Source: Terebella lapidaria (Eukaryota; Annelida; Polychaeta; Terebellida; Terebellidae). From it: DNA of 64,000 nucleotides. The stretch is from positions 19,369,402-19,433,401 of the forward strand of contig OX424567.1 in assembly GCA_949152475.1 (NCBI GenBank), written 5' to 3'. The notes beneath the pieces were generated by a model. It was not told where the DNA came from. It was given only the letters and a program-made list of their open reading frames with translations, and did not search any database. Both the position numbers and the translations under genes were made by a program. Of the stretch, positions 1 to 64,000 are shown piece by piece (position 1 is the stretch's first letter; each line of letters begins with the position of its first letter).

Positions 1-905
1 TTCCCTAACCAACACGGAAAAACAACTCGGTTGAAGTTTTCATGTTTATTTTCCAAGTGCACAGTCGGAAGACATAACTGCTATCATCTGGTATGACCTA
101 AGCCGGAGCGAGGGAGTACTCTGCAATGGGAGAAGGGGTCTGCACAGGTCGACGTCAGGACACCAACTCCGCCGTCCGCTGTGAAGCGGGGGCTTTTATA
201 GACCTGAGACCCATGTCACGTGATCAACCTATTGTGACGTCATAGTCCGCCAAAACACTGATTTTTCCGTAATTTCTAAAAACACTCTAGAACCAATCAG
301 TGGCTGACACGTCACCTTTTAAACCGAAAACGAGGCTGATCACATGACCTTCCGGAAATAGCGTCATTACGTTTTTGTACTCCATTGTTCCGACTCCGTC
401 TCCGGTTCCGTCTCCGTCTCCGGCTCCGTCTCCGGCTTTACCAACATCAAAAATATACTAAGTTCCAAGACGGAAAACCTTCTAAATGTCACCAATACGG
501 AACCGAATGAACCTTTAAACACATATACATTTTAATAAACGGTTATTTAACCATAATATCACAAAACACTGCTAGAATTACCTAGGGGAAACTTTTGGGA
601 ACACCCCAAAACCGTTACAATGTACTTCACGTCAGCACATGGCCTTCACCTTACTTCCACCACACAGCTCCTGCCCTGTGTTCCCGCGCTTTGTCCCAGT
701 TGGTTTGTCTGATCGACTACCTAACAGAGAGAGGACGTGTTTTCTATGGCCGTGATCACACAGTGAAGTGATAGAACAAAGTTGAAGGATATGTCGTGTG
801 TAAGTTCGGGTATATCGGTACGACCACTTGTTTAACAAGTACGAGTGAAAATGTGAATGGCTGCGCCAAAGACCCTGTCAACGTTTGGTGTTCAATAAAA
901 AACAG
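1..905. other. Non-coding stretch, no gene recognised
   Basis: I see no supportable coding exon here. The stretch contains a TGACGTCA-like CRE palindrome near 235, a TATA-like CTTTTATAG near 195 and a short CTCCGT-type microsatellite. It could be the intron or flank of the SLC1-type gene whose exon lies at 1113-1392 on the minus strand, or a decayed LTR; neither can be shown. Confidence 0.4.
391..436. repeat. TCCGTC/TCCGGT microsatellite
   Basis: About seven imperfect copies of a six-base TCCGTC or TCCGGT motif follow each other directly. No coding context is visible. Confidence 0.75.
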
Positions 906-920
906 AGTCAGAGTTCGCGT

Positions 921-999
921 TTATTTTAACCTAGGAGTTTCGGAATATGCGACCATCGTCAGCTTATTTCAACCTAGGAGTTTCGAAATATGCGACCAT
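921..999. repeat. 43-bp tandem duplication
   Basis: Two copies of a 43-bp unit containing AACCTAGGAGTTTCG and ATATGCGACCAT lie head to tail with a few substitutions. Confidence 0.8.
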
Positions 1000-1112
1000 T
1001 ACAAATCCTCCACATTTGTATAGCGGTATACTGATTTCCATGGGATATCCGACTCTAATTAGACTTCCTATAAGTTTATGAATGCAATCAACAAGAAAAG
1101 ACTCACACTCAC

Positions 1113-1392
1113 CAACCACCAAAGAGCACACGATAAGCGGGAGTATAATCATTTTGAGCATGCGCAAAAACAGCTCTCCCCAAATCCCTATCCAGGTGAT
1201 GGCATCTGGCGTCAGGCGTGCGGACCTCAGAGAGAATCCCAGCACTATTCCCACTATTACAGCGGCAATCGTAGCCAGCATCTGGGGATTCGTTCTCACC
1301 CAGTTCCGAGCACCTTTCCTCGAGCATCCACACCTTAACATGACTGTCTTTGTTGTTTCCTGGCTTTTTTCTCCAACTTTCAATAGTTTCAT
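1113..1392 (-). CDS. SLC1-family (excitatory amino acid transporter-like) 5' coding exon, partial
   Basis: This minus-strand exon codes for the start of a sodium-dependent glutamate/neutral amino acid transporter of the SLC1 family. A basic cytosolic N-terminus is followed by a hydrophobic TM1 (MLATIAAVIVGIVLGF), an extracellular loop, and the hallmark TM2 start RMLKMIILPLIVCSLVVG, which closely matches the family's MLKMLILPLIVSSLISG-type signature. The exon ends in a consensus donor (G|GTGAGT) directly after that motif, with the last exon base at 1113, phase 1. Two ATGs are possible: 1392 with a poor context, and 1341 with a purine at -3. The 1341 start gives a more usual N-terminus. No following exon is visible between 1 and 1112, so the rest of the gene would lie beyond the left edge. 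An isolated retained exon of a decayed copy cannot be excluded, but the frame and splice site are clean. Confidence 0.75.
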
Positions 1393-1442
1393 AAGGGAAA
1401 TACTACAACCTTTAGGGTAGAACACTGAATACTATAAATCCT

Positions 1443-1957
1443 ACAATTTGGTAAACATCAGTTGTACAGTATGAATGATAATGGTGTGCTCTGTTGAACT
1501 ATTGGCATACATGTAACATGATTCTTCCAAACTTTGATAACAGTTCTGTAGCTTGAGTTGATTCGTTGACTGATACGTCGAGTACGAAGTATAGTGTAAA
1601 TTATATACAGTAACACACTCTGACCACATGTGTTTGGGGGTAATTCTCTACAGGCCTGGTCATCAAAACAGATTTCTCTATCATGATACAAATGCATCGT
1701 ATGTTTCATCCGGACAAAATATGAAACCTATCAGGGAATCGTATAGTCTTTAATGGTTGTGTTAAAGTCAAACGTATAGGACAATTTTCAATCGTTTATT
1801 ACTACTAAATACAGCGAGATTCAATGTCCTTTCATTCTTATCGAATATTTTTTTCCCGATATGTCACAATCTTATTGTACAATCCCTTATAGTCCACTTA
1901 TTTACAGGTTTATTTCTTATGACTTATTTGTACCTCTGTATTAACTGGGAATATCTC
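1443..1957. other. No gene seen
   Basis: AT-rich sequence upstream of the SLC1-type exon. It may hold the promoter or 5' untranslated region of that gene, but no specific signal stands out. Confidence 0.4.
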
Positions 1958-2880
1958 TCTGCGTGAACCAGGGGTGGGTATAGGATTTTGGGAGGGGGGG
2001 GGGGCAAACCTTTGATCGACATATCGGCGAACGAAGCGAGATCATGTCGGCTGAGGGTCTGGGGCCGGCCCGCTCGAGGGCCCCAGACGCTGGAGGTTTA
2101 TGCATCCCCTATGGTGTGTTCTAGGGCTATCCTTCGTGCAATTTCATGGCCTTGGAGAGTTTATGAATGCCTGATCTGGGGCGGATCGAGGGTTCTGAAG
2201 GAGAGCCAAGATATGAACTGTTGCGAAGCGAGTTGACGAAGGCCGAGGGTTTGAGGCTCGCTTAAGGGCCCAGAAGCTAAAGGAATACATGCCCAGTGGT
2301 GTTTTTTTCTAGGTCTCCTTTGGTCCATCCCCCATTCCCCTAAGAGTTTTTGCATGGCTAATTCGGAGCAGATGTGGCATCTGAGGGAAGGCCCATTTGT
2401 GAAATGTTACTAAGCCAGGTGAAGCAAGCCCCTATTGGGGCTCAAGGGCCCCAGAAGCTGGCGGTATTCCCGTGCCTAATACACCATCCCATAGCTCTCC
2501 TGGGTCTAACTATCAAGCATTACTTGACAGCCATAAATGCATGATCACTGTAGTTGAAAAAAAATATGACATAAAATATTACTTGGTTATGGAACCCATC
2601 AAAGGATTAAGTGCATTTGGCCATTTAATGCTCTCAAATCATTTAAAGAAGGTGAAGGGCATGAATTGCTTTCACTGAGAACAGATGGGTTGGCAATATA
2701 GAGTGAATACACTGCTCGCGACTTGGGGCCCCAGAAGTTAAAGTTACTTCCCGGTGTAATTTGTCTTGAAAACACTTCCTACCCTCTCTTTTTCGACTTG
2801 TCATTCTTTTTTTCTTCCCTTTCTTCAAGGCCCCCTTCCCTCCCCCCTAAACCCGCCCCTGTGAACCATGCAGACCTGCC
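1958..2880 (+). repeat. Dispersed repeat with degenerate ~190-bp subunits (copy 1)
   Basis: This sequence is related to 22857-23350, where it lies in the opposite orientation. It contains the phrase GGGTATAGGATTTTG, a G-run, and several degenerate subrepeats beginning near 2077, 2268, 2447 and 2724, each around GGCCCCAGAAGCT followed by a TATGCATCCC or ATGCCC-like block. Short open frames on both strands are by-products of the repeat. The class of element is not recognised. Confidence 0.65.
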
Positions 2881-5800
2881 CAGTCAGCAGTGAAGTAAGG
2901 GTAAAAAAGTGTTACGTGTGTATTTGTCGATTCAGGATTGGCTGTGTTGTTAATGTATGCTGTTTTGCTGAGAAGATGTGTGTGGGTGTGGGTGTAGATA
3001 TGGGTGTGTCTGTGGTGGGGATGTATACTGCCTGTGAAAGTGTGGTGCGGCGATGTAGAAGTCGGCATGTTTATGTTCTGTAAGAATAACTGAGGGGATT
3101 AGGTTTTGGGGGATTGAATGCAGGGAAAATCTCTACATAACACACCTTCTTTCACTTACGCCCTAGGAGTCGACCCTTCCCCAAAACATAAGTCAGTCAT
3201 GAAAACAAAAAGAAACTTACAATAAAAATGATATCCCCAAATACCAGCCATCGAACAGGCATTGATAAAAAAAACACTTAATTCACGGCCGAGAGAAAGC
3301 ACAAAATGACCAGCAGCGGTGAGCAACAGGTGAATACAGACTGACTTAGACGTGTTGAACAACACATGCGTATGAGAAACTGAGTTGAGAAAAAGGAAAT
3401 AAACGAGCTGTTTTAATGCCCATAAAACACATGACCACATACTCAACCTCAAAGGCTTTGATGCCCAGTGACAAGACGTCGTCTTCCCGTAGTTTCACAG
3501 CCATGCAGCGGCTCATTTGAATGATCACTCAAGTAGGAGTCCCTCCAGTTGTGCATCCAGCTGCAGTGTAGCAGCCATCAACCACGTGGCAGGTAGCCAC
3601 TTGGTCTAACAGTCCAAGCTAGAATTTGACGTTTTGGATCTGGAGTAGTCCCCACAGGATAGTCCCCAAGAAGATTAGTCCTTACAGGGTAGTCGCCAAT
3701 GAAGGGTGTCTCATTCATAGAGGAACCGCTCCAGCAGTGTCACATCCAGGTATCGAAGCATCTGTACTGCCGTGTCCTCGATGAGTGGTAGACATCTGGT
3801 TGCCAGTGCCACCTGGCAATTTTGATTGCGGAAGCCGATGGTTTCCTTGGTCGGTCCTGCTCAGAGAGAGAATCCTGCTTGTGCACGAAGGTGCCCATGC
3901 AATTTGGGTGCAGTAGCTCATCTGTGATTGGCTTAGATCTATGCTGGCATACACTCCTACACGTTCCTGTCCATCGCTACTTGTGAGAGGACATCGCCAA
4001 AAGTGAAATTATTAGCGTCAGTGTCTAAGATGCACACGCATTTTGCCACTTTTGCATGCTTTCCACTTCATGGAGTCCAGTCTGACACCTGTTTCAGTCT
4101 CCTGGGCAAAAAGTACACACTTGGGCGGCTTCAACTTGAGTCCTGCAAATTGAATGCAGGTTCGTGTTTAGTTCGAGCATTTTATGCACCTCCAGGTCAG
4201 TAATCTCTTGATGCACGATGGAAGTGCACGGTAGGGGGATTACACAATGGTCAGACTGGACCAGAGCCCCACCTAGAGAGTCAGTCATTCAATGAAACCC
4301 CCCTTCAGTCAGGAAGTAAACAGCTCTAGCTGTGCTAGTTCAGAATTCTTCCCTGCAGTCTTGTTTGCAGGCTGCTCAACAGTAGTGGACGGGCGGGCTG
4401 AAACTGACTGGAGTTGGTTTGTAGCCTACATTGGGCGAGTACCCATACTGGGCTTGTGTCAGAGTTGACACAAAGGTTGACTGGCTAGGGCCACTGCCAA
4501 CACTTGATGGCCTCCCGCCTGCCCTGCCAAAGATGTGGCCATTTGAGAATAGCCAGAATCATGCTAATAGACATGGCCAAACCTGAATGACTGACCAAGA
4601 GGGCCGTCACTGGAGAAGTGGTTGCCAAAATCAGCGTAGTCGTCCTGAGCCTTGACACTGGCGAAGGTTCCAGATGACTAGAGGCCTGCGCAGGTAGAGT
4701 CACATGGATAGGGAACTGGGCCGGAGATCTGGCCACAGCAATTCTACCTGCAGCTGAGACAGAGTACGATGTTTACCTCGGACGCTTGTCTGCGACCGTA
4801 TTCAGCCTCTGTTCTCACTCGAACATATTGTTGGAAGGCCGCTGTTGAGGTGGGGCTGAAAGGGCCCTCCCGTCCCAGCACCTACACTGGTTACATGACC
4901 GTCAGGTCTCACATTGGCTGTACGCAACCAGCTCGCTGGTGGTGTGCTCAAGGCAGTCAACTTCGTTGGCTCCATACAACTATCACTTGCAGTGGCGGTA
5001 CGCATCTCTTTACTTTCGCGACCGCAATAGCAAGTTGTAAGAAAGCGGCACCTGGCTCATGGCTAAGCGTGGTGCCTGCAGGACCTGGTTTTGGGTGCCA
5101 GTGCTGGCACTGGACACGAATCTCTGCTTTGAGGAAAACACTTCTGTCAGCATGCGAGGGAAGAATCCATCACTGGACTCGCCACCCACATTAAAGCTAG
5201 GCATTCAACGTTTAACAGCAGTTGCTTACCATACTGGCCTGATATTGCGCTGACAATTGCGGGCAACATTGTAGCTGCGGGCGACTCCTCCAACTTCAGC
5301 TGGTCTTGAGTATCATCCGCACGCTGTCTCGCGATGCCCGATTTCCCACGGGTGTGTTGTTCCACATATATGTACGTGTGTGGCTGGCTACACTCTCGTC
5401 TATTGACATGTCTTTGCCTTATCGACTTATAATCGTATTATTTCAGGACCAGGGATTAAGCAGCTACGAGGTAGGCTGCAATCTGCTCGTTGTTGGACTA
5501 ATCCTGGTCATGGCACCAATGTTACAAATACCCTTGCTGAAACACAGGGTTCTTGCTGGCATCTTACCCAGGGGTTACTATGTCGGACGGGCCGAGTACA
5601 TACAAAATGTTTAGTACTGCACATACATGATGCCTATCGTACCCAAGACTTGAGCGCCCCCCTCTTTTGCCCAAAAATGTTCGATTTTTGTAACCTTATA
5701 ATTCACTTCATATCTTTCTAATACAATCTTGAAGTGTTCCAATCTACATATTTATGTTATTTGAATCACAATAAGGGCATTGAAGGCTATAGGTATATTA

Positions 5801-6801
5801 TTCAGTGATTTTCTTAAATTTGATCTCAAGTTTGACCTCATTCTTGCGCGCGCTGCTGCAGGAGCTCCTGCTTTGGCTCGCCGTGCTACTATTAGGACCA
5901 ATACGGTACATGGGCTATTAATTGGCCTTGTCGATGGTCCATTCGGGGATAGAGCCACGGATAGCCCAACGGATTGCCAGAGGCTGTCTGCACCGCCTCA
6001 GAGAAGACTGTGTGGTCAGTGCAGGCAGTATTTACGTCCCTTTGTACGAGTCCCTCGGGGGCGATCCAGCCCTCAGCTAAAGTAGTGTTTACGAGCATTT
6101 CGTGATATGCATAAAGTATTGATTTTTTCCCGGCTTTGAAACAAAGCCTGACATGTGGCTCTACCAATCGCCCCCACTGATTTCTAGGTTGGAGAGGGTC
6201 GCTGTTGAGTCTACACCTTCTCCTCGTCCGTTTGGACCTTAATTCCTCAAAGTTTGGGTGTCTTGGTGGTCTTCAAGATTTACAATGGGGGTCGTGTTTT
6301 TCTCCAGATATTGGCGTTTCTATCACTGGCGTAAGATATAACGACTTTCTATTGGTGCAATCGGTCCCAATTGACATATACATCCGCTTAAATGTTCGCA
6401 TCGGATGTGAAGCTCCCAAAATATGGAGCCGAGTTCCGGCCATAATGCCTGTCCTGGTACGTACATGTGTATAACATGTATGAAGGCATAGGGAATGTGA
6501 CTATTTAAAGAAATGGAGAGGCTTAGTATCATTCAATTTTGTATAGGCTGCATATGTACTCAAAAACAGTATAATTTTAACTGTGAGTCTCTGTGGAATA
6601 TGTTGTACTATGGAATATTGGAATAAAAAAAATTTAAAAATGAGTATAAAGGCATAGTCGCTTGGAATTGGAATATATGTATCTTATTTATTGCATTCCA
6701 TGCTCACAAAATGCTTCCATTCAATTCCATATTGCACACCATAATTATAAATTTATGAAACCCATACGACTAATTTGTTGTTGTTCGATATACATATGAA
6801 C
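2881..6801. other. Long non-coding stretch, no gene recognised
   Basis: A GT-rich simple region lies near 2985-3040, and a short degenerate TAGTCC-containing tandem lies near 3640-3710. Open frames up to about 140 codons occur between 3700 and 6170 on both strands, but none shows a recognisable domain, a flanking pair of splice sites or a second exon. The higher GC content near 4300-5300 could reflect an old retroelement. I assign no function. Confidence 0.4.
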
Positions 6802-6843
6802 AGGAAGTTTTAACCTGTTAAAACCAGTATTTATTACACACTT

Positions 6844-7069
6844 ACCTCTATAATAAACACTTTTGGGTAATCTTACCTGGCTTTCAAATAAGAGGGAAAT
6901 TAATGCCAATAAAAAAATTATTGGCACATTCTCTTAAACTGGTCGTTCTATGCCCCTCAGACTCGGTCGTTCATAAGGGTTTCTTGACGAAACCTGAGCG
7001 AGTCAGTGGTCACTGAGAAATCTTTCCTGACGAAACTGTTCCCCCAGAACCGCCATTACTTTGTCCCTG
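6844..7069. repeat. Left inverted terminal repeat of DIRS element
   Basis: About 226 bases match the reverse complement of 13371-13597, with one visible length difference (ATTACTTTG against ATTACGTTTG). The repeat includes the short palindrome TGCCAATAA...TTATTGGCA. The outermost 42 bases of the left end (6802-6843) are not shared with the right end, as expected for DIRS elements. Confidence 0.92.
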
Positions 7070-7107
7070 ATAGTTAGGCAGGGGAGGCGGGAGGGAAATC
7101 AGCGTGT

Positions 7108-7207
7108 TTATTATAGAGGTAAGTGTGTAATAAATACTGGTTTTAACAGGTTAAAACTTCCTATTTATGTCCACACTTTGACCTCTATAATAAACACTTT
7201 TGGGTTA
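7108..7207. repeat. Internal complementary region (ICR) of DIRS element
   Basis: The first half is the reverse complement of the left extremity (6802-6858) and the second half that of the right extremity (about 13580-13615), meeting at CTTCCT|ATTTATG. In the DIRS replication model the ICR templates completion and circularisation of the linear copy. Its presence fixes both element ends. Confidence 0.85.
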
Positions 7208-7575
7208 TCTCAGAATAACCACAGGAGGTGGGCTAACCCTTCCCTCACAATGTCATCACAGAGGCATAGAACGCACTATTTCAGATGTTTAATGAATTTA
7301 GGGTTGCGAGTAAACCTACTTGCAAGTAATTAAAGTGGACGAGAATTAATGAGAAGGTTTAATTCTATTCACGACAAATATTCATCAACAAGAACTGAAT
7401 AGTACCTGGGTAAGAGAAGGTCGTCGGCGAAGGAGGGACCCCCGGCAGTCGCTTGCTGACGGCGGGCGAACCAAAAAACTTCTACCACCAAATAAGAGGG
7501 ACAAACCCGTCCCCCGAGCCGACATCCGTCTGGCGATCTGTGCGTATGTACATGTGCTCCCCAATCGAACAGTAT

Positions 7576-8640
7576 CTACAGGCGGACCTTGCTTTGCGCC
7601 GCTACCACGGGTCCGAGGTGGTAGTGGTCGCCGTCAAACCACGTCAATTCCCTACAATAGAAAGAGACGAAAGTATTGTTAGAGGCCCATGTACAGGCCT
7701 TCATGACATCGGCAAGGGCAACATTATTCATGAACGCGAGTGATGACGCCAGAGCTCGCACATCATGCGCCTTCACTCGAAAGGAGCCCGAAGTTCTGGT
7801 GTTGGATCTGTCGTAACAGAACAAAACACATTTCTTTACCCAGGAAGAGATCGTTGCAGCCCTGATATCTTTCTGAAACCCCTTCTTGAACGCAACGAAA
7901 AGTAACCGTTTCCCAACATGAAGCTCCCTCGTGCGATTGACGTAGATGCGCAGAGCTCTGACGGGACACAATTTAGCATCCTCCTCCAAACCCGGGCCTA
8001 GGGAAGAGGTAAGGGACGGGATGGTAAAAGTCATAGACGGGGTCTGGGCTAGCTGAGTTTTAGCCAAAAAGGAAGGGATGACCCCGAGCTTAACCGCGGA
8101 GCCATCCTCCTTCCAGTGCACTTTGGAAAAGTCGAGAGCATGCAGCTCACTTCGCCTCTTCCCTGAAGCAAGGGCCAGGAGGAAGACCGTTTTAAAGGTC
8201 AAAAACTTCAACGACGCTTTCTCCAACGGTTCGAAAGGTTCGGAAAGTAAGCAATTCAAGACTAGCGATAAATCCCAGTCCGGGACTGGATTTCGCGTTC
8301 TAGGTCTGTCGACAGCAAAACTGTTTAATAACGCGGACAAACTCGCATCCTGACCGAAATCGACCCCCGTTTTAGGCTTAAGGGTCTTCGCGATAGCGGT
8401 CCGGTACCCAGCAAGAGTGGACGGAGCCCTTCCCTCATTGAACTTTTCCAGGAGGAACTCCGAGATCAGAGGGGCAGTGGCCTTGAAAGGACTAACCTTC
8501 CTGCCACGACACCAAGCACAGAATCGCGTCCACTTGGATTCGTAGACTGCCAAAGAAGATCGTCTATTTGTTCTGGCGATCCTCGCGGACACTTCTCTAG
8601 AAAAGCCCTTCTTTCGAAAACATCGCTCGACAAGAGCCAC
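7576..8640 (-). other. Tyrosine recombinase domain of the DIRS element
   Basis: This is the C-terminal third of the long frame. It overlaps the end of the RT frame (8466) by about 170 bases, the usual arrangement of RT and YR in DIRS elements. All four expected catalytic positions (Arg, His, Arg, Tyr) are present, and the final Tyr lies in a TFxxFY context typical of the family. Confidence 0.88.
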
Positions 8641-11600
8641 GCGTGAAGTTTCAGCGTGCTCGGAGCTTGATGGAAGATGTCGGACCGAGGCTGCTTGAGT
8701 AGATCCCAACGGTCCGGCAACGGAACTGGGTCGGCTGCTAACAACTCCAGAAGGTCCGGGAACCACGGCTTCTGGGGAAGCAGCGGGGCAATCAGGATCA
8801 TTCTGGCGCAATGCGATCGGAACTTGGCCAGAACCTTCTCCAGGAGCACTGCCGGAGGGTACGCATACGCGAACATGGCGTCCCAATCCGCCGACAGAGC
8901 ATCCACCTCGATACACCGCTCGTCGGGGATGGGGGAAACAAACATTGGAAGCTTTGTGTTCCACCTCGTGGCAAACAGATCGACCGTAGGCGAACCCCAG
9001 AGGTCGCACAAGGCCCGAAACACCACTGGAGACAGGGACCATTCTGTTGGCTGCACCTGTCCCCTCCTGGACAAGCGATCGGCTAGAACATTCATATGGC
9101 CTGGAATGTGACGAGCCCTGAGCAGAATTCGACGCTCGTGACACCAGAGAAGGAGGTCTATTGCGAGCCGGCACAGAGAAACCGACTTTGTACCCCCTTG
9201 CTTGTTTATGTAGGCCACGACTGTGGAATTGTCGGTGGCCAACAGCACAACTTGCTGAGAAAACTGACGTTCCCAATGCTGTAGCGCCAGAAAGACAGCT
9301 TTTAACTCGAGGATATTGATATGCTCGTCCTGCTGCGAACGAGACCACAGACCTGAGCCCTCGTGAGAGTCCCAGTGCGCCCCCCAGCCCTCCAAACTGG
9401 CATCCGTAAAGAGATGCCTGGATGGAGGCGGCTGGCGGAACGGCGCCCCTCGGAACAGGTTGACTGGATCCAGCCACCAACGCAAATCTCGAACCACTTC
9501 CGCCGACACCGGGACCAACTGAGACATGTCCCCGGTCGCCTGGGACCATTGAGAATGCAACTGGTGCTGAAGAGACCTCATGTGTAGGCGCCCTAATGGC
9601 ACCATTTTCTCGGTTGAAGCCAGGGTGCCTATCAGGGACTGCCACCGAGACGCTGGCTGAGGGACCCGATCCAAAAACCCGCGGCACTGCTCTGATAACT
9701 TTAACCGACGCTCCTCGGTCGGGATAACAGATCCGGAGATAGTCCGAAATCGATAGCCCAGAAAGACGAAGTCTTGCCGAGGAGATAAGTCGGACTTTTT
9801 GGGGTTGATTTTGAAACCCATGGAATGGCAAAGATCGACCACCCACTGAGCCTGCCGAACAAGAGTCCGAGGGCAGTGATGCCTGATTAGCCAATCGTCC
9901 AGATACTGATACAGGACGATACCATTGCGATGAGCTAGTACCTGAAGCTCCCTCACGCACATGGTGAAAATCCAAGGGGCCGTGGACAGACCGAAAGGCA
10001 ACGCCCGAAACTGCCAAACTTGGCCCCGATAGAAGAATCTGAGGTACCTCCGAATGGACCGCCTCATCGGAACATGGAAGTACGCATCCTTCAGATCTAT
10101 AGTTACCACCCACGCATTGAGGGGCATCGCCGAGCGAACAACCTCGGGTGTCTCCATCGTGAAGGTGGGTATGTGAAGGTAACGGTTGAGGGCCGAAAGG
10201 TCGATCACCGGCCTCCAACCGCCGGAAGCTTTGGGTACCACAAACAGAATACTGTAAAATCCGGGGGAATGATCTGACACCGGTTCTACCGCTCTTTTGT
10301 CTATCATGGCGGAAATTTCGCTGACGAGCGCTTGACGCCTTTCGGGATCGTGCGGAAGGGAAAAAACCCTTGGAGAAAGCGTCAATGGGGGAAACTGAAC
10401 AAACTTGAGGCCGAACCCCCGACGCAAGGTCGTGACTATCCAGGGGCTGGCTCCCAGATCTCGCCAACGAAGCCAGAAATTGCTGAGACGCGCGCCTACA
10501 GGCTCGTCCGTACTCACGATATTTACGGAGCCTATCGCGCCTGGTGACCCGACCATGCGTGGAAGGTCCGGAGACAACAGCGAGGCACCTACCTGATTTC
10601 TTCTCCCCTGCCGGCTTGGCTGGGCTGGAGGGACGGCCTCGACCTCGGCCACCCCGACCACGTTGCCCCCCTCGCTGCGCGCCTGCAGGGGCCCCACGAA
10701 AGGGCTGCCCCAGAGCCTTACCCCGGCCACGACCTGCCGAGGAAGCCCCACGACTCTGGTGAGATGGTTGCTGCTGCTGGGCGGGTTTCCGTTGCTGCTG
10801 CTGCGCAAGCATACGCGCCCAACGCTCCAGCGCCTGGGATTGACGGACCGAAGCATCAGAGGAGGCCTTCGCTCGCGCCCTATCCTCCTGCCGAGTCTTG
10901 ACTTCCTCCAACTCCCGATGGACCCCCTCCGGAAAGAGGAAGGGAGAAGCAGGCCCTTCCGGCGGAAGTACAGGATGGAGTCTCAGGGACTGAACCAACT
11001 GGTCCGAGATCTTGAAGTCCGCCTTCTGCAAAATGGCATCTCTGCGCCATAACTCGGAGACCCACCACATGTGGGTATCGAGAGCCACCTTGTCAGCCAC
11101 GGCTCGGCCTATCGATTGAATGAGGCTGATAGATCCATGGAGGGCCTCAGCGAGGTCGGACCTATCCAGCTGTTCATTGTTCAATACCTGGTCATGACAG
11201 GCCGTGAGGGCCAACGTAGAGCCATGCACCAGCCAATCCATAGCTGAGTCTACGGCAACTCCCAAACGCAGCGACGCCTGCAGATCCGAAATCTGCGCCC
11301 ACGGAAGGGAAATCGACTTCGGGACAGCGAACACATCCTGCTCCTGAAGCCGCGAAGGCTCGACATCAAGCAAAGAGGAAGTGTAGAAATCCGTCACTCT
11401 GGGCCTTGAGGGATACGCGCCGACATGTGTGCGGTTCTTCTTAACCGTGTCCTCGATCCGCGAAGAAAACGAGTTCCGAACCCCAGGAGCCAGGGGAAAC
11501 CTAAGGGCATCTCTAGGAACCCTGGGCTGCTGTAGGTCCCGCTCAGTGAAGGACTTCGCCTTCTTCGCTGGAGGAGGGGAATCAGAACGTGGTTGAGGCC

Positions 11601-13143
11601 ACTCCTCTCCAGACAACCGACGCACAAAATCCAACTTGTCGGCCCATGGGCGCTTGAAGGGATTAGTAGGATCCTCCTCATCCGCCGACTGCGAGTCTTC
11701 CTCTCGCTGGCGCTTAGGTACCAGTAAACGAGAAGTGCTCGGCTGAGGTCCCTGTAAAGGAACAATGCCATCCTGCTGCACCGAAACGGGAACCACCTCA
11801 GAACCCTCCGAAGGAGAAGACGTAGCAAAAGCTGGCGGCTGACAACGCTGAACCTCTGGGACCCTAGGAGGCCGTGACAAAAGGCTCTCCAGCCTGCCCA
11901 AGAAGTCCTCCCGCATAGTAGCCATCTCCGTCCTGAACTCCTCCTTAGAGATATACGAAGGTGGGGATTCAGCTACAGAATGGTACACTGTGGAAGCCGG
12001 AGAAGGCTTAGAGACTGGTGCCGGCGGAGGCTTGGAAACCGTAGGCAACGGCGGAGGCTTGGAAATCGTCGGAGCAACCGAACCCGCACTCGAAGACGTA
12101 GGCAAGGAGTCAAAAATGAGGCCGGGGTCCGCCGGGACTTCGCCCTGCTCAAAATCCTCCGCAACCTGCGGAAAAAAGGTAGGCGTTAAGGAAAATGAAA
12201 CAGACTTCTTCCATGAAACAGATTCTGAAGAAGTGCCGTCAGTTTTTGACAAGCCACCAGGAAACGGTTGTTTCACAATAACAGTAGGAGATAAAGGATA
12301 GCGTGGCCCTGATCCCACTCCCAACTTTGAACTCCGTACGGGCTGCGAATCCCGGGTTCCAGCAAGCACTGGAGGGCTCCCGGGAACCGGAAAACGGGTC
12401 CCGGGAACCGACAATTGGTTCCCGGAAACCGGCCCACGGTTCCCGGGAACCGTCAGAACCCCAAAGGAAAAGGCTGACGGAAACCCAGGAGCCGAAAAGC
12501 CCATACCCGTGCCACCTGCACGATCCACAGGGTCCTCGGAGCCTGTGGCATCGGAAGGCAGCTGTTCACAATTTGAGACGTTAACAGAGTTGAACTCCCG
12601 GTTAAAGGACCCCGGGAGCCGCATCCGAACGGAGCTCAAAGCCGGAAACCGAGGAATCAGAGGCATGTTGCAGCGTGAGACCTTGGAAACCAATGGCGGA
12701 ACAGGGCTAAAGGAAGACGACATCAAACCCGGTGGCTGATGTAAAAAACTCACGGTACTAACAGTACAACCCTGGTTCCCGGGAACCGGCAAACCGGGTC
12801 CCGGGAACCGCGAAAACGGCAAGCTGAAAGACAAAAACATGTCTAAACTTACAGCAGAAATGGTACGTAGTAGACGTAAATCCTGCTCCTCGCGCCTCTG
12901 CGCGCTCTGCTTGTACCTCGACTTTTTACTAGAAGTAGCTGAGGGACTGAGAGGGGGGATAGGTTTAGCCAACCGTTCTAGTTGCACCTGGCGCAGACCG
13001 TTGAGATAATCTGACCAATCGTCTACTCCCCACGAAGCGCACATCCCGCAACAGGCAGTAGGTCGGCACAACTCTCTACACATCCAGCAATTATGATGTA
13101 GTTCCCACTTGGGGAGAAACTGCTGGCACCCAGCGCACTTCAT
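7576..13143 (-). CDS. DIRS Gag-like protein and tyrosine recombinase in one open frame
   Basis: An open frame of about 1855 codons from ATG at 13143. The N-terminal part (roughly 13143-10560) is Gag-like: a Cys/His cluster (CAGCQQF, HHNCWMC, CRPTACCGMC) at residues about 3-45, a long Pro/Ser-rich region with repeated VPGN/VPGT motifs, and a Gln-rich then RGG-rich tail (GRGRG, RGGRGRGR) likely to bind nucleic acid. The middle (about 10550-8650) is Arg/Ser-rich and is probably just the off-frame reading of the overlapping reverse transcriptase. The C-terminal part (about 8640-7576) is a tyrosine recombinase: a SAM-like N-terminal region, then LASGKRRSELHAL (catalytic Arg), KAHDVRALASS (His-x-x-Arg) and NTFVSFYCREL (catalytic Tyr). 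The recombinase is expected to integrate the circular DNA copy. Whether one polyprotein is made, or Gag and YR are expressed separately, is not visible. Confidence 0.85.
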   Translation of the reverse strand: MKCAGCQQFLPKWELHHNCWMCRELCRPTACCGMCASWGVDDWSDYLNGLRQVQLERLAKPIPPLSPSATSSKKSRYKQSAQRREEQDLRLLRTISAVSLDMFLSFSLPFSRFPGPGLPVPGNQGCTVSTVSFLHQPPGLMSSSFSPVPPLVSKVSRCNMPLIPRFPALSSVRMRLPGSFNREFNSVNVSNCEQLPSDATGSEDPVDRAGGTGMGFSAPGFPSAFSFGVLTVPGNRGPVSGNQLSVPGTRFPVPGSPPVLAGTRDSQPVRSSKLGVGSGPRYPLSPTVIVKQPFPGGLSKTDGTSSESVSWKKSVSFSLTPTFFPQVAEDFEQGEVPADPGLIFDSLPTSSSAGSVAPTISKPPPLPTVSKPPPAPVSKPSPASTVYHSVAESPPSYISKEEFRTEMATMREDFLGRLESLLSRPPRVPEVQRCQPPAFATSSPSEGSEVVPVSVQQDGIVPLQGPQPSTSRLLVPKRQREEDSQSADEEDPTNPFKRPWADKLDFVRRLSGEEWPQPRSDSPPPAKKAKSFTERDLQQPRVPRDALRFPLAPGVRNSFSSRIEDTVKKNRTHVGAYPSRPRVTDFYTSSLLDVEPSRLQEQDVFAVPKSISLPWAQISDLQASLRLGVAVDSAMDWLVHGSTLALTACHDQVLNNEQLDRSDLAEALHGSISLIQSIGRAVADKVALDTHMWWVSELWRRDAILQKADFKISDQLVQSLRLHPVLPPEGPASPFLFPEGVHRELEEVKTRQEDRARAKASSDASVRQSQALERWARMLAQQQQRKPAQQQQPSHQSRGASSAGRGRGKALGQPFRGAPAGAQRGGQRGRGGRGRGRPSSPAKPAGEKKSGRCLAVVSGPSTHGRVTRRDRLRKYREYGRACRRASQQFLASLARSGSQPLDSHDLASGVRPQVCSVSPIDAFSKGFFPSARSRKASSARQRNFRHDRQKSGRTGVRSFPRILQYSVCGTQSFRRLEAGDRPFGPQPLPSHTHLHDGDTRGCSLGDAPQCVGGNYRSEGCVLPCSDEAVHSEVPQILLSGPSLAVSGVAFRSVHGPLDFHHVREGASGTSSSQWYRPVSVSGRLANQASLPSDSCSAGSVGGRSLPFHGFQNQPQKVRLISSARLRLSGLSISDYLRICYPDRGASVKVIRAVPRVFGSGPSASVSVAVPDRHPGFNRENGAIRAPTHEVSSAPVAFSMVPGDRGHVSVGPGVGGSGSRFALVAGSSQPVPRGAVPPAASIQASLYGCQFGGLGGALGLSRGLRSVVSFAAGRAYQYPRVKSCLSGATALGTSVFSASCAVGHRQFHSRGLHKQARGYKVGFSVPARNRPPSLVSRASNSAQGSSHSRPYECSSRSLVQEGTGAANRMVPVSSGVSGLVRPLGFAYGRSVCHEVEHKASNVCFPHPRRAVYRGGCSVGGLGRHVRVCVPSGSAPGEGSGQVPIALRQNDPDCPAASPEAVVPGPSGVVSSRPSSVAGPLGSTQAASVRHLPSSSEHAETSRVALVERCFRKKGFSREVSARIARTNRRSSLAVYESKWTRFCAWCRGRKVSPFKATAPLISEFLLEKFNEGRAPSTLAGYRTAIAKTLKPKTGVDFGQDASLSALLNSFAVDRPRTRNPVPDWDLSLVLNCLLSEPFEPLEKASLKFLTFKTVFLLALASGKRRSELHALDFSKVHWKEDGSAVKLGVIPSFLAKTQLAQTPSMTFTIPSLTSSLGPGLEEDAKLCPVRALRIYVNRTRELHVGKRLLFVAFKKGFQKDIRAATISSWVKKCVLFCYDRSNTRTSGSFRVKAHDVRALASSLAFMNNVALADVMKACTWASNNTFVSFYCRELTWFDGDHYHLGPVVAAQSKVRL
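8466..10856 (-). CDS. DIRS reverse transcriptase / RNase H / methyltransferase-like protein
   Basis: An uninterrupted frame of 796 codons from an ATG at 10856; the true start may differ because the first ~100 residues look like off-frame Gag. Reverse transcriptase motifs in order: FVVPKASGGWRPVIDLSALN, TIDLKDAYFHVPM, LPFGLSTAPWIFT, and the catalytic YLDDW at about 9895-9908. RNase H follows with FTDASLEGWGAHW, INILELKAVFLAL, LLATDNSTVVAYI and IPGHMNVLADRLSR. The C-terminal region (WGSPTVDLFATRWNTKLP, then ALSADWDAMFAYAYPP) matches the methyltransferase-like segment usual in DIRS elements. The frame lies entirely inside the longer Gag/YR frame in a different register. Confidence 0.92.
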   Translation of the reverse strand: MLRSVNPRRWSVGRVCLRSSSNGNPPSSSNHLTRVVGLPRQVVAGVRLWGSPFVGPLQARSEGGNVVGVAEVEAVPPAQPSRQGRRNQVGASLLSPDLPRMVGSPGAIGSVNIVSTDEPVGARLSNFWLRWRDLGASPWIVTTLRRGFGLKFVQFPPLTLSPRVFSLPHDPERRQALVSEISAMIDKRAVEPVSDHSPGFYSILFVVPKASGGWRPVIDLSALNRYLHIPTFTMETPEVVRSAMPLNAWVVTIDLKDAYFHVPMRRSIRRYLRFFYRGQVWQFRALPFGLSTAPWIFTMCVRELQVLAHRNGIVLYQYLDDWLIRHHCPRTLVRQAQWVVDLCHSMGFKINPKKSDLSPRQDFVFLGYRFRTISGSVIPTEERRLKLSEQCRGFLDRVPQPASRWQSLIGTLASTEKMVPLGRLHMRSLQHQLHSQWSQATGDMSQLVPVSAEVVRDLRWWLDPVNLFRGAPFRQPPPSRHLFTDASLEGWGAHWDSHEGSGLWSRSQQDEHINILELKAVFLALQHWERQFSQQVVLLATDNSTVVAYINKQGGTKSVSLCRLAIDLLLWCHERRILLRARHIPGHMNVLADRLSRRGQVQPTEWSLSPVVFRALCDLWGSPTVDLFATRWNTKLPMFVSPIPDERCIEVDALSADWDAMFAYAYPPAVLLEKVLAKFRSHCARMILIAPLLPQKPWFPDLLELLAADPVPLPDRWDLLKQPRSDIFHQAPSTLKLHAWLLSSDVFERRAFLEKCPRGSPEQIDDLLWQSTNPSGRDSVLGVVAGRLVLSRPLPL

Positions 13144-13370
13144 CTGGAAAGATAGCACAAACCAATGTGCGATGGGCGATAATAGGGGAAGAAACAGTAA
13201 CCTAAGAGGATTTACCAGTTCCTCCCAAAAACACTAAACTACACTACTCTAAACTACTGTAAACAGTACAATAAAGCAGTAAAATAATCCTGAGATCCAA
13301 AGATCCGAGAAAGTGATGAGAAAACTCCAATTGAAAGCCAAGGAGTAAGAAGCTTGTCCTTCCAACAAAG

Positions 13371-13597
13371 CAGGGACAAACGTAATGGCGGTTCTGGGGG
13401 AACAGTTTCGTCAGGAAAGATTTCTCAGTGACCACTGACTCGCTCAGGTTTCGTCAAGAAACCCTTATGAACGACCGAGTCTGAGGGGCATAGAACGACC
13501 AGTTTAAGAGAATGTGCCAATAATTTTTTTATTGGCATTAATTTCCCTCTTATTTGAAAGCCAGGTAAGATTACCCAAAAGTGTTTATTATAGAGGT
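13371..13597. repeat. Right inverted terminal repeat of DIRS element
   Basis: Reverse-complement partner of 6844-7069, almost identical. The element then extends about 18 bases further (13598-13615) with end-specific sequence that is found again, complemented, in the internal complementary region. Confidence 0.92.
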
Positions 13598-13615
13598 CAA
13601 AGTGTGGACATAAAT

Positions 13616-14035
13616 ATACATATTATACACTCTGTATCACATATAGTTTTAAAAATATATCTTGCTATTTCAGTATTCACAGTTTATTTTGCTTTCCCTT
13701 GCAGTTGTACAGTCTAATTTTAATGTAAGTATCATATTTGTTTTTTCTTAGTTAAAAAACTTCAGAATTATCTTGATAGTTGGCATTTGTACACAAACAG
13801 AGAAACCATCAGATGGAGTATTCTGCATTGTTGTTTACTGACCAGGACTAGAAAATCTGTGGGTACAAGGTATAAGTTAGTATACAGATCATCCAGTCTC
13901 AGTAATACGTATGTACCATTAACATATATATAACTTGATGGAATATGCGAGTACAAAACACAACCTAGGAATACCATGACTAGTTTACACTATACATGCT
14001 GTCTCTCGTAAACTCGCACAAGAAAACCATTCAAT
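13616..14035. other. 3' flank of the C1orf43-like gene
   Basis: No coding sequence is seen. On the minus strand an AATAAA hexamer at 13688-13683 could be the polyadenylation signal of the C1orf43-like gene, about 350 bases past its stop codon and just outside the DIRS element. This is positional inference only. Confidence 0.35.
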
Positions 14036-17000
14036 TCACACATAACTCTCCTGTCCTTCCTGTTCTCCGACACGCCTAAAAGTCACTTCAGAATCGGTGA
14101 GGCTACTCTGCGTTGATCCTGAATCCTGCGACTCCAACAAAAGTCCTGATTCCTCCTCATCACCTACACTGCATGGTCTATACCCTAGCCGGGAATCCTC
14201 CACCTGGAAAAACCCTCGGGTTTTCCCCAACTCTGGAGTGTGGCAGTATCGGTTTCCATCCTCATGGACGGATGACTTTTGGGACGAGACAGGCGTGGTG
14301 GAAGGTTTCGAGAGCGTGGCTGTCGATGAAGACTTGATGCTCGGTGTGCTGTTGGTAATTAGGGGAAGGGTCATCGGAGGAGTCTCAAGGGGCCTCGAGT
14401 CGTCCGTGTGATTGGTTGGTTGACTTTGGTTCTTCATACTGAAAGTGAAATTTTTTTAGAGAAACATTGAGCGAAGATATCGGTGGCATTGCTATAATTT
14501 TGACGCGTGTTGAAAATCTGAAAATATACATGTACGCTGAGCATAATGGTACAAGTACCAACATATATATATGAAAAAAAAACACATAACTATTTAACAT
14601 CATTGTGCACTTTCGAAAGCTCCAAAACTTACTATTCTATCAGTTGGTTCATAAGGTCTATGAACTCCTGGTAGTGTTCTTCTCTAAACTCCTGCACACA
14701 GAGAGAAAAAATTATCAGAACAAAGACACTGCACCAAGTGGCCCCCTCAGATAAGACTTTTAATTTTATTTATCTCCATCTATCAGTTATTTTACTTGTA
14801 ATTCTGCTATTTCTGCTACAAGACATACCAGGTGGCCTATTTAAATAGTTACACAAATATAAGTGAGTTTAGGTACGCAAATGTAATCGAGTACAAACCC
14901 TCGTTAGAACTACTCACGGCTGGATCGTGCCTTGCATGTTCATAGATAGATGCAAATTTATCGATGGTTTCTAGTTGTATCCCATTCAGGCAGCCATATT
15001 TGTTCTGTCTCTGTTCTAGCAGGAAAGTTCTCAGCGTTTCTTGACCAACTTTTCGTCTGATCTTCGGGAAGAGACCTTGCATTTCTCGCTCTAAAAACGA
15101 ACATATATATCTTATTATGGAATTGTTGATTATGCACTCATAACTTTTACTGTCTCTATTATGTATTCATTGTTGTTAAATTTACGTGTATAACTAGACG
15201 TCAAGGCCTAAAGATGCCTTCGAGGCATTTCGGTGTGATGAATAATTTATAATACTAGATATCGACGAAAATGAAAAATGTCGACAAATTTCGGGTCAAG
15301 GTCAAAGTTCATCCATAATACCCGCTAGACATGTTTGTCTAGGGCGACGAGTCCGAAAATACCATCCGTTTCGCTCTACGACGCACCGTTTCCGAGATAT
15401 CGACGAAAACAAAAACTGCCGACTCGGCAAAAAAATTTCGAGTCAAGGTCAAAGTTAATCCATAATACCCCTTAGACATGTTTGTCTAGGGCGACGAGTC
15501 CGAAAGTAACGTCCGTTTCGCTCTACGACGCACCGTTTCCGAGATATCGACGAAAACGAAAAATGCCGACTCAGCAAAAAAATTTCGGGTCAAGGTCAAA
15601 GTTCATCCATAATTCCCCTTAGACATGTTTGTCTAGTGCGACGAGTCCGAAAATAACGTCCGTTTCGCTCTACGACGCACCGTTTCCGAGATATCGACGA
15701 AAACGAAAAATGCCGACTCGGCAAAAAAATTTCGGGTCAAGGTCAAAGTTCATCAATAATTCCCCTTAGACATGTTTGTCTAGTGCGACGAGTCCGAAAA
15801 TAACGTCCGTTTCGCTCTACGACGCACCGTTTCCGAGATATCGACGAAAACGAAAAATGCCGACTCAAAAAAAAAAATTTCGGATCAAGGTCAAAGTTCA
15901 TCCATAATACCCCTTAGACATGTTTGTCTAGTGCGACGAGTCCGAAAATAACGTCCGTTTCGCTCTACGACGCACCGTTTCCGAGATAACGACGAAAACG
16001 AAAAATGCCGACTCGGCAAAAAAATTTCGGGTCAAGGTCAAAGTTCATCAATAATACCCCTTAGACATGTTTGTCTAGTGCGACGAGTCCGAAAATAACG
16101 TCCGTTTCGCTCTACGACGCACCGTTTCCGAGATATCGACGAAAACGAAAAATGCCGACTCGGCAAAAAAATTTCGGGTCAAGGTCAAAGTTCATCCATA
16201 ATACCCCTTAGACATGTTTGTCTAGTGCGACGAGTCCGAAAATAACGTCCGTTTGCTCTACGACGCACCGTTTCCGAGATAACGACGAAAACGAAAAATG
16301 CCGACTCGGCAAAAAAATTTCGGGTCAAGGTCAAAGTTCATCAATAATACCCCTTAGACATATTTGTCTAGTGCGACGAGTCCGAAAATAACGTCCGTTT
16401 CGCTCTACGACGCACCGTTTCCGAGATATCGACGAAAACGAAAAATGCCGACTCGGCAAAATAATTTCGGGTCAAGGTCAAAGTTCATCCATAATTCCCC
16501 TTAGGCATGTTTGTCTAGTGCGACGAGTCCGAAAATAACGTCCGTTTCGCTCTACGACGCACCGTTTCCGAGATATCGACGAAAACGAAAAATGCCGACT
16601 CGGCAAAAAAATTTCGGGTCAAGGTCAAAGTTCATCCATAATACCCCTTAGACATGTTTGTCTAGTGCGACGAGTCCGAAAATAACGTCCGTTTCGCTCT
16701 ACGACGCACCGTTTCCGAAATATCGACGAAAACGAAAAATGCCGACTCGGCAAAAAAATTTCGGGTCAAGGTCAAAGTTCATCAATAATACCCCTTAGAC
16801 ATGTTTGTCTAGTGCGACGAGTCCGAGAATAACGTCCGTTTCGCTCTACGACGCACCGTTTCCGAGATATGCAGGATGAATCAAGGATGACTCAGCAAAA
16901 AATTATTTCGACCTCTAGGTCAAAGGTCGTTTGAGGTATCGATCCCAAAATCAATAGGGTTCTTCCCTGGTGATATATAAACCTCCGTGCAAAATTCTGC

Positions 17001-19154
17001 AACTATTGCCTGAATATTTTTTGAGTTATCGTCCGGAAACCAAGTTCCTCGATTTCATCCTCACGGACCTCACGGACCTCGGAGCCGGATCAAAAAAAAA
17101 AGTACACCCTAGAGATGTTTGTCTAGGGCGACGAGTCCGAAAATAACGTCCGTTTCGCTCTACGACGCACGGTTTCCGAGATATGCAGGAAGCCTCAAGG
17201 AAGAATCAGCAAAAAATTATTTTGACCTCTAGGTCAATGGTCGTTTGACGGATCGATCCCAAAATCAATAGGGTTCTTCCCTGGTGGCATATGAACCTCC
17301 ATGCAGAGTTCTGCAACTATTGCATAAATATTTTTCCAGTTATCGTCCGGAAACCAAGTCTTAAAATTAGCCTTGACCACAGAATCAAGGATGACTCAGC
17401 AAAAAATTATTTCGACCTCTAGGTCAAAGGTCGTTTGAGGTATCGATCCCAAAATCAATAGGGTTCTTCCCTGGTGATATATAAACCTCCGTGCAAAATT
17501 CTGCAACTATTGCCTGAATATTTTTTGAGTTATCGTCCGGAAACCAAGTTCCTCGATTTCATCCTCACGGACCTCACGGACCTCGGAGCCGGATCAAAAA
17601 AAAAAGTACACCCTAGAGATGTTTGTCTAGGGCGACGAGTCCGAAAATAACGTCCGTTTCGCTCTACGACGCACGGTTTCCGAGATATGCAGGAAGCCTC
17701 AAGGAAGAATCAGCAAAAAATTATTTTGACCTCTAGGTCAATGGTCGTTTGACGGATCGATCCCAAAATCAATAGGGTTCTTCCCTGGTGGCATATGAAC
17801 CTCCATGCAGAGTTCTGCAACTATTGCATAAATATTTTTCCAGTTATCGTCCGGAAACCAAGTCTTAAAATTAGCCTTGATTTCATCCTCACGGACCTCA
17901 CGGACCTCCGATCCGGCTCAAAAAGAATAGGGTTCTTCCTCAAATCATTTCTGACTTGCGGTGAAAATTTGACAAGGATCCGTCAAGGCAATCTAAAGTT
18001 ATCGTCCGGAAACCAAAAGTGGCGGAAGAAGAAAAAAAAGAAGAAAAAAAAAAAAAAAAAAAAAAAAAAATTCTGCTAAAACCATAGAGGCATTTCTGCC
18101 GAAATGCCTTAATAATCACCAAATGTCTTCAGAGTGTCCACTGTTCTCATTCTGTGGTAAAAGTGCAACTTCTCTGGAAGAAAAGAATGGGTTGTATTAG
18201 ATGTTTTACAAAATACACCAAGCACATTCATTCAGGCTGCAACTGAAAAACATATCTACGATCATCTTAACACACAAGAGCTACTCTTCACGCTTCAACT
18301 TTTATGTACTGTTTTTAATTTTTTTTTATGTTTACAGCCACTGTCACAATTGTTATCATATCATGTATATTTATTTCACCATTGAAATTAATACACAGCG
18401 GCATGACAATTAGGCCAATCATACACATACTTTGCTCTGAGTCATCTTTCAGGAAAGGAGACATCAGGGCCGGTTCACTGACAATCTCTCCCACTCTATT
18501 CAGTCGCTGCTCAATCTTCTGCTTCAAATTCTACAACACAAGAGTGAATTATGGCATTTATCATATACATGATATGGTGGTGTACGGACACAACAATATA
18601 CCTCAACAGTTTATTTACAATGTAAAACTTATTATCATGGCAACAATAAAATGATAGTACATGTATACAATTTCACCGAGATATTAAATGTGCTATAATA
18701 TACATTACATAAATGTATATGACTGTTCATGAATATGGCCAAAAGCATGCAGCCGTTTAGGACATTTTTTCTCAGAATAAAATCTGACCTTTGGCACGTT
18801 AGCTCCAATAGCGGCATGGGGAACCCTGTTGGATCGTAACGCAAACCGTGTGATCTGCCTCTTGGCAAATATAAACACGATGGCAAACATCTGAAAAACA
18901 CATATAATCATATTCTCTGACCCCGGTGAAATGTACCTGTACATAAATTCATGACAATTAGCTTGATCGGGTATCATCATGTTGTTTCAAATATATGAAC
19001 AGAAATAGCACCGTGAGCATGCACAATTTTATAGGCTTTATTTCTTGTAAAAATCATGTTTTGCTGCATAGATTTGTACAAAGTTACCTACCATACAACC
19101 ACATGCTATGAAAAGAACAACACTTTTGTACGGAAGGTGGAATTCTTCCTCCAT
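14036..19154 (-). CDS. C1orf43: C1orf43 (NICE-3) homologue, seven coding exons
   Basis: Coding exons, in order on the minus strand: 19154-19092, 18890-18789, 18530-18431, 18173-18120, 15090-14918, 14691-14633 and 14438-14036. All introns are GT-AG, the phases join, and the total is 954 bases (317 residues plus stop). Human C1orf43 has about 253 residues. Identity rests on the conserved block FIFAKRQITRFALRSNR (human FIFVKRQIMRFAMKSRR, from memory) followed by VPHAAIGANVPK, then KQKIEQRLNRVGEIVSEP, FYHRMRTVDTLKTF and FREEHYQEFIDLM, in the same order as the human protein. A single membrane span covers about residues 9-29. The Ser/Thr-rich acidic C-terminal tail is longer than in human. C1orf43 is reported as a Golgi/mitochondria-associated regulator of phagocytosis; function here is by homology. 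A 5' untranslated exon part probably begins at 19241 after a TTTTTCAG acceptor. Intron 4 (18119-15091) is filled by a satellite-bearing element. Confidence 0.88.
15256..16869. repeat. 147-bp satellite array, 11 units
   Basis: Equivalent bases (GTTCATCCATAAT or variants) start at 15307, 15454, 15601, 15748, 15896, 16043, 16190, 16336, 16483, 16630 and 16777, so the period is 147 with single-base exceptions. Each unit holds a TAGACA-TGTT-TGTCTA hairpin, a GACGAGTCCGAAAATAACG block, and AAGGTCAAAGTTCA. Unit similarity is high, mostly a few substitutions. Confidence 0.95.
16881..17888. repeat. 504-bp tandem duplication
   Basis: 16881-17384 is repeated directly as 17385-17888 with little or no change. 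Each copy contains two related halves starting with GACCTCTAGGTCAA and a fragment of the 147-bp unit (GATGTTTGTCTAGGGCGACG). Confidence 0.92.
18028..18070. repeat. Polypurine GAAGAAAA/poly-A run
   Basis: A run of A with interspersed G just inside the right hairpin of the Helentron-like element, where related elements often carry a microsatellite. Confidence 0.85.
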
Positions 19155-19384
19155 TGTGGCGAGTTCCTCAGTCGGTAACTTTCCGAATAACCATAAGGAT
19201 TTGAGAAAGTTAACTTGAAAACATCCCGTGAATCATCACACCTGAAAAACATATACATTTCAATATGATAAATATTTTTAGTGAATGATGTTCGGGAACA
19301 AACACACTCACAATTCACCTCTGGTACAGAGACTAAATGGATCCTGTTTGATTCCTACACGGATACATTCTGGATATCACTGTC

Positions 19385-19855
19385 ACAGCCCAAGCGACGT
19401 GGAGCGCGTCCAAGATGGTCCACATTGGTGCACGGAACGAAAACAAACAAATCATGATTATGGTAGTTATCTGGGTTGACACACCAAATTGTCTTTTTGT
19501 ATTCACCCCGATACACACACACGAGAGGACCCAAATTATGTATGACAAGGCACTCAAATACCCGAAATATTGTTGAAAACAATCCCTTCCAAACATTCAC
19601 TCTAGCCTTGGATGTCATCGACCACAAATTTTACCAGGAAAGATTAGCAATGTTTGGAGGGGATTTGAGCAATATATCGAGGTATTTATTTGAGTTATCA
19701 TATATTATTTTGGTCCTCTCATGTACTAGCATACATACAATACCAGCAGTTTGTGTGTCAGCCCGTAGATTCGGTCATAATCGTGATTTGTTTGTTCTCA
19801 TCCCGAGCACCAATGTGGGCCATCTTAGACGCACTCCGCGTCGCTTGGGCTGTCC
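19385..19855. repeat. Inverted repeat, ~190-bp arms
   Basis: 19385-19575 and 19665-19855 are imperfect reverse complements, sharing for example CACCAATGTGG.CCATCTT and CGTCGCTTGGGCTGT in opposite orientation, around a spacer of about 90 bases. It abuts the second inverted repeat at 19853. Open frames on each strand are products of this symmetry, not genes. Confidence 0.8.
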
Positions 19856-20577
19856 GTCTTTCGGGAATACCTGCTGAGGACCACAGGTCCGAAAGACGAA
19901 GTGCCATGCATGATAAAATGTGTACCTCGATGCGAACGAAATCTATTCGCCGTTTGAGAGCTCAAAACATGGTGAAAACTAACGAAAATTACAGCTAAAC
20001 CTACCAAAATGGCTAGGATAATCATTTATAAGTTGTTATCTGCACTAAAATCGATGATTTATCATGTTTTAAAAACATCTTGAATCGTCTGAACTAAAGA
20101 TGCAAAATCTGGCAACTTTCTCGCTTCGAATCAATGGCGGTTTTGTACGATGTTGAATCAAATCGAAACTGGCTTAGTGTTGCGTACATGTTGTTTAGCA
20201 TTACGCAACACGTTTTCTATTTCGATTTGATTCTACACCGTATTTCTGTGTCACGGAGTTTATCGAGGCAATGGTGAAACCGCCATTGAATCGAAGCGAG
20301 AAACTTGTCGGATTTTGCCGGTTTAGTTCAAACGATTGAAAATGTTTGTAAAACACAAAGAATCAATGATTTTAACACAGATAACAACTTTTAAATGATT
20401 ATGCTTGTCATTTTGGTAAGTTTAGCTGCAATTTCCGTTAGTTTTCACCAAGTTTTGAGCTCTCAAAGAGCGAATAGATTTCGTTCGCATCGGATTATAC
20501 TTTTCAACACGCATGGACTTTCGTCTTTCGGACCTGCGGTCCTCAGCAGGTATCCCCGAAAGACGTGCTTTGTCTAC
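19853..20577. repeat. ~725-bp foldback element
   Basis: The left arm starts with GTCTTTCGGGAATACCTGCT and the right arm ends with its near-complement. Arms of about 350 bases run almost to the centre near 20210, where GTTGCGTA and TACGCAAC flank a loop of about 17 bases. Both arms read as the same short open frame (SFH.VLSSQ.ANRFRSHR), a mirror effect rather than a protein gene. Transcription through it would give a very long hairpin RNA. Confidence 0.85.
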
Positions 20578-21778
20578 ATTTGATAGAGCGTCACGTGTGG
20601 GAATCAACAGATTAAGCCGTTCAGTGTATTACTGTACACAGCGCTTTACCGACCATACATCGCTGTGGAGGATCTATGATCAGCACACTGCACAGTTCCA
20701 GTGGCTCGTGACCATATATAGCTGAGCCTCATATTATCGCTCACATAAACTATCAAATTATGCGCGTGCATAGAAGGATTCAAAGCAAATGATTGTTTAT
20801 TATTGTTATTTAATTCATTTTTTATCCATTCTGTTATTGTATATGCAACCAAACACTCAGCAACAGAGTCATATGGCATACTTCATCATTTTTTTCACCT
20901 ACAAAATACGCCTGTGCCAAATTAATCGGCGCTGTATAAACAACGGAAGTTAGTGGGAGTCGAGGACTGGACAACTCGGCTCAATTCGGCCAGGACAGCT
21001 CGGCCCAGGCTGGACAACTCGGCCAGGACAAGTCGGCCCAGCTCGTCGCGCTGATTGGACACGGCTGATCGAACACGGCTCAAGGGTCGCAGTGTGGGGG
21101 GCTCGGGGTGTGGGTTGAGGGGGGAGGGGAGTGAGACTTGCATAAGACGTGTTCAATGAGACTAGCTGAGTCGACTGGGCAATAAGCACAAATGCATCTG
21201 ACATATTATTTCATGGCACCTATAGACTACTGGAAATAATGGAAACATTCATAGCGAGGCTCCGTATAGACTAGGCTTACTGAAAATTACTGACCGATTT
21301 TTTTTAACCCGAATGAAAGCTAGAATTTTTTTAGACTAGGCCTACTGAAAATCACTGATCGGTTTATTCTATAGATATGCTATGCTTTACAAGTCAATAA
21401 AGGCTAAAAAAAAAATTCCACTCAAACATAATGAATACACGACAATCAATTCAATGCTTAATATTGACATAGGCATAATTTATGTAACAAAAGGGGCCAG
21501 CACATCAAGTCCACAGGCTAATATCCTCGAGAGCGGCCCCCACTAGGCCACCAACGAGGACCTGTAACCAGCAACAATCCCCAAAAAATATTTTGGGGAT
21601 TTTACCACAGAAATGCACGAATTCTATATAGTTTTCGTGTATTTTACTTCAGAAACTCTCTTTTCACATTGACTTCATGAGCTGAGAGGCATATCCATGG
21701 AAACACCACTTTGAATGACGTCACCGACACCTCTACTAAACCTACATCACTGTCAATTCTACGCGAGAACCAAATTAA
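20578..21778. other. Non-coding with a short GC-rich minisatellite
   Basis: No gene is recognised. Between about 20965 and 21045 a degenerate unit containing CTCGGCCAGGACA recurs about four times. Two related blocks around GACTAGGC.TACTGAAAAT occur near 21270 and 21338. Confidence 0.5.
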
Positions 21779-21847
21779 GGGCGAGTTGACTGGCGAAGGG
21801 CGAGTTGAAGGTCGAGTTGACGGGCGAGGTGACGGGCGAAAATCGAG
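21779..21847. repeat. GGGCGAGTTGA minisatellite
   Basis: About six imperfect copies of a 10-12-base unit GGGCGAGTTGAC or GGGCGAGGTGAC. Confidence 0.8.
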
Positions 21848-22498
21848 GGCTATGAAAGCCGGTGATAGCGCTCGAAGTGTGAGTTTGGGCACTTGACGTC
21901 GTGGACTTCACATCGACCTTTGGCCATCGCCTGACCAGGGGTTCACGTCCAACAGAACCTAGATTCCTTCCAGAGCGTGCAACGAAACTTGGGGAAAATA
22001 TTTCAACTACCTTTGGATTCTGTTGCTCTTTTAAGCATTTGCAAGTGCTGTTCGACCAACCGGGTAGGGAAACTCAGCAGTGTCACGTTGATATCGGAGG
22101 GATCTGCACTGGAACTTGGACACACGAGCCAGCAGTGTACGGGCTTCTCAGTCCAGCCAAGGACTCCACACATAGAAAACAACGACCTCTACTTGCCTTC
22201 GAAATATGCTAAAGAATGACCGCCAACGGATGAAAGAAAGTCGCAGCTCACCTACCACGAAGCCTGTGTGGATGGATGTCTGAGTGAGTGATTGAACTTT
22301 GAACTTTGTTTTGCTTTGTCCGGACGGGGACAGCCAGCGATTCAGGGGACTCCCTGGATTTCCTACGCCGAGAGAGACGTCACTCCTACACAAGAGCAGG
22401 GACCGTGATTCGAGCACGTGGCCTCAGGGACAGCGAGGCTATAGGGGCCGGGGGCTGGCGAACATTACGATGGGTAGACTTGTCTACTTGTGTCCTCC

Positions 22499-22795
22499 AC
22501 AGCGGGCGACCCCACGCCCGCCACATCGTCAAGAGACCAGCGGGCGACCTAAGGGTTGTTCACAGCGTCTGCGGGGAGTCACTTGCACAGCGGGCGACCA
22601 CGCCCGCCACAACACCAGGGGACCATCGGGCGACCCAAGGGTTGTTCACAGCGTCTGCGGGTGAGTCACTTGCACAGCGGGCGACCTCACGCCCGCCACA
22701 ACACCAGGGGACCATCGGGCGACCTAAGGGTTGCTCACAGCGTCTGCGGGCGAGTCACTTGCACAGCGGCCGACCCCACGCTCGCCCGCCGCATT
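22499..22795. repeat. ~87-bp GC-rich minisatellite, about 3.5 units
   Basis: CACAGCGGGCGACC recurs near 22499, 22586, 22672 and 22760, each followed by CACGCCCGCC and a TCACAGCGTCTGCGGG block. Open frames in several registers over this stretch arise from lack of stop codons in GC-rich repeats and are not genes. Confidence 0.88.
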
Positions 22796-22856
22796 GAGAG
22801 GAGACCTGAGAGCGACTCTAGCCAATAGCCAACGCATAAACGGGTATAAACCTTGA

Positions 22857-23350
22857 GCGGGCCCCAGACCACCGCCCCCCCCCCCCCCCCCCCCGCCGAC
22901 AGGGGCTTCCTTCCCCTGGCTTAGTGACATTTCACAACTGGGCCTTCACTCAAAATACTATTTCTGCTCCGAATCAGTCATGCAAAAACTCTTCAGGGGA
23001 AATGGGAAATGGACGAAAGGAAACCTCGAAAACACACCACAGGGGCATGGATATCCCTTTAGCTTCCAGACCCTCGGCCTTCACAACCTTCGCTTCACGA
23101 CGTTTCACATCTTGGCCCTCCTTCAGAATCCTGGATCTGCCCCAGATCAGGCATTCATAAATATCCAAGGCCATGGAAATTGAACCAAGGAGAGCCCGAG
23201 AACACACCATTGGGGATGCATAAACCTTCAGTCTCTGGGGCACTTGAGCGGGTCCAAGACCACCGGCCGACAGGGGCTCGCTTCGCTTGCCGCTATATCG
23301 GTTATGGGTTTTGGCTCCCCCACCTCTCATCTCAAAATCCTATACCCGCC
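22857..23350 (-). repeat. Dispersed repeat with poly-C run (copy 2, inverted relative to 1958-2880)
   Basis: Read on the minus strand this matches the family at 1958-2880, with shared phrases such as GGTTTATGCATCCCC.ATGGTG and TATGAATGCCTGATCTGGGG. A C20 run occupies 22875-22894. It has degenerate internal subrepeats like copy 1. Confidence 0.75.
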
Positions 23351-24985
23351 CCTATTTATACCTGTCACGAATGTGCCGTCATATATAATTAGTATATTCT
23401 TGTCTGTAAACCCCACGAGCCACACAAATCGTGTTACAACAAATCACTCGACTTTTCGTTAATTTGTATAGGCCTACTCGTCTATTCAGACTTTCTTTTA
23501 TGAAATACTGTTTCTTTATTTTAAAGTATCACACATCATTCAGTGACATGCAACTTCATTATTTTCAAAGTATTTTTATGAAATTACTATTTGATAAACT
23601 TTTTTTATTAAAGAGATTGTTTGAGCAGATTAACAAGTATGCATAAAATCGTGCCCATTAAAAACCCCAAAATAGGTCTGTGTTAACACGTAGCTACAAA
23701 ACAACACTAAACGCTGCATTCGGCTTGCATCAAAAAGGAAGCGCACGATAAATGTTTACTTGATGACATCAGACTACAGCGGTTATTTATAAGTACCATG
23801 CAGCCTCACGGCGTCTTGCATGAAGCCGGCAATGATTTTTTTTGGCTGTTTTGAAGATATAATTTACAACCAGCGGGAAGTCCTTGATCATGTTGAGTCG
23901 GATCTTCTTCAGAAAACCACTCGAAAGAGCGGGCAATATATACGTAGTGTTGCGATAATATCTAGGCCTACCTGTTATGGAGAAATAGTTGGGGAACTAT
24001 AGTTCGAGAGATTGAACACTTTCAGTTGTGTTTTATTCACCAAGATCATCCAGAATAGTTTTGCTGGGAAATATATATTACAAACATATATAGTCTTTAG
24101 AAATCAATTTCTTCAAACATTTGAACAGATGTTCAACGTCTATTATGCGTGCATTATTCTACAAGTGAAATATCGGGATACTCTTGTGAAAATAATAAAA
24201 TATGTAGCTACATGTATAATCCGGGGCATGAAAATGTGTATGTACTTCATAGTACATATTGATGAAAATTAAAATATTCAGAGAAAAGAATATATTAAAC
24301 GTACTTCTGAGAACACAGCTAGATGTAACTTTTCATCTGCATCTTACATGTAAGTGTGTGTGTGTGTGTGTTTTAATTACATTATACTGCAATTGTACTC
24401 TGGCCTACATGTACCAAGGTTTGTTTTACTATTAATAAAAAATCCACTCTAGATATCCTGAGAGCTATACTAATATCAAAATTTGAGGATTTTTTTTTTC
24501 AATTGAGTACATGTCACGAAAGCAATAAACTGAAGAGCACAAACACAATATGTTTCTACATGATTAAAGGATTTCACTCGATTTAAGGTTGGGTACGTAA
24601 CCTCAACGGTTGCATTCACGCTTTATCAGTTGGTTACTGTCATATCATTAATTTTGAAAACGTGCTCTTCAATTTACAATGTACTTCCCTGAAAAAATAT
24701 TCTTGAAACAAAATTGTGTGTGGACTCTTCACATAACCAGGTGACGTTTTTAGGGGAGGCTCCTATCGAAAATTGAATTTTAATCAGACAATTTTGCAAA
24801 GACAGACTGATATTGCGCCGTCTACTAAACGTAAATTACATTCGAACCAGACAGTCAGTGTGTTATGGTGCGGTTCGTTGGCTATTGTTGATACTCGAAA
24901 TACTACGCGTCCATAATATACTGACTCAAAACATTCTACCGTTTGGCACCTTTTCAAGTCGTCATTGATATAGAGGAATGAGCAT
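23351..24985. other. AT-rich, no gene seen
   Basis: Only short open frames without recognisable domains, and a short (GT)n run near 24354-24371. Confidence 0.5.
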
Positions 24986-25659
24986 CTACGACGGCGTTTA
25001 GGGCCAGGTTGTATGTCAAAAAAATATGGTGTCTAAGTCGTGGTCTCGAATTACAAAGTCGTAATCTCGAATTACAAAGTCGTGATCACGAATTACGAAG
25101 TCGTGATCTCGAATTATGTTCTACTGTAGTCCGTGCTATTTAAAAGTATTGCGCGTATTAGGGCCATGTTATATGTAAAACAAATGTGAAACTTAAGTCG
25201 TGATCACGACTTTGTAAGTCGTGATCTCTGATTACAAATTCGAGATCACCAATTCACTTATCAAAAACTTAAAGTACAATTAAAATGAAAATATAATGGG
25301 CATTCGATAATTTCAATAGTTAAATGCACTTAAATGCACTGTTGTAATGGTTACAAGTCAATTTAGTCCTCCCAAAGAACCCTGATTACCAACAGCTGTC
25401 ATGAACACTAACTTGCAAATAAGACAACAAGGTTATGCATGATATATTTTGATATTTTCTAATTGAAATATGCAATTTGTTATTCACGGTTTTCAAATCG
25501 TTTCAAGTTCGAACTATTGAAGATATCGATGCAAGATTGAACAATTGTATTCAGCTGAGTTCCACTTTACTCGTACTTTATTACAATTCACAGTTCGAGA
25601 TCACGAATTAGACACCTTAAATTTTTGACATACAACCTGGCCCTAAAACGCTTTCGTAG
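24986..25659. mobile_element. MITE-like element with CTACGA...TCGTAG ends and a CAT target duplication
   Basis: The left end reads CTACGACGGCGTTTAGGGCC and the right end is its near-complement (GGCCCTAAAACGCTTTCGTAG). Inverted homology continues for roughly 60 bases into TGTATGTCAAAAA and GTGTCTAA. CAT occurs directly outside both ends (24983-24985 and 25660-25662), which fits a 3-bp target duplication. The interior contains repeated GTCGTGATC/GATCACGAC and CTCGAATTAC motifs and a second, partial copy of the terminus near 25160. No transposase is coded. Confidence 0.75.
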
Positions 25660-25753
25660 CATACACTGCCCCCAAAATTTCCTATTCAAATATCGAACCT
25701 TGCCGTAAAGTGTGGACTCGCAGACTAGTACTTCCAGAAAACCACGCTCATTT

Positions 25754-27311
25754 AAAAATTAGCCCAAAAGCTAAGACAGGTTACCGGAAAATATATGTTT
25801 TATATTTTAGATATTAACTATTTTGTCCAATGACCTTGAAAATAAGGTCACTGGTCAAATTCAAGGTCACAAGAATATCCAGCATACATGTATATCATTC
25901 CACATATCTCCACAATTGATTGCTGAGCTGTAAATTCAATAACAAGGAAGATAATCGCAATGTTGTTCTATGACCTTGAAGATGAGGTCAAAAGTCAAAT
26001 TTAAGGTAATCAAATTATTCGGCATACATCATTCCCTATTAGTGCACAATAGATTGATAAATTATAAAGTCGTTGATAAACGAGATATTAGCCATCTTGT
26101 GCTCTGACCTTGAGAATGAGGTCAAATGTTGAATTCAAGATAATGACAATATCCAGCATATACAATGTCATGTAGCATTTCCTATATGCACAATTTTGAT
26201 TAATACGGGGGAATAACGATAATAAACGAGATATTAGCCATTTTGTGCTCTGACCTTGAAAATGAGGTCAAAGGTCAAATTCAAGGTCATCAGAATACTC
26301 AGCGCATATCATTTTCTATATGTCCACAAATGGTTCCCAAGCTATGAAGTCGATAAGAAAAGAGATATTAGCCATTTTGTCATGTGACCTTGAAAATGAG
26401 GTCACAATCAAGATAATGACAATATCCAACATATATCTTTTTCTGTATGTTAACAATTGATTCCTAAGGTGTAAAGTCGATAATAAGCGAGATATTAGCC
26501 ATTTTTCTGTGACCTTGAAAATGAGGTCTGAGGTCAAATTCAAAGTCATGACAATATTCAGCATATATCATTTTCCATATGTTCACAATTGATTATTATG
26601 CTGTAAAGTCGATAATGAGCGAAATATCACCCACTGCGTCCTGTGACCTTGAAAATTAGGTTAACGGTCAAATTTTAGTTCATGACAATACTCAGCATAT
26701 TTAATTTCCTATATGTTCGCAATTGATCCCTAAGCTGTAAAGTCGATGATAAGTGAGATATTAGCTGTTTTGTCCTGTGACCTTGAAAATTAGGTCGAGA
26801 ATCAAATTCAAGGTCACGAGAATATTCAGCATATATCGTTTTCAATATGCTCACAATTGATTCCTAAACCCTAATCTCAATATTAAGCAAGATATGTGTC
26901 CCATTATAAAGCATAAGAGAATTGAACACGGGAAAGTCCCATTTGGGCCGAGTTTGGGCCAAAATAGCCCACTTTGAACAATAGAGGGTAACGAAACTTA
27001 TACAAGTCACATGGGTACATAGGATGAGTGTTATGCATCAATGAGAAAAAAGAGTTACTGAACAGATTTTGTGAAAACGAACGTCAAAGTTCAAAATTGG
27101 CCGTTTTTCGTCAAACCGGCCGCAATATTGGAAAAAAGCGAGAAAAAAAAAATAAAATAACCACCTTCTGGAATTTTATTCAGTTTATTTGTGAAAAAAT
27201 TTCAGAAAGATTCGACCGTAAACTTTAAAGATAAAATTGTTGACAGGCAGATGGCTAGACGGACGCAACGCCATGGCAAATTTTTATCGGACCATCGGTT
27301 CGGTAACCTAA
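25754..27311 (-). repeat. GGTTACCGG-ended element with ~137-bp AAGGTCA tandem repeats (copy 1)
   Basis: Bounded by AGGTTACCGG on the left (25778) and CGGTAACCT on the right (27301-27309). The interior from about 25830 to 26870 has about eight diverged copies of a unit with TGACCTTGAAAATGAGGTCA, a TCAAATTCAAGGTCA block, and GCGAGATATTAGCCATTTTGT. The right part (26880-27310) matches 50799-51230 in opposite orientation. It is clearly more diverged than the copies at the right end of the window. No protein is coded. Confidence 0.8.
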
Positions 27312-27749
27312 AAAACGTATGCTGGGCAAACATAGATAACAAATTTTGTTGATCATTCAGTCTGTAGATGTTTAGTTGCACTGAGTATATGGCCCACTTT
27401 TTTGTTAGCTATGTTAACTATATCTCAACATTAGTGCGCTTTTTCTGTAGAGTTTTACTTTCAAATCTTACCTCACACTTAATGTTCATGATGTTCACTT
27501 CTTGGTGCAAACTAAAATGCGGTCAACATGCCTGGCTACATATAAGCGGATCAATATATATGTTCTTCGATCTAAACGACCCCATGCAGCACATGTATAA
27601 TAACCGAACGTGATATCTTTTCAAGGTTCAATTGAATGGAAATGATCTGATCGCTTCGCACGAGAGGAGGAAACCGAAATATGATACGAGGTAGGCATAC
27701 ATAATATATTTTCAAATTTTAAAAGTGAATTCTCATACTATCTATAGAA

Positions 27750-27861
27750 AATATTACCGACGTATTATACGAAATAAATGAAATGATGACATACATACTA
27801 ACATAAATATTACCGACGTATTATACGGAAAGATATGAAATGATGACATACATACTAAAAA
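27750..27861. repeat. 56-bp tandem duplication
   Basis: The block AATATTACCGACGTATTATA followed by GATGACATACATACTA occurs twice, with starts at 27750 and 27806. Confidence 0.85.
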
Positions 27862-27945
27862 ATCTGAAGTATTTTAAAGTGGTATTGGCAGAAAGTTATG
27901 GCTTTTGCTATATATTTCTGACCGAACAAGGAAAACACGAGTTAA

Positions 27946-28353
27946 CGTAGTCCGCTACAAACAGGGAGGTAATGAAAAGTCCAAATTTAAGAGTTATATC
28001 GTGAATATTACCTCTTCAAAATAACATATTTTATAGAGTAATTGATCAGAAAGAAAAGAAAATAGGGGGTCACCGTGCTGGTTTCTTCGACATATTCGAT
28101 CAAAAATCACAAACATTTACTAAAATGACTTAATTTATGGTATTTTTACACATTTTTTGCCCATATATTCACATCTTGCATCTTGTTTTCCAAGAGAACG
28201 GATACGGTGACCCCCTACTTTCTTTTCAGTTTTAGGATGCTGATCAATTACTCTATAAAATATATGTCATTCTGAAGCTCTAGATTTTGTTGATACAGTC
28301 TTTATTTTGAAAAACTCTTTGACCCCCTCCCCTCACTGTTTAGAGCGGACTAC
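27946..28353. mobile_element. TTAA-flanked MITE with long inverted repeats
   Basis: TTAA sits directly outside both ends (27942-27945 and 28354-28357). The ends read CGTAGTCCGCT on the left and, complemented, GGTAGTCCGCT on the right. Inverted homology extends over about 130 bases each side, including ATTTTATAGAGTAATTGATC and GGGGGTCACCGT. A TTAA duplication is the mark of piggyBac-type transposition; no transposase is coded. Confidence 0.75.
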
Positions 28354-28357
28354 CTTA

Positions 28358-29362
28358 ATATGCACTGCGAATTAATATGCACTTGATTGTTCAACGGATG
28401 CCCCTTTTTCGTTGATTTCTTTGGGAGTTTCTGGTTGAGATCGTTTGTGTTTATTGACATTACCCCGATTCTCAGTGGTTTGTATCCCTCGATTCAATAC
28501 ATTTTCAGCTTACTAGTATAATGTTCGAGCGTAAACACTCATATAAACTAGATCAGGTCAAAGTTAACTCTGAGTGGCGCTTTTAAAAAAAGGCTGCTAG
28601 TGCTGTCACATGCTCGGATTATTCATTTGATCAACCATTGTTTGTTTTGTAACCGAGACCACAGGCATATTTGTTGTTGATTTAATCAAATAGTTTTTCT
28701 CCCAATATCACTTCAATTGAAGTGGCGAAATTCCATCCCGCTTAATATGTTATCAGCGAATTAACGAGAGTATGTAGTTATATTATGTTAAACACAATTT
28801 ATAGGCCGACATATGATTCACTTTAATAATTTGTTTTCATGAATGATAAAATGTTTTCTATTCAGTAAGTTGCAATACTATTGCATTTCAGGATGGGGTG
28901 TACGGCTCGAGCTGATGGGATGATGGACGTTGGAAAAGCGGATGCATATTGATGATGGTGAGTCCAGGGCAAAGACCGTGACGTTGATAATGGCATATCC
29001 CGTTCGAATGACAACATTATGAGCTGTACTTGCATAATGTTCCATGAATACGTTCCTGCCCGCTGCGGCTGAAATATATATACCTTGTATTCTGTAGCTA
29101 GTCATATTAAGTAGTACGAATACTTGAACACCCACACAATGTACAATATAAGTAAACACAAAGTTAATATTAGTGTGGCTTCTGCATGGGCGGATCCCCG
29201 AGGGGGGAGGGGGTGGCAAGAAAATAATGTCGAAATATGTTTGAGAACAGAGTGATCATATAGTGAGTATGTATGGAAGTATATCCAGGAGAGGTCAGGT
29301 TACGGAGTGTATTATTGCTATCAAGTGTGTACATTTTTTATCTCGTACGTACGCTTTATTAA
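28358..29362. other. No gene seen
   Basis: AT-rich sequence without recognisable coding or repeat structure apart from simple runs. The 113-codon minus-strand frame at 28878-29219 has no recognisable motif. Confidence 0.45.
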
Positions 29363-29897
29363 GGAGCCGCTGAAAGGACATGGAAAAAATATTTTTTGAC
29401 ATATGGTTATTGCGTTCCCTCGCAATATTATCGCGTTCCCTTGCAATCCGGATCGCGTTCCCACGCGATCTTATTGCGTTCCCTCGCAATCCGGATCGCG
29501 TTCCCTTGCGATCTTATTGCGTTCCCTCGCAATCCAGATCGCGTTCCCTCGCGATATTATCGCGTTCCCTCGAGATCTTATTGCGTTCCCTCGCATTCCG
29601 GATCGCGTTCCCTCGCGATCTTGTAGAATAACCTTCTCAGAAGTCATTGGCGTCAGCACAATGCGAGGGAACGCGATCCAGAATGCGAGGGAACGCAATA
29701 AGATCGCGAGGGAACGCGATAATATCGCGAGGGAACGCGATCTGGATTGCAAGGGAACGCGATCCGGATTGCGAGGGAACGCAATAAGATCGCGAGGGAA
29801 CGCGATCCGGAATGCGAGGGAACGCGATAATTTGCATGATAGGGAACGCAATAACAATGTGCTAAAAATATTTCTTCCATGTCCTCTCAGAGGCTCC
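29363..29897. mobile_element. Foldback (FB)-like element with inverted arrays of ~20-bp repeats
   Basis: The ends are GGAGCCGCTGAAAGGACATG on the left and its near-complement on the right (GGCTCC at 29892-29897). Inside each end is an array of a roughly 20-bp unit, ATCGCGTTCCCTCGCAATCC, in one orientation (29408-29625) and in the opposite orientation (29665-29850), around a spacer of about 40 bases. Inverted terminal repeats made of short direct repeats are the defining layout of foldback transposons such as Drosophila FB. No protein is coded; the long frames on both strands come from the repeat. Confidence 0.82.
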
Positions 29898-30033
29898 GTA
29901 CTTATTAACTCGCACGACCCATACATACGAGAATGGGTCAAACGTTCAAGTCAAACGTACAAGATATGAATAGTACGTATGAGATAATTGTTGATATTAT
30001 TCCATCTAGACGTACGTCTAACGGTAATAACAT

Positions 30034-30640
30034 TGTGACTACACGAGTAGTAACACCACGGTTATGGTGCGCAGATGCTGGCAGATTTATAAGATATTTC
30101 ATGACACTGCAGTAAACCTCTTTATTTTCTAAAACCGTTAGAAATCTTACATTCCAACACCCAGCCCACAACGCGTAACCCGGAACTCGCAACAGGCAAC
30201 TCGCATCACGCATTTCGTATAACGCATGCCACTATGGTCACAGGACGCATATCGCAACTTGTGAGACGCATGTCGCAAGTCGTGGCGCGTCACGCAAGTC
30301 GCATCACGCAAGTCGCAACACATAACTCGCAACTGGCATGTCGCCACTCGAAAGTCGTGGCCGCACCGGAATTCCATACTCAATGACCATGACCGCAGAC
30401 AATTAAGGATATCACATGCCTGGGTCATCCTGGCCCACCAACATGGGTGATTATCTTGACCAGGGCGATGTGACTGAACAGTGGGATTAGAACTGACCTC
30501 GGGGACGAAGTCTCTCCGAAAGAGGGAAGCACTGTAGTATTATGATGTGGTGGGGCTACACGAGTAATAACACCATGGTTATATAGTGCGCAGATCCTGG
30601 TGAAATTATAACATATTCACCAGGAATAAGACACTGTAAA
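30034..30640. repeat. Direct repeat pair and GCAAGTCGC-type degenerate array
   Basis: A block of about 70 bases with CTACACGAGTA.TAACACCA and GTGCGCAGAT.CTGG occurs at about 30038-30110 and again at 30554-30625. Between them (30175-30360) a degenerate unit around ACGCAAGTCGCA or AACTCGCAAC recurs many times. Confidence 0.65.
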
Positions 30641-30744
30641 GACACTTCCCCTCAAAGACTCTGTGTACGACATTCATGTCCCAATTTTCACAAAACGACC
30701 ATCACGTGACACAACACCGCTAACAGACTCGCACGTAGGCGTTA

Positions 30745-32453
30745 AAAAAATAGCCCGAGGTTTAAGAAAATTTTCCGGACAATTCAAATGTTAAATTATT
30801 TACTATTTTTTACCGGAAAAAAATATAGTTTTGAGCCACAAAATTTTGTTGTTCTATCAAAAATGCCCTGATATTTCAAGGTCATTCAAGGTATTGACAC
30901 TGTATGTGACGTCCCATTTGAATGTGTCAATATTTAAGCTCTACCCTGATATAACTCCGCACAGCTTCCATATTGAAGAGAGAAATGGATGGAAAGGCCC
31001 AATAAATTTTTCAATGGCAAAGAAATCTTCGGCTGGAAATGACTCAAAACAGATGGTGACTTAGTTTTGAACCAAACTTGTTTATTTCACCGACCAATCG
31101 GAAAATGAAAATAGCCCCCACATGCAGACTGATGATTCAAGAAAAATGGAATTTATACACATCACAGAGGTACATAATTTATGAAAAATATTATTTGAAA
31201 AGTTTCAATAACGATTTTTTTTTCATATTTTTATTATCTGGCTGGAAATTTGTCAAAAAGATAGTGGATTGATTTCAGCTGAAAAATAACTTGTTTGCCG
31301 ACTCGTCGAAAAATCAAAATGGCCACCATATATATATCCCAGCGATTCATGGTAATTAAACTTACACACGTCATAAAGATACACAAGTAAGCGTCAGGAA
31401 ATGTAGTAAAGACATGTGTCGCCTCTCAGCAGTGCATAGCTCGATTCCAACGTGGGGAATGTGAAGTTTATTTGAGTCTGTATCGCTGTAGTTTTGACAT
31501 ACTGCAATTATAGTCACATAGTTTCCACTATTCTGTGAATAACAAGATCAGGGACTTTGCAGACTCAAAATGGAACAATTTCAAGATCTTTTCTAGACCC
31601 ATATCAATTCGAAAAACCTATGCACGATAGCTCGTTAATATAAATTTAACATGCTACATGAAACTTAACTTGTACGCTCAGGCTCCATTATACACACCTG
31701 CGAAACAATATTCTTTGAGTGAAATATTTCGTCAAACTGCATCGAACGAGAAAAATCGCTATAAAACATATTTCCGCAAAGCATTGTGCACCCTGTCACC
31801 AGTACGAGTTGAAAATCGATACAGACACAGCGCCGTGTCAGCGGTGTTTTGACCACCCGTCCCCTTTTGCCTGTTTTTTACTGACTGTCATATCAATATA
31901 GGCCTGATTCTATAAAGATTGTGTAGATTTGAAGAGATTCCTAATAATACAAATGCCTTATAATATAAGTTTTCATTAAATGCTACAAATGAATGCATGA
32001 ATATTTTTTTGACAAACCGACAACTTGAAAGGTGGGCAATATGTTCTCATTCAAGAATGACATCTTTCGGAACAGTGCTCAAGCCATGTTGTTATCAACA
32101 AGCCAACCGCTGTCTGATCGGTCAATCTATCGAAGTACTTGCAATATTTTGCGGTTGTCAGGCATGAAGAAAATTTGAGAACGTTTCACAATCTGACTGG
32201 AATATTTTTTTTAGTGATTGTCTCCATCTGCTTGTTGAGACTAAAATTTTGAAAACGAGGCGACAATAAGGGGAATCTTATGCATGCTGCCAAAATATGT
32301 AAAACTGGCGTATTTCGTCTAAAATGGCTCCCTCTTGAAATAGTTTTAGGAATTTTTGTGCAAAATTTCGGAAAGATTCTATTGTAAATTTTGAAGGACG
32401 ACGGAAACAATGTCACGACAATAAGTTATCGGACCTTATAGGAGCAGGTAACG
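30745..32453. repeat. Possible diverged relative of the GGTTACCGG-ended family
   Basis: The left end TAGCCCGAGG...TTTTCCGGA and right end TTATCGGACCTTATAGGAGC...GGTAACG resemble the family termini, but the interior lacks the AAGGTCA array and shows no gene. Related phrases (AAAATGGCCACC, AAAAATTTCAG) point to shared ancestry. Weakly supported. Confidence 0.4.
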
Positions 32454-32762
32454 TAAAAAGCACACCAATATTCATGCAATTCATATAGGAAGTAACACAA
32501 TCAGTCACTGACACACAAAATTGTTTACACCCCAGCCAACTTATCTCTCCCAAGTCTACTTAGATATACAGTATCCTTACATGGCCACCAGTACTGGTCT
32601 TTGGCCCTGAGGTTACCTAGCCGTCGGCTAGGTTTAAAAAAATATTACGTTAAATTCTTCAAAAACATATATATGTATATATCACTCTAAATTCCTGCTG
32701 CATTAGTCGCCCCAGAACATGGAACCTATCTTATAAACCTATGGTTTACCAATTAAAGTCAA

Positions 32763-33275
32763 GTTTAAAACAAAACCTCATATGATTTTTTGCCAAAACT
32801 TCGTTTAGGATGGTCAGATCAATTTGAAATTTTGTTTGTTTCCATTTGGTATAAAACCGTATTTTTCCACCAAATTTCAGACTTCTATCTTGAAAACTGA
32901 AACAGTTGGCAATCTACTCCAATGTTAAATTTCACATCAAACATGAAATTTGCGAGTTTGAACAGAATTTGGCATGTTGTTTGATGTTCACATTGCACAG
33001 TACTTTGTAAGAATGATATTTTATCAGAATACACCTGTATGATTCTTCTAACTCAAAAACTTTCCTCATATATCATTTCTTAGCGGAATAACGTTCACGA
33101 AATCCCCAAATTTGCTTGAATTCCTGCATGTGATCCGATTTGTAACATTGGGGTAAATTGCCTGAAATGTGATGAAAAATTGTGCCAAAAGGAAACATAT
33201 AAAATTTAACATTGATCCAACCATCCTACACGAAGTTATCGCCAAAATCATATGAGATTTTGTGTTGAACTTGAG
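32763..33275. repeat. Inverted repeat, ~82-bp arms (MITE-like)
   Basis: 32763-32844 and 33191-33275 are reverse complements with moderate divergence, sharing CATATGATTTT, AACTTCGT.TAGGATGGT and GATCAAT. The spacer of about 350 bases has no gene. Terminal boundaries and a target duplication were not resolved. Confidence 0.65.
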
Positions 33276-33902
33276 TATAATCATTGTAAAATGGTGCAAT
33301 ACAACAGAAATACAACAATACAACAAAACACGTAGGCCTACACTCGACATTCAGTATTTTCAGTTCATGGAAACCACGTACACAATAAAAAAGAGCTGGC
33401 CCATCAGCTGGTTTTCTGAAACATGGCGTTCTATCTGTATACTTAAGCGTTGCAAGAAATTTTATTATGCCTTGGTAAATGTGATACTTGTGCCTGCATT
33501 ATGATTTTGTCTGGATACCATCATGATTTTGCAAACAAAGTCCAATCTGTTGATTCAAATTTCTGGAACGTTATGCTTGTGAATCGACTGCAACAAACAC
33601 TCCGTGACGAAATAGTACCTAGTGTAGTCGTCTCGAGAGAAGTAGCTTAATGGGCCTAGTGAAATGGGAATAATTAGGGGAGAAATGAATTTATCACTAT
33701 CCATTGCTGCAATACAACAGATTCCTAGTGGTTAATTGTTGGCGTAGTTATACAAAGGATTGATTATAACCACACTCTTGGAAAGGTCTAACGTATGCTA
33801 CCTAACTGGCAGGTGAATCGGAATCGCACTGGCGCATACCACATGCAAACTGATTTAGAGTATCGTTCATCATTGCCATTTACTCAATGTTGTAATAGGC
33901 AT

Positions 33903-34128
33903 AGAATCAATAGCAGTATTAAATATTCCGAGCGAATGAAACAGGGTCCATTATCCAATATCATAGTCCGGGGACAGGAATTCATATCAGGCATACGAAG
34001 TGAGAGAAAACAAAAATGACAGGGAAACTCATGAACCCCCCAAAAATGACCATTAGGAGGTGAAATCATGTGAAAGAGTGAGCATTTCCTGCCCCACTAG
34101 TGGCACCCGTCATGAATTCCTCAAAATT
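33903..34128 (-). repeat. 240-bp dispersed retroelement tail, copy 1 (minus)
   Basis: Matches the family at 45543, 47597, 55186 and 60135. On its sense strand it runs from GGAATTCATGACGGGTGCCA through CTTCGTATGCCTGATATGA to GGGACCCTGTTT-like sequence. In the 55-kb copy the same sequence follows directly after the stop codon of a retroelement protein, so it is most likely that element's 3' untranslated region. Confidence 0.8.
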
Positions 34129-34217
34129 AATAGGAAAAGCTCTTAAATTAACCTTTCATTCCAACGCTGGTGCAACTTTATATACAGTGGGCGATGATGA
34201 CGTGAAATACGAAAGAA

Positions 34218-34450
34218 CAATCCGATAGTAAGCAATATGGCCGGCGTTGCCTCGACACAAATCTGACCGCAATCGACACATAATATTGTGTAAAACTTTG
34301 TAACAATCTAATGATCTACAATCTCTAACACGGATGAGTGACGAATATGGAGATGCAAGCTGATAATAAATATGAAATCGAATCCAACCAACCTGAAAGA
34401 ACAGCCCGATAGTAAACAACACGGCTGGCATTGCCTCGACACAAATCTCA
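34218..34450. repeat. ~60-bp direct repeat pair
   Basis: GAAAGAACA.CCGATAGTAA followed by GCATTGCCTCGACACAAATCT-like sequence occurs at about 34221-34268 and 34396-34448 with several substitutions. The intervening sequence has no recognised gene. Confidence 0.65.
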
Positions 34451-34555
34451 CAGCGAGGCAACTCGGGTAATTATACCCAAGATTGTCAAAACGAGGTTGT
34501 GTTGATTATTACCGATGAATGATTATGTATAGGATAATCGGTGAAGTGGAGCGAC

Positions 34556-34602
34556 TCTGGAAAATAATCGACGAGCCGAAGGCGAGTCTATTATTTTCCA
34601 GA
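34556..34602. repeat. 47-nt hairpin
   Basis: TCTGGAAAATAAT and ATTATTTTCCAGA flank a loop of about 21 bases, itself partly self-complementary. The right arm is partly repeated just downstream as ATTTTCCAGAGACGCGA. Confidence 0.8.
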
Positions 34603-35649
34603 GACGCGACACTGAACTTAGTTCATTTTCCAGAGACGCGAACTGACTTAGTTCACGGTTCCCCCTCAACTCAACTAAATCTCTGCCGGCATATGCACCT
34701 GCGAGTAGTAATCTGCGTGTACAACTATACCGTCACACTTCAACAGTGTTAGGAAACAGAGGGCGACACTGTCTGAATTTGTGATGAACTTCGTCACCAT
34801 TATTATATCATGAGAATAGAAGTACATGTCCACTTGCTATTCTCGTAATTTTCAATGATATACAACACGGTATTTACCAAATTCTGCTAACTGATGACTG
34901 TATCCAATGAATGGTTTGCATGAAAATGATGAATATATATCAATCATGGATTATGAGTCTATGAATGAATCATGAATACAAATATGGTTTTAGATTCCCG
35001 ACCATGCCCACTGCTTGTGCTACCACCTTTCAGTGTCTTGGTGAATTAGAATTGGGACTCAACAGTAACACCACATTTATTGTTCACCTTCTCATCTACA
35101 TTATATTGGCCTCGATCAAGGTTCCTTGGCATCAAACGAATTAGGTTTCGGCAGTGATGAAAACGACTCGCTAGTACGCAAACAAACGCATCTTGTTTGA
35201 GCAGATGCAGTTTGTCCACTGGCGGTTGTTGATTTACACGCAGTAGATTATATTGTAGTAGGTTATTGGAGAGAATAATCTACTGCAATATTCTACCGGG
35301 ATCCGTCTCCCAGTAGATTCTGAAAAATAATCCACTGCAAAGAACAATAGAACCGTGGACTAATGAATGGATAATGAACCTGAAATCCTCAACTGCTACT
35401 CGTATAACATCGAATATAAAATGGTGTGGCAATTCAATGAAATAAGAAGCTAATTTCATAGCAAACAACATATTAATCAGCAAAAATAATAGGTATCAGC
35501 AACATCAGCACATCTCGAAATCATACAAAATCGTCATACGCTCAAATATTGAATAGAAAATCAATATGAAAAAGAGAAAAATATTCGAAACAGACATGTG
35601 TACGCATTTATACTTGAATAAACTGAATAACAAATGATATTTGACAGGA
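34603..35649. other. Upstream flank of the Schlafen-like gene
   Basis: AT-rich, with no further coding exon recognised. The last bases before the first coding ATG read TATTTGACAG, which could be a weak acceptor of a 5' untranslated intron. Promoter elements cannot be assigned. Confidence 0.4.
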
Positions 35650-38600
35650 ATGAGCATCATGGCCGGTCACAAGGTTGTAGAAGATCTTAAGAGGTATGCA
35701 GTACCACTGGATGAGCTCTTTAGGTTAAACTACTCAGGATTTGCCTTCCGAGTGGAGTTGAACCGACAAAAGAAGAAAGGAAATGAGCGATATGAGGCTG
35801 ACCCTGTGTTGCTGAAGATTGTGCCTGCTCTGCTGAACTCATGTGGTGGTTTGGTCATATTGGTTCCAGGAGAGGATGAAAAAGAACTAGACTGTAATCA
35901 TTTCAATGAGTGGGAAACCAGACTGATAGACATATTGAACTTCCTGCCGCCAGATGAGTTTCAGAGATGCATTGTCATAGGAGAGTTCAAACCGGATAAT
36001 GTGAATATGTACATCAGCAAAGCAAAACTTTTTGTCACTACTGAGTCACATATGTACACTAGGTTTCCCGCAAGTAATCGCCATGTCCTGCAATACAATG
36101 ACATCTCGAATATCCTCACAAAATACATTTTGAGAGACGTGAGGAACAGCCGTGGACAAGAGAGTCACTTTGAACAACCTCTGTCAGAAGAGCTGCCTAT
36201 AAAAGGACCATTCACCATCGACAGCAGAATCACAAAGCCTGAATCTGCAAACATTGAGTTCAAATGTTTTAGGGTGAAGAACCTCGAGGATTTGTGGAAC
36301 CGAATTGCAGAGGATAAGGATAAGCGATGTTGTAAAGCCATATTTGGCATGGGCAATGTATCAGGTGGTGGGTATATTGTCTTTGGAATCAATGACGCCA
36401 ATATAGTCAAGGGACAGAGTCTTGGCGATATTGAGGAAGATGAGCAGGGTAAATTCAAGCAAAAACTGGCAGAGCTGCTGAATATTGATGCATCTGGTAA
36501 AAAACGAATCTGGGGTCAACCAGGTGTAGAGCCTATAGAAGGGGAACACTGGTCATGTGACTTCTTCCCTGTGGAAGGGACATCCAGAGAGAGGCGGAGA
36601 CGAGTGGTGATCGTCATCAACATACGCGAATGCCAGGATGGGGGCATGGACAACATGCCAGAAGCGTTTGTCATTGATGACGATGGTTTTATTGCAGAAG
36701 TCGACTTTGAATACTGGAAGAGCCAACACCTTCCTAACCAAAACCGATACGTCTCTGCCAACATGAGCCCCCTTCAACAGACACCAAGTTTCGCAAGTTT
36801 ATCACCAACACCAGGCCAGAGTAAAGACTGTAACAATGTTGAGGCAGATTCTGGTTCTGACCCATTACTCAGGAGGACTACGCAAAGGCGCATCAGCTCA
36901 CAAGGAACATTCGAAGATGGTGTGACAATAACATACACAGAGAATAGCTCATTTAGCGAAGAATGCAAATGGGCATGGCGATTGTCAGATGTCCAAACAG
37001 ATGCCAGTGATGGACCTTTTCAGCGAACTCTACCACTCAAGTGCACACCTAGTCGAGAGGTATTGTCCAGAGTTCTACCATATAATCAAAGAGAGCAAGT
37101 GATTGATCATATTGAAGGAGCAACAGAAGGGAAGGGTTGTGTCATAGCAGCAGACACCCTCTTCAGCTGTATCCAGCATGCTGCAAAGTTGGAATTTCTC
37201 ACTAAGTTCCAAGTTGGAATTGATCCAGGGACTCAACACCCTCCTGACCACATCATGGATTTGCTGGTGATCAGTGAACAAACACCAGTTACTGTGTACG
37301 TCCTGTGCGAAAAATATCATGATGGACAGAATCTGTATGCCGTTGCCTTAACAAGATTACTCCGGAAGAAAATATTGGAGATCCTAGGCACAGATGGACT
37401 CCAGGGTGGAATTGACACGTTTGGTATTCGTTACTGCGTCATAACTACAACGTCCACACATGCTGACATAACTGATAAAATGAGAAACAAGGAAGTGATG
37501 ATGCCTGGCTGTCTGAATGAGGTTTGCTCATCCCTGGCGAAACTGTTTACAGGAGTGAAGAACCATTTTCGAGATGGAATCATTCAAAGTGCTGAGTTGA
37601 GGCTATCGAAGGAACAAACTAATGTACTTCTTTGCACAGACCAGAGCAAGGTCAGTGTCATCGAAGGTGCTCCGGGCACCGGCAAGACCCTTCTCGCTCA
37701 GCACGTCTGTGAGTCCGTAGGAAAGGAGTTCTCTGCTTATATCACATGTTCAAAATCACTAGCAAACAAGGTCAAAAGCAATGGCAGAGTACAGGCATTT
37801 CATATCAAGGATGCTTCAGAAATCGCATCCCTCTTGGCCGAAGAGATAATGAAATCAAGAACGCATCTCGTCATTGATGATTGCCAGAACATTCAACAGA
37901 CAAGAACAGACTGCAAACGAATCTATGATCATATAGCTGCAGTGGAACACAGGCATGTCTATGTGTTTCAAGACTCACGATACCAGAATTACGAACACAA
38001 ATCCTATAAGGTCGGGCTCGGGAAGACGTTGTTTGATTACGCAGAAAGGGACTTTGTGTCATGTATGTTCAAAACATTGAGTCACATTCAGCGAAACAGT
38101 TTCACGATTGGTTCCTATATCAGACTCCATGCCCAAGATCTCTCAATGGAAAGTCCTGTAACCAGTGTCACAAGCGTGACAGGAGATAACATCACAATCA
38201 GACACGAACCCAAGCTGAGAACAGAAGATAGAAACAACGCTTTGTTGAGGCATATCCAGAAGCTCACAGAGAGTAACTTTACCTCGAGAAAGATAAGATA
38301 TTCATTCAGCGAAATTGGAATTCTCTGTGATGACCATGGGCAGAAAGACGATGGTGACGTGAAGATGTTTCTCAGGTTGTTTGAGGAGTACCTTCCCGAA
38401 AGTAGACCTCGGAGAGCGGAAGATGAAGGCACAAGTGATGGCATCACTATTGACTACCTGAAGGAGTTCTCAGGTCTCGAGAGAAAAGTGATTGTTTACA
38501 TATGCCCTAAGCAAGAGACGGTACAAAACGTACCTGCACACGCTACCCTGGCCGACCCCAGATACAAAATCTTCCTCTTCTCTCGAGCTATCTACAGAGT

Positions 38601-39926
38601 CGACATTTTGCAGGAAGAAAACTTGGATGAACAGATGGCAAACGAATTGAAATGTGACATATACCAAACTAAACCATTGTGAGTACATGTGTGCGTTCTG
38701 TTTTAGTAGACATGAATGCAAGTGAATGTTTAAATATGAGTTTATTCATGGTGTGTGAAAGTGATCTTTAATTTTGAGTTGTGATCTCTTTCCAGGAGAA
38801 ATTCACAGAATGAGGTGACAATGGTGAGTATATCATACTACTATGAACTGAGTGTTTGTGAATTAAAGACATTGTGATAAAACCATGTTATAACACGAAC
38901 ACCAACTGCTCATCAGTTCCTGACTGAAGACGAAGACGATGCTGGAGCAAGTGGTGGAGCGAACTCCAATATTAGCCCTAAAGTAACACAAGTAGGAGCG
39001 TGTCTATAGTGGACAAATGTTGCTAATTGTGTCATCAGGCATAAACTCCTTATGAATCATTGTTAAAATGATAATAAACGTACATAGTGAATTTACGGGA
39101 TTTGTTTCAGCCATCACAGGAAGCAACAATTGGACCCATAGCTGGTTCAATTGCACTGAACGCTAATGCGGACATTCTGTGTTGCTTTCCTGACAAAGGT
39201 GTAGAGACATATTCTGTGTCACAAAGTGGATCAGTCTCCAGTACTGAACTGCATTCGCGAGTACCACACATGCAAGCATACAGCGTGGCAGTACATAAAA
39301 CTGGCGATGTTGCTGTAGCCTATCACCCGTTGGACTCCAGAGAGGTACATCTTCACACCTATAGTAAAGTACGTGACGTCTGGACGGAGACTCACCTGGG
39401 TCCTGGTCAATGGCCAAGAATCACGTTTACAAACCGAGGAGATGTCGTGGTTTGTATAGGAACTCATCAAATGAAGTGGAACATCTTGGTGTACAACACG
39501 CTGTACGCCAAGGAAATGTGGAGAATATATACCGATTGTGGGGACATCAATGACGTCGCTGTAGACTCCAATGATCAAATCTACTGCTGCGACTCCATCA
39601 ACAATGGGATCGCGATCTACAGCGAGAACGAAGGCTCAGTTGACACATGGAGTCCGCAAGCATTGAACCGAGAGTTCTTGACTCCTGTCTCGCTCTGTAT
39701 TGATGGAAGGGATAGTGTCTACGTGATGCATAGGGAGAAAGACGACTTTGGGAACACTGGAGTGGTCACTATGTGGACACATGCTGGCCAATACATCAAA
39801 GATGTTGTACAAGGTTTGCCTGACCCGTACAGACTGTCCTCGGCCTGTATGAGATTGAACAAAAGGAATAAACTTAAACTGATCGTTGCACTTTACGGCA
39901 CTATCCGTGTATACAAGCTGGCTTAG
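35650..39926 (+). CDS. Schlafen-family protein fused to a C-terminal beta-propeller, four coding exons
   Basis: Exons 35650-38678, 38796-38823, 38917-38991 and 39111-39926. All introns are GT-AG, phases agree (2, 0, 0), and the product has about 1315 residues. Exon 1 codes for a long (group III) Schlafen: an N-lobe at about residues 20-150; the C-lobe AlbA_2 core with ESANIEFK at 198-205, where Schlafen ribonucleases have their paired acidic residues, then GGGYIVFGINDAN; a Ser/Pro-rich linker near 375-420; and a superfamily 1 helicase-like domain with Walker A GAPGTGKT (673-680), Walker B LVIDDCQN (about 740-748) and a late motif FSGLERKVI near 940. Long Schlafens cleave tRNA/rRNA or act at stressed replication forks and restrict viruses; function here is by family. 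Exons 2-3 add an acidic linker (LTEDEDDAGASGG) and exon 4 a six-blade propeller. ATG 35650 is the first; ATG 35659 (ATCATGG) has the better context. Confidence 0.88.
39111..39926 (+). CDS. Last exon: six-bladed NHL-like beta-propeller module
   Basis: 271 codons after a TTTGTTTCAG acceptor, in phase 0 with the preceding exon, ending at TAG 39924-39926. Six blade-like repeats can be read, each with a hydrophobic-Ala/Asp-strand pattern: SIALNANADILCCF, SVAVHKTGDVAVAY, RITFTNRGDVVVCI, DVAVDSNDQIYCCD, SLCIDGRDSVYVMH and LNKRNKLKLIVALYG. This resembles the NHL-type propellers of TRIM2/TRIM71-like proteins, which bind RNA or protein partners. An upstream in-frame ATG at 39087 lies in the intron, so a separate short gene cannot be completely excluded, but the acceptor and matching phase favour joining to the Schlafen exon. 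Confidence 0.8.
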   Translation, partial: PSQEATIGPIAGSIALNANADILCCFPDKGVETYSVSQSGSVSSTELHSRVPHMQAYSVAVHKTGDVAVAYHPLDSREVHLHTYSKVRDVWTETHLGPGQWPRITFTNRGDVVVCIGTHQMKWNILVYNTLYAKEMWRIYTDCGDINDVAVDSNDQIYCCDSINNGIAIYSENEGSVDTWSPQALNREFLTPVSLCIDGRDSVYVMHREKDDFGNTGVVTMWTHAGQYIKDVVQGLPDPYRLSSACMRLNKRNKLKLIVALYGTIRVYKLA

Positions 39927-41379
39927 ACTGCTAGGCTCATGTTGGCACTATGGTATTTAACATGATGCAAACCCAGAGCATTTTGTGCACGTTGAAGCTG
40001 CTGCCTTCGAATGTATGCAATATTTTTTTTTCAAAACCAATTTTTTGTTAAACACATCTAATGCAATATAACAAAAGGTGAGCTCAAAGATTTTGACGAT
40101 TACAGTCCATCCGAGTTGTCTTTTCATCCGTTTTAGTGCCCTTTTTGTACCGGTTTTGTAAATAAACAAACGAAGTGTATCCATCAAACCCGAATGTAAA
40201 CAAATGCTCAAATCGCGCTTAAAAGTCCACATCGAGTACATTTTCAAGTTCGTATGTGCATATATAGCGTAGTTGTGAGAAAATAATCAGTGATATACCA
40301 TGATGTGCGTGGAATTGTCAGTCTATCTCGCACTTCCATGCTTCGTTTACATCTGCGTGTGATGGATACATCTCCTGTATCTACGTGAGAACCGCCTGTT
40401 CAAATGAGCAAAATTTCCCTGAGGACCGGTTATTCATTCCATTTGATGTGAGTATGTTTCATTAAGTTAGTTTAGCATGTTTAATATGAAATATAAGTTT
40501 CAAAAAATATTGACTGGTTTCGATGGCAGCTGCTTTAAATAAGGTCCAATATCGTTCGTTTCTTTGTGCGTGGATGCCTGGTTGACCAAATAGTTCACCC
40601 TATGGGAAACTGGCACTTTCCCATTTATGAGTATTGTTTGTAATTATTATTTGTTTTAAATTTTCTCCATTTATTGTCTTTTTCTATTGCTGTGCTATGT
40701 AATTATTTGCTCATGATTTTCGGCATCAAACTCAAGTGTGGTGATAAGTCTTGTTGAATTTTAAGCATTCAGATGTTATGTGGGTTTGGGTCTCATTTAT
40801 TGCTCTGCATTATTTGTTCATAATCATTCCTTTGTAGTTTTATTTTGGTGGAATTGCTAACGCATGTTTTTCTAACGCATGTTTTTCTGTTTTTTGGATG
40901 CTATCTTCGGATCTGTCATTTCGTCCTTCCTATCTTTACATGTCATAAGTCCCTGAGTCCAGACTTCGGTTCAGTTCGAGCCCCCAGCAGTTAGCTTTTT
41001 CGCCACTCCGTTTATTTTTTTTTTTTACCAAACTTTACTCTGATGTGTTGTGTTATTTTGATGTTTACGTCATGATATCCCTACTCTTCTCACATTTGGG
41101 AGAGTGCTCAAATGGATGTTACGGCTGGAGTAGTAGCCGCGGGTTTGGGTACTCTCTTTTCCAATCTTCGCTTCCACGTTCCATAATCTGTTCCCATGCA
41201 TATATGATTTATGTATCCCCCTGGTTATGTTGTCCATTAAAGATGTGTATTTCCACCTCATCTGTTCTGTGAATAAAGTTGCAATCGGCATTATACATAT
41301 TTTTATTAATTTCCACAGTGTTACCATTCGTATATTTAGGAAGCTGTTATTTTGAATGGCTATGTTATGATCGAATACT
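39927..41379. other. 3' flank of the Schlafen-like gene; no further gene seen
   Basis: An AATAAA at 40161-40166 is the first good candidate polyadenylation signal, about 240 bases after the stop codon. The remaining sequence is T-rich and shows no coding exon. The portion after about 41280 leads into a decayed LINE. Confidence 0.45.
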
Positions 41380-42660
41380 CTCAGGTCCAGAAAAGCCTAT
41401 TGTAATTGATACAGACCGATTATTTGATACTAGTGTGATACTTTTTTCTGTCAAAAGATACGGGGTGATCAGTGAACATCTGGACCAGGGAGATGTTCTT
41501 CCCTTCACTGATTCCAATCCTTTGGAGCCTGCATCGCTTGTCAGTTTTTAGCGTGTCACCGAGTGAGCTCATTAGTTTTCAAGTCGTCAGATAATGATCC
41601 CACACCTGGTGTACTTTTTTGTATCTTGTGCTTCCGAACTTCTCCCAGTCAGCATATCAATTTTAGTCTTGAACTGTTCATCAATCATTAAGGTCCGCCA
41701 TTATAATCCCACTTCTCAACAACCCGAATATGGATAGTGATGTGTTATCGAATCTGTCTCCAATATGCCATTTGCTTCTACGCTACTGGGATGGTAAGCA
41801 CCCAGCTCCATAATTAGGAATGCGATCGGATGTATGAGCACATGCAGTCCGCATACCATCCCAAACATAGTGTGGAGACAGCGTTATTGAAAGTATACAT
41901 TAACGTACTCGTTGCCAAGGATCAGGGTGTAGAGACCGCGCTGATCCCCCTTGATCTCCGCACCGCTCTCAATACCACCATTCATTTGTTCCGTGTTGAC
42001 AGACTTCGTTCACGTTATGGCTTGTCTAGAAAAGTCCTGTCATGGATGGAGTGATGCCTATCAAATCGACAAAAGGCTGTCAGATTGGTGGATCATCGTC
42101 AAAACCATGCCATCTGCAGTAAACAGGGCTCCGTACTAGGGCCTATCTGTTTGCACGGTTAGATGTGTCCCCCTCTGAACGATTCGGCCCCCAAGAAGCT
42201 CGACAAAATTTTTGTTTCCTCGCATCGACAGCAACAGCTTGCTCCTTGGTCTACCTCCTAACCTGGATGCAGCGCGTCCAAAACTCAGCGGCAAGGATCG
42301 TATCTAGAGTCTGATGCCCAGATCATACTTCACCAGTACTTCACAAACTGCACGGGTTGCCTGTTCATGTTCGACTTCATTACAAAGTGAGTACCGAGTA
42401 GTAAGGTCACGGATATATTCAAAAACGATAACAATGACTTAAAGTCATTGTTATCGTTTTTTAATATATCCGTGACCTTAATACTCGGTACATCACGGAC
42501 AATTCGAAATGCGTCAATACACCAGAACTCTACGTTCTTCAGAATCCCTCTTCCTCATTGAGCCCAGATTCAGAACTCAAAAAGGCGGATCTCGATGAAA
42601 TTAGCTATGCTGCACACAGAAAGGAAATATATCCAGGAGATCCAGACTCTTTTATACACC
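41380..42660 (+). pseudogene. Decayed CR1/L2-like LINE reverse transcriptase
   Basis: Fragments in several frames line up with a CR1/L2-type reverse transcriptase: SSDNDPTPG (usual DLDPIPT region), DVLSNLSPICHLL (usual NYRPVSNLPFL), HSVETALLKVYINVLVAKD (usual HSTETALLKV), LIPLDLRTALNT (usual LLDLSAAFDT), GSVLGPI, and the C-terminal MQRVQNSAARIVSR, SPVLHKLHGLPVH and ELKKADLDEIS-like parts. Catalytic residues are lost and stops and frameshifts are frequent, so it is an old relic. A 101-nt palindrome (42391-42491) has inserted into its 3' part. Confidence 0.8.
42391..42491. repeat. 101-nt near-perfect palindrome
   Basis: The left arm begins GTACCGAGTAGTAAGGTCAC and the right arm ends with its complement. 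Fifty paired positions have two mismatches, and there is effectively no loop (centre ACTTAAAGT). It interrupts the LINE relic after the LHYK codons. Confidence 0.95.
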
Positions 42661-43022
42661 ATATAAAAACAACTTAAGTCCTATTTATTCACAATATATT
42701 TACAACCATTTTCAGTGCTATCGTATACATGCTCAATTATACAATTTGTATCGAAAGCAACCCTTTTTTGCAGCCAGACATTCCAAAAATAGTACATGTA
42801 CTGCTCATGGTGTCATGACAACTGATTGTAAAACAATAAATGATTGTCCGATGTTGGGATTTCCCGAACTTCTGGTTGAAGAAGTTGAGAAAAATCACAT
42901 CGAACTTTTGCATGAAATGCGCATGATTTGTGAACATGAAATTTTCTCCATAATCTCTCTTGATTGTTTTCTTTGCATGAAACCTACGTACTAGTACTCG
43001 TTAATACGGATGTTCTTGAAAA

Positions 43023-44819
43023 TCAGCCTAGATGCTAAGGAAAATTACCGGGCAGTATATGTTTTATATATTAGCCATTCTGTCCAGTGACTTTGAAAAT
43101 ATTAAGCTCACTGGACAAATCCGAGGTCATAAAGGATATTCAGCATAATATCATTTCCCGTATGTCCACAACTGATTCTCAAGTTGTAAAGTCGATAAAA
43201 AGTGAGGAATTAGCATTTTGTCCTATGACCTTGATAATACGCTAAAAAATAGGGGCAAGGTCATGAGAGTATTCAGCATGTATCATTTCCGACCTTGAAA
43301 ATAAGGTCGAAGGTCAAAATCAAGGTCATCAAAATAATCGGCATGCATCATTTTTATGTCCCCATAATTGATTCCCAAGCAGTAAAGTCGATAATAAGCG
43401 AGATATTAGCCATTTTATCCTTTGATCTGGTAAATGAAGTCAAATGTCAATAATATTTCAAAGTCATGACAATATTCAGCATATATCATTTCCTATTTGT
43501 TCACATTTGATTCCTAAGCTGTAAAGACTATAATAAGCGAGATATTGGCCCTTTTGTGCTCTGTCCTTGAAAATTAGGTCAGAGGTCAAGTTCAAGGTCA
43601 CGAGAGTATTCAGCATATATCATTTCCTATATGTGCACAGTTGGTCCTAAGCTGTGAAGTCGATATTAAGCGAGACATACACCATTTCGTCCTGTCACCT
43701 TGAACATTGGGTCAAAGTTCAAATTTAAGGTCACGAGAATATTCATCATCTATCATTTCTTATATGTTCACAAATATTGATTCCTTTTGTGACCTCGAGT
43801 TTGACCTCATGACACATCATACCTAATATCTCACTTAATACTGATATTAGGAATCAATTGTGCACATATAGGAAATGATATATGTTGAATATTGTCATGA
43901 CCTTTTTACCTCTGACCTAAATTTCGAGATCAAAGCACAAAATGACTCACTTATTATTGGTTTTGCAGCTTAAGAGTCCATTGTGAACATATAGGAAACG
44001 ATATTTGCTGAATGTTGTCATGACATCGAATTCGACCTTTGACCTCATTTTCAATGTCAGAGCACAAAATGGCTAAAATCTCGCTTTTTATCGATTTTTA
44101 TTTTTATCGAATCAGTTGTGGACATATAGGAAGTGATAAATGCTGAATATTCTCGTGACCTTAAATTTGACCTTTGGTCTCATTTTCAGTGTCCGAGCAC
44201 AAAGTGGCTAATAATTATTTCGTTTATTATCGAACTCATAGTTTAGGAATCAATTTCATCGAGATCCGTTTCTTTGGACATGTAGGAAATGATATATACT
44301 GAATATCCGTGTGACCTTGAATTTGACCTCTGACCTAATGCCTAATTAATATCTCCCTTATTATCGACTTTACAGCTTAAGACATATAAGAAAATGTCAT
44401 ATTATGGACATATGAGAATTGATATATGCTCAATATTCTCGTGACTTTGAATTTGACTTTTTGAATTTTCAAAGTCGTAACACAAAAGGGCTAATATCTC
44501 GCCTATTCTCGACTTTACAGCTTAGGGATCAATTGTTGACATAAAGGAAGTGATATATATTTAATTGACTCATGACCTTGAATTTGACCTTTGATCGCAT
44601 TTTCAAGGTCAGAACACAAAATGGTTAATATTTTGCTTATCATCGATTTTACAACTTAGGAATTAATTGTGGATATATAGGTAAGGATATATGCTGAATA
44701 TTCTTGTGATCTTGAATTTGACCTTTGCCCTCGTTTTCAAGGTCACGGAACAAAATGGCTATATGTAAGATATAAAGTATATTCTCCGGTAACCTTTCTT
44801 AGCCCTTTGGCTAATTTTA
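43023..44819. repeat. AAGGTCA tandem arrays arranged head to head between GGTTACCGG-type ends
   Basis: The left end TAAGGAAAATTACCGG (about 43036) and the right end CCGGTAACCTTTCTTAGCC (about 44787) are inverted copies of the family terminus. Left of about 43785 the ~137-bp units read GACCTTGAAAAT...AAGGTCA; right of it they read in the opposite direction (TGACCTTGAATTTGACC...TTTTCAAGGTCA). The element is therefore a large imperfect inverted repeat, more diverged than the 51-kb and 58-kb arrays. Confidence 0.8.
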
Positions 44820-45542
44820 GTGAATTACCTCGCTTTGTAAATCATATTGTACTCAAATACCAGTTCAACAATCATGATATTACCATATATGTGACTGAGT
44901 TCATTATTGAATTGACAACTGTAAACTGATATCATATTGTGAATGCTCAAGATTCAATTGTTATCACTATGCACGATGTTACCGTAGGAAATTCCCCAGA
45001 CGCAAACATAAATGGACGACTTCAAAAGAAGTCGCCCGCCGCCGCCCCTTTTTGCTATGTAAAAGATCATGATAAGTACGAACTCGATCAAATGTTACTG
45101 CTGTACTATTGTATCACATTAAGATTTAAACTGCGCTTTTTGTCGTGTACAATGCATGCAGGTATGATACTGTTAGATTGAATTATATACTGCACGGTAG
45201 GCCTATTAAGTGGAATGAAGTTTTCTGTCTGTGTTGGATGATATCCATTGGCTTGAAAATCGGGACTGTAAATCTCACAGTCCTTTGAGACATAATGATA
45301 GTAATAGTAATGACATGGTTATTGAGTAATAACATGTATTGTGCTGCTCACTGGCTTCTAGCTTCGCTCATCTTTCAAACCAAAGCATGTCTTTCAAGCA
45401 CTAGGGCTGGGTTTCAAATAAGAACAAGGGCCAAAAAACTAAGTTATTGTTATATCAAATGTACCCAGAATAGAGCATGATTATGAATTTATGAATTTTG
45501 GGGAATTCATTTGAATTTATGAATTTAAAAAATATTCCCCAA
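44820..45542. other. No gene seen
   Basis: Only a small hairpin, CGACTTC-AAAA-GAAGTCG, near 45017-45034, and GAATTTATGAATTT-type simple repeats near 45483-45560. Confidence 0.4.
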
Positions 45543-45783
45543 ACATTTATGAATTTTGGGGAATTCATGACGGGTGCCACTAGTGGGGCAGGAAATGCTC
45601 ACTCTTTCCGGAACACCTGATTTCACCTCCTAATGGCCATTTACGGGGGTTCATGAGTTTCCCTGTCATTTTTGTTTTCTCTCACTTCGTATGCCTGATA
45701 TGACTTTCTGTCCCCGGACTATGAGATTGGATAATGGACCCTGTTTTGTTTGCTCGGAGTGCTTAATACTGGGTATTGATTCC
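45543..45783 (+). repeat. 240-bp dispersed retroelement tail, copy 2 (plus)
   Basis: Starts TTTTGGGGAATTCATGACGG and ends near ATACTGGGTATTGATTCC. It is close in sequence to the inverted copy at 47597-47822. No coding remnant is seen directly upstream, so it is a severely 5'-truncated insertion. Confidence 0.88.
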
Positions 45784-47596
45784 ACGTCTATTATACTATA
45801 ATTAGTATAAATCCGATCACCTGGAACTTGATATCTGTTCACTGGTTTGCTAGTTAAGCAAGGATGTAATATTATCAGAATGTTACATTGTTTGAATATG
45901 ACATCGAAATTGAGTAGTTTTCAGTGGTTCAAAGAACTACTTTGTAATGAAAATGACAATAAATACAATTCAGTCGAAAATGGTATGTTAATTGGTGGTA
46001 CATTTACATTCAGAAATCGACATGCCAGTAACTCTCGACAACTTCTCGTTTATGTGATCTTTGTTATTTTGCTTTTGGAGATGCAATGTTGGAAGCTCAT
46101 GATTGACACTCTCCGGAAATTAATTAATGTTTATACCTCATTATATCAGTATTAATATATCTGGAAGGCAAAAAAAAATTTGAGCCATTATTCTGCTAGA
46201 AATACAGCATGATTATTTTTTTAAAGGCGTATAATATTTCTCGATCGGCATTCCATTACACGAAACTATATTAATTGCACAACCTGGAAATCATGAAACA
46301 AGTGATGTTCATCTTGGATCGTATGGGTCAAGACACTGACCCATCACTCAAATACAAAATCCATCACTCGCATTCAAATCTTTTCCTCCAATGACACTTG
46401 CTGGAATATGTTGAGCCTTGGTCCGGAGATACTATGGGATAGGCGTCACAAATTGAACTCATTTCAAGCTTGTATGTATTATGATATGACGTGCAGATAT
46501 AGCAATAGCTATGATCTCATTTTTTATCTTTTGCATGATCATGATCTAAAATTTTGAATATTTGCATCATCGAAAGAATATTTATGCAAGTCTCCTCGTT
46601 ACTTGTTTTCAAATGTCTTATTATGAGCTGATCATACTATGGGAATTTGTAAAAAAAAATTCAGTTTGTTAAAGATTGCAATTCATTTATATATTCACAC
46701 ATATGTTTCGCCCATGTTATGACATAGAAGAAACAATAACAGAATTGAGAAATACAAGATACAATTGTTATTCATGCAATATCATTTTGACTATATTGAG
46801 CATCATCAGTTACTTTGATTCCAATATTCAAACGTCGATTCGGGAGCAATATTTAACAAATTTATCGTCATTGTTGATCGATGATTGCTATTATTCTCTC
46901 CTTGATTGACTCATTTCGAATTCAGTGTTTTATAGATATATTCAGAGGATATCAAGTTCATTTTATGGCCACCTGTGTTTCTGTCCTCATTATTTCCTGT
47001 GATGAAGTGACGTTTGTTTCATTTTGACTTTAAGGTCAATAGTGACCTTGACCTCGGACCCGTGAACTCCAAATTTTTGTGAGCCATCGGACATGCCCGT
47101 GCTCATTAAATGGTCCTTATCTGTATATGCATTATTCATATCTGTATACGCATTATTTGATATCACATTGTAACTTGAGGTATGCGATTTCATCTATAAA
47201 TAACGAGACTCGTTGCCTTCCAAAGGTCGACTGCGTCATACCAGATGATCAGATCGGGTTACAAGTCGGCATGGGTCATGAGTGTTTATTCCTACATCAC
47301 ATACAAACTTCAAATCCAAACTTGTTTTTTTCTTGAGGAAAAATGCTTTTCTGGAGGATTTTTTTTTACCTTGGACTGGTACACTTCAAGCCAAGTATAC
47401 ATTTGGTTTGAAGTGTCTAGGACAACTGAACCGAAGGTATGGCCATTTAATTTATGAATACGGCACGAATAAACACAAGAAAGGAATTGATGGCAAAGTT
47501 TGGTCCGATAACATATTGAGATGTCGCTGCGTTCGACGTCCATCATTGTCTGGCGTTTTCATTTAAATAGGCCCTGGCCCACGGATAGACGTGGAA
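45784..47596. other. Segment between two inverted 240-bp repeats; no gene seen
   Basis: AT-rich with short open frames only (up to about 100 codons). A frame near 47282-47566 has no recognised domain. The segment and its flanking inverted tails might be one composite insertion, but nothing proves it. Confidence 0.4.
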
Positions 47597-47822
47597 TCAA
47601 TACCCAGTATTAAGTATTCCGAGCAAACAAAACAGGGTCCATTATCCAATCTCATAGTCCGGGGACAGAAAGTCATATCAGGCATACGAAGTGAGAGAAA
47701 ACAAAAATGACAGGGAAACTCATGAACCCCCGTAAATGGCCATTAGGAGGTGAAATCAGGTGTTCCGGAAAGAGTGAGCATTTCCTGCCCCACTAGTGGC
47801 ACCCGTCATGAATTCCCCAAAA
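47597..47822 (-). repeat. 240-bp dispersed retroelement tail, copy 3 (minus)
   Basis: Reverse-orientation partner of 45543-45783, with only a few differences apparent by eye. The sense-strand start is at 47822 (TTTTGGGGAATTCATGACGG). Confidence 0.88.
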
Positions 47823-48030
47823 TTAACATGAAAATAGATCTAGTTGCATGGCAGACATTCTTAAACGCAGCTATAAGTCTTGGTAAAACATATCCTTGTC
47901 GTAGCAGTTTAGAGACTAGCTGGGCACTTCGATAGACAAATGGGATGTGGCCCACAAATATGTAATGTCCAAACATTGATCACAATGTTTTCGATACTTA
48001 TGGCCCATGTACAACACTGTTTGAACTGGA

Positions 48031-48690
48031 GATTCTTCAAACTTCATTCGTGAGCATAGACCATGTCTTTAGAGCATTGACACGCCACAAGTGATACAAT
48101 AATCATTTATTAGAGCCCTGATTAGATGACGTTGCATCTTGATATTCACTAAGGGTAATCTATTTGCTGCGTACGATATTGAAAGCTAATAGAATACCCG
48201 TATGTGTACGAAGCAAATAGCAAAAGACATACGCCAAAAATGGTAATTTCTGCCAAATGAGGTGAATTATTTGTAATAGCAATGAAAACCACACGTATCT
48301 GATATGCGCATTTCACATAAATATGTATTTGACACTCATAGGTGATGAAAGATATAGCCGAGTGTAATTATGTCTATAAAAAAAACATGTACCAAACAGG
48401 AGTACCCCTCTTCTAAATTCACCCATTTTCGCTTCTGTCCTATGAAAACGGCGCTTTCATTGATTCCTAAAGGGATAAAATACAACTATGAGACAGGTTT
48501 GTGGCAAAGAGATATCAATTCTGTCATTTGCAACCCAAATATTTTCAATTAGTTGACAGTAGCGAAATTTGGTGAATTTAGAGAGGGGTAGGCCTGCTTG
48601 ATACATGTTTTGTTCTGGGAGTTATGATACGCAGCAAATATATTACCCTTAGTGATATTGCTCACGAATGAAGTTTGAAGTATTTGAAAT
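48031..48690. repeat. MITE-like pair of inverted ends
   Basis: The left part contains CTTCAAACTTCATTCGTGAGC (48036 on) and, after an extra segment, CACTAAGGGTAATCTATTTGC (48148 on). The right part (48628-48682) is the complement of both blocks in the right order without the extra segment. This suggests an inverted-repeat element of about 650 bp with an insertion in its left arm. Its interior has no recognised gene. Confidence 0.65.
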
Positions 48691-49049
48691 TTACATTTAT
48701 CTGGTAAATTTTCACGTAAATTTTTTCAATTTCAATTGTGTCAGTATTTTAAACATGGCAAAGTTTAACGAAAATTAACTGTGAATAACATCATTTTATT
48801 TGTTATTCATTATTCGATCTGCATGCGAACACAACACGTGGAAACACGATTAATGAATGCTGCTCAGGATCGATTTGAAGGCTCACAAATTGAAAAACAA
48901 GTAATTCAGTGTGCTTTCATAATGATTGATAACGGTTACACTCACTCATCGACAAATGTGTTTGGTTTGGGACGTGTGGCATTGTAACAGAGATTACGTG
49001 GGCAACAGTCGGCCAGTTCAGCAGCGGGATTTCCGAGAATTGAGAGAAG

Positions 49050-50345
49050 ATGGACAGTGAGCAATCAGGAAGAAAACTGCGGGTTTCCCTCATGGCGACT
49101 CTGCTTCTTGTCGTTACATACAATATCGCGACCGAGTCTGCGAGGCAGTTGAACAAAGCTCCCAGTCCAGTCCAGGTACATGTGCCCAACCGCGACGTCG
49201 AAATTCAGATGTCGTTTGAAAAGAGAGCATACGAGAATAACACGCTTGGATGTACGGTTCAAGTAGTTCAAGTGACCGATGAAACACTTTCATCTCGAGA
49301 TAATTTGGAGCCTATGTGTACTCAGAGGCTCCTTGATGAGTTTTTCATGTCCACGGGCCAGTTCCACGGAGAAGGAACGTGGTATGTCTCCAACTTCACC
49401 GACCCTGATGAAAACATCCAATACGTACCGAGCGTGTGCTCGTTTGCTTCAACTTTGGACACAGCAAGAAAACAAATACCGAGATGTTTCCAGGAGAGAG
49501 AAATCAGGAAAATCCTCATAACTGGGGACTCTAATGGGCGACACTTCAAAGATGGACTCGTGCATTATTTGGAAGATGCAGAGTACAGCTGCACGGAAGT
49601 ACGCTCAACTCTCACAAGTGAGGATGGTGTGTTGGTAAAGAACGACAGTTATTTAGATGTTCCAGGAGTCCCTCGTGAGCAGCTGCATCTACCGAATAAC
49701 ATGTTTGCAAGGGACAACTGGGCTTTCAAGGAATATAATTGTAAAAATGCACGTTCGATTGATGCTGACGTGCGCATTGAGTACATACACGGCTCGAGGT
49801 TTCCAGACCCTAAACTATATCTTCAACCAAAATCATCAGGTCTCAACTTTGAGGAACGGGTTTACAAGGCAGAATCTGATGTGGAATATCTTGTTAAGTA
49901 CTACTACCCATATCATGGCTTCCCCGATGTTTGGTATTATACCTTACCATTCCACAATGTCGCTATTAGCACCTCGTCTGACATGCTGCGATTGAAATTA
50001 AAGACTCTCCTGGGGCTGTTGGATATCTTCCTTCCAAACACCACCCACGTTATATTCATTGCAGACGCGACGGTTTGTCCCTCTGGAAGTATGGAGGAAT
50101 ATGTTCATGAATTCCAGCGCCATTGGAACATGACGATGGATGAGAAAATCCACGAGATGAACCAATTATCTTACGAGGAGCTGACTGCAGAGATGCCACG
50201 TCATGACAACTATCACGTGTTCCTGGACGCCACAAGAGTCGCGTGTCCAGTCACGTGCACGTGGCACCATGACCCCGCCCACATGCTTCCGGCCTGGTAC
50301 TATAAAATGGCGGAGTACAACTTGGACATTCTCTGTACAGAGTGA
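49050..50345 (+). CDS. SGNH/PC-esterase-like type II membrane or secreted protein, single exon
   Basis: An intronless 431-residue frame whose ATG has a good context (AAGATGG). A short basic N-terminus (GRKLR) is followed by a hydrophobic segment at about residues 12-28 (VSLMATLLLVVTYNIA), a signal anchor or signal peptide. The rest looks lumenal or extracellular, with many cysteines and N-glycosylation sequons (N63-N-T, N115-F-T). The core motif ILITGDSNGRHF places a nucleophile serine at 161 (GDS block of SGNH hydrolases), and near the end WHHDPAHMLPAWY gives the D408-x-x-H411 pair that completes the triad in GDSL/PC-esterase proteins such as the TBL and CASD1 families. A role in acylating or deacylating a glycan or surface molecule in the secretory pathway is inferred; no substrate can be named. 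AATAAA signals follow at 50472 and 50545. Confidence 0.8.
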   Translation: MDSEQSGRKLRVSLMATLLLVVTYNIATESARQLNKAPSPVQVHVPNRDVEIQMSFEKRAYENNTLGCTVQVVQVTDETLSSRDNLEPMCTQRLLDEFFMSTGQFHGEGTWYVSNFTDPDENIQYVPSVCSFASTLDTARKQIPRCFQEREIRKILITGDSNGRHFKDGLVHYLEDAEYSCTEVRSTLTSEDGVLVKNDSYLDVPGVPREQLHLPNNMFARDNWAFKEYNCKNARSIDADVRIEYIHGSRFPDPKLYLQPKSSGLNFEERVYKAESDVEYLVKYYYPYHGFPDVWYYTLPFHNVAISTSSDMLRLKLKTLLGLLDIFLPNTTHVIFIADATVCPSGSMEEYVHEFQRHWNMTMDEKIHEMNQLSYEELTAEMPRHDNYHVFLDATRVACPVTCTWHHDPAHMLPAWYYKMAEYNLDILCTE

Positions 50346-50471
50346 TAATCGATTCGGTGTTTCAACGATGGTATACTTAAGGTTGCAAAAATATACTTAC
50401 GTATATACTACTACTAGTGTTGTATATGTTTATATTGATGTGCAAAAACACAGTACTGGTGATCACGTCTG

Positions 50472-50477
50472 AATAAA
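50472..50477 (+). terminator. Candidate polyadenylation signal AATAAA
   Basis: First AATAAA, about 127 bases after the stop codon of the SGNH-like gene, with another at about 50545. Positional inference. Confidence 0.45.
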
Positions 50478-50798
50478 TCACAGTGATAAGAGTACTAGGT
50501 GTATTCGAGATGTTGGTACTTGGGATACTATGCCAAAAAACACATAATAAAGTAAATTGATTTGAAACCACTTCTTCACTGTGTGTTGAATATTGATGAT
50601 TTGCACAATATATTGACATAAAAATGTTTCGATTTTTATTGATGGAACGTTAATAATATTGCATTGATTTCAAAACGTCAATAATATTGCACACTATTTT
50701 AAAACTAATATTAAATATACATGCTCTGATGAATAAAAATCATGAATCCAAGCAATATTAGCACAAATATGGCCAGAAAGCTATACACACTGTTTTTA

Positions 50799-53700
50799 GG
50801 TTACCGGACCTATGGTCCGATAACCTATTGGCATGGCGTTGCGTCCGTCGTCCGTCGTCCGTCATCGTCGTCCACATTTTTACCTTTTTTGTTTACCGGC
50901 GAATTCTTCTGAAATTTTGCACAAAAATACTTAAAAATAATTCAAGAAGGAGATATTTTTTAGTTTTTTGATTTTCGCATTTTTTTCAAAATGGCGGCCG
51001 TTTTCGACGAAAAATGCCTGATTTTGGACTTTGGTGGCCATTTTCTCAAAATCTGTTCAGTAACTTTTTTTCTTTTTGATACATAACACTCCTCATATGT
51101 ACTCCTATGATGTCTATAAATTTCGTTGCGCTTGAATCGCTCGAAGTGGGCCATTTTGGCCCAAACTCGGCCCAAATGGGACTTTCCAATGTTAAATTCT
51201 CCTATGCTTTATAATGGGACACATTATACCTAATATCTCACTTAATATTGAGATTAGAGACTAGGAATCAATTGTGGACATATAGGAAATGATATATGCT
51301 GAATATTCTCATGACCTTGAATTTGACCTCTGACCTCAATTTCAAGGTCAGAACACAAAATGGCTGATATCTCGCTTATTATCGACTCTACAGCTGAGGA
51401 ATCAATTGTGGACATATAGGAAATGATATATGCTGAATATTCTGATGACCTTGAATTTGACCTTTGACCCCATTTTCAAGGTCATAGGACAAAATGGCTA
51501 ATATCTCGCTTGTTATCGACTTTACAGCTTAGGAATCAGTTATGAACATATAGGAAATGATATATGCAGATTATTGTCATGACCTTGAATTTGACCTTTG
51601 ACCTCATTTTCAAGGTCACAGGACAAAATGGCTAATATCTCACTTATTATCGACTCTACAACTTAGGAATCAATTGTGGACATATAGGAAATGATATATG
51701 CTGAATATTCTGATGACCTTGAATTTGACCTTTGACCCCATTTTCAAGGTCATAGGACAAAATGGCTAATATCTCGCTTGTTATCGACTTCACAGCTTAG
51801 CGATCAGTTATGAACATACAGGAAATGATATATGTGCAGATTATTGTGATGACCTTGAATTTGACCTTTGACCTCATTTTCAAGGTCACAGGACAAAATG
51901 GCTAATATCTCACTTATTATCGATTTTACAGCTTGAGAATCAATTGTGGACATATAGGAAATGATATATGTTGAATATTCTTGTGACCTTGAATTTGACC
52001 TCTGACCTCATTTTTAAGGTCCAAGGACAAACTGACTCATATCTTGCTCCTCTACTGACTGTATGGCTTGGGAATCAAATGTGGACATGATATAGAAAAT
52101 GATATCCACTGAATATTTTGATGACCTTGAATTTGACCTTTGCCCCTTCATTTTCAAGGCCACAGCACAAAATTGCTAATATCTCGCTGATTATTGAATT
52201 TACAGCTTAGCAATCAACTGTGGACATGATATATGCTTAATGTTATATATGCTGAATATTCTCTTGACCTTGAATTCAACCAGTGACCTGACTGACATCT
52301 AAAATACGAGACAATCAGAGATTGCAGACCCTCGCCCCTCGGCGATAATTGAGAGTTTTGGTCTTAAGACCATCGGTTGTACGCCATACGATTGGGAATT
52401 GGCCAGAGTTATAGTCAATTATGTGATTTTATTTTTTCAGTTGCCATGGCAACCGTTTTCACCCGATTTTGGCAAAAATTGAAAGGGACTGAGCCATTAC
52501 CATAGCACTCCAGCCCTATTAATTTCAAATCTATCGAACCGTTTGCCTTTGAGTTATGAGCGCAGGCATTTGCACTGAAACGTCGCTGGCCAAAAATAAC
52601 CGAAATCGTGACCCCCAATTTTTCGACATCCGGCGATAATGGAGAGTTTTCGTCGTACGACCATCGGTCGTACACCAAACGATCGGGAATTGGCCAAAGA
52701 AAAATACAAAAATAGTTGGAAAAATTAATATCAAATAGAACCGGAGTTAGAGCCAATTATGTGATTTTCTTTTTTCCGTTGCCATGGCAACCGTTTTCAT
52801 TCGATTTTGGAGCGAAATTCTGAAGGGAATGAGCCAGCACCATAGCACTCTTGCCCTATAAATTTCAAATCGATCGGGTCGTTTGCCTTTGAGTTATGAG
52901 CGCAGACATTTGCACTGAAACATCGCTGGCCAAAAAAAATTGAAACCGTGACCCCCAATTTTTCGACATCGGGCGATAATGGAGAGTTTTGGTCGTACGA
53001 CCACCGTTTTCTTCCGATTTTGGCAAAATTTTGAAAGGTCTGAGCCACCATCATAGCACTCTAGTTCTATAAATTTCAAATCGATCGGACCGTTTGCCTT
53101 TGAGTTATGAGCACAGACATTTGCACTGAAACGTCGCTGGCCAAAAATAACTGAAATCGTGACCCCCAATTTTTCGACATCGAGCGATAATGGAGAGTTT
53201 TCGTCGTACGACCATCGGTCGTACACCATACGATCGGGAAATGGCCAAAGAAAAATACAAAAATAGTTGGAAAAATTAATATCGATTAGAACCGGAGTTA
53301 AAGCCAATTATGTGATTTTCTTTTTTCCGTTGCCATGGCAACCGTTTTCATTCGATTTTGGAGCGAAATTCTGAAGGGAATGAGCCAGCACCATAGCACT
53401 CTTGCCCTATAAATTTCAAATCGATCGGGTCGTTTGCCTTTGAGTTATGAGCGCAGACATTTGCACTGAAACGTCGCTGGCCAAAAAAAATTGAAACCGT
53501 GACCCCCAATTTTTCGACATCGGGCGATAATGGAGAGTTTTGGTCGTACGACCACGTGCCATATATCAGATGATCAGGAATTGGCCATAGAAAAATACAA
53601 AATTAGTTAGAAAAATTTATCTTGAATAGAACTGGAGTTATGGTCAATTATTGATTTTTACATTTTCCGTTGCCATGGCAACAGTTTTTGTCCGATTTTG

Positions 53701-53925
53701 ACCAGATTTGAGGAGGACCGAGCCACTGAGATACCGCTTCATCCCTATAAGTTTCATGTTGATCGGACCATTCTCCTTTGAGATATGCGCGCGGACAGAC
53801 AGACAAACAGACAGACAAACAAACAGACATACAAACGGACAGACCCAATTGCAATACCCTCTGCCCCTATCGGGGCGAGGGTAATAAAACATTGCCCGGT
53901 AACCTATCTTTGGCCCTTGGCCTAA
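50799..53925 (+). repeat. GGTTACCGG-ended element with AAGGTCA arrays (copy in duplication unit A, with nested insertion)
   Basis: The left terminus GGTTACCGGACCTATGGTCC forms a small hairpin (CGGACC-TAT-GGTCCG). The right terminus is CCGGTAACCT at 53896 followed by ATCTTTGGCCCTTGGCC. Between 51230 and 52300 about eight units of ~137 bp carry TGACCTTGAATTTGACC, TTTTCAAGGTCA, GGACAAAATGGCTAATATCT and GGACATATAGGAAATGATAT. A Helentron-like element is inserted at 52307-53884. The left part is followed at 50820-50880 by GTCCGTCGTCC simple repeats. Confidence 0.82.
52307..53884. mobile_element. Helentron-like non-autonomous element, exact ends from an empty site
   Basis: Units B and C read AAAATA|TAAAACATTG where unit A reads AAAATA, then 1578 bases, then TAAAACATTG. 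The inserted DNA has subterminal inverted repeats (ACCCTCGCCCC near 52327; GGGGCGAGGGT near 53872), internal direct repeats of about 340 bp with CCGTTGCCATGGCAACCG and CCCAATTTTTCGACATC, a (GACA)n/(GACAAACA)n microsatellite at 53795-53838, and a terminal hairpin GCCCC-TAT-CGGGGC just before GAGGGTAA. This is the same layout as the element at 15200-18110. Open frames inside are repeat by-products. Confidence 0.78.
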
Positions 53926-55018
53926 TTTTTTTTGTTTTTTTGTTTTTTTGTTTAATGTTCTTCGTGCGTCGTTCGCTAAGCATTACGCTCACAATTCTGG
54001 ATAGATCTACATAATCTTCCAGGCTCATGACAATAATAATTGCATATACCTACCAATTTAGTTGTATTTCCACCATCCTTGATATGCTTGCATGCGGTCA
54101 CAGTGGAGCTCAAACAAACAGCGTCACTGGTGATCAAATATTGTCAAAATGGCAACGTTCGCGTGGTAACAACTTGTACAATACTGCTAGATATAATCCA
54201 GTTATCAAATTTATTTTAAAATGTGTAAATCTGGAAAATGTGAAAGCCCGGATGTGAGCAACATAACATATCTTCAGTCCTTCAAGCCATCATTTTCTTC
54301 TCAATGATATTAGCGACCGAAGCGTGGTGCCTTGGTGAATTTAACACTAGCCAGATATATATGTCTATATGTGAGTATTGTAGTATAAACCTGACTGAAG
54401 ATTAGCATATAAAACAAGTAATTAATTGTAGGGTATTTGAGCAGGGACTGGGAGAAATTGATCTCACATATAAGCTTACACTGTATACCAATCTTTCCAC
54501 TGATTCCAGTGACCGTATGATCAGGGCATTCGATGATTGCATTATCACGAAATAGGCGGAATTGTTTATTACTCCATTTCAGCAAAATTACTCACGACAA
54601 ACTTCAAGTTAAATTGTATTTATGAGCTGATTTGACAGTTGAATTTTTATGTCTATGTGGTCGATCGTTTTGTAATTAATATTGCATATTTACATTCGTA
54701 TTTTATATCATACGCTAATACCATAGGCATAGAGAATATTACTCTATGTTTATGATCAATACCATTCCCACAATTTTCATTACTACACTGTATATGTACC
54801 GTGTCACTATGAAAATGCATTTCTGTGGAGCATATACTTTTAATATTTTACAATAAAATAATCGGCGCTTTACCATCCGATTTGCTTCACCAGAACACAA
54901 GAAGACTTTGAATGCAACATGGTATTCACCTAGCACACAAATCGTATTTGAATATTGTAACGTTACTGACTGAGCACACAAAAGGCTCTGAACTTTGCTT
55001 TCAATATTGTGCAATCAG

Positions 55019-55184
55019 CACTTTGCTGGTCAATCAACAGCTAGTCTCTAAACTGCTGCGACAGAGATATGTTTTACCAAGACTTAAAGCTGCCTTTAAC
55101 AAACTTTATAGACGTCATCATGATCTAGTTGATAAATACACCAAATCCATGACTGCCATGCAACTAGATCAATTTTCATATTGA
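55019..55184 (+). pseudogene. C-terminal remnant of a retroelement protein, unit A
   Basis: The frame ends in LVSKLLRQRYVLPRL, AFNKLYRRHHDLVDKY and DQFSY then stop. It resembles the C-terminus of a reverse-transcriptase-bearing element common in marine invertebrates (ending in KLL.QG..., KFYGRHHDLVDRY-like text, recalled from memory). Directly after the stop begins the 240-bp tail family, so it is a 5'-truncated insertion. Confidence 0.65.
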
Positions 55185-55185
55185 T

Positions 55186-55425
55186 TTTGGGGAATTCATG
55201 ACGGGTGCCACATAGCCTCGTGGAAATGCAGGAAATGCTCACTCTTTCTGGAACACCTGATTTCACCTCCTAATGGCCATTTTTGGGGGTTCATGAGTTT
55301 CCCTGTCTTTTTGTTTTCTCTCACTTCGTATGCCTGATATGACTTTCTGTCCCTGGACTATGAGATTAGATAACGGACCCTGTTTTGTTCGCTCGGATTA
55401 CGTAATACTGGGTATTGATTCTTTG
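55186..55425 (+). repeat. 240-bp retroelement 3' tail, copy 4, unit A
   Basis: Same family as 45543-45783, with CATAGCCTCGTGGAAATGCA replacing the usual ACTAGTGGGGCA segment. It follows the remnant protein's stop codon. Confidence 0.88.
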
Positions 55426-55577
55426 TTTATTGTACTAACATTTTTTCATGCATAATCGCCTTTTTTCTGCGTTTTACTTGCTATTTTTTGTGGATGATAG
55501 GCCCAAGGCCAAAAATGCCACACAGTCATCATGATCTACAGCCATCTCGGTGGATAACCTGTGCAACAATATACGAA

Positions 55578-57450
55578 TATGATTTGATTTGATTTAAGTT
55601 TATTCAGTAAACACATGTACAATATGAAAATATGATAAAAGTACATATAGTATTATAACACATGAATGTTTACCTGGGATAGCGCAAAAAATCAATAGAC
55701 TTAATTCCATTGCGGTCCCATATGTATAAAAGATGACAAGGGCAAGGGCAAGAACAGGATGTAAATGTAAAAAGTAGAAAAGACAAATAATGACTAACTT
55801 AAAAAAAAATAATTAACAATACTGATATTTGAAAACAGGAATACAAAACTAATACACATATATATCAGACTCTTGAGATAGCACCTGATGTAATAAAAAG
55901 GATTTAACTTTGCTCTCAAAATGAGATTTATCTAAAATAGACTGTGTCCCGGCTGGGAGTCTGTTACATTCCAAGGCACCAGAATACATAGAAGAACTAT
56001 TATCCAACTAAAAAATTGAAACGTGGAACAACTAAAGACATGTGACTAGAACGAGTGAGGATGTTATGACTATTGTGTACAAGTGTAAAATGGTTGGACA
56101 AAAAGGAAGGAGCTAGATTGTTCAATATTAGGTGTATATGGCCTAGTTTTAACTGTGCTACAATCTTTTCCACAGGCAACCAGTTTAATTTTTTAAAATG
56201 ACTGTGATCGAGGTGGGTTTTAGGTGGTAATTTGAGAATTACACGGATCAGCTTATTTTGGGCAAACTGGAACCCTTGTTTAGTTTTAACCGTTGTACCA
56301 CTATAACAAGACGAACTCGCATAGTCAAACTGACTAGCCACTAGTGCGTTGGCAAGCAATTTCATTGTCTCTGTGTCCAGGAGGTTGCATTTCCTTGCAA
56401 GAAATTTGGTTCTGGAGACTACTATTTGAATAACTTTATGGGCCATTATTTCTCCAGAGACATATTGATCTATTTCACAGCCAAGGTATTTTACAGAAGA
56501 TTTGGCTTGAACAGGGATTCCGTTACACTCAACGTACAATTTGGAAGATTTTGACAATTTGGGTTTAGATCCAAAAAGAATTGATTCCGTTTTTCCTAAA
56601 TGTATACACAACTTATTGTCGACCAACCACTTGCTGACATTATGTAACTCATCACTCAAAACATTGCGAATATCATCAACGTTGTTACCTGATACAACCA
56701 GAGCTGAGTCATCTGCATATAACAGAAGGTCACAGTTAACAGCAGATTTCATATCATTAACGTATAACAAAAATATAAGCGGGCCTAAGATACTACCTCG
56801 TGGCACACCACATGTAATATTCGCTGGTTCTGACATTAGACCAGCAACACGCACTGTTTGTTGTCTGTTACTTAGGTATGAGCTAATCCATTTGATACTG
56901 TTGAGTTGGAAACCCATTGCTTGTAGTTCGTACAACAAAGTGTCATGGTTGACAGTATCAAATGCTTTCTGTAAGTCAAGCAATACCATACCACACATAT
57001 TACCATTGTCAATTTCTTATTTAATGTAATCGGTGAGGTATAACAAACATGTATCGGTAGAATAGGCCTTTCGGAAACCAGATTGTAAACTGTACAACAT
57101 ATTCTGACCTTGTATGTATTCAGATATCTGATTGTAGACCACACCTTCCATAACTTTGGATATGACACTTAACACTGACACTGTAATTACCGCGCTCAGT
57201 CTTGGAACCTTTTTCATGCAACGGAATTACTTTTGCAAGTTTGAGATCCTGAGGTACAGCACCATGATGTATAGAAAGGTTTATGGTGTGGGTAATACAT
57301 GGTGCAATTGATTCAGCTGCATCCCGAACATAATGAGCTGGAAGACCATCTAAACCTGTGGCCTTAGATTCCTCCAACTTGCTCAGCAACTCACTTACTG
57401 TTGCTTCGCTCACAACTGATAATTCAAAGGAATCTGGTTTGACACCTTTT
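55578..57450 (-). pseudogene. LINE reverse transcriptase (Jockey/CR1 group), 5'-truncated and broken, unit A
   Basis: Minus-strand order: SEATVSELLSKLEESKATG (thumb-proximal region), AKVIPLHEKGSK, then a frameshift near 57185, SVISKVMEGVVYNQI, LQSGFRKAYSTDT, a TAA at 57017-57019, LLDLQKAFDTVNHDTLLYEL, GVPRGSILGPLIFLLYVND, and catalytic YADDSALV, then maturase-like FDYASSSCYSG and LIRVILKLPPK. A further frameshift in a T-run near 56008 separates the last segment (SSSMYSGALECNRLP). The 3' end on this strand carries AAATC repeats near 55578. It has no endonuclease domain and cannot be active. The identical lesions in unit B show that they predate the duplication. Confidence 0.88.
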
Positions 57451-57459
57451 GTTGATAAT

Positions 57460-57908
57460 ATGACATGACATGAGGTTTACCGAACATAACCGAGGGGATG
57501 GGTAGCTTGTCTACTAAAGTTAGTAGAATATTGGATGTTGAGGAGTCCACATTTTGTCCATATAATGTCATATTGTCCGAGGCGTCAGCCGAGGTCAATA
57601 TGACATTTCTGAATCCCGTAAACTGTATAATTGGACGACTCTCAGCATCCAACATTTGCTATATTATTTACTGAGTCAAAACAAACAAAAGCCACGTTCT
57701 TCTTTATTGGGAGGAACCCAGAGTGGGGAATACCCACATGCAACATGCGCTCTGATTGGCTGATATGCACAGCATCGTCCAATATACATTTTTGCTGTCC
57801 AATATAGATTTTCGCTGTCCAACATTGAGTATGTAGGATTGTCACGTGGTACAAATCGTCTAACCAGGAGTGTCCTCGCAATGAGAATACCACCGAGTGA
57901 ATAATATT
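57460..57908. other. Junction sequence between LINE remnant and next array unit
   Basis: No gene is recognised. Contains an ATATTG/CAATAT-flanked short inverted segment around CCGAGGCGTCAGCCGAGG and ends at the duplication junction. Confidence 0.4.
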
Positions 57909-59967
57909 GTCTATAAATTTCGTTGCGCTTGAATCGCTCGAAGTGGGCCATTTTGGCCCAAACTCGGCCCAAATGGGACTTTCCAATGTTAAATTCTCCT
58001 ATGCTTAAAATGGGACACATTATACCTAATATCTCACTTAATATTGAGATTAGAGACTAGGAATCAATCGTGGACATATAGGAAATGATATATGCTGAAT
58101 ATTCTCATGACCTTGAATTTGACCTCTGGCCTCAATTTCAAGGTCAGAACACAAAATGGCTGATATCTCGCTTATTATCGACTCTACAGCTGAGGAATCA
58201 ATTGTGGACATATAGGAAATGATATATGCTGAATATTCTGATGACCTTGAATTTGACCTTTGACCCCATTTTCAAGGTCATAGGACAAAATGGCTAATAT
58301 CTCACTTGTTATCGACTTTACAGCTTAGGAATCAGTTATGAACATATAGGAAATGATATATGCAGATTATTGTCATGACCTTGAATTTGACCTTTGACCT
58401 CATTTTCAAGGTCACAGGACAAAATGGCTAATATCTCACTTATTATCGATTTTACAGCTTGAGAATCAATTGTGGACATATAGGAAATGATATATGTTGA
58501 ATATTCTCGTGACCTTGAATTTGACCTCTGACCTCATTTTTAAGGTCCAAGGACAAACTGACTCATATCTTGCTCCTCTACTGACTGTATGGCTTGGGAA
58601 TCAAATGTGGACATGATATAGAAAATGATATCCACTGAATATTTTGATGACCTTGAATTTGACCTTTGCCCCTTCATTTTCAAGGCCACAGCACAAAATT
58701 GCTAATATCTCGCTGATTATTGAATTTACAGCTTAGCAATCAACTGTGGACATGATATATGCTTAATGTTATATGTGCTGAATATTCTCTTGACCTTGAA
58801 TTCAACCAGTGACCTGACTGACATCTAAAATATAAAACATTGTCCGGTAACCTATCTTTGGCCCTTGGCCTAATTTTTTTTTTCTTGTTTGTTTTTTTGT
58901 TTAATGTTCTTCGTGCGTCGTTCGCTAAGCATTACGCTCACAATTCTGGATAGATCTACATAATCTTCCAGGCTCATGACAATAATAATTGCATATACCT
59001 ACCAATTTAGTTGTATTTCCACCATCCTTGATATGCTTGCATGCGGTCACAGTGGAGCTCAAAGAAACAGCGTCACTGGTGATCAAATATTGTCAAAATG
59101 GCAACGTTCGCGTGGTAACAACTTGTACAATACTGCTAGATATAATCCAGTTATCAAATTTATTTTAAAATGTGTAAATCTGGAAAATGTGAAAGCCCGG
59201 ATGTGAGCAACATAACATATCTTCAGTCCTTCAAGCCATCATTTTCTTCTCAATGATATTAGCGACCGAAGCGTGGTGCCTTGGTGAATTTAACACTAGC
59301 CAGATATATATGTCTATATGTGAGTACTGTAGTATAAACCTGACTGAAGATTAGCATATAAAACAAGTAATTAATTGTAGGGTATTTGAGCAGGGACTGG
59401 GAGAAATTGATCTCACATATAAGCTTACACTGTATACCAATCTTTCCACTGATTCCAGTGACCGTATGATCAGGGCATTCGATGATTGCATTATCACGAA
59501 ATAGGCGGAATTGTTTATTACTCCATTTCAGCAAAATTACTCACGACAAACTTCAAGTTAAATTGTATTTATGAGCTGATTTGACAGTTGAATTTTTATG
59601 TCTATGTGGTAGATCGTTTTGTAATTAATATTGCATATTTACATTCGTATTTTATATCATACGCTAATACCATAGGCATAGAGAATATTACTCTATGTTT
59701 ATGATCAATACCATTCCCACAATTTTCATTACTACACTGTATATGTACCGTGTCACTATGAAAATGCATTTCTGTGGAGCATATACTTTTAATATTTTAC
59801 AATAAAATAATCGGCGCTTTACCATCCGATTTGCTTCACCAGAACACAAGAAGACTTTGAATGCAACATGGTATTCACCTAGCACACAAATCGTATTTGA
59901 ATATTGTAACGTTACTGACTGAGCACACAAAAGGCTCTGAACTTTGCTTTCAATATTGTGCAATCAG

Positions 59968-60133
59968 CACTTTGCTGGTCAATCAACAGCTAGTCTCTAA
60001 ACTGCTGCGACAGAGATATGTTTTACCAAGACTTATAGCTGCCTTTAACAAACTTTATAGACGTCATCATGATCTAGTTGATAAATACACCAAATCCATG
60101 ACTGCCATGCAACTAGATCAATTTTCATATTGA
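59968..60133 (+). pseudogene. C-terminal remnant of a retroelement protein, unit B
   Basis: Duplicate of 55019-55184 with one codon change (AAA to ATA, Lys to Ile) in the RLKAAFNK segment. Confidence 0.65.
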
Positions 60134-60134
60134 T

Positions 60135-60374
60135 TTTGGGGAATTCATGACGGGTGCCACATAGCCTCGTGGAAATGCAGGAAATGCTCACTCTTTCTGG
60201 AACACCTGATTTCACCTCCTAATGGCCATTTTTGGGGGTTCATGAGTTTCCCTGTCTTTTTGTTTTCTCTCACTTCGTATGCCTGATATGACTTTCTGTC
60301 CCTGGACTATGAGATTAGATAACGGACCCTGTTTTGTTCGCTCGGAATACGTAATACTGGGTATTGATTCTTTG
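60135..60374 (+). repeat. 240-bp retroelement 3' tail, copy 5, unit B
   Basis: Duplicate of 55186-55425; one visible substitution (CTCGGATTACG to CTCGGAATACG). Confidence 0.88.
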
Positions 60375-60526
60375 TTTATTGTACTAACATTTTTTCATGC
60401 ATAATCGCCTTTTTTCTGCGTTTTACTTGCTATTTTTTGTGGATGATAGGCCCAAGGCCAAAAATGCCACACAGTCATCATGATCTACAGCCATCTCGGT
60501 GGATAACCTGTGCAACAATATACGAA

Positions 60527-62399
60527 TATGATTTGATTTGATTTAAGTTTATTCAGTAAACACATGTACAATATGAAAATATGATAAAAGTACATATAGT
60601 ATTATAACACATGAATGTTTACCTGGGATAGCGCAAAAAATCAATAGACTTAATTCCATTGCGGTCCCATATGTATAAAAGATGACAAGGGCAAGGGCAA
60701 GAACAGGATGTAAATGTAAAAAGTAGAAAAGACAAATAATGACTAACTTAAAAAAAAATAATTAACAATACTGATATTTGAAAACAGGAATACAAAACTA
60801 ATACACATATATATCAGACTCTTGAGATAGCACCTGATGTAATAAAAAGGATTTAACTTTGCTCTCAAAATGAGATTTATCTAAAATAGACTGTGTCCCG
60901 GCTGGGAGTCTGTTCCATTCCAAGGCACCAGAATACATAGAAGAACTATTATCCAACTAAAAAATTGAAACGTGGAACAACTAAAGACATGTGACTAGAA
61001 CGAGTGAGGATGTTATGACTATTGTGTACAAGTGTAAAATGGTTGGACAAAAAGGAAGGAGCTAGATTGTTCAATATTAGGTGTATATGGCCTAGTTTTA
61101 ACTGTGCTACAATCTTTTCCACAGGCAACCAGTTTAATTTTTTAAAATGACTGTGATCGAGGTGGGTTTTAGGTGGTAATTTGAGAATTACACGGATCAG
61201 CTTATTTTGGGCAAACTGGAACCCTTGTTTAGTTTTAACCGTTGTACCACTATAACAAGACGAACTCGCATAGTCAAACTGACTAGCCACTAGTGCGTTG
61301 GCAAGCAATTTCATTGTCTCTGTGTCCAGGAGGTTGCATTTCCTTGCAAGAAATTTGGTTCTGGAGACTACTATTTGAATAACTTTATGGGCCATTATTT
61401 CTCCAGAGACATATTGATCTATTTCACAGCCAAGGTATTTTACAGAAGATTTGGCTTGAACAGGGATTCCGTTACACTCAACGTACAATTTGGAAGATTT
61501 TGACAATTTGGGTTTAGATCCAAAAAGAATTGATTCCGTTTTTCCTAAATGTATACACAACTTATTGTCGACCAACCACTTGCTGACATTATGTAACTCA
61601 TCACTCAAAACATTGCGAATATCATCAACGTTGTTACCTGATACAACCAGAGCTGAGTCATCTGCATATAACAGAAGGTCACAGTTAACAGCAGATTTCA
61701 TATCATTAACGTATAACAAAAATATAAGCGGGCCTAAGATACTACCTCGTGGCACACCACATGTAATATTCGCTGGTTCTGACATTAGACCAGCAACACG
61801 CACTGTTTGTTGTCTGTTACTTAGGTATGAGCTAATCCATTTGATACTGTTGAGTTGGAAACCCATTGCTTGTAGTTCGTACAACAAAGTGTCATGGTTG
61901 ACAGTATCAAATGCTTTCTGTAAGTCAAGCAATACCATACCACACATATTACCATTGTCAATTTCTTATTTAATGTAATCGGTGAGGTATAACAAACATG
62001 TATCGGTAGAATAGGCCTTTCGGAAACCAGATTGTAAACTGTACAACATATTCTGACCTTGTATGTATTCAGATATCTGATTGTAGACCACACCTTCCAT
62101 AACTTTGGATATGACACTTAACACTGACACTGTAATTACCGCGCTCAGTCTTGGAACCTTTTTCATGCAACGGAATTACTTTTGCAAGTTTGAGATCCTG
62201 AGGTACAGCACCATGATGTATAGAAAGGTTTATGGTGTGGGTAATACATGGTGCAATTGATTCAGCTGCATCCCGAACATAATGAGCTGGAAGACCATCT
62301 AAACCTGTGGCCTTAGATTCCTCCAACTTGCTCAGCAACTCACTTACTGTTGCTTCGCTCACAACTGATAATTCAAAGGAATCTGGTTTGACACCTTTT
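60527..62399 (-). pseudogene. LINE reverse transcriptase, broken, unit B
   Basis: Duplicate of 55578-57450 at an offset of 4949. It has the same two frameshifts and the same in-frame TAA (61966-61968), and it retains YADDSALV. Confidence 0.88.
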
Positions 62400-62857
62400 G
62401 TTGATAATATGACATGACATGAGGTTTACCGAACATAACCGAGGGGATGGGTAGCTTGTCTACTAAAGTTAGTAGAATATTGGATGTTGAGGAGTCCACA
62501 TTTTGTCCATATAATGTCATATTGTCCGAGGCGTCAGCCGAGGTCAATATGACATTTCTGAATCCCGTAAACTGTATAATTGGACGACTCTCAGCATCCA
62601 ACATTTGCTATATTATTTACTGAGTCAAAACAAACAAAAGCCACGTTCTTCTTTATTGGGAGGAACCCAGAGTGGGGAATACCCACATGCAACATGCGCT
62701 CTGATTGGCTGATATGCACAGCATCGTCCAATATACATTTTTGCTGTCCAATATAGATTTTCGCTGTCCAACATTGAGTATGTAGGATTGTCACGTGGTA
62801 CAAATCGTCTAACCAGGAGTGTCCTCGCAATGAGAATACCACCGAGTGAATAATATT

Positions 62858-64000
62858 GTCTATAAATTTCGTTGCGCTTGAATCGCTCGAAGTGGGCCAT
62901 TTTGGCCCAAACTCGGCCCAAATGGGACTTTCCAATGTTAAATTCTCCTATGCTTAAAATGGGACACATTATACCTAATATCTCACTTAATATTGAGATT
63001 AGAGACTAGGAATCAATCGTGGACATATAGGAAATGATATATGCTGAATATTCTCATGACCTTGAATTTGACCTCTGGCCTCAATTTCAAGGTCAGAACA
63101 CAAAATGGCTGATATCTCGCTTATTATCGACTCTACAGCTGAGGAATCAATTGTGGACATATAGGAAATGATATATGCTGAATATTCTGATGACCTTGAA
63201 TTTGACCTTTGACCCCATTTTCAAGGTCATAGGACAAAATGGCTAATATCTCACTTGTTATCGACTTTACAGCTTAGGAATCAGTTATGAACATATAGGA
63301 AATGATATATGCAGATTATTGTCATGACCTTGAATTTGACCTTTGACCTCATTTTCAAGGTCACAGGACAAAATGGCTAATATCTCACTTATTATCGATT
63401 TTACAGCTTGAGAATCAATTGTGGACATATAGGAAATGATATATGTTGAATATTCTCGTGACCTTGAATTTGACCTCTGACCTCATTTTTAAGGTCCAAG
63501 GACAAACTGACTCATATCTTGCTCCTCTACTGACTGTATGGCTTGGGAATCAAATGTGGACATGATATAGAAAATGATATCCACTGAATATTTTGATGAC
63601 CTTGAATTTGACCTTTGCCCCTTCATTTTCAAGGCCACAGCACAAAATTGCTAATATCTCGCTGATTATTGAATTTACAGCTTAGCAATCAACTGTGGAC
63701 ATGATATATGCTTAATGTTATATGTGCTGAATATTCTCTTGACCTTGAATTCAACCAGTGACCTGACTGACATCTAAAATATAAAACATTGTCCGGTAAC
63801 CTATCTTTGGCCCTTGGCCTAATTTTTTTTTTCTTGTTTGTTTTTTTGTTTAATGTTCTTCGTGCGTCGTTCGCTAAGCATTACGCTCACAATTCTGGAT
63901 AGATCTACATAATCTTCCAGGCTCATGACAATAATAATTGCATATACCTACCAATTTAGTTGTATTTCCACCATCCTTGATATGCTTGCATGCGGTCACA
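62858..64000. repeat. Tandem duplication unit C (partial, runs off the right edge)
   Basis: The first 1143 bases of a third unit, without visible difference from the start of unit B, including the AAGGTCA array and the CCGGTAACCT terminus without the 1578-bp insertion. The array may continue beyond the window. Confidence 0.92.

Follow-up and report, generated by a model that had tools for sequence, protein, structure and literature searches.

Vertebrate Group III Schlafens (SLFN5, SLFN11, SLFN13, and SLFN14) combine an N-terminal core containing an AlbA_2 domain, with an ExxxxExK motif and an arginine, a middle region, and an SF1-type helicase/ATPase with Walker A and Walker B motifs. In SLFN14, ExxxxExK is the active-site motif, with an invariant arginine nearby, and H282, C284, C318, and C319 make up a zinc finger (from a section of PMC12215978). 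The C-terminal region of SLFN5 is described in a passage of PMC8875196 as extended and partly disordered, so that, contrary to an earlier sequence-only reading of this DNA, not all vertebrate Schlafens end after the helicase domain. In prokaryotes, conflict systems contain fusions of a Schlafen domain with other domains, among bacterial HEPN proteins (according to part of PMC3710099). Proteins of the TRIM-NHL type (TRIM2, TRIM3, TRIM71, Brat, and Thin) carry an NHL-type beta-propeller at their C-terminus. Literature searches of open-licence PMC papers listed no Schlafen with a propeller tail.

Here we describe a locus in a 64-kb window of the Terebella lapidaria genome (the whole stretch of DNA that was analysed), which very probably is a single spliced gene for a fused Schlafen-propeller protein of 1315 amino acids and 149 kDa. 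COX1 reads with genetic code 5, which together with the sequence points to a protostome. Its domain order is that of the vertebrate Group III proteins, from which its family differs by C-terminal tail domains that are apparently spliced on. Unlike prokaryotic Schlafen-domain conflict proteins, it has a full long Schlafen of the animal type, with tails added at one intron. Its predicted C-terminal propeller resembles that of TRIM-NHL proteins at profile level, yet a Pfam scan of exons 1 and 4 (E <= 10; the two linker exons are too short) detected no RING, B-box, or coiled-coil family. The features of the locus are collected in Table 1.

Table 1. Predicted features of the Schlafen-propeller locus (positions in the window; a slash marks a splice border)
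Feature	Position	Strand	Comment
Possible 3' splice site, 5' UTR intron	35637..35647	+	tatttgacag/ga directly before ATG
Exon 1, complete long Schlafen	35650..38678	+	N core with AlbA_2, middle region, SF1-type helicase/ATPase; predicted junction 38678/gtgagt
Intron 1, phase 2	38679..38795	+	GTGAGT donor
Exon 2, 28-nt linker exon	38796..38823	+	GT-AG borders; predicted junctions ag/38796-38823/gtgagt
Intron 2, phase 0	38824..38916	+	gtgagt...cag
Exon 3, 75 nt, acidic/glycine linker FLTEDEDDAGASGGANSNISPKVTQ	38917..38991	+	Open frame throughout; predicted junctions ag/38917-38991/gtagga
Intron 3, phase 0	38992..39110	+	Weak donor GTAGGA
Exon 4, NHL-like propeller, 271 aa + stop, 816 nt	39111..39926	+	Profile matches to NHL domains; predicted junction ag/39111-39926
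Candidate polyadenylation signal AATAAA	40161..40166	+	Consensus match only, 3' of stop

When joined, the four exons give 3948 nt in one open frame with a single terminal stop, so that the two small exons with GT-AG borders and the phase agreement at all three introns proposed earlier hold in the predicted model. Exon 1 is open for 1009 codons plus two bases, and encodes residues 1-1009 and two thirds of codon 1010; the apparent stop of the Schlafen ORF, the TGA at 38680-38682, is supplied by the donor of intron 1. The interval 38561-39110 contains only two GTRAG donors, both of which the model uses. A 28-nt exon is readable by eye in the same place in two paralogues, on contigs C15 (L030) and C16 (L015), as is an acidic linker exon in a third (L038). 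At the 5' end, no exon upstream of the possible UTR splice site was located; among 16 paralogues compared by eye, several likewise have an AG site a little 5' of their ATG. Scans of the window for tRNAs and Rfam families returned no matches.

The description of exon 1 as a complete long Schlafen is borne out by both halves of the protein. SLFN_AlbA_2 is matched at residues 198-276 with 32.5 bits (curated cut-off 25.3), and at E <= 0.001 in all 20 members of the Schlafen alignment. A profile of the window exon and 19 paralogues finds SLFN5 (1.4e-33), SLFN11 (1.4e-32), and SLFN14 (4.7e-26) among proteins in the PDB, with core and helicase matched separately and the helicase part aligned to SLFN11 479-921. 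Within the ExxxxExK motif (E198-K205), E198, E203, and K205 are invariant in the 20 sequences, as is R138, which we take to be the counterpart of SLFN14 R133. Walker A (GAPGTGKT, 673-680) is kept in 19 of 20, and the DD of Walker B (743-744) in every one. In the Pfam search, AlbA_2 cleared its cut-off, but the helicase model PF09848 scored 20.2 bits against 24 in the window (E <= 0.001 in one of 20 members) and NHL also fell short, as detailed below. The family further departs from vertebrate Group III in two respects: the SWAVDL/SWADL pattern of the middle domain occurs in none of the 20 rows, and non-cysteine residues stand opposite the zinc-finger CC pair of SLFN5 and SLFN11 in the profile alignment. 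The window protein does have H300 and C303, with a spacing unlike that of the SLFN14 finger. Because the SWAVDL-type pattern is absent from all 20, we speak of a long Schlafen whose layout is Group III-like and avoid the label of a vertebrate-type Group III protein. The nuclease and ATPase signatures are intact, from which we infer function, and the predicted protein is likely to be an active RNase.

Taken alone, the window propeller is a marginal match to NHL (11.5 bits, cut-off 20; E 0.0098 against Pizza6), its sequence being diverged in comparison with that of TRIM-NHL proteins. A profile of 10 relatives matches the NHL domains of TRIM3 (E 7.4e-11), TRIM2 (1.8e-10), Thin (4.5e-9), and TRIM71 (7.7e-8), as well as that of Brat, and supports a relationship of the tail to TRIM-NHL propellers, as suggested earlier. 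Individual relatives range from above the Pfam cut-off of 20 (L038, 23.4) to below it (L039, 19.1; L012, 10.6), with no match in L030. An hhalign comparison with NHL propellers of the same genome gives 97.8%, a value that is not independent, because that set was picked from weak matches of exon 4 itself. Aligned against itself, the propeller has modest internal repeats, at offsets of ~135 and ~45 residues (hhalign 55% and 17%), which is compatible with the six blades counted earlier from sequence.

The earlier observation holds at the level of the gene model, and this is not a lone gene, as the arrangement recurs within a large Schlafen family. At 7 of 62 Schlafen/AlbA loci, the window included, the Schlafen match is followed on its own strand, within 5 kb, by a propeller exon of the same family (propeller A); the distance is ~250-400 nt at six loci and 4.6 kb at one. 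As a control, none of the 62 has propeller A upstream or on the opposite strand within 8 kb. The 62 loci comprise 45 places (one per gene, from 59 Schlafen matches) and 18 AlbA places, less one duplicate; at the latter 18 the AlbA match alone was used and distances were measured from it. Scoring covered 45 of 244 candidates, which makes the count of Schlafens a minimum, and the counts leave out contigs C397 and C44 (AlbA) and the three weakest propeller-A matches. At the six other paired loci, identity to the window is 25-35% for the Schlafen and the propeller part alike. Decay is possible at some loci, since the Schlafen part of L030 has a stop and that of L044 a frame break.

The joint itself is more widespread than this tail. 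At 27 of 30 Schlafen loci the ORF closes within a phase-2 donor of the GTGAGT/GTRAGT type, as against 54 of 1557 ordinary ORFs; the 30 are fetched Schlafens, the window among them, whose match reaches at least residue 980, and the end of one (C16:18207734) was taken from its second piece, ~6 nt short. These 27 seem to continue beyond the helicase domain, some with other tails. A second propeller family (B), barely related to A, is found at the same position relative to the Schlafen, within 8 kb, at nine other loci (four second pieces were left out of its matches). Propeller-B matches also follow seven more Schlafens, on the same strand but 15-45 kb away; they stand outside this count, at distances beyond those of the control. 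Two SH3 domains follow Schlafen L041 in tandem. Exchangeable tails, namely propeller A, propeller B, tandem SH3, and others, seem to be attached through the intron that follows the helicase domain.

Substitution patterns in duplicate pairs point to purifying selection on the tail. For the propeller exon, dN/dS is 0.17 in the pair L037/L039 and 0.32 in L030/L015, values which, together with paralogous exons 25-33% identical, led us to reject exon 4 as a chance ORF. The ratio is 0.51 in L038/L017, on 161 codons, and 0.88 in L012/L013; two pairs with the window are too diverged for dS. On a quick tree, in which long branches including that of the window were flagged, propeller A needs 4 changes (shuffled mean 6.5, with 6 of 500 shuffles as low), of which the strongly supported branches by themselves require 1. 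A single gain was considered on this basis and not adopted; propeller A may or may not be ancestral.

Two neighbouring genes, a Schlafen ending at the TGA and a separate propeller gene, would account for a Schlafen ORF that does close with a stop and for the AATAAA at 39073, inside intron 3. Propeller exons also exist without a nearby Schlafen match: L012 and L013 stand behind non-Schlafen exons, with 5 kb and 1.5 kb of upstream sequence examined, respectively. Moreover, three of the 10 propeller rows have an early Met, at residue 5 in L038 and residue 2 in L030 and L015, so a separate start is possible at those loci. The window exon, however, has no Met before residue 54 (in five other rows the first Met is at 40-43), its apparent upstream stop sits in the conserved donor, and the pair recurs at seven loci; separate genes were rejected as the main reading on these grounds and appear very improbable. 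The same AATAAA could terminate a shorter transcript and, with the weak third donor, means that a propeller-less form may exist. A plain Schlafen as the main product, from transcripts that mostly end within the introns, with the propeller form minor or induced, is nevertheless unlikely, as the conserved joint and the purifying selection on tails of duplicate pairs indicate that the long form matters.

What the tail does is a separate matter. NHL domains of Brat and TRIM71 bind RNA, and the closest solved relatives by profile include both, so the propeller might hand RNA to the nuclease. Composition lends no support to the RNA recognition suggested earlier: the calculated pI is 5.2-6.5 in all 10 propeller rows (two of them partial), whereas two of three NHL propellers from the same genome reach 8.4 and 8.9, the third being at 5.2. 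An RNA-binding tail was demoted on charge and now seems doubtful; with a mildly acidic propeller, protein binding is the likelier option, towards which we lean slightly, overall charge being a weak guide to a binding face. Instead of an antimicrobial sensor, the enzyme could also be a factor for RNA surveillance, of a housekeeping or germline kind, with transposons as one example of a target. SLFN11 can restrict LINE-1, as an excerpt of PMC12153781 reports, and two kinds of reverse transcriptase ORF lie within the window. The copy number and the diversity of copies and tails would be more usual for immune families, and we regard a surveillance role as improbable.

The reading that we consider probable overall is one spliced gene for a Schlafen nuclease-ATPase with an NHL-like propeller, from a family with exchangeable tails, in which the propeller works as a sensor. 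The short acidic linker would join the propeller to the C-terminus of the long Schlafen, whose endoribonuclease would act on tRNA or rRNA under the control of the ATPase part and of oligomerisation. As a protein-binding sensor or targeting arm, the propeller would bring the nuclease to a given ligand or switch it on, and translation would be shut down locally or in the infected cell. Whether this serves defence we judge to be evenly balanced. An antiviral role is plausible, and a many-copy family with diverse tails would fit recognition under conflict; in mussel gill, Schlafens are named among genes upregulated after Vibrio (in a portion of PMC7772429).

How an RNase with hardly any sequence specificity gets targeted and switched on is a question that vertebrate Schlafens pose, and one enzyme core with different binding domains offers natural fusions for testing it. 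Relatives within the genome appear to use this splice point for a propeller or for different tails, which suggests a defence enzyme with exchangeable sensors. There is perhaps an even chance that Schlafens form a large arsenal in non-vertebrate animals, with a single phase-2 intron behind the helicase domain as the socket for exchangeable recognition modules (two barely related propeller families, SH3 pairs, and others). Such modular nuclease sensors would be organised in the manner of NLR or TRIM families, and the window gene would be an old diverged branch. With its tails, the family points to Schlafens as effectors that have diversified in an invertebrate, not as a mainly mammalian group.

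The window, on contig C14 (19369402-19433401) of an animal assembly of 761.6 Mb, was read from the sequence as carrying a full long-type Schlafen in a single exon. This reading is borne out: the AlbA_2 match exceeds its cut-off in a Pfam scan, and a profile of the exon and 19 paralogues matches SLFN5, SLFN11, and SLFN14 in both core and helicase. The ExxxxExK motif and an upstream arginine, features described for SLFN14 in excerpts of PMC12215978, are invariant in the alignment of these 20 Schlafen exons, as is the Walker B double aspartate, and Walker A is kept in 19 of them, the exception being GAPGCDKT in one paralogue (L033). At the next acidic site, read off the alignments, the window has D249, most paralogues E, and L033 A. 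Signatures of a predicted nuclease and ATPase are thus shown by alignment to be retained in the window Schlafen. The SWAVDL pattern occurs in none of the 20 exons, and the zinc-finger cysteine pair of SLFN proteins lies opposite non-cysteines in the profile alignment; the protein is therefore not a vertebrate-type Group III Schlafen.

Downstream lie two small exons of 28 and 75 nt and then one of 816 nt. The borders proposed in the sequence-only reading proved correct, the four exons joining into a frame of 1315 residues with a single stop at its end and intron phases of 2, 0, and 0. The Schlafen frame appears to stop at a TGA because a GTGAGT donor, of which this TGA is part, is read in phase 2. 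Such a phase-2 donor closes the frame in 27 of the 30 retrieved Schlafen loci, the window's among them, that extend this far (20 GTAAGT and 7 GTGAGT), and a donor-type end of this kind is found in 54 of 1557 ordinary ORFs (60-400 codons) from the same loci and the window. Among the three exceptions (paralogous loci L037, L039, and L051), L037 and L039 have a phase-0 donor 30 nt past the Schlafen match. As a predicted splice site, the Schlafen-tail joint is shown to be kept across loci. The first methionine of the window propeller exon is residue 54; in the propeller exons of L038, L030, and L015 it stands at residue 2-5.

The domain search recovered AlbA_2 directly and NHL, also expected by the sequence-only reading, at profile level, but the last exon alone falls below the NHL cut-off in the Pfam scan (11.5 bits against 20); it matches Pizza6 (E 0.0098). 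The profile built from 10 homologous exons in the genome (propeller A) matches the NHL domains of TRIM3, TRIM2, Thin, TRIM71, and Brat (E 7.4e-11 to 7.6e-7). Its alignment to three propellers of the same genome, one of them (L021) a RING-NHL protein by domain scan, reaches 97.8% over 223 columns, a value that is not independent because all three were originally found as weak matches to this exon. Compared with itself, the profile repeats at ~135 residues (55% probability) and ~45 residues (17%), which would fit a six-bladed propeller. All ten propeller A rows are mildly acidic (pI 5.2-6.5), with pI 8.4, 8.9, and 5.2 in the three comparison propellers. The Pfam scan found neither RING nor B-box in the window protein, which is therefore not a TRIM protein.

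Across the genome, the propeller exon has 11 matches at E <= 1.4e-4, the window's own among them, and a further three that are weaker. A Schlafen precedes seven of the 11 in the same orientation, its match ending ~250-400 nt before the propeller at six loci and 4641 nt before it at one; of 62 Schlafen/AlbA loci, none has propeller A within 8 kb on the 5' side or on the other strand. Since the six other loci are 25-35% identical to the window in both the Schlafen and the propeller part, recent copying of one locus does not account for the pairing, except where two loci are close to each other in sequence (L037/L039 and L030/L044). In duplicate pairs, dN/dS comparisons show a predicted tail under purifying selection (L037/L039: propeller 0.17, Schlafen exon 0.33; L030/L015: propeller 0.32). 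Against this stand L012 and L013, in which propeller A follows exons with no Schlafen hit over the 5 kb (L012) and 1.5 kb (L013) of upstream sequence inspected; dN/dS between the two is 0.88, so selection is relaxed or diversifying. The Schlafen part has a stop in L030 and a frame break in L044, and L017 and L018 are fragments.

Other candidate tails occupy the same position. A second propeller-like sequence (propeller B), split across two ORFs, lies 3' of the Schlafen loci L028, L029, L033, L036, and L049, only the first ORF having been found at L029. Built from four joined copies, its profile finds six-bladed Pizza proteins, which are designed (E 1.5e-12), as well as PknD (2.8e-4), and is barely related to propeller A (hhalign 41% over 71 columns). 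The first exon of propeller B has 66 genome matches at E <= 0.001, and 9 of the 62 loci are followed by such a match in the same orientation, no more than 8 kb away (control 0). Many matches fall at ~5.2-15.2 Mb of contig C13, none of them following a Schlafen match by 8 kb or less among the 45 of 244 Schlafen candidates scored, on which the Schlafen match list rests; propeller-B genes with other partners may form a cluster there. At L041 the frame can be followed across a linker exon to an SH3 domain, behind which lies a second SH3 exon of fitting phase (Pfam E 5.1e-13 and 5.3e-15; borders by eye), and acidic low-complexity ORFs lie 3' of L034 and L040. Basic, nuclear-localisation-like ORF stretches were observed past the conserved donor at L042 and L043. 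No known domain was recognised at the remaining loci in the 1.5 to 5 kb examined at each. These predicted tails share the position of the phase-2 intron, taken here to be a putative joint for exchangeable modules.

Features of the window and of two propeller loci of the same genome (L012, L013)
Feature	Position	Strand	Evidence
Long Schlafen open frame	35650-38678	+	Pfam AlbA_2 over cut-off; profile to SLFN5, SLFN11, SLFN14
Propeller A exon behind lysine/arginine-rich non-Schlafen ORFs	L012:1462-2289; L013:1492-2319		
Probable sodium:dicarboxylate symporter exon	964-1431	-	SDF, E 6.8e-11
Large retroelement ORFs	7576-13233	-	RVT_1 (E 1.1e-21) in ORF 8466-10982
Degenerate ~134-nt repeats, direct and inverted	43000-44800		
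Single ORF, 433 aa	49044-50345	+	No Pfam match at E <= 0.001
Reverse transcriptase ORF stretch, tandem x2	53951-59051 and copy 4949 nt downstream		RVT_1, E 6.1e-23

Elsewhere in the window, the tandem reverse transcriptase stretches, presumably of non-LTR type, are 99.9% identical and represent a recent duplication or an assembly duplicate. The minus-strand retroelement is, at a guess, of DIRS or Ty3 type, and by motifs alone we take the 433-aa ORF to resemble an NXPE/PC-esterase-type protein. COX1 of the assembly follows the invertebrate mitochondrial code (TGA=W, ATA=M, AGA=S), which suggests a protostome.

In excerpts of PMC9256597 and PMC12215978, cleavage of tRNA/rRNA is linked to the Schlafen N core, and a helicase/ATPase-like part forms the C domain. 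The propeller would act as a sensor or targeting arm of the Schlafen nuclease, its ligand probably being a protein. A role in defence fits the copy number and diversity of the family, and excerpts of PMC7772429 report mussel Schlafens upregulated after Vibrio; activity of the Schlafen-propeller family against transposons, rather than in defence, is a fair rival.

Among the open-licence PMC papers on Schlafens that were listed, no title or abstract opening shows a Schlafen-propeller fusion, and protein databases may well contain predicted proteins with such a layout, so far unremarked. The combination is well supported as a new form within the known Schlafen family, and its interest reaches wider because the tails appear modular.
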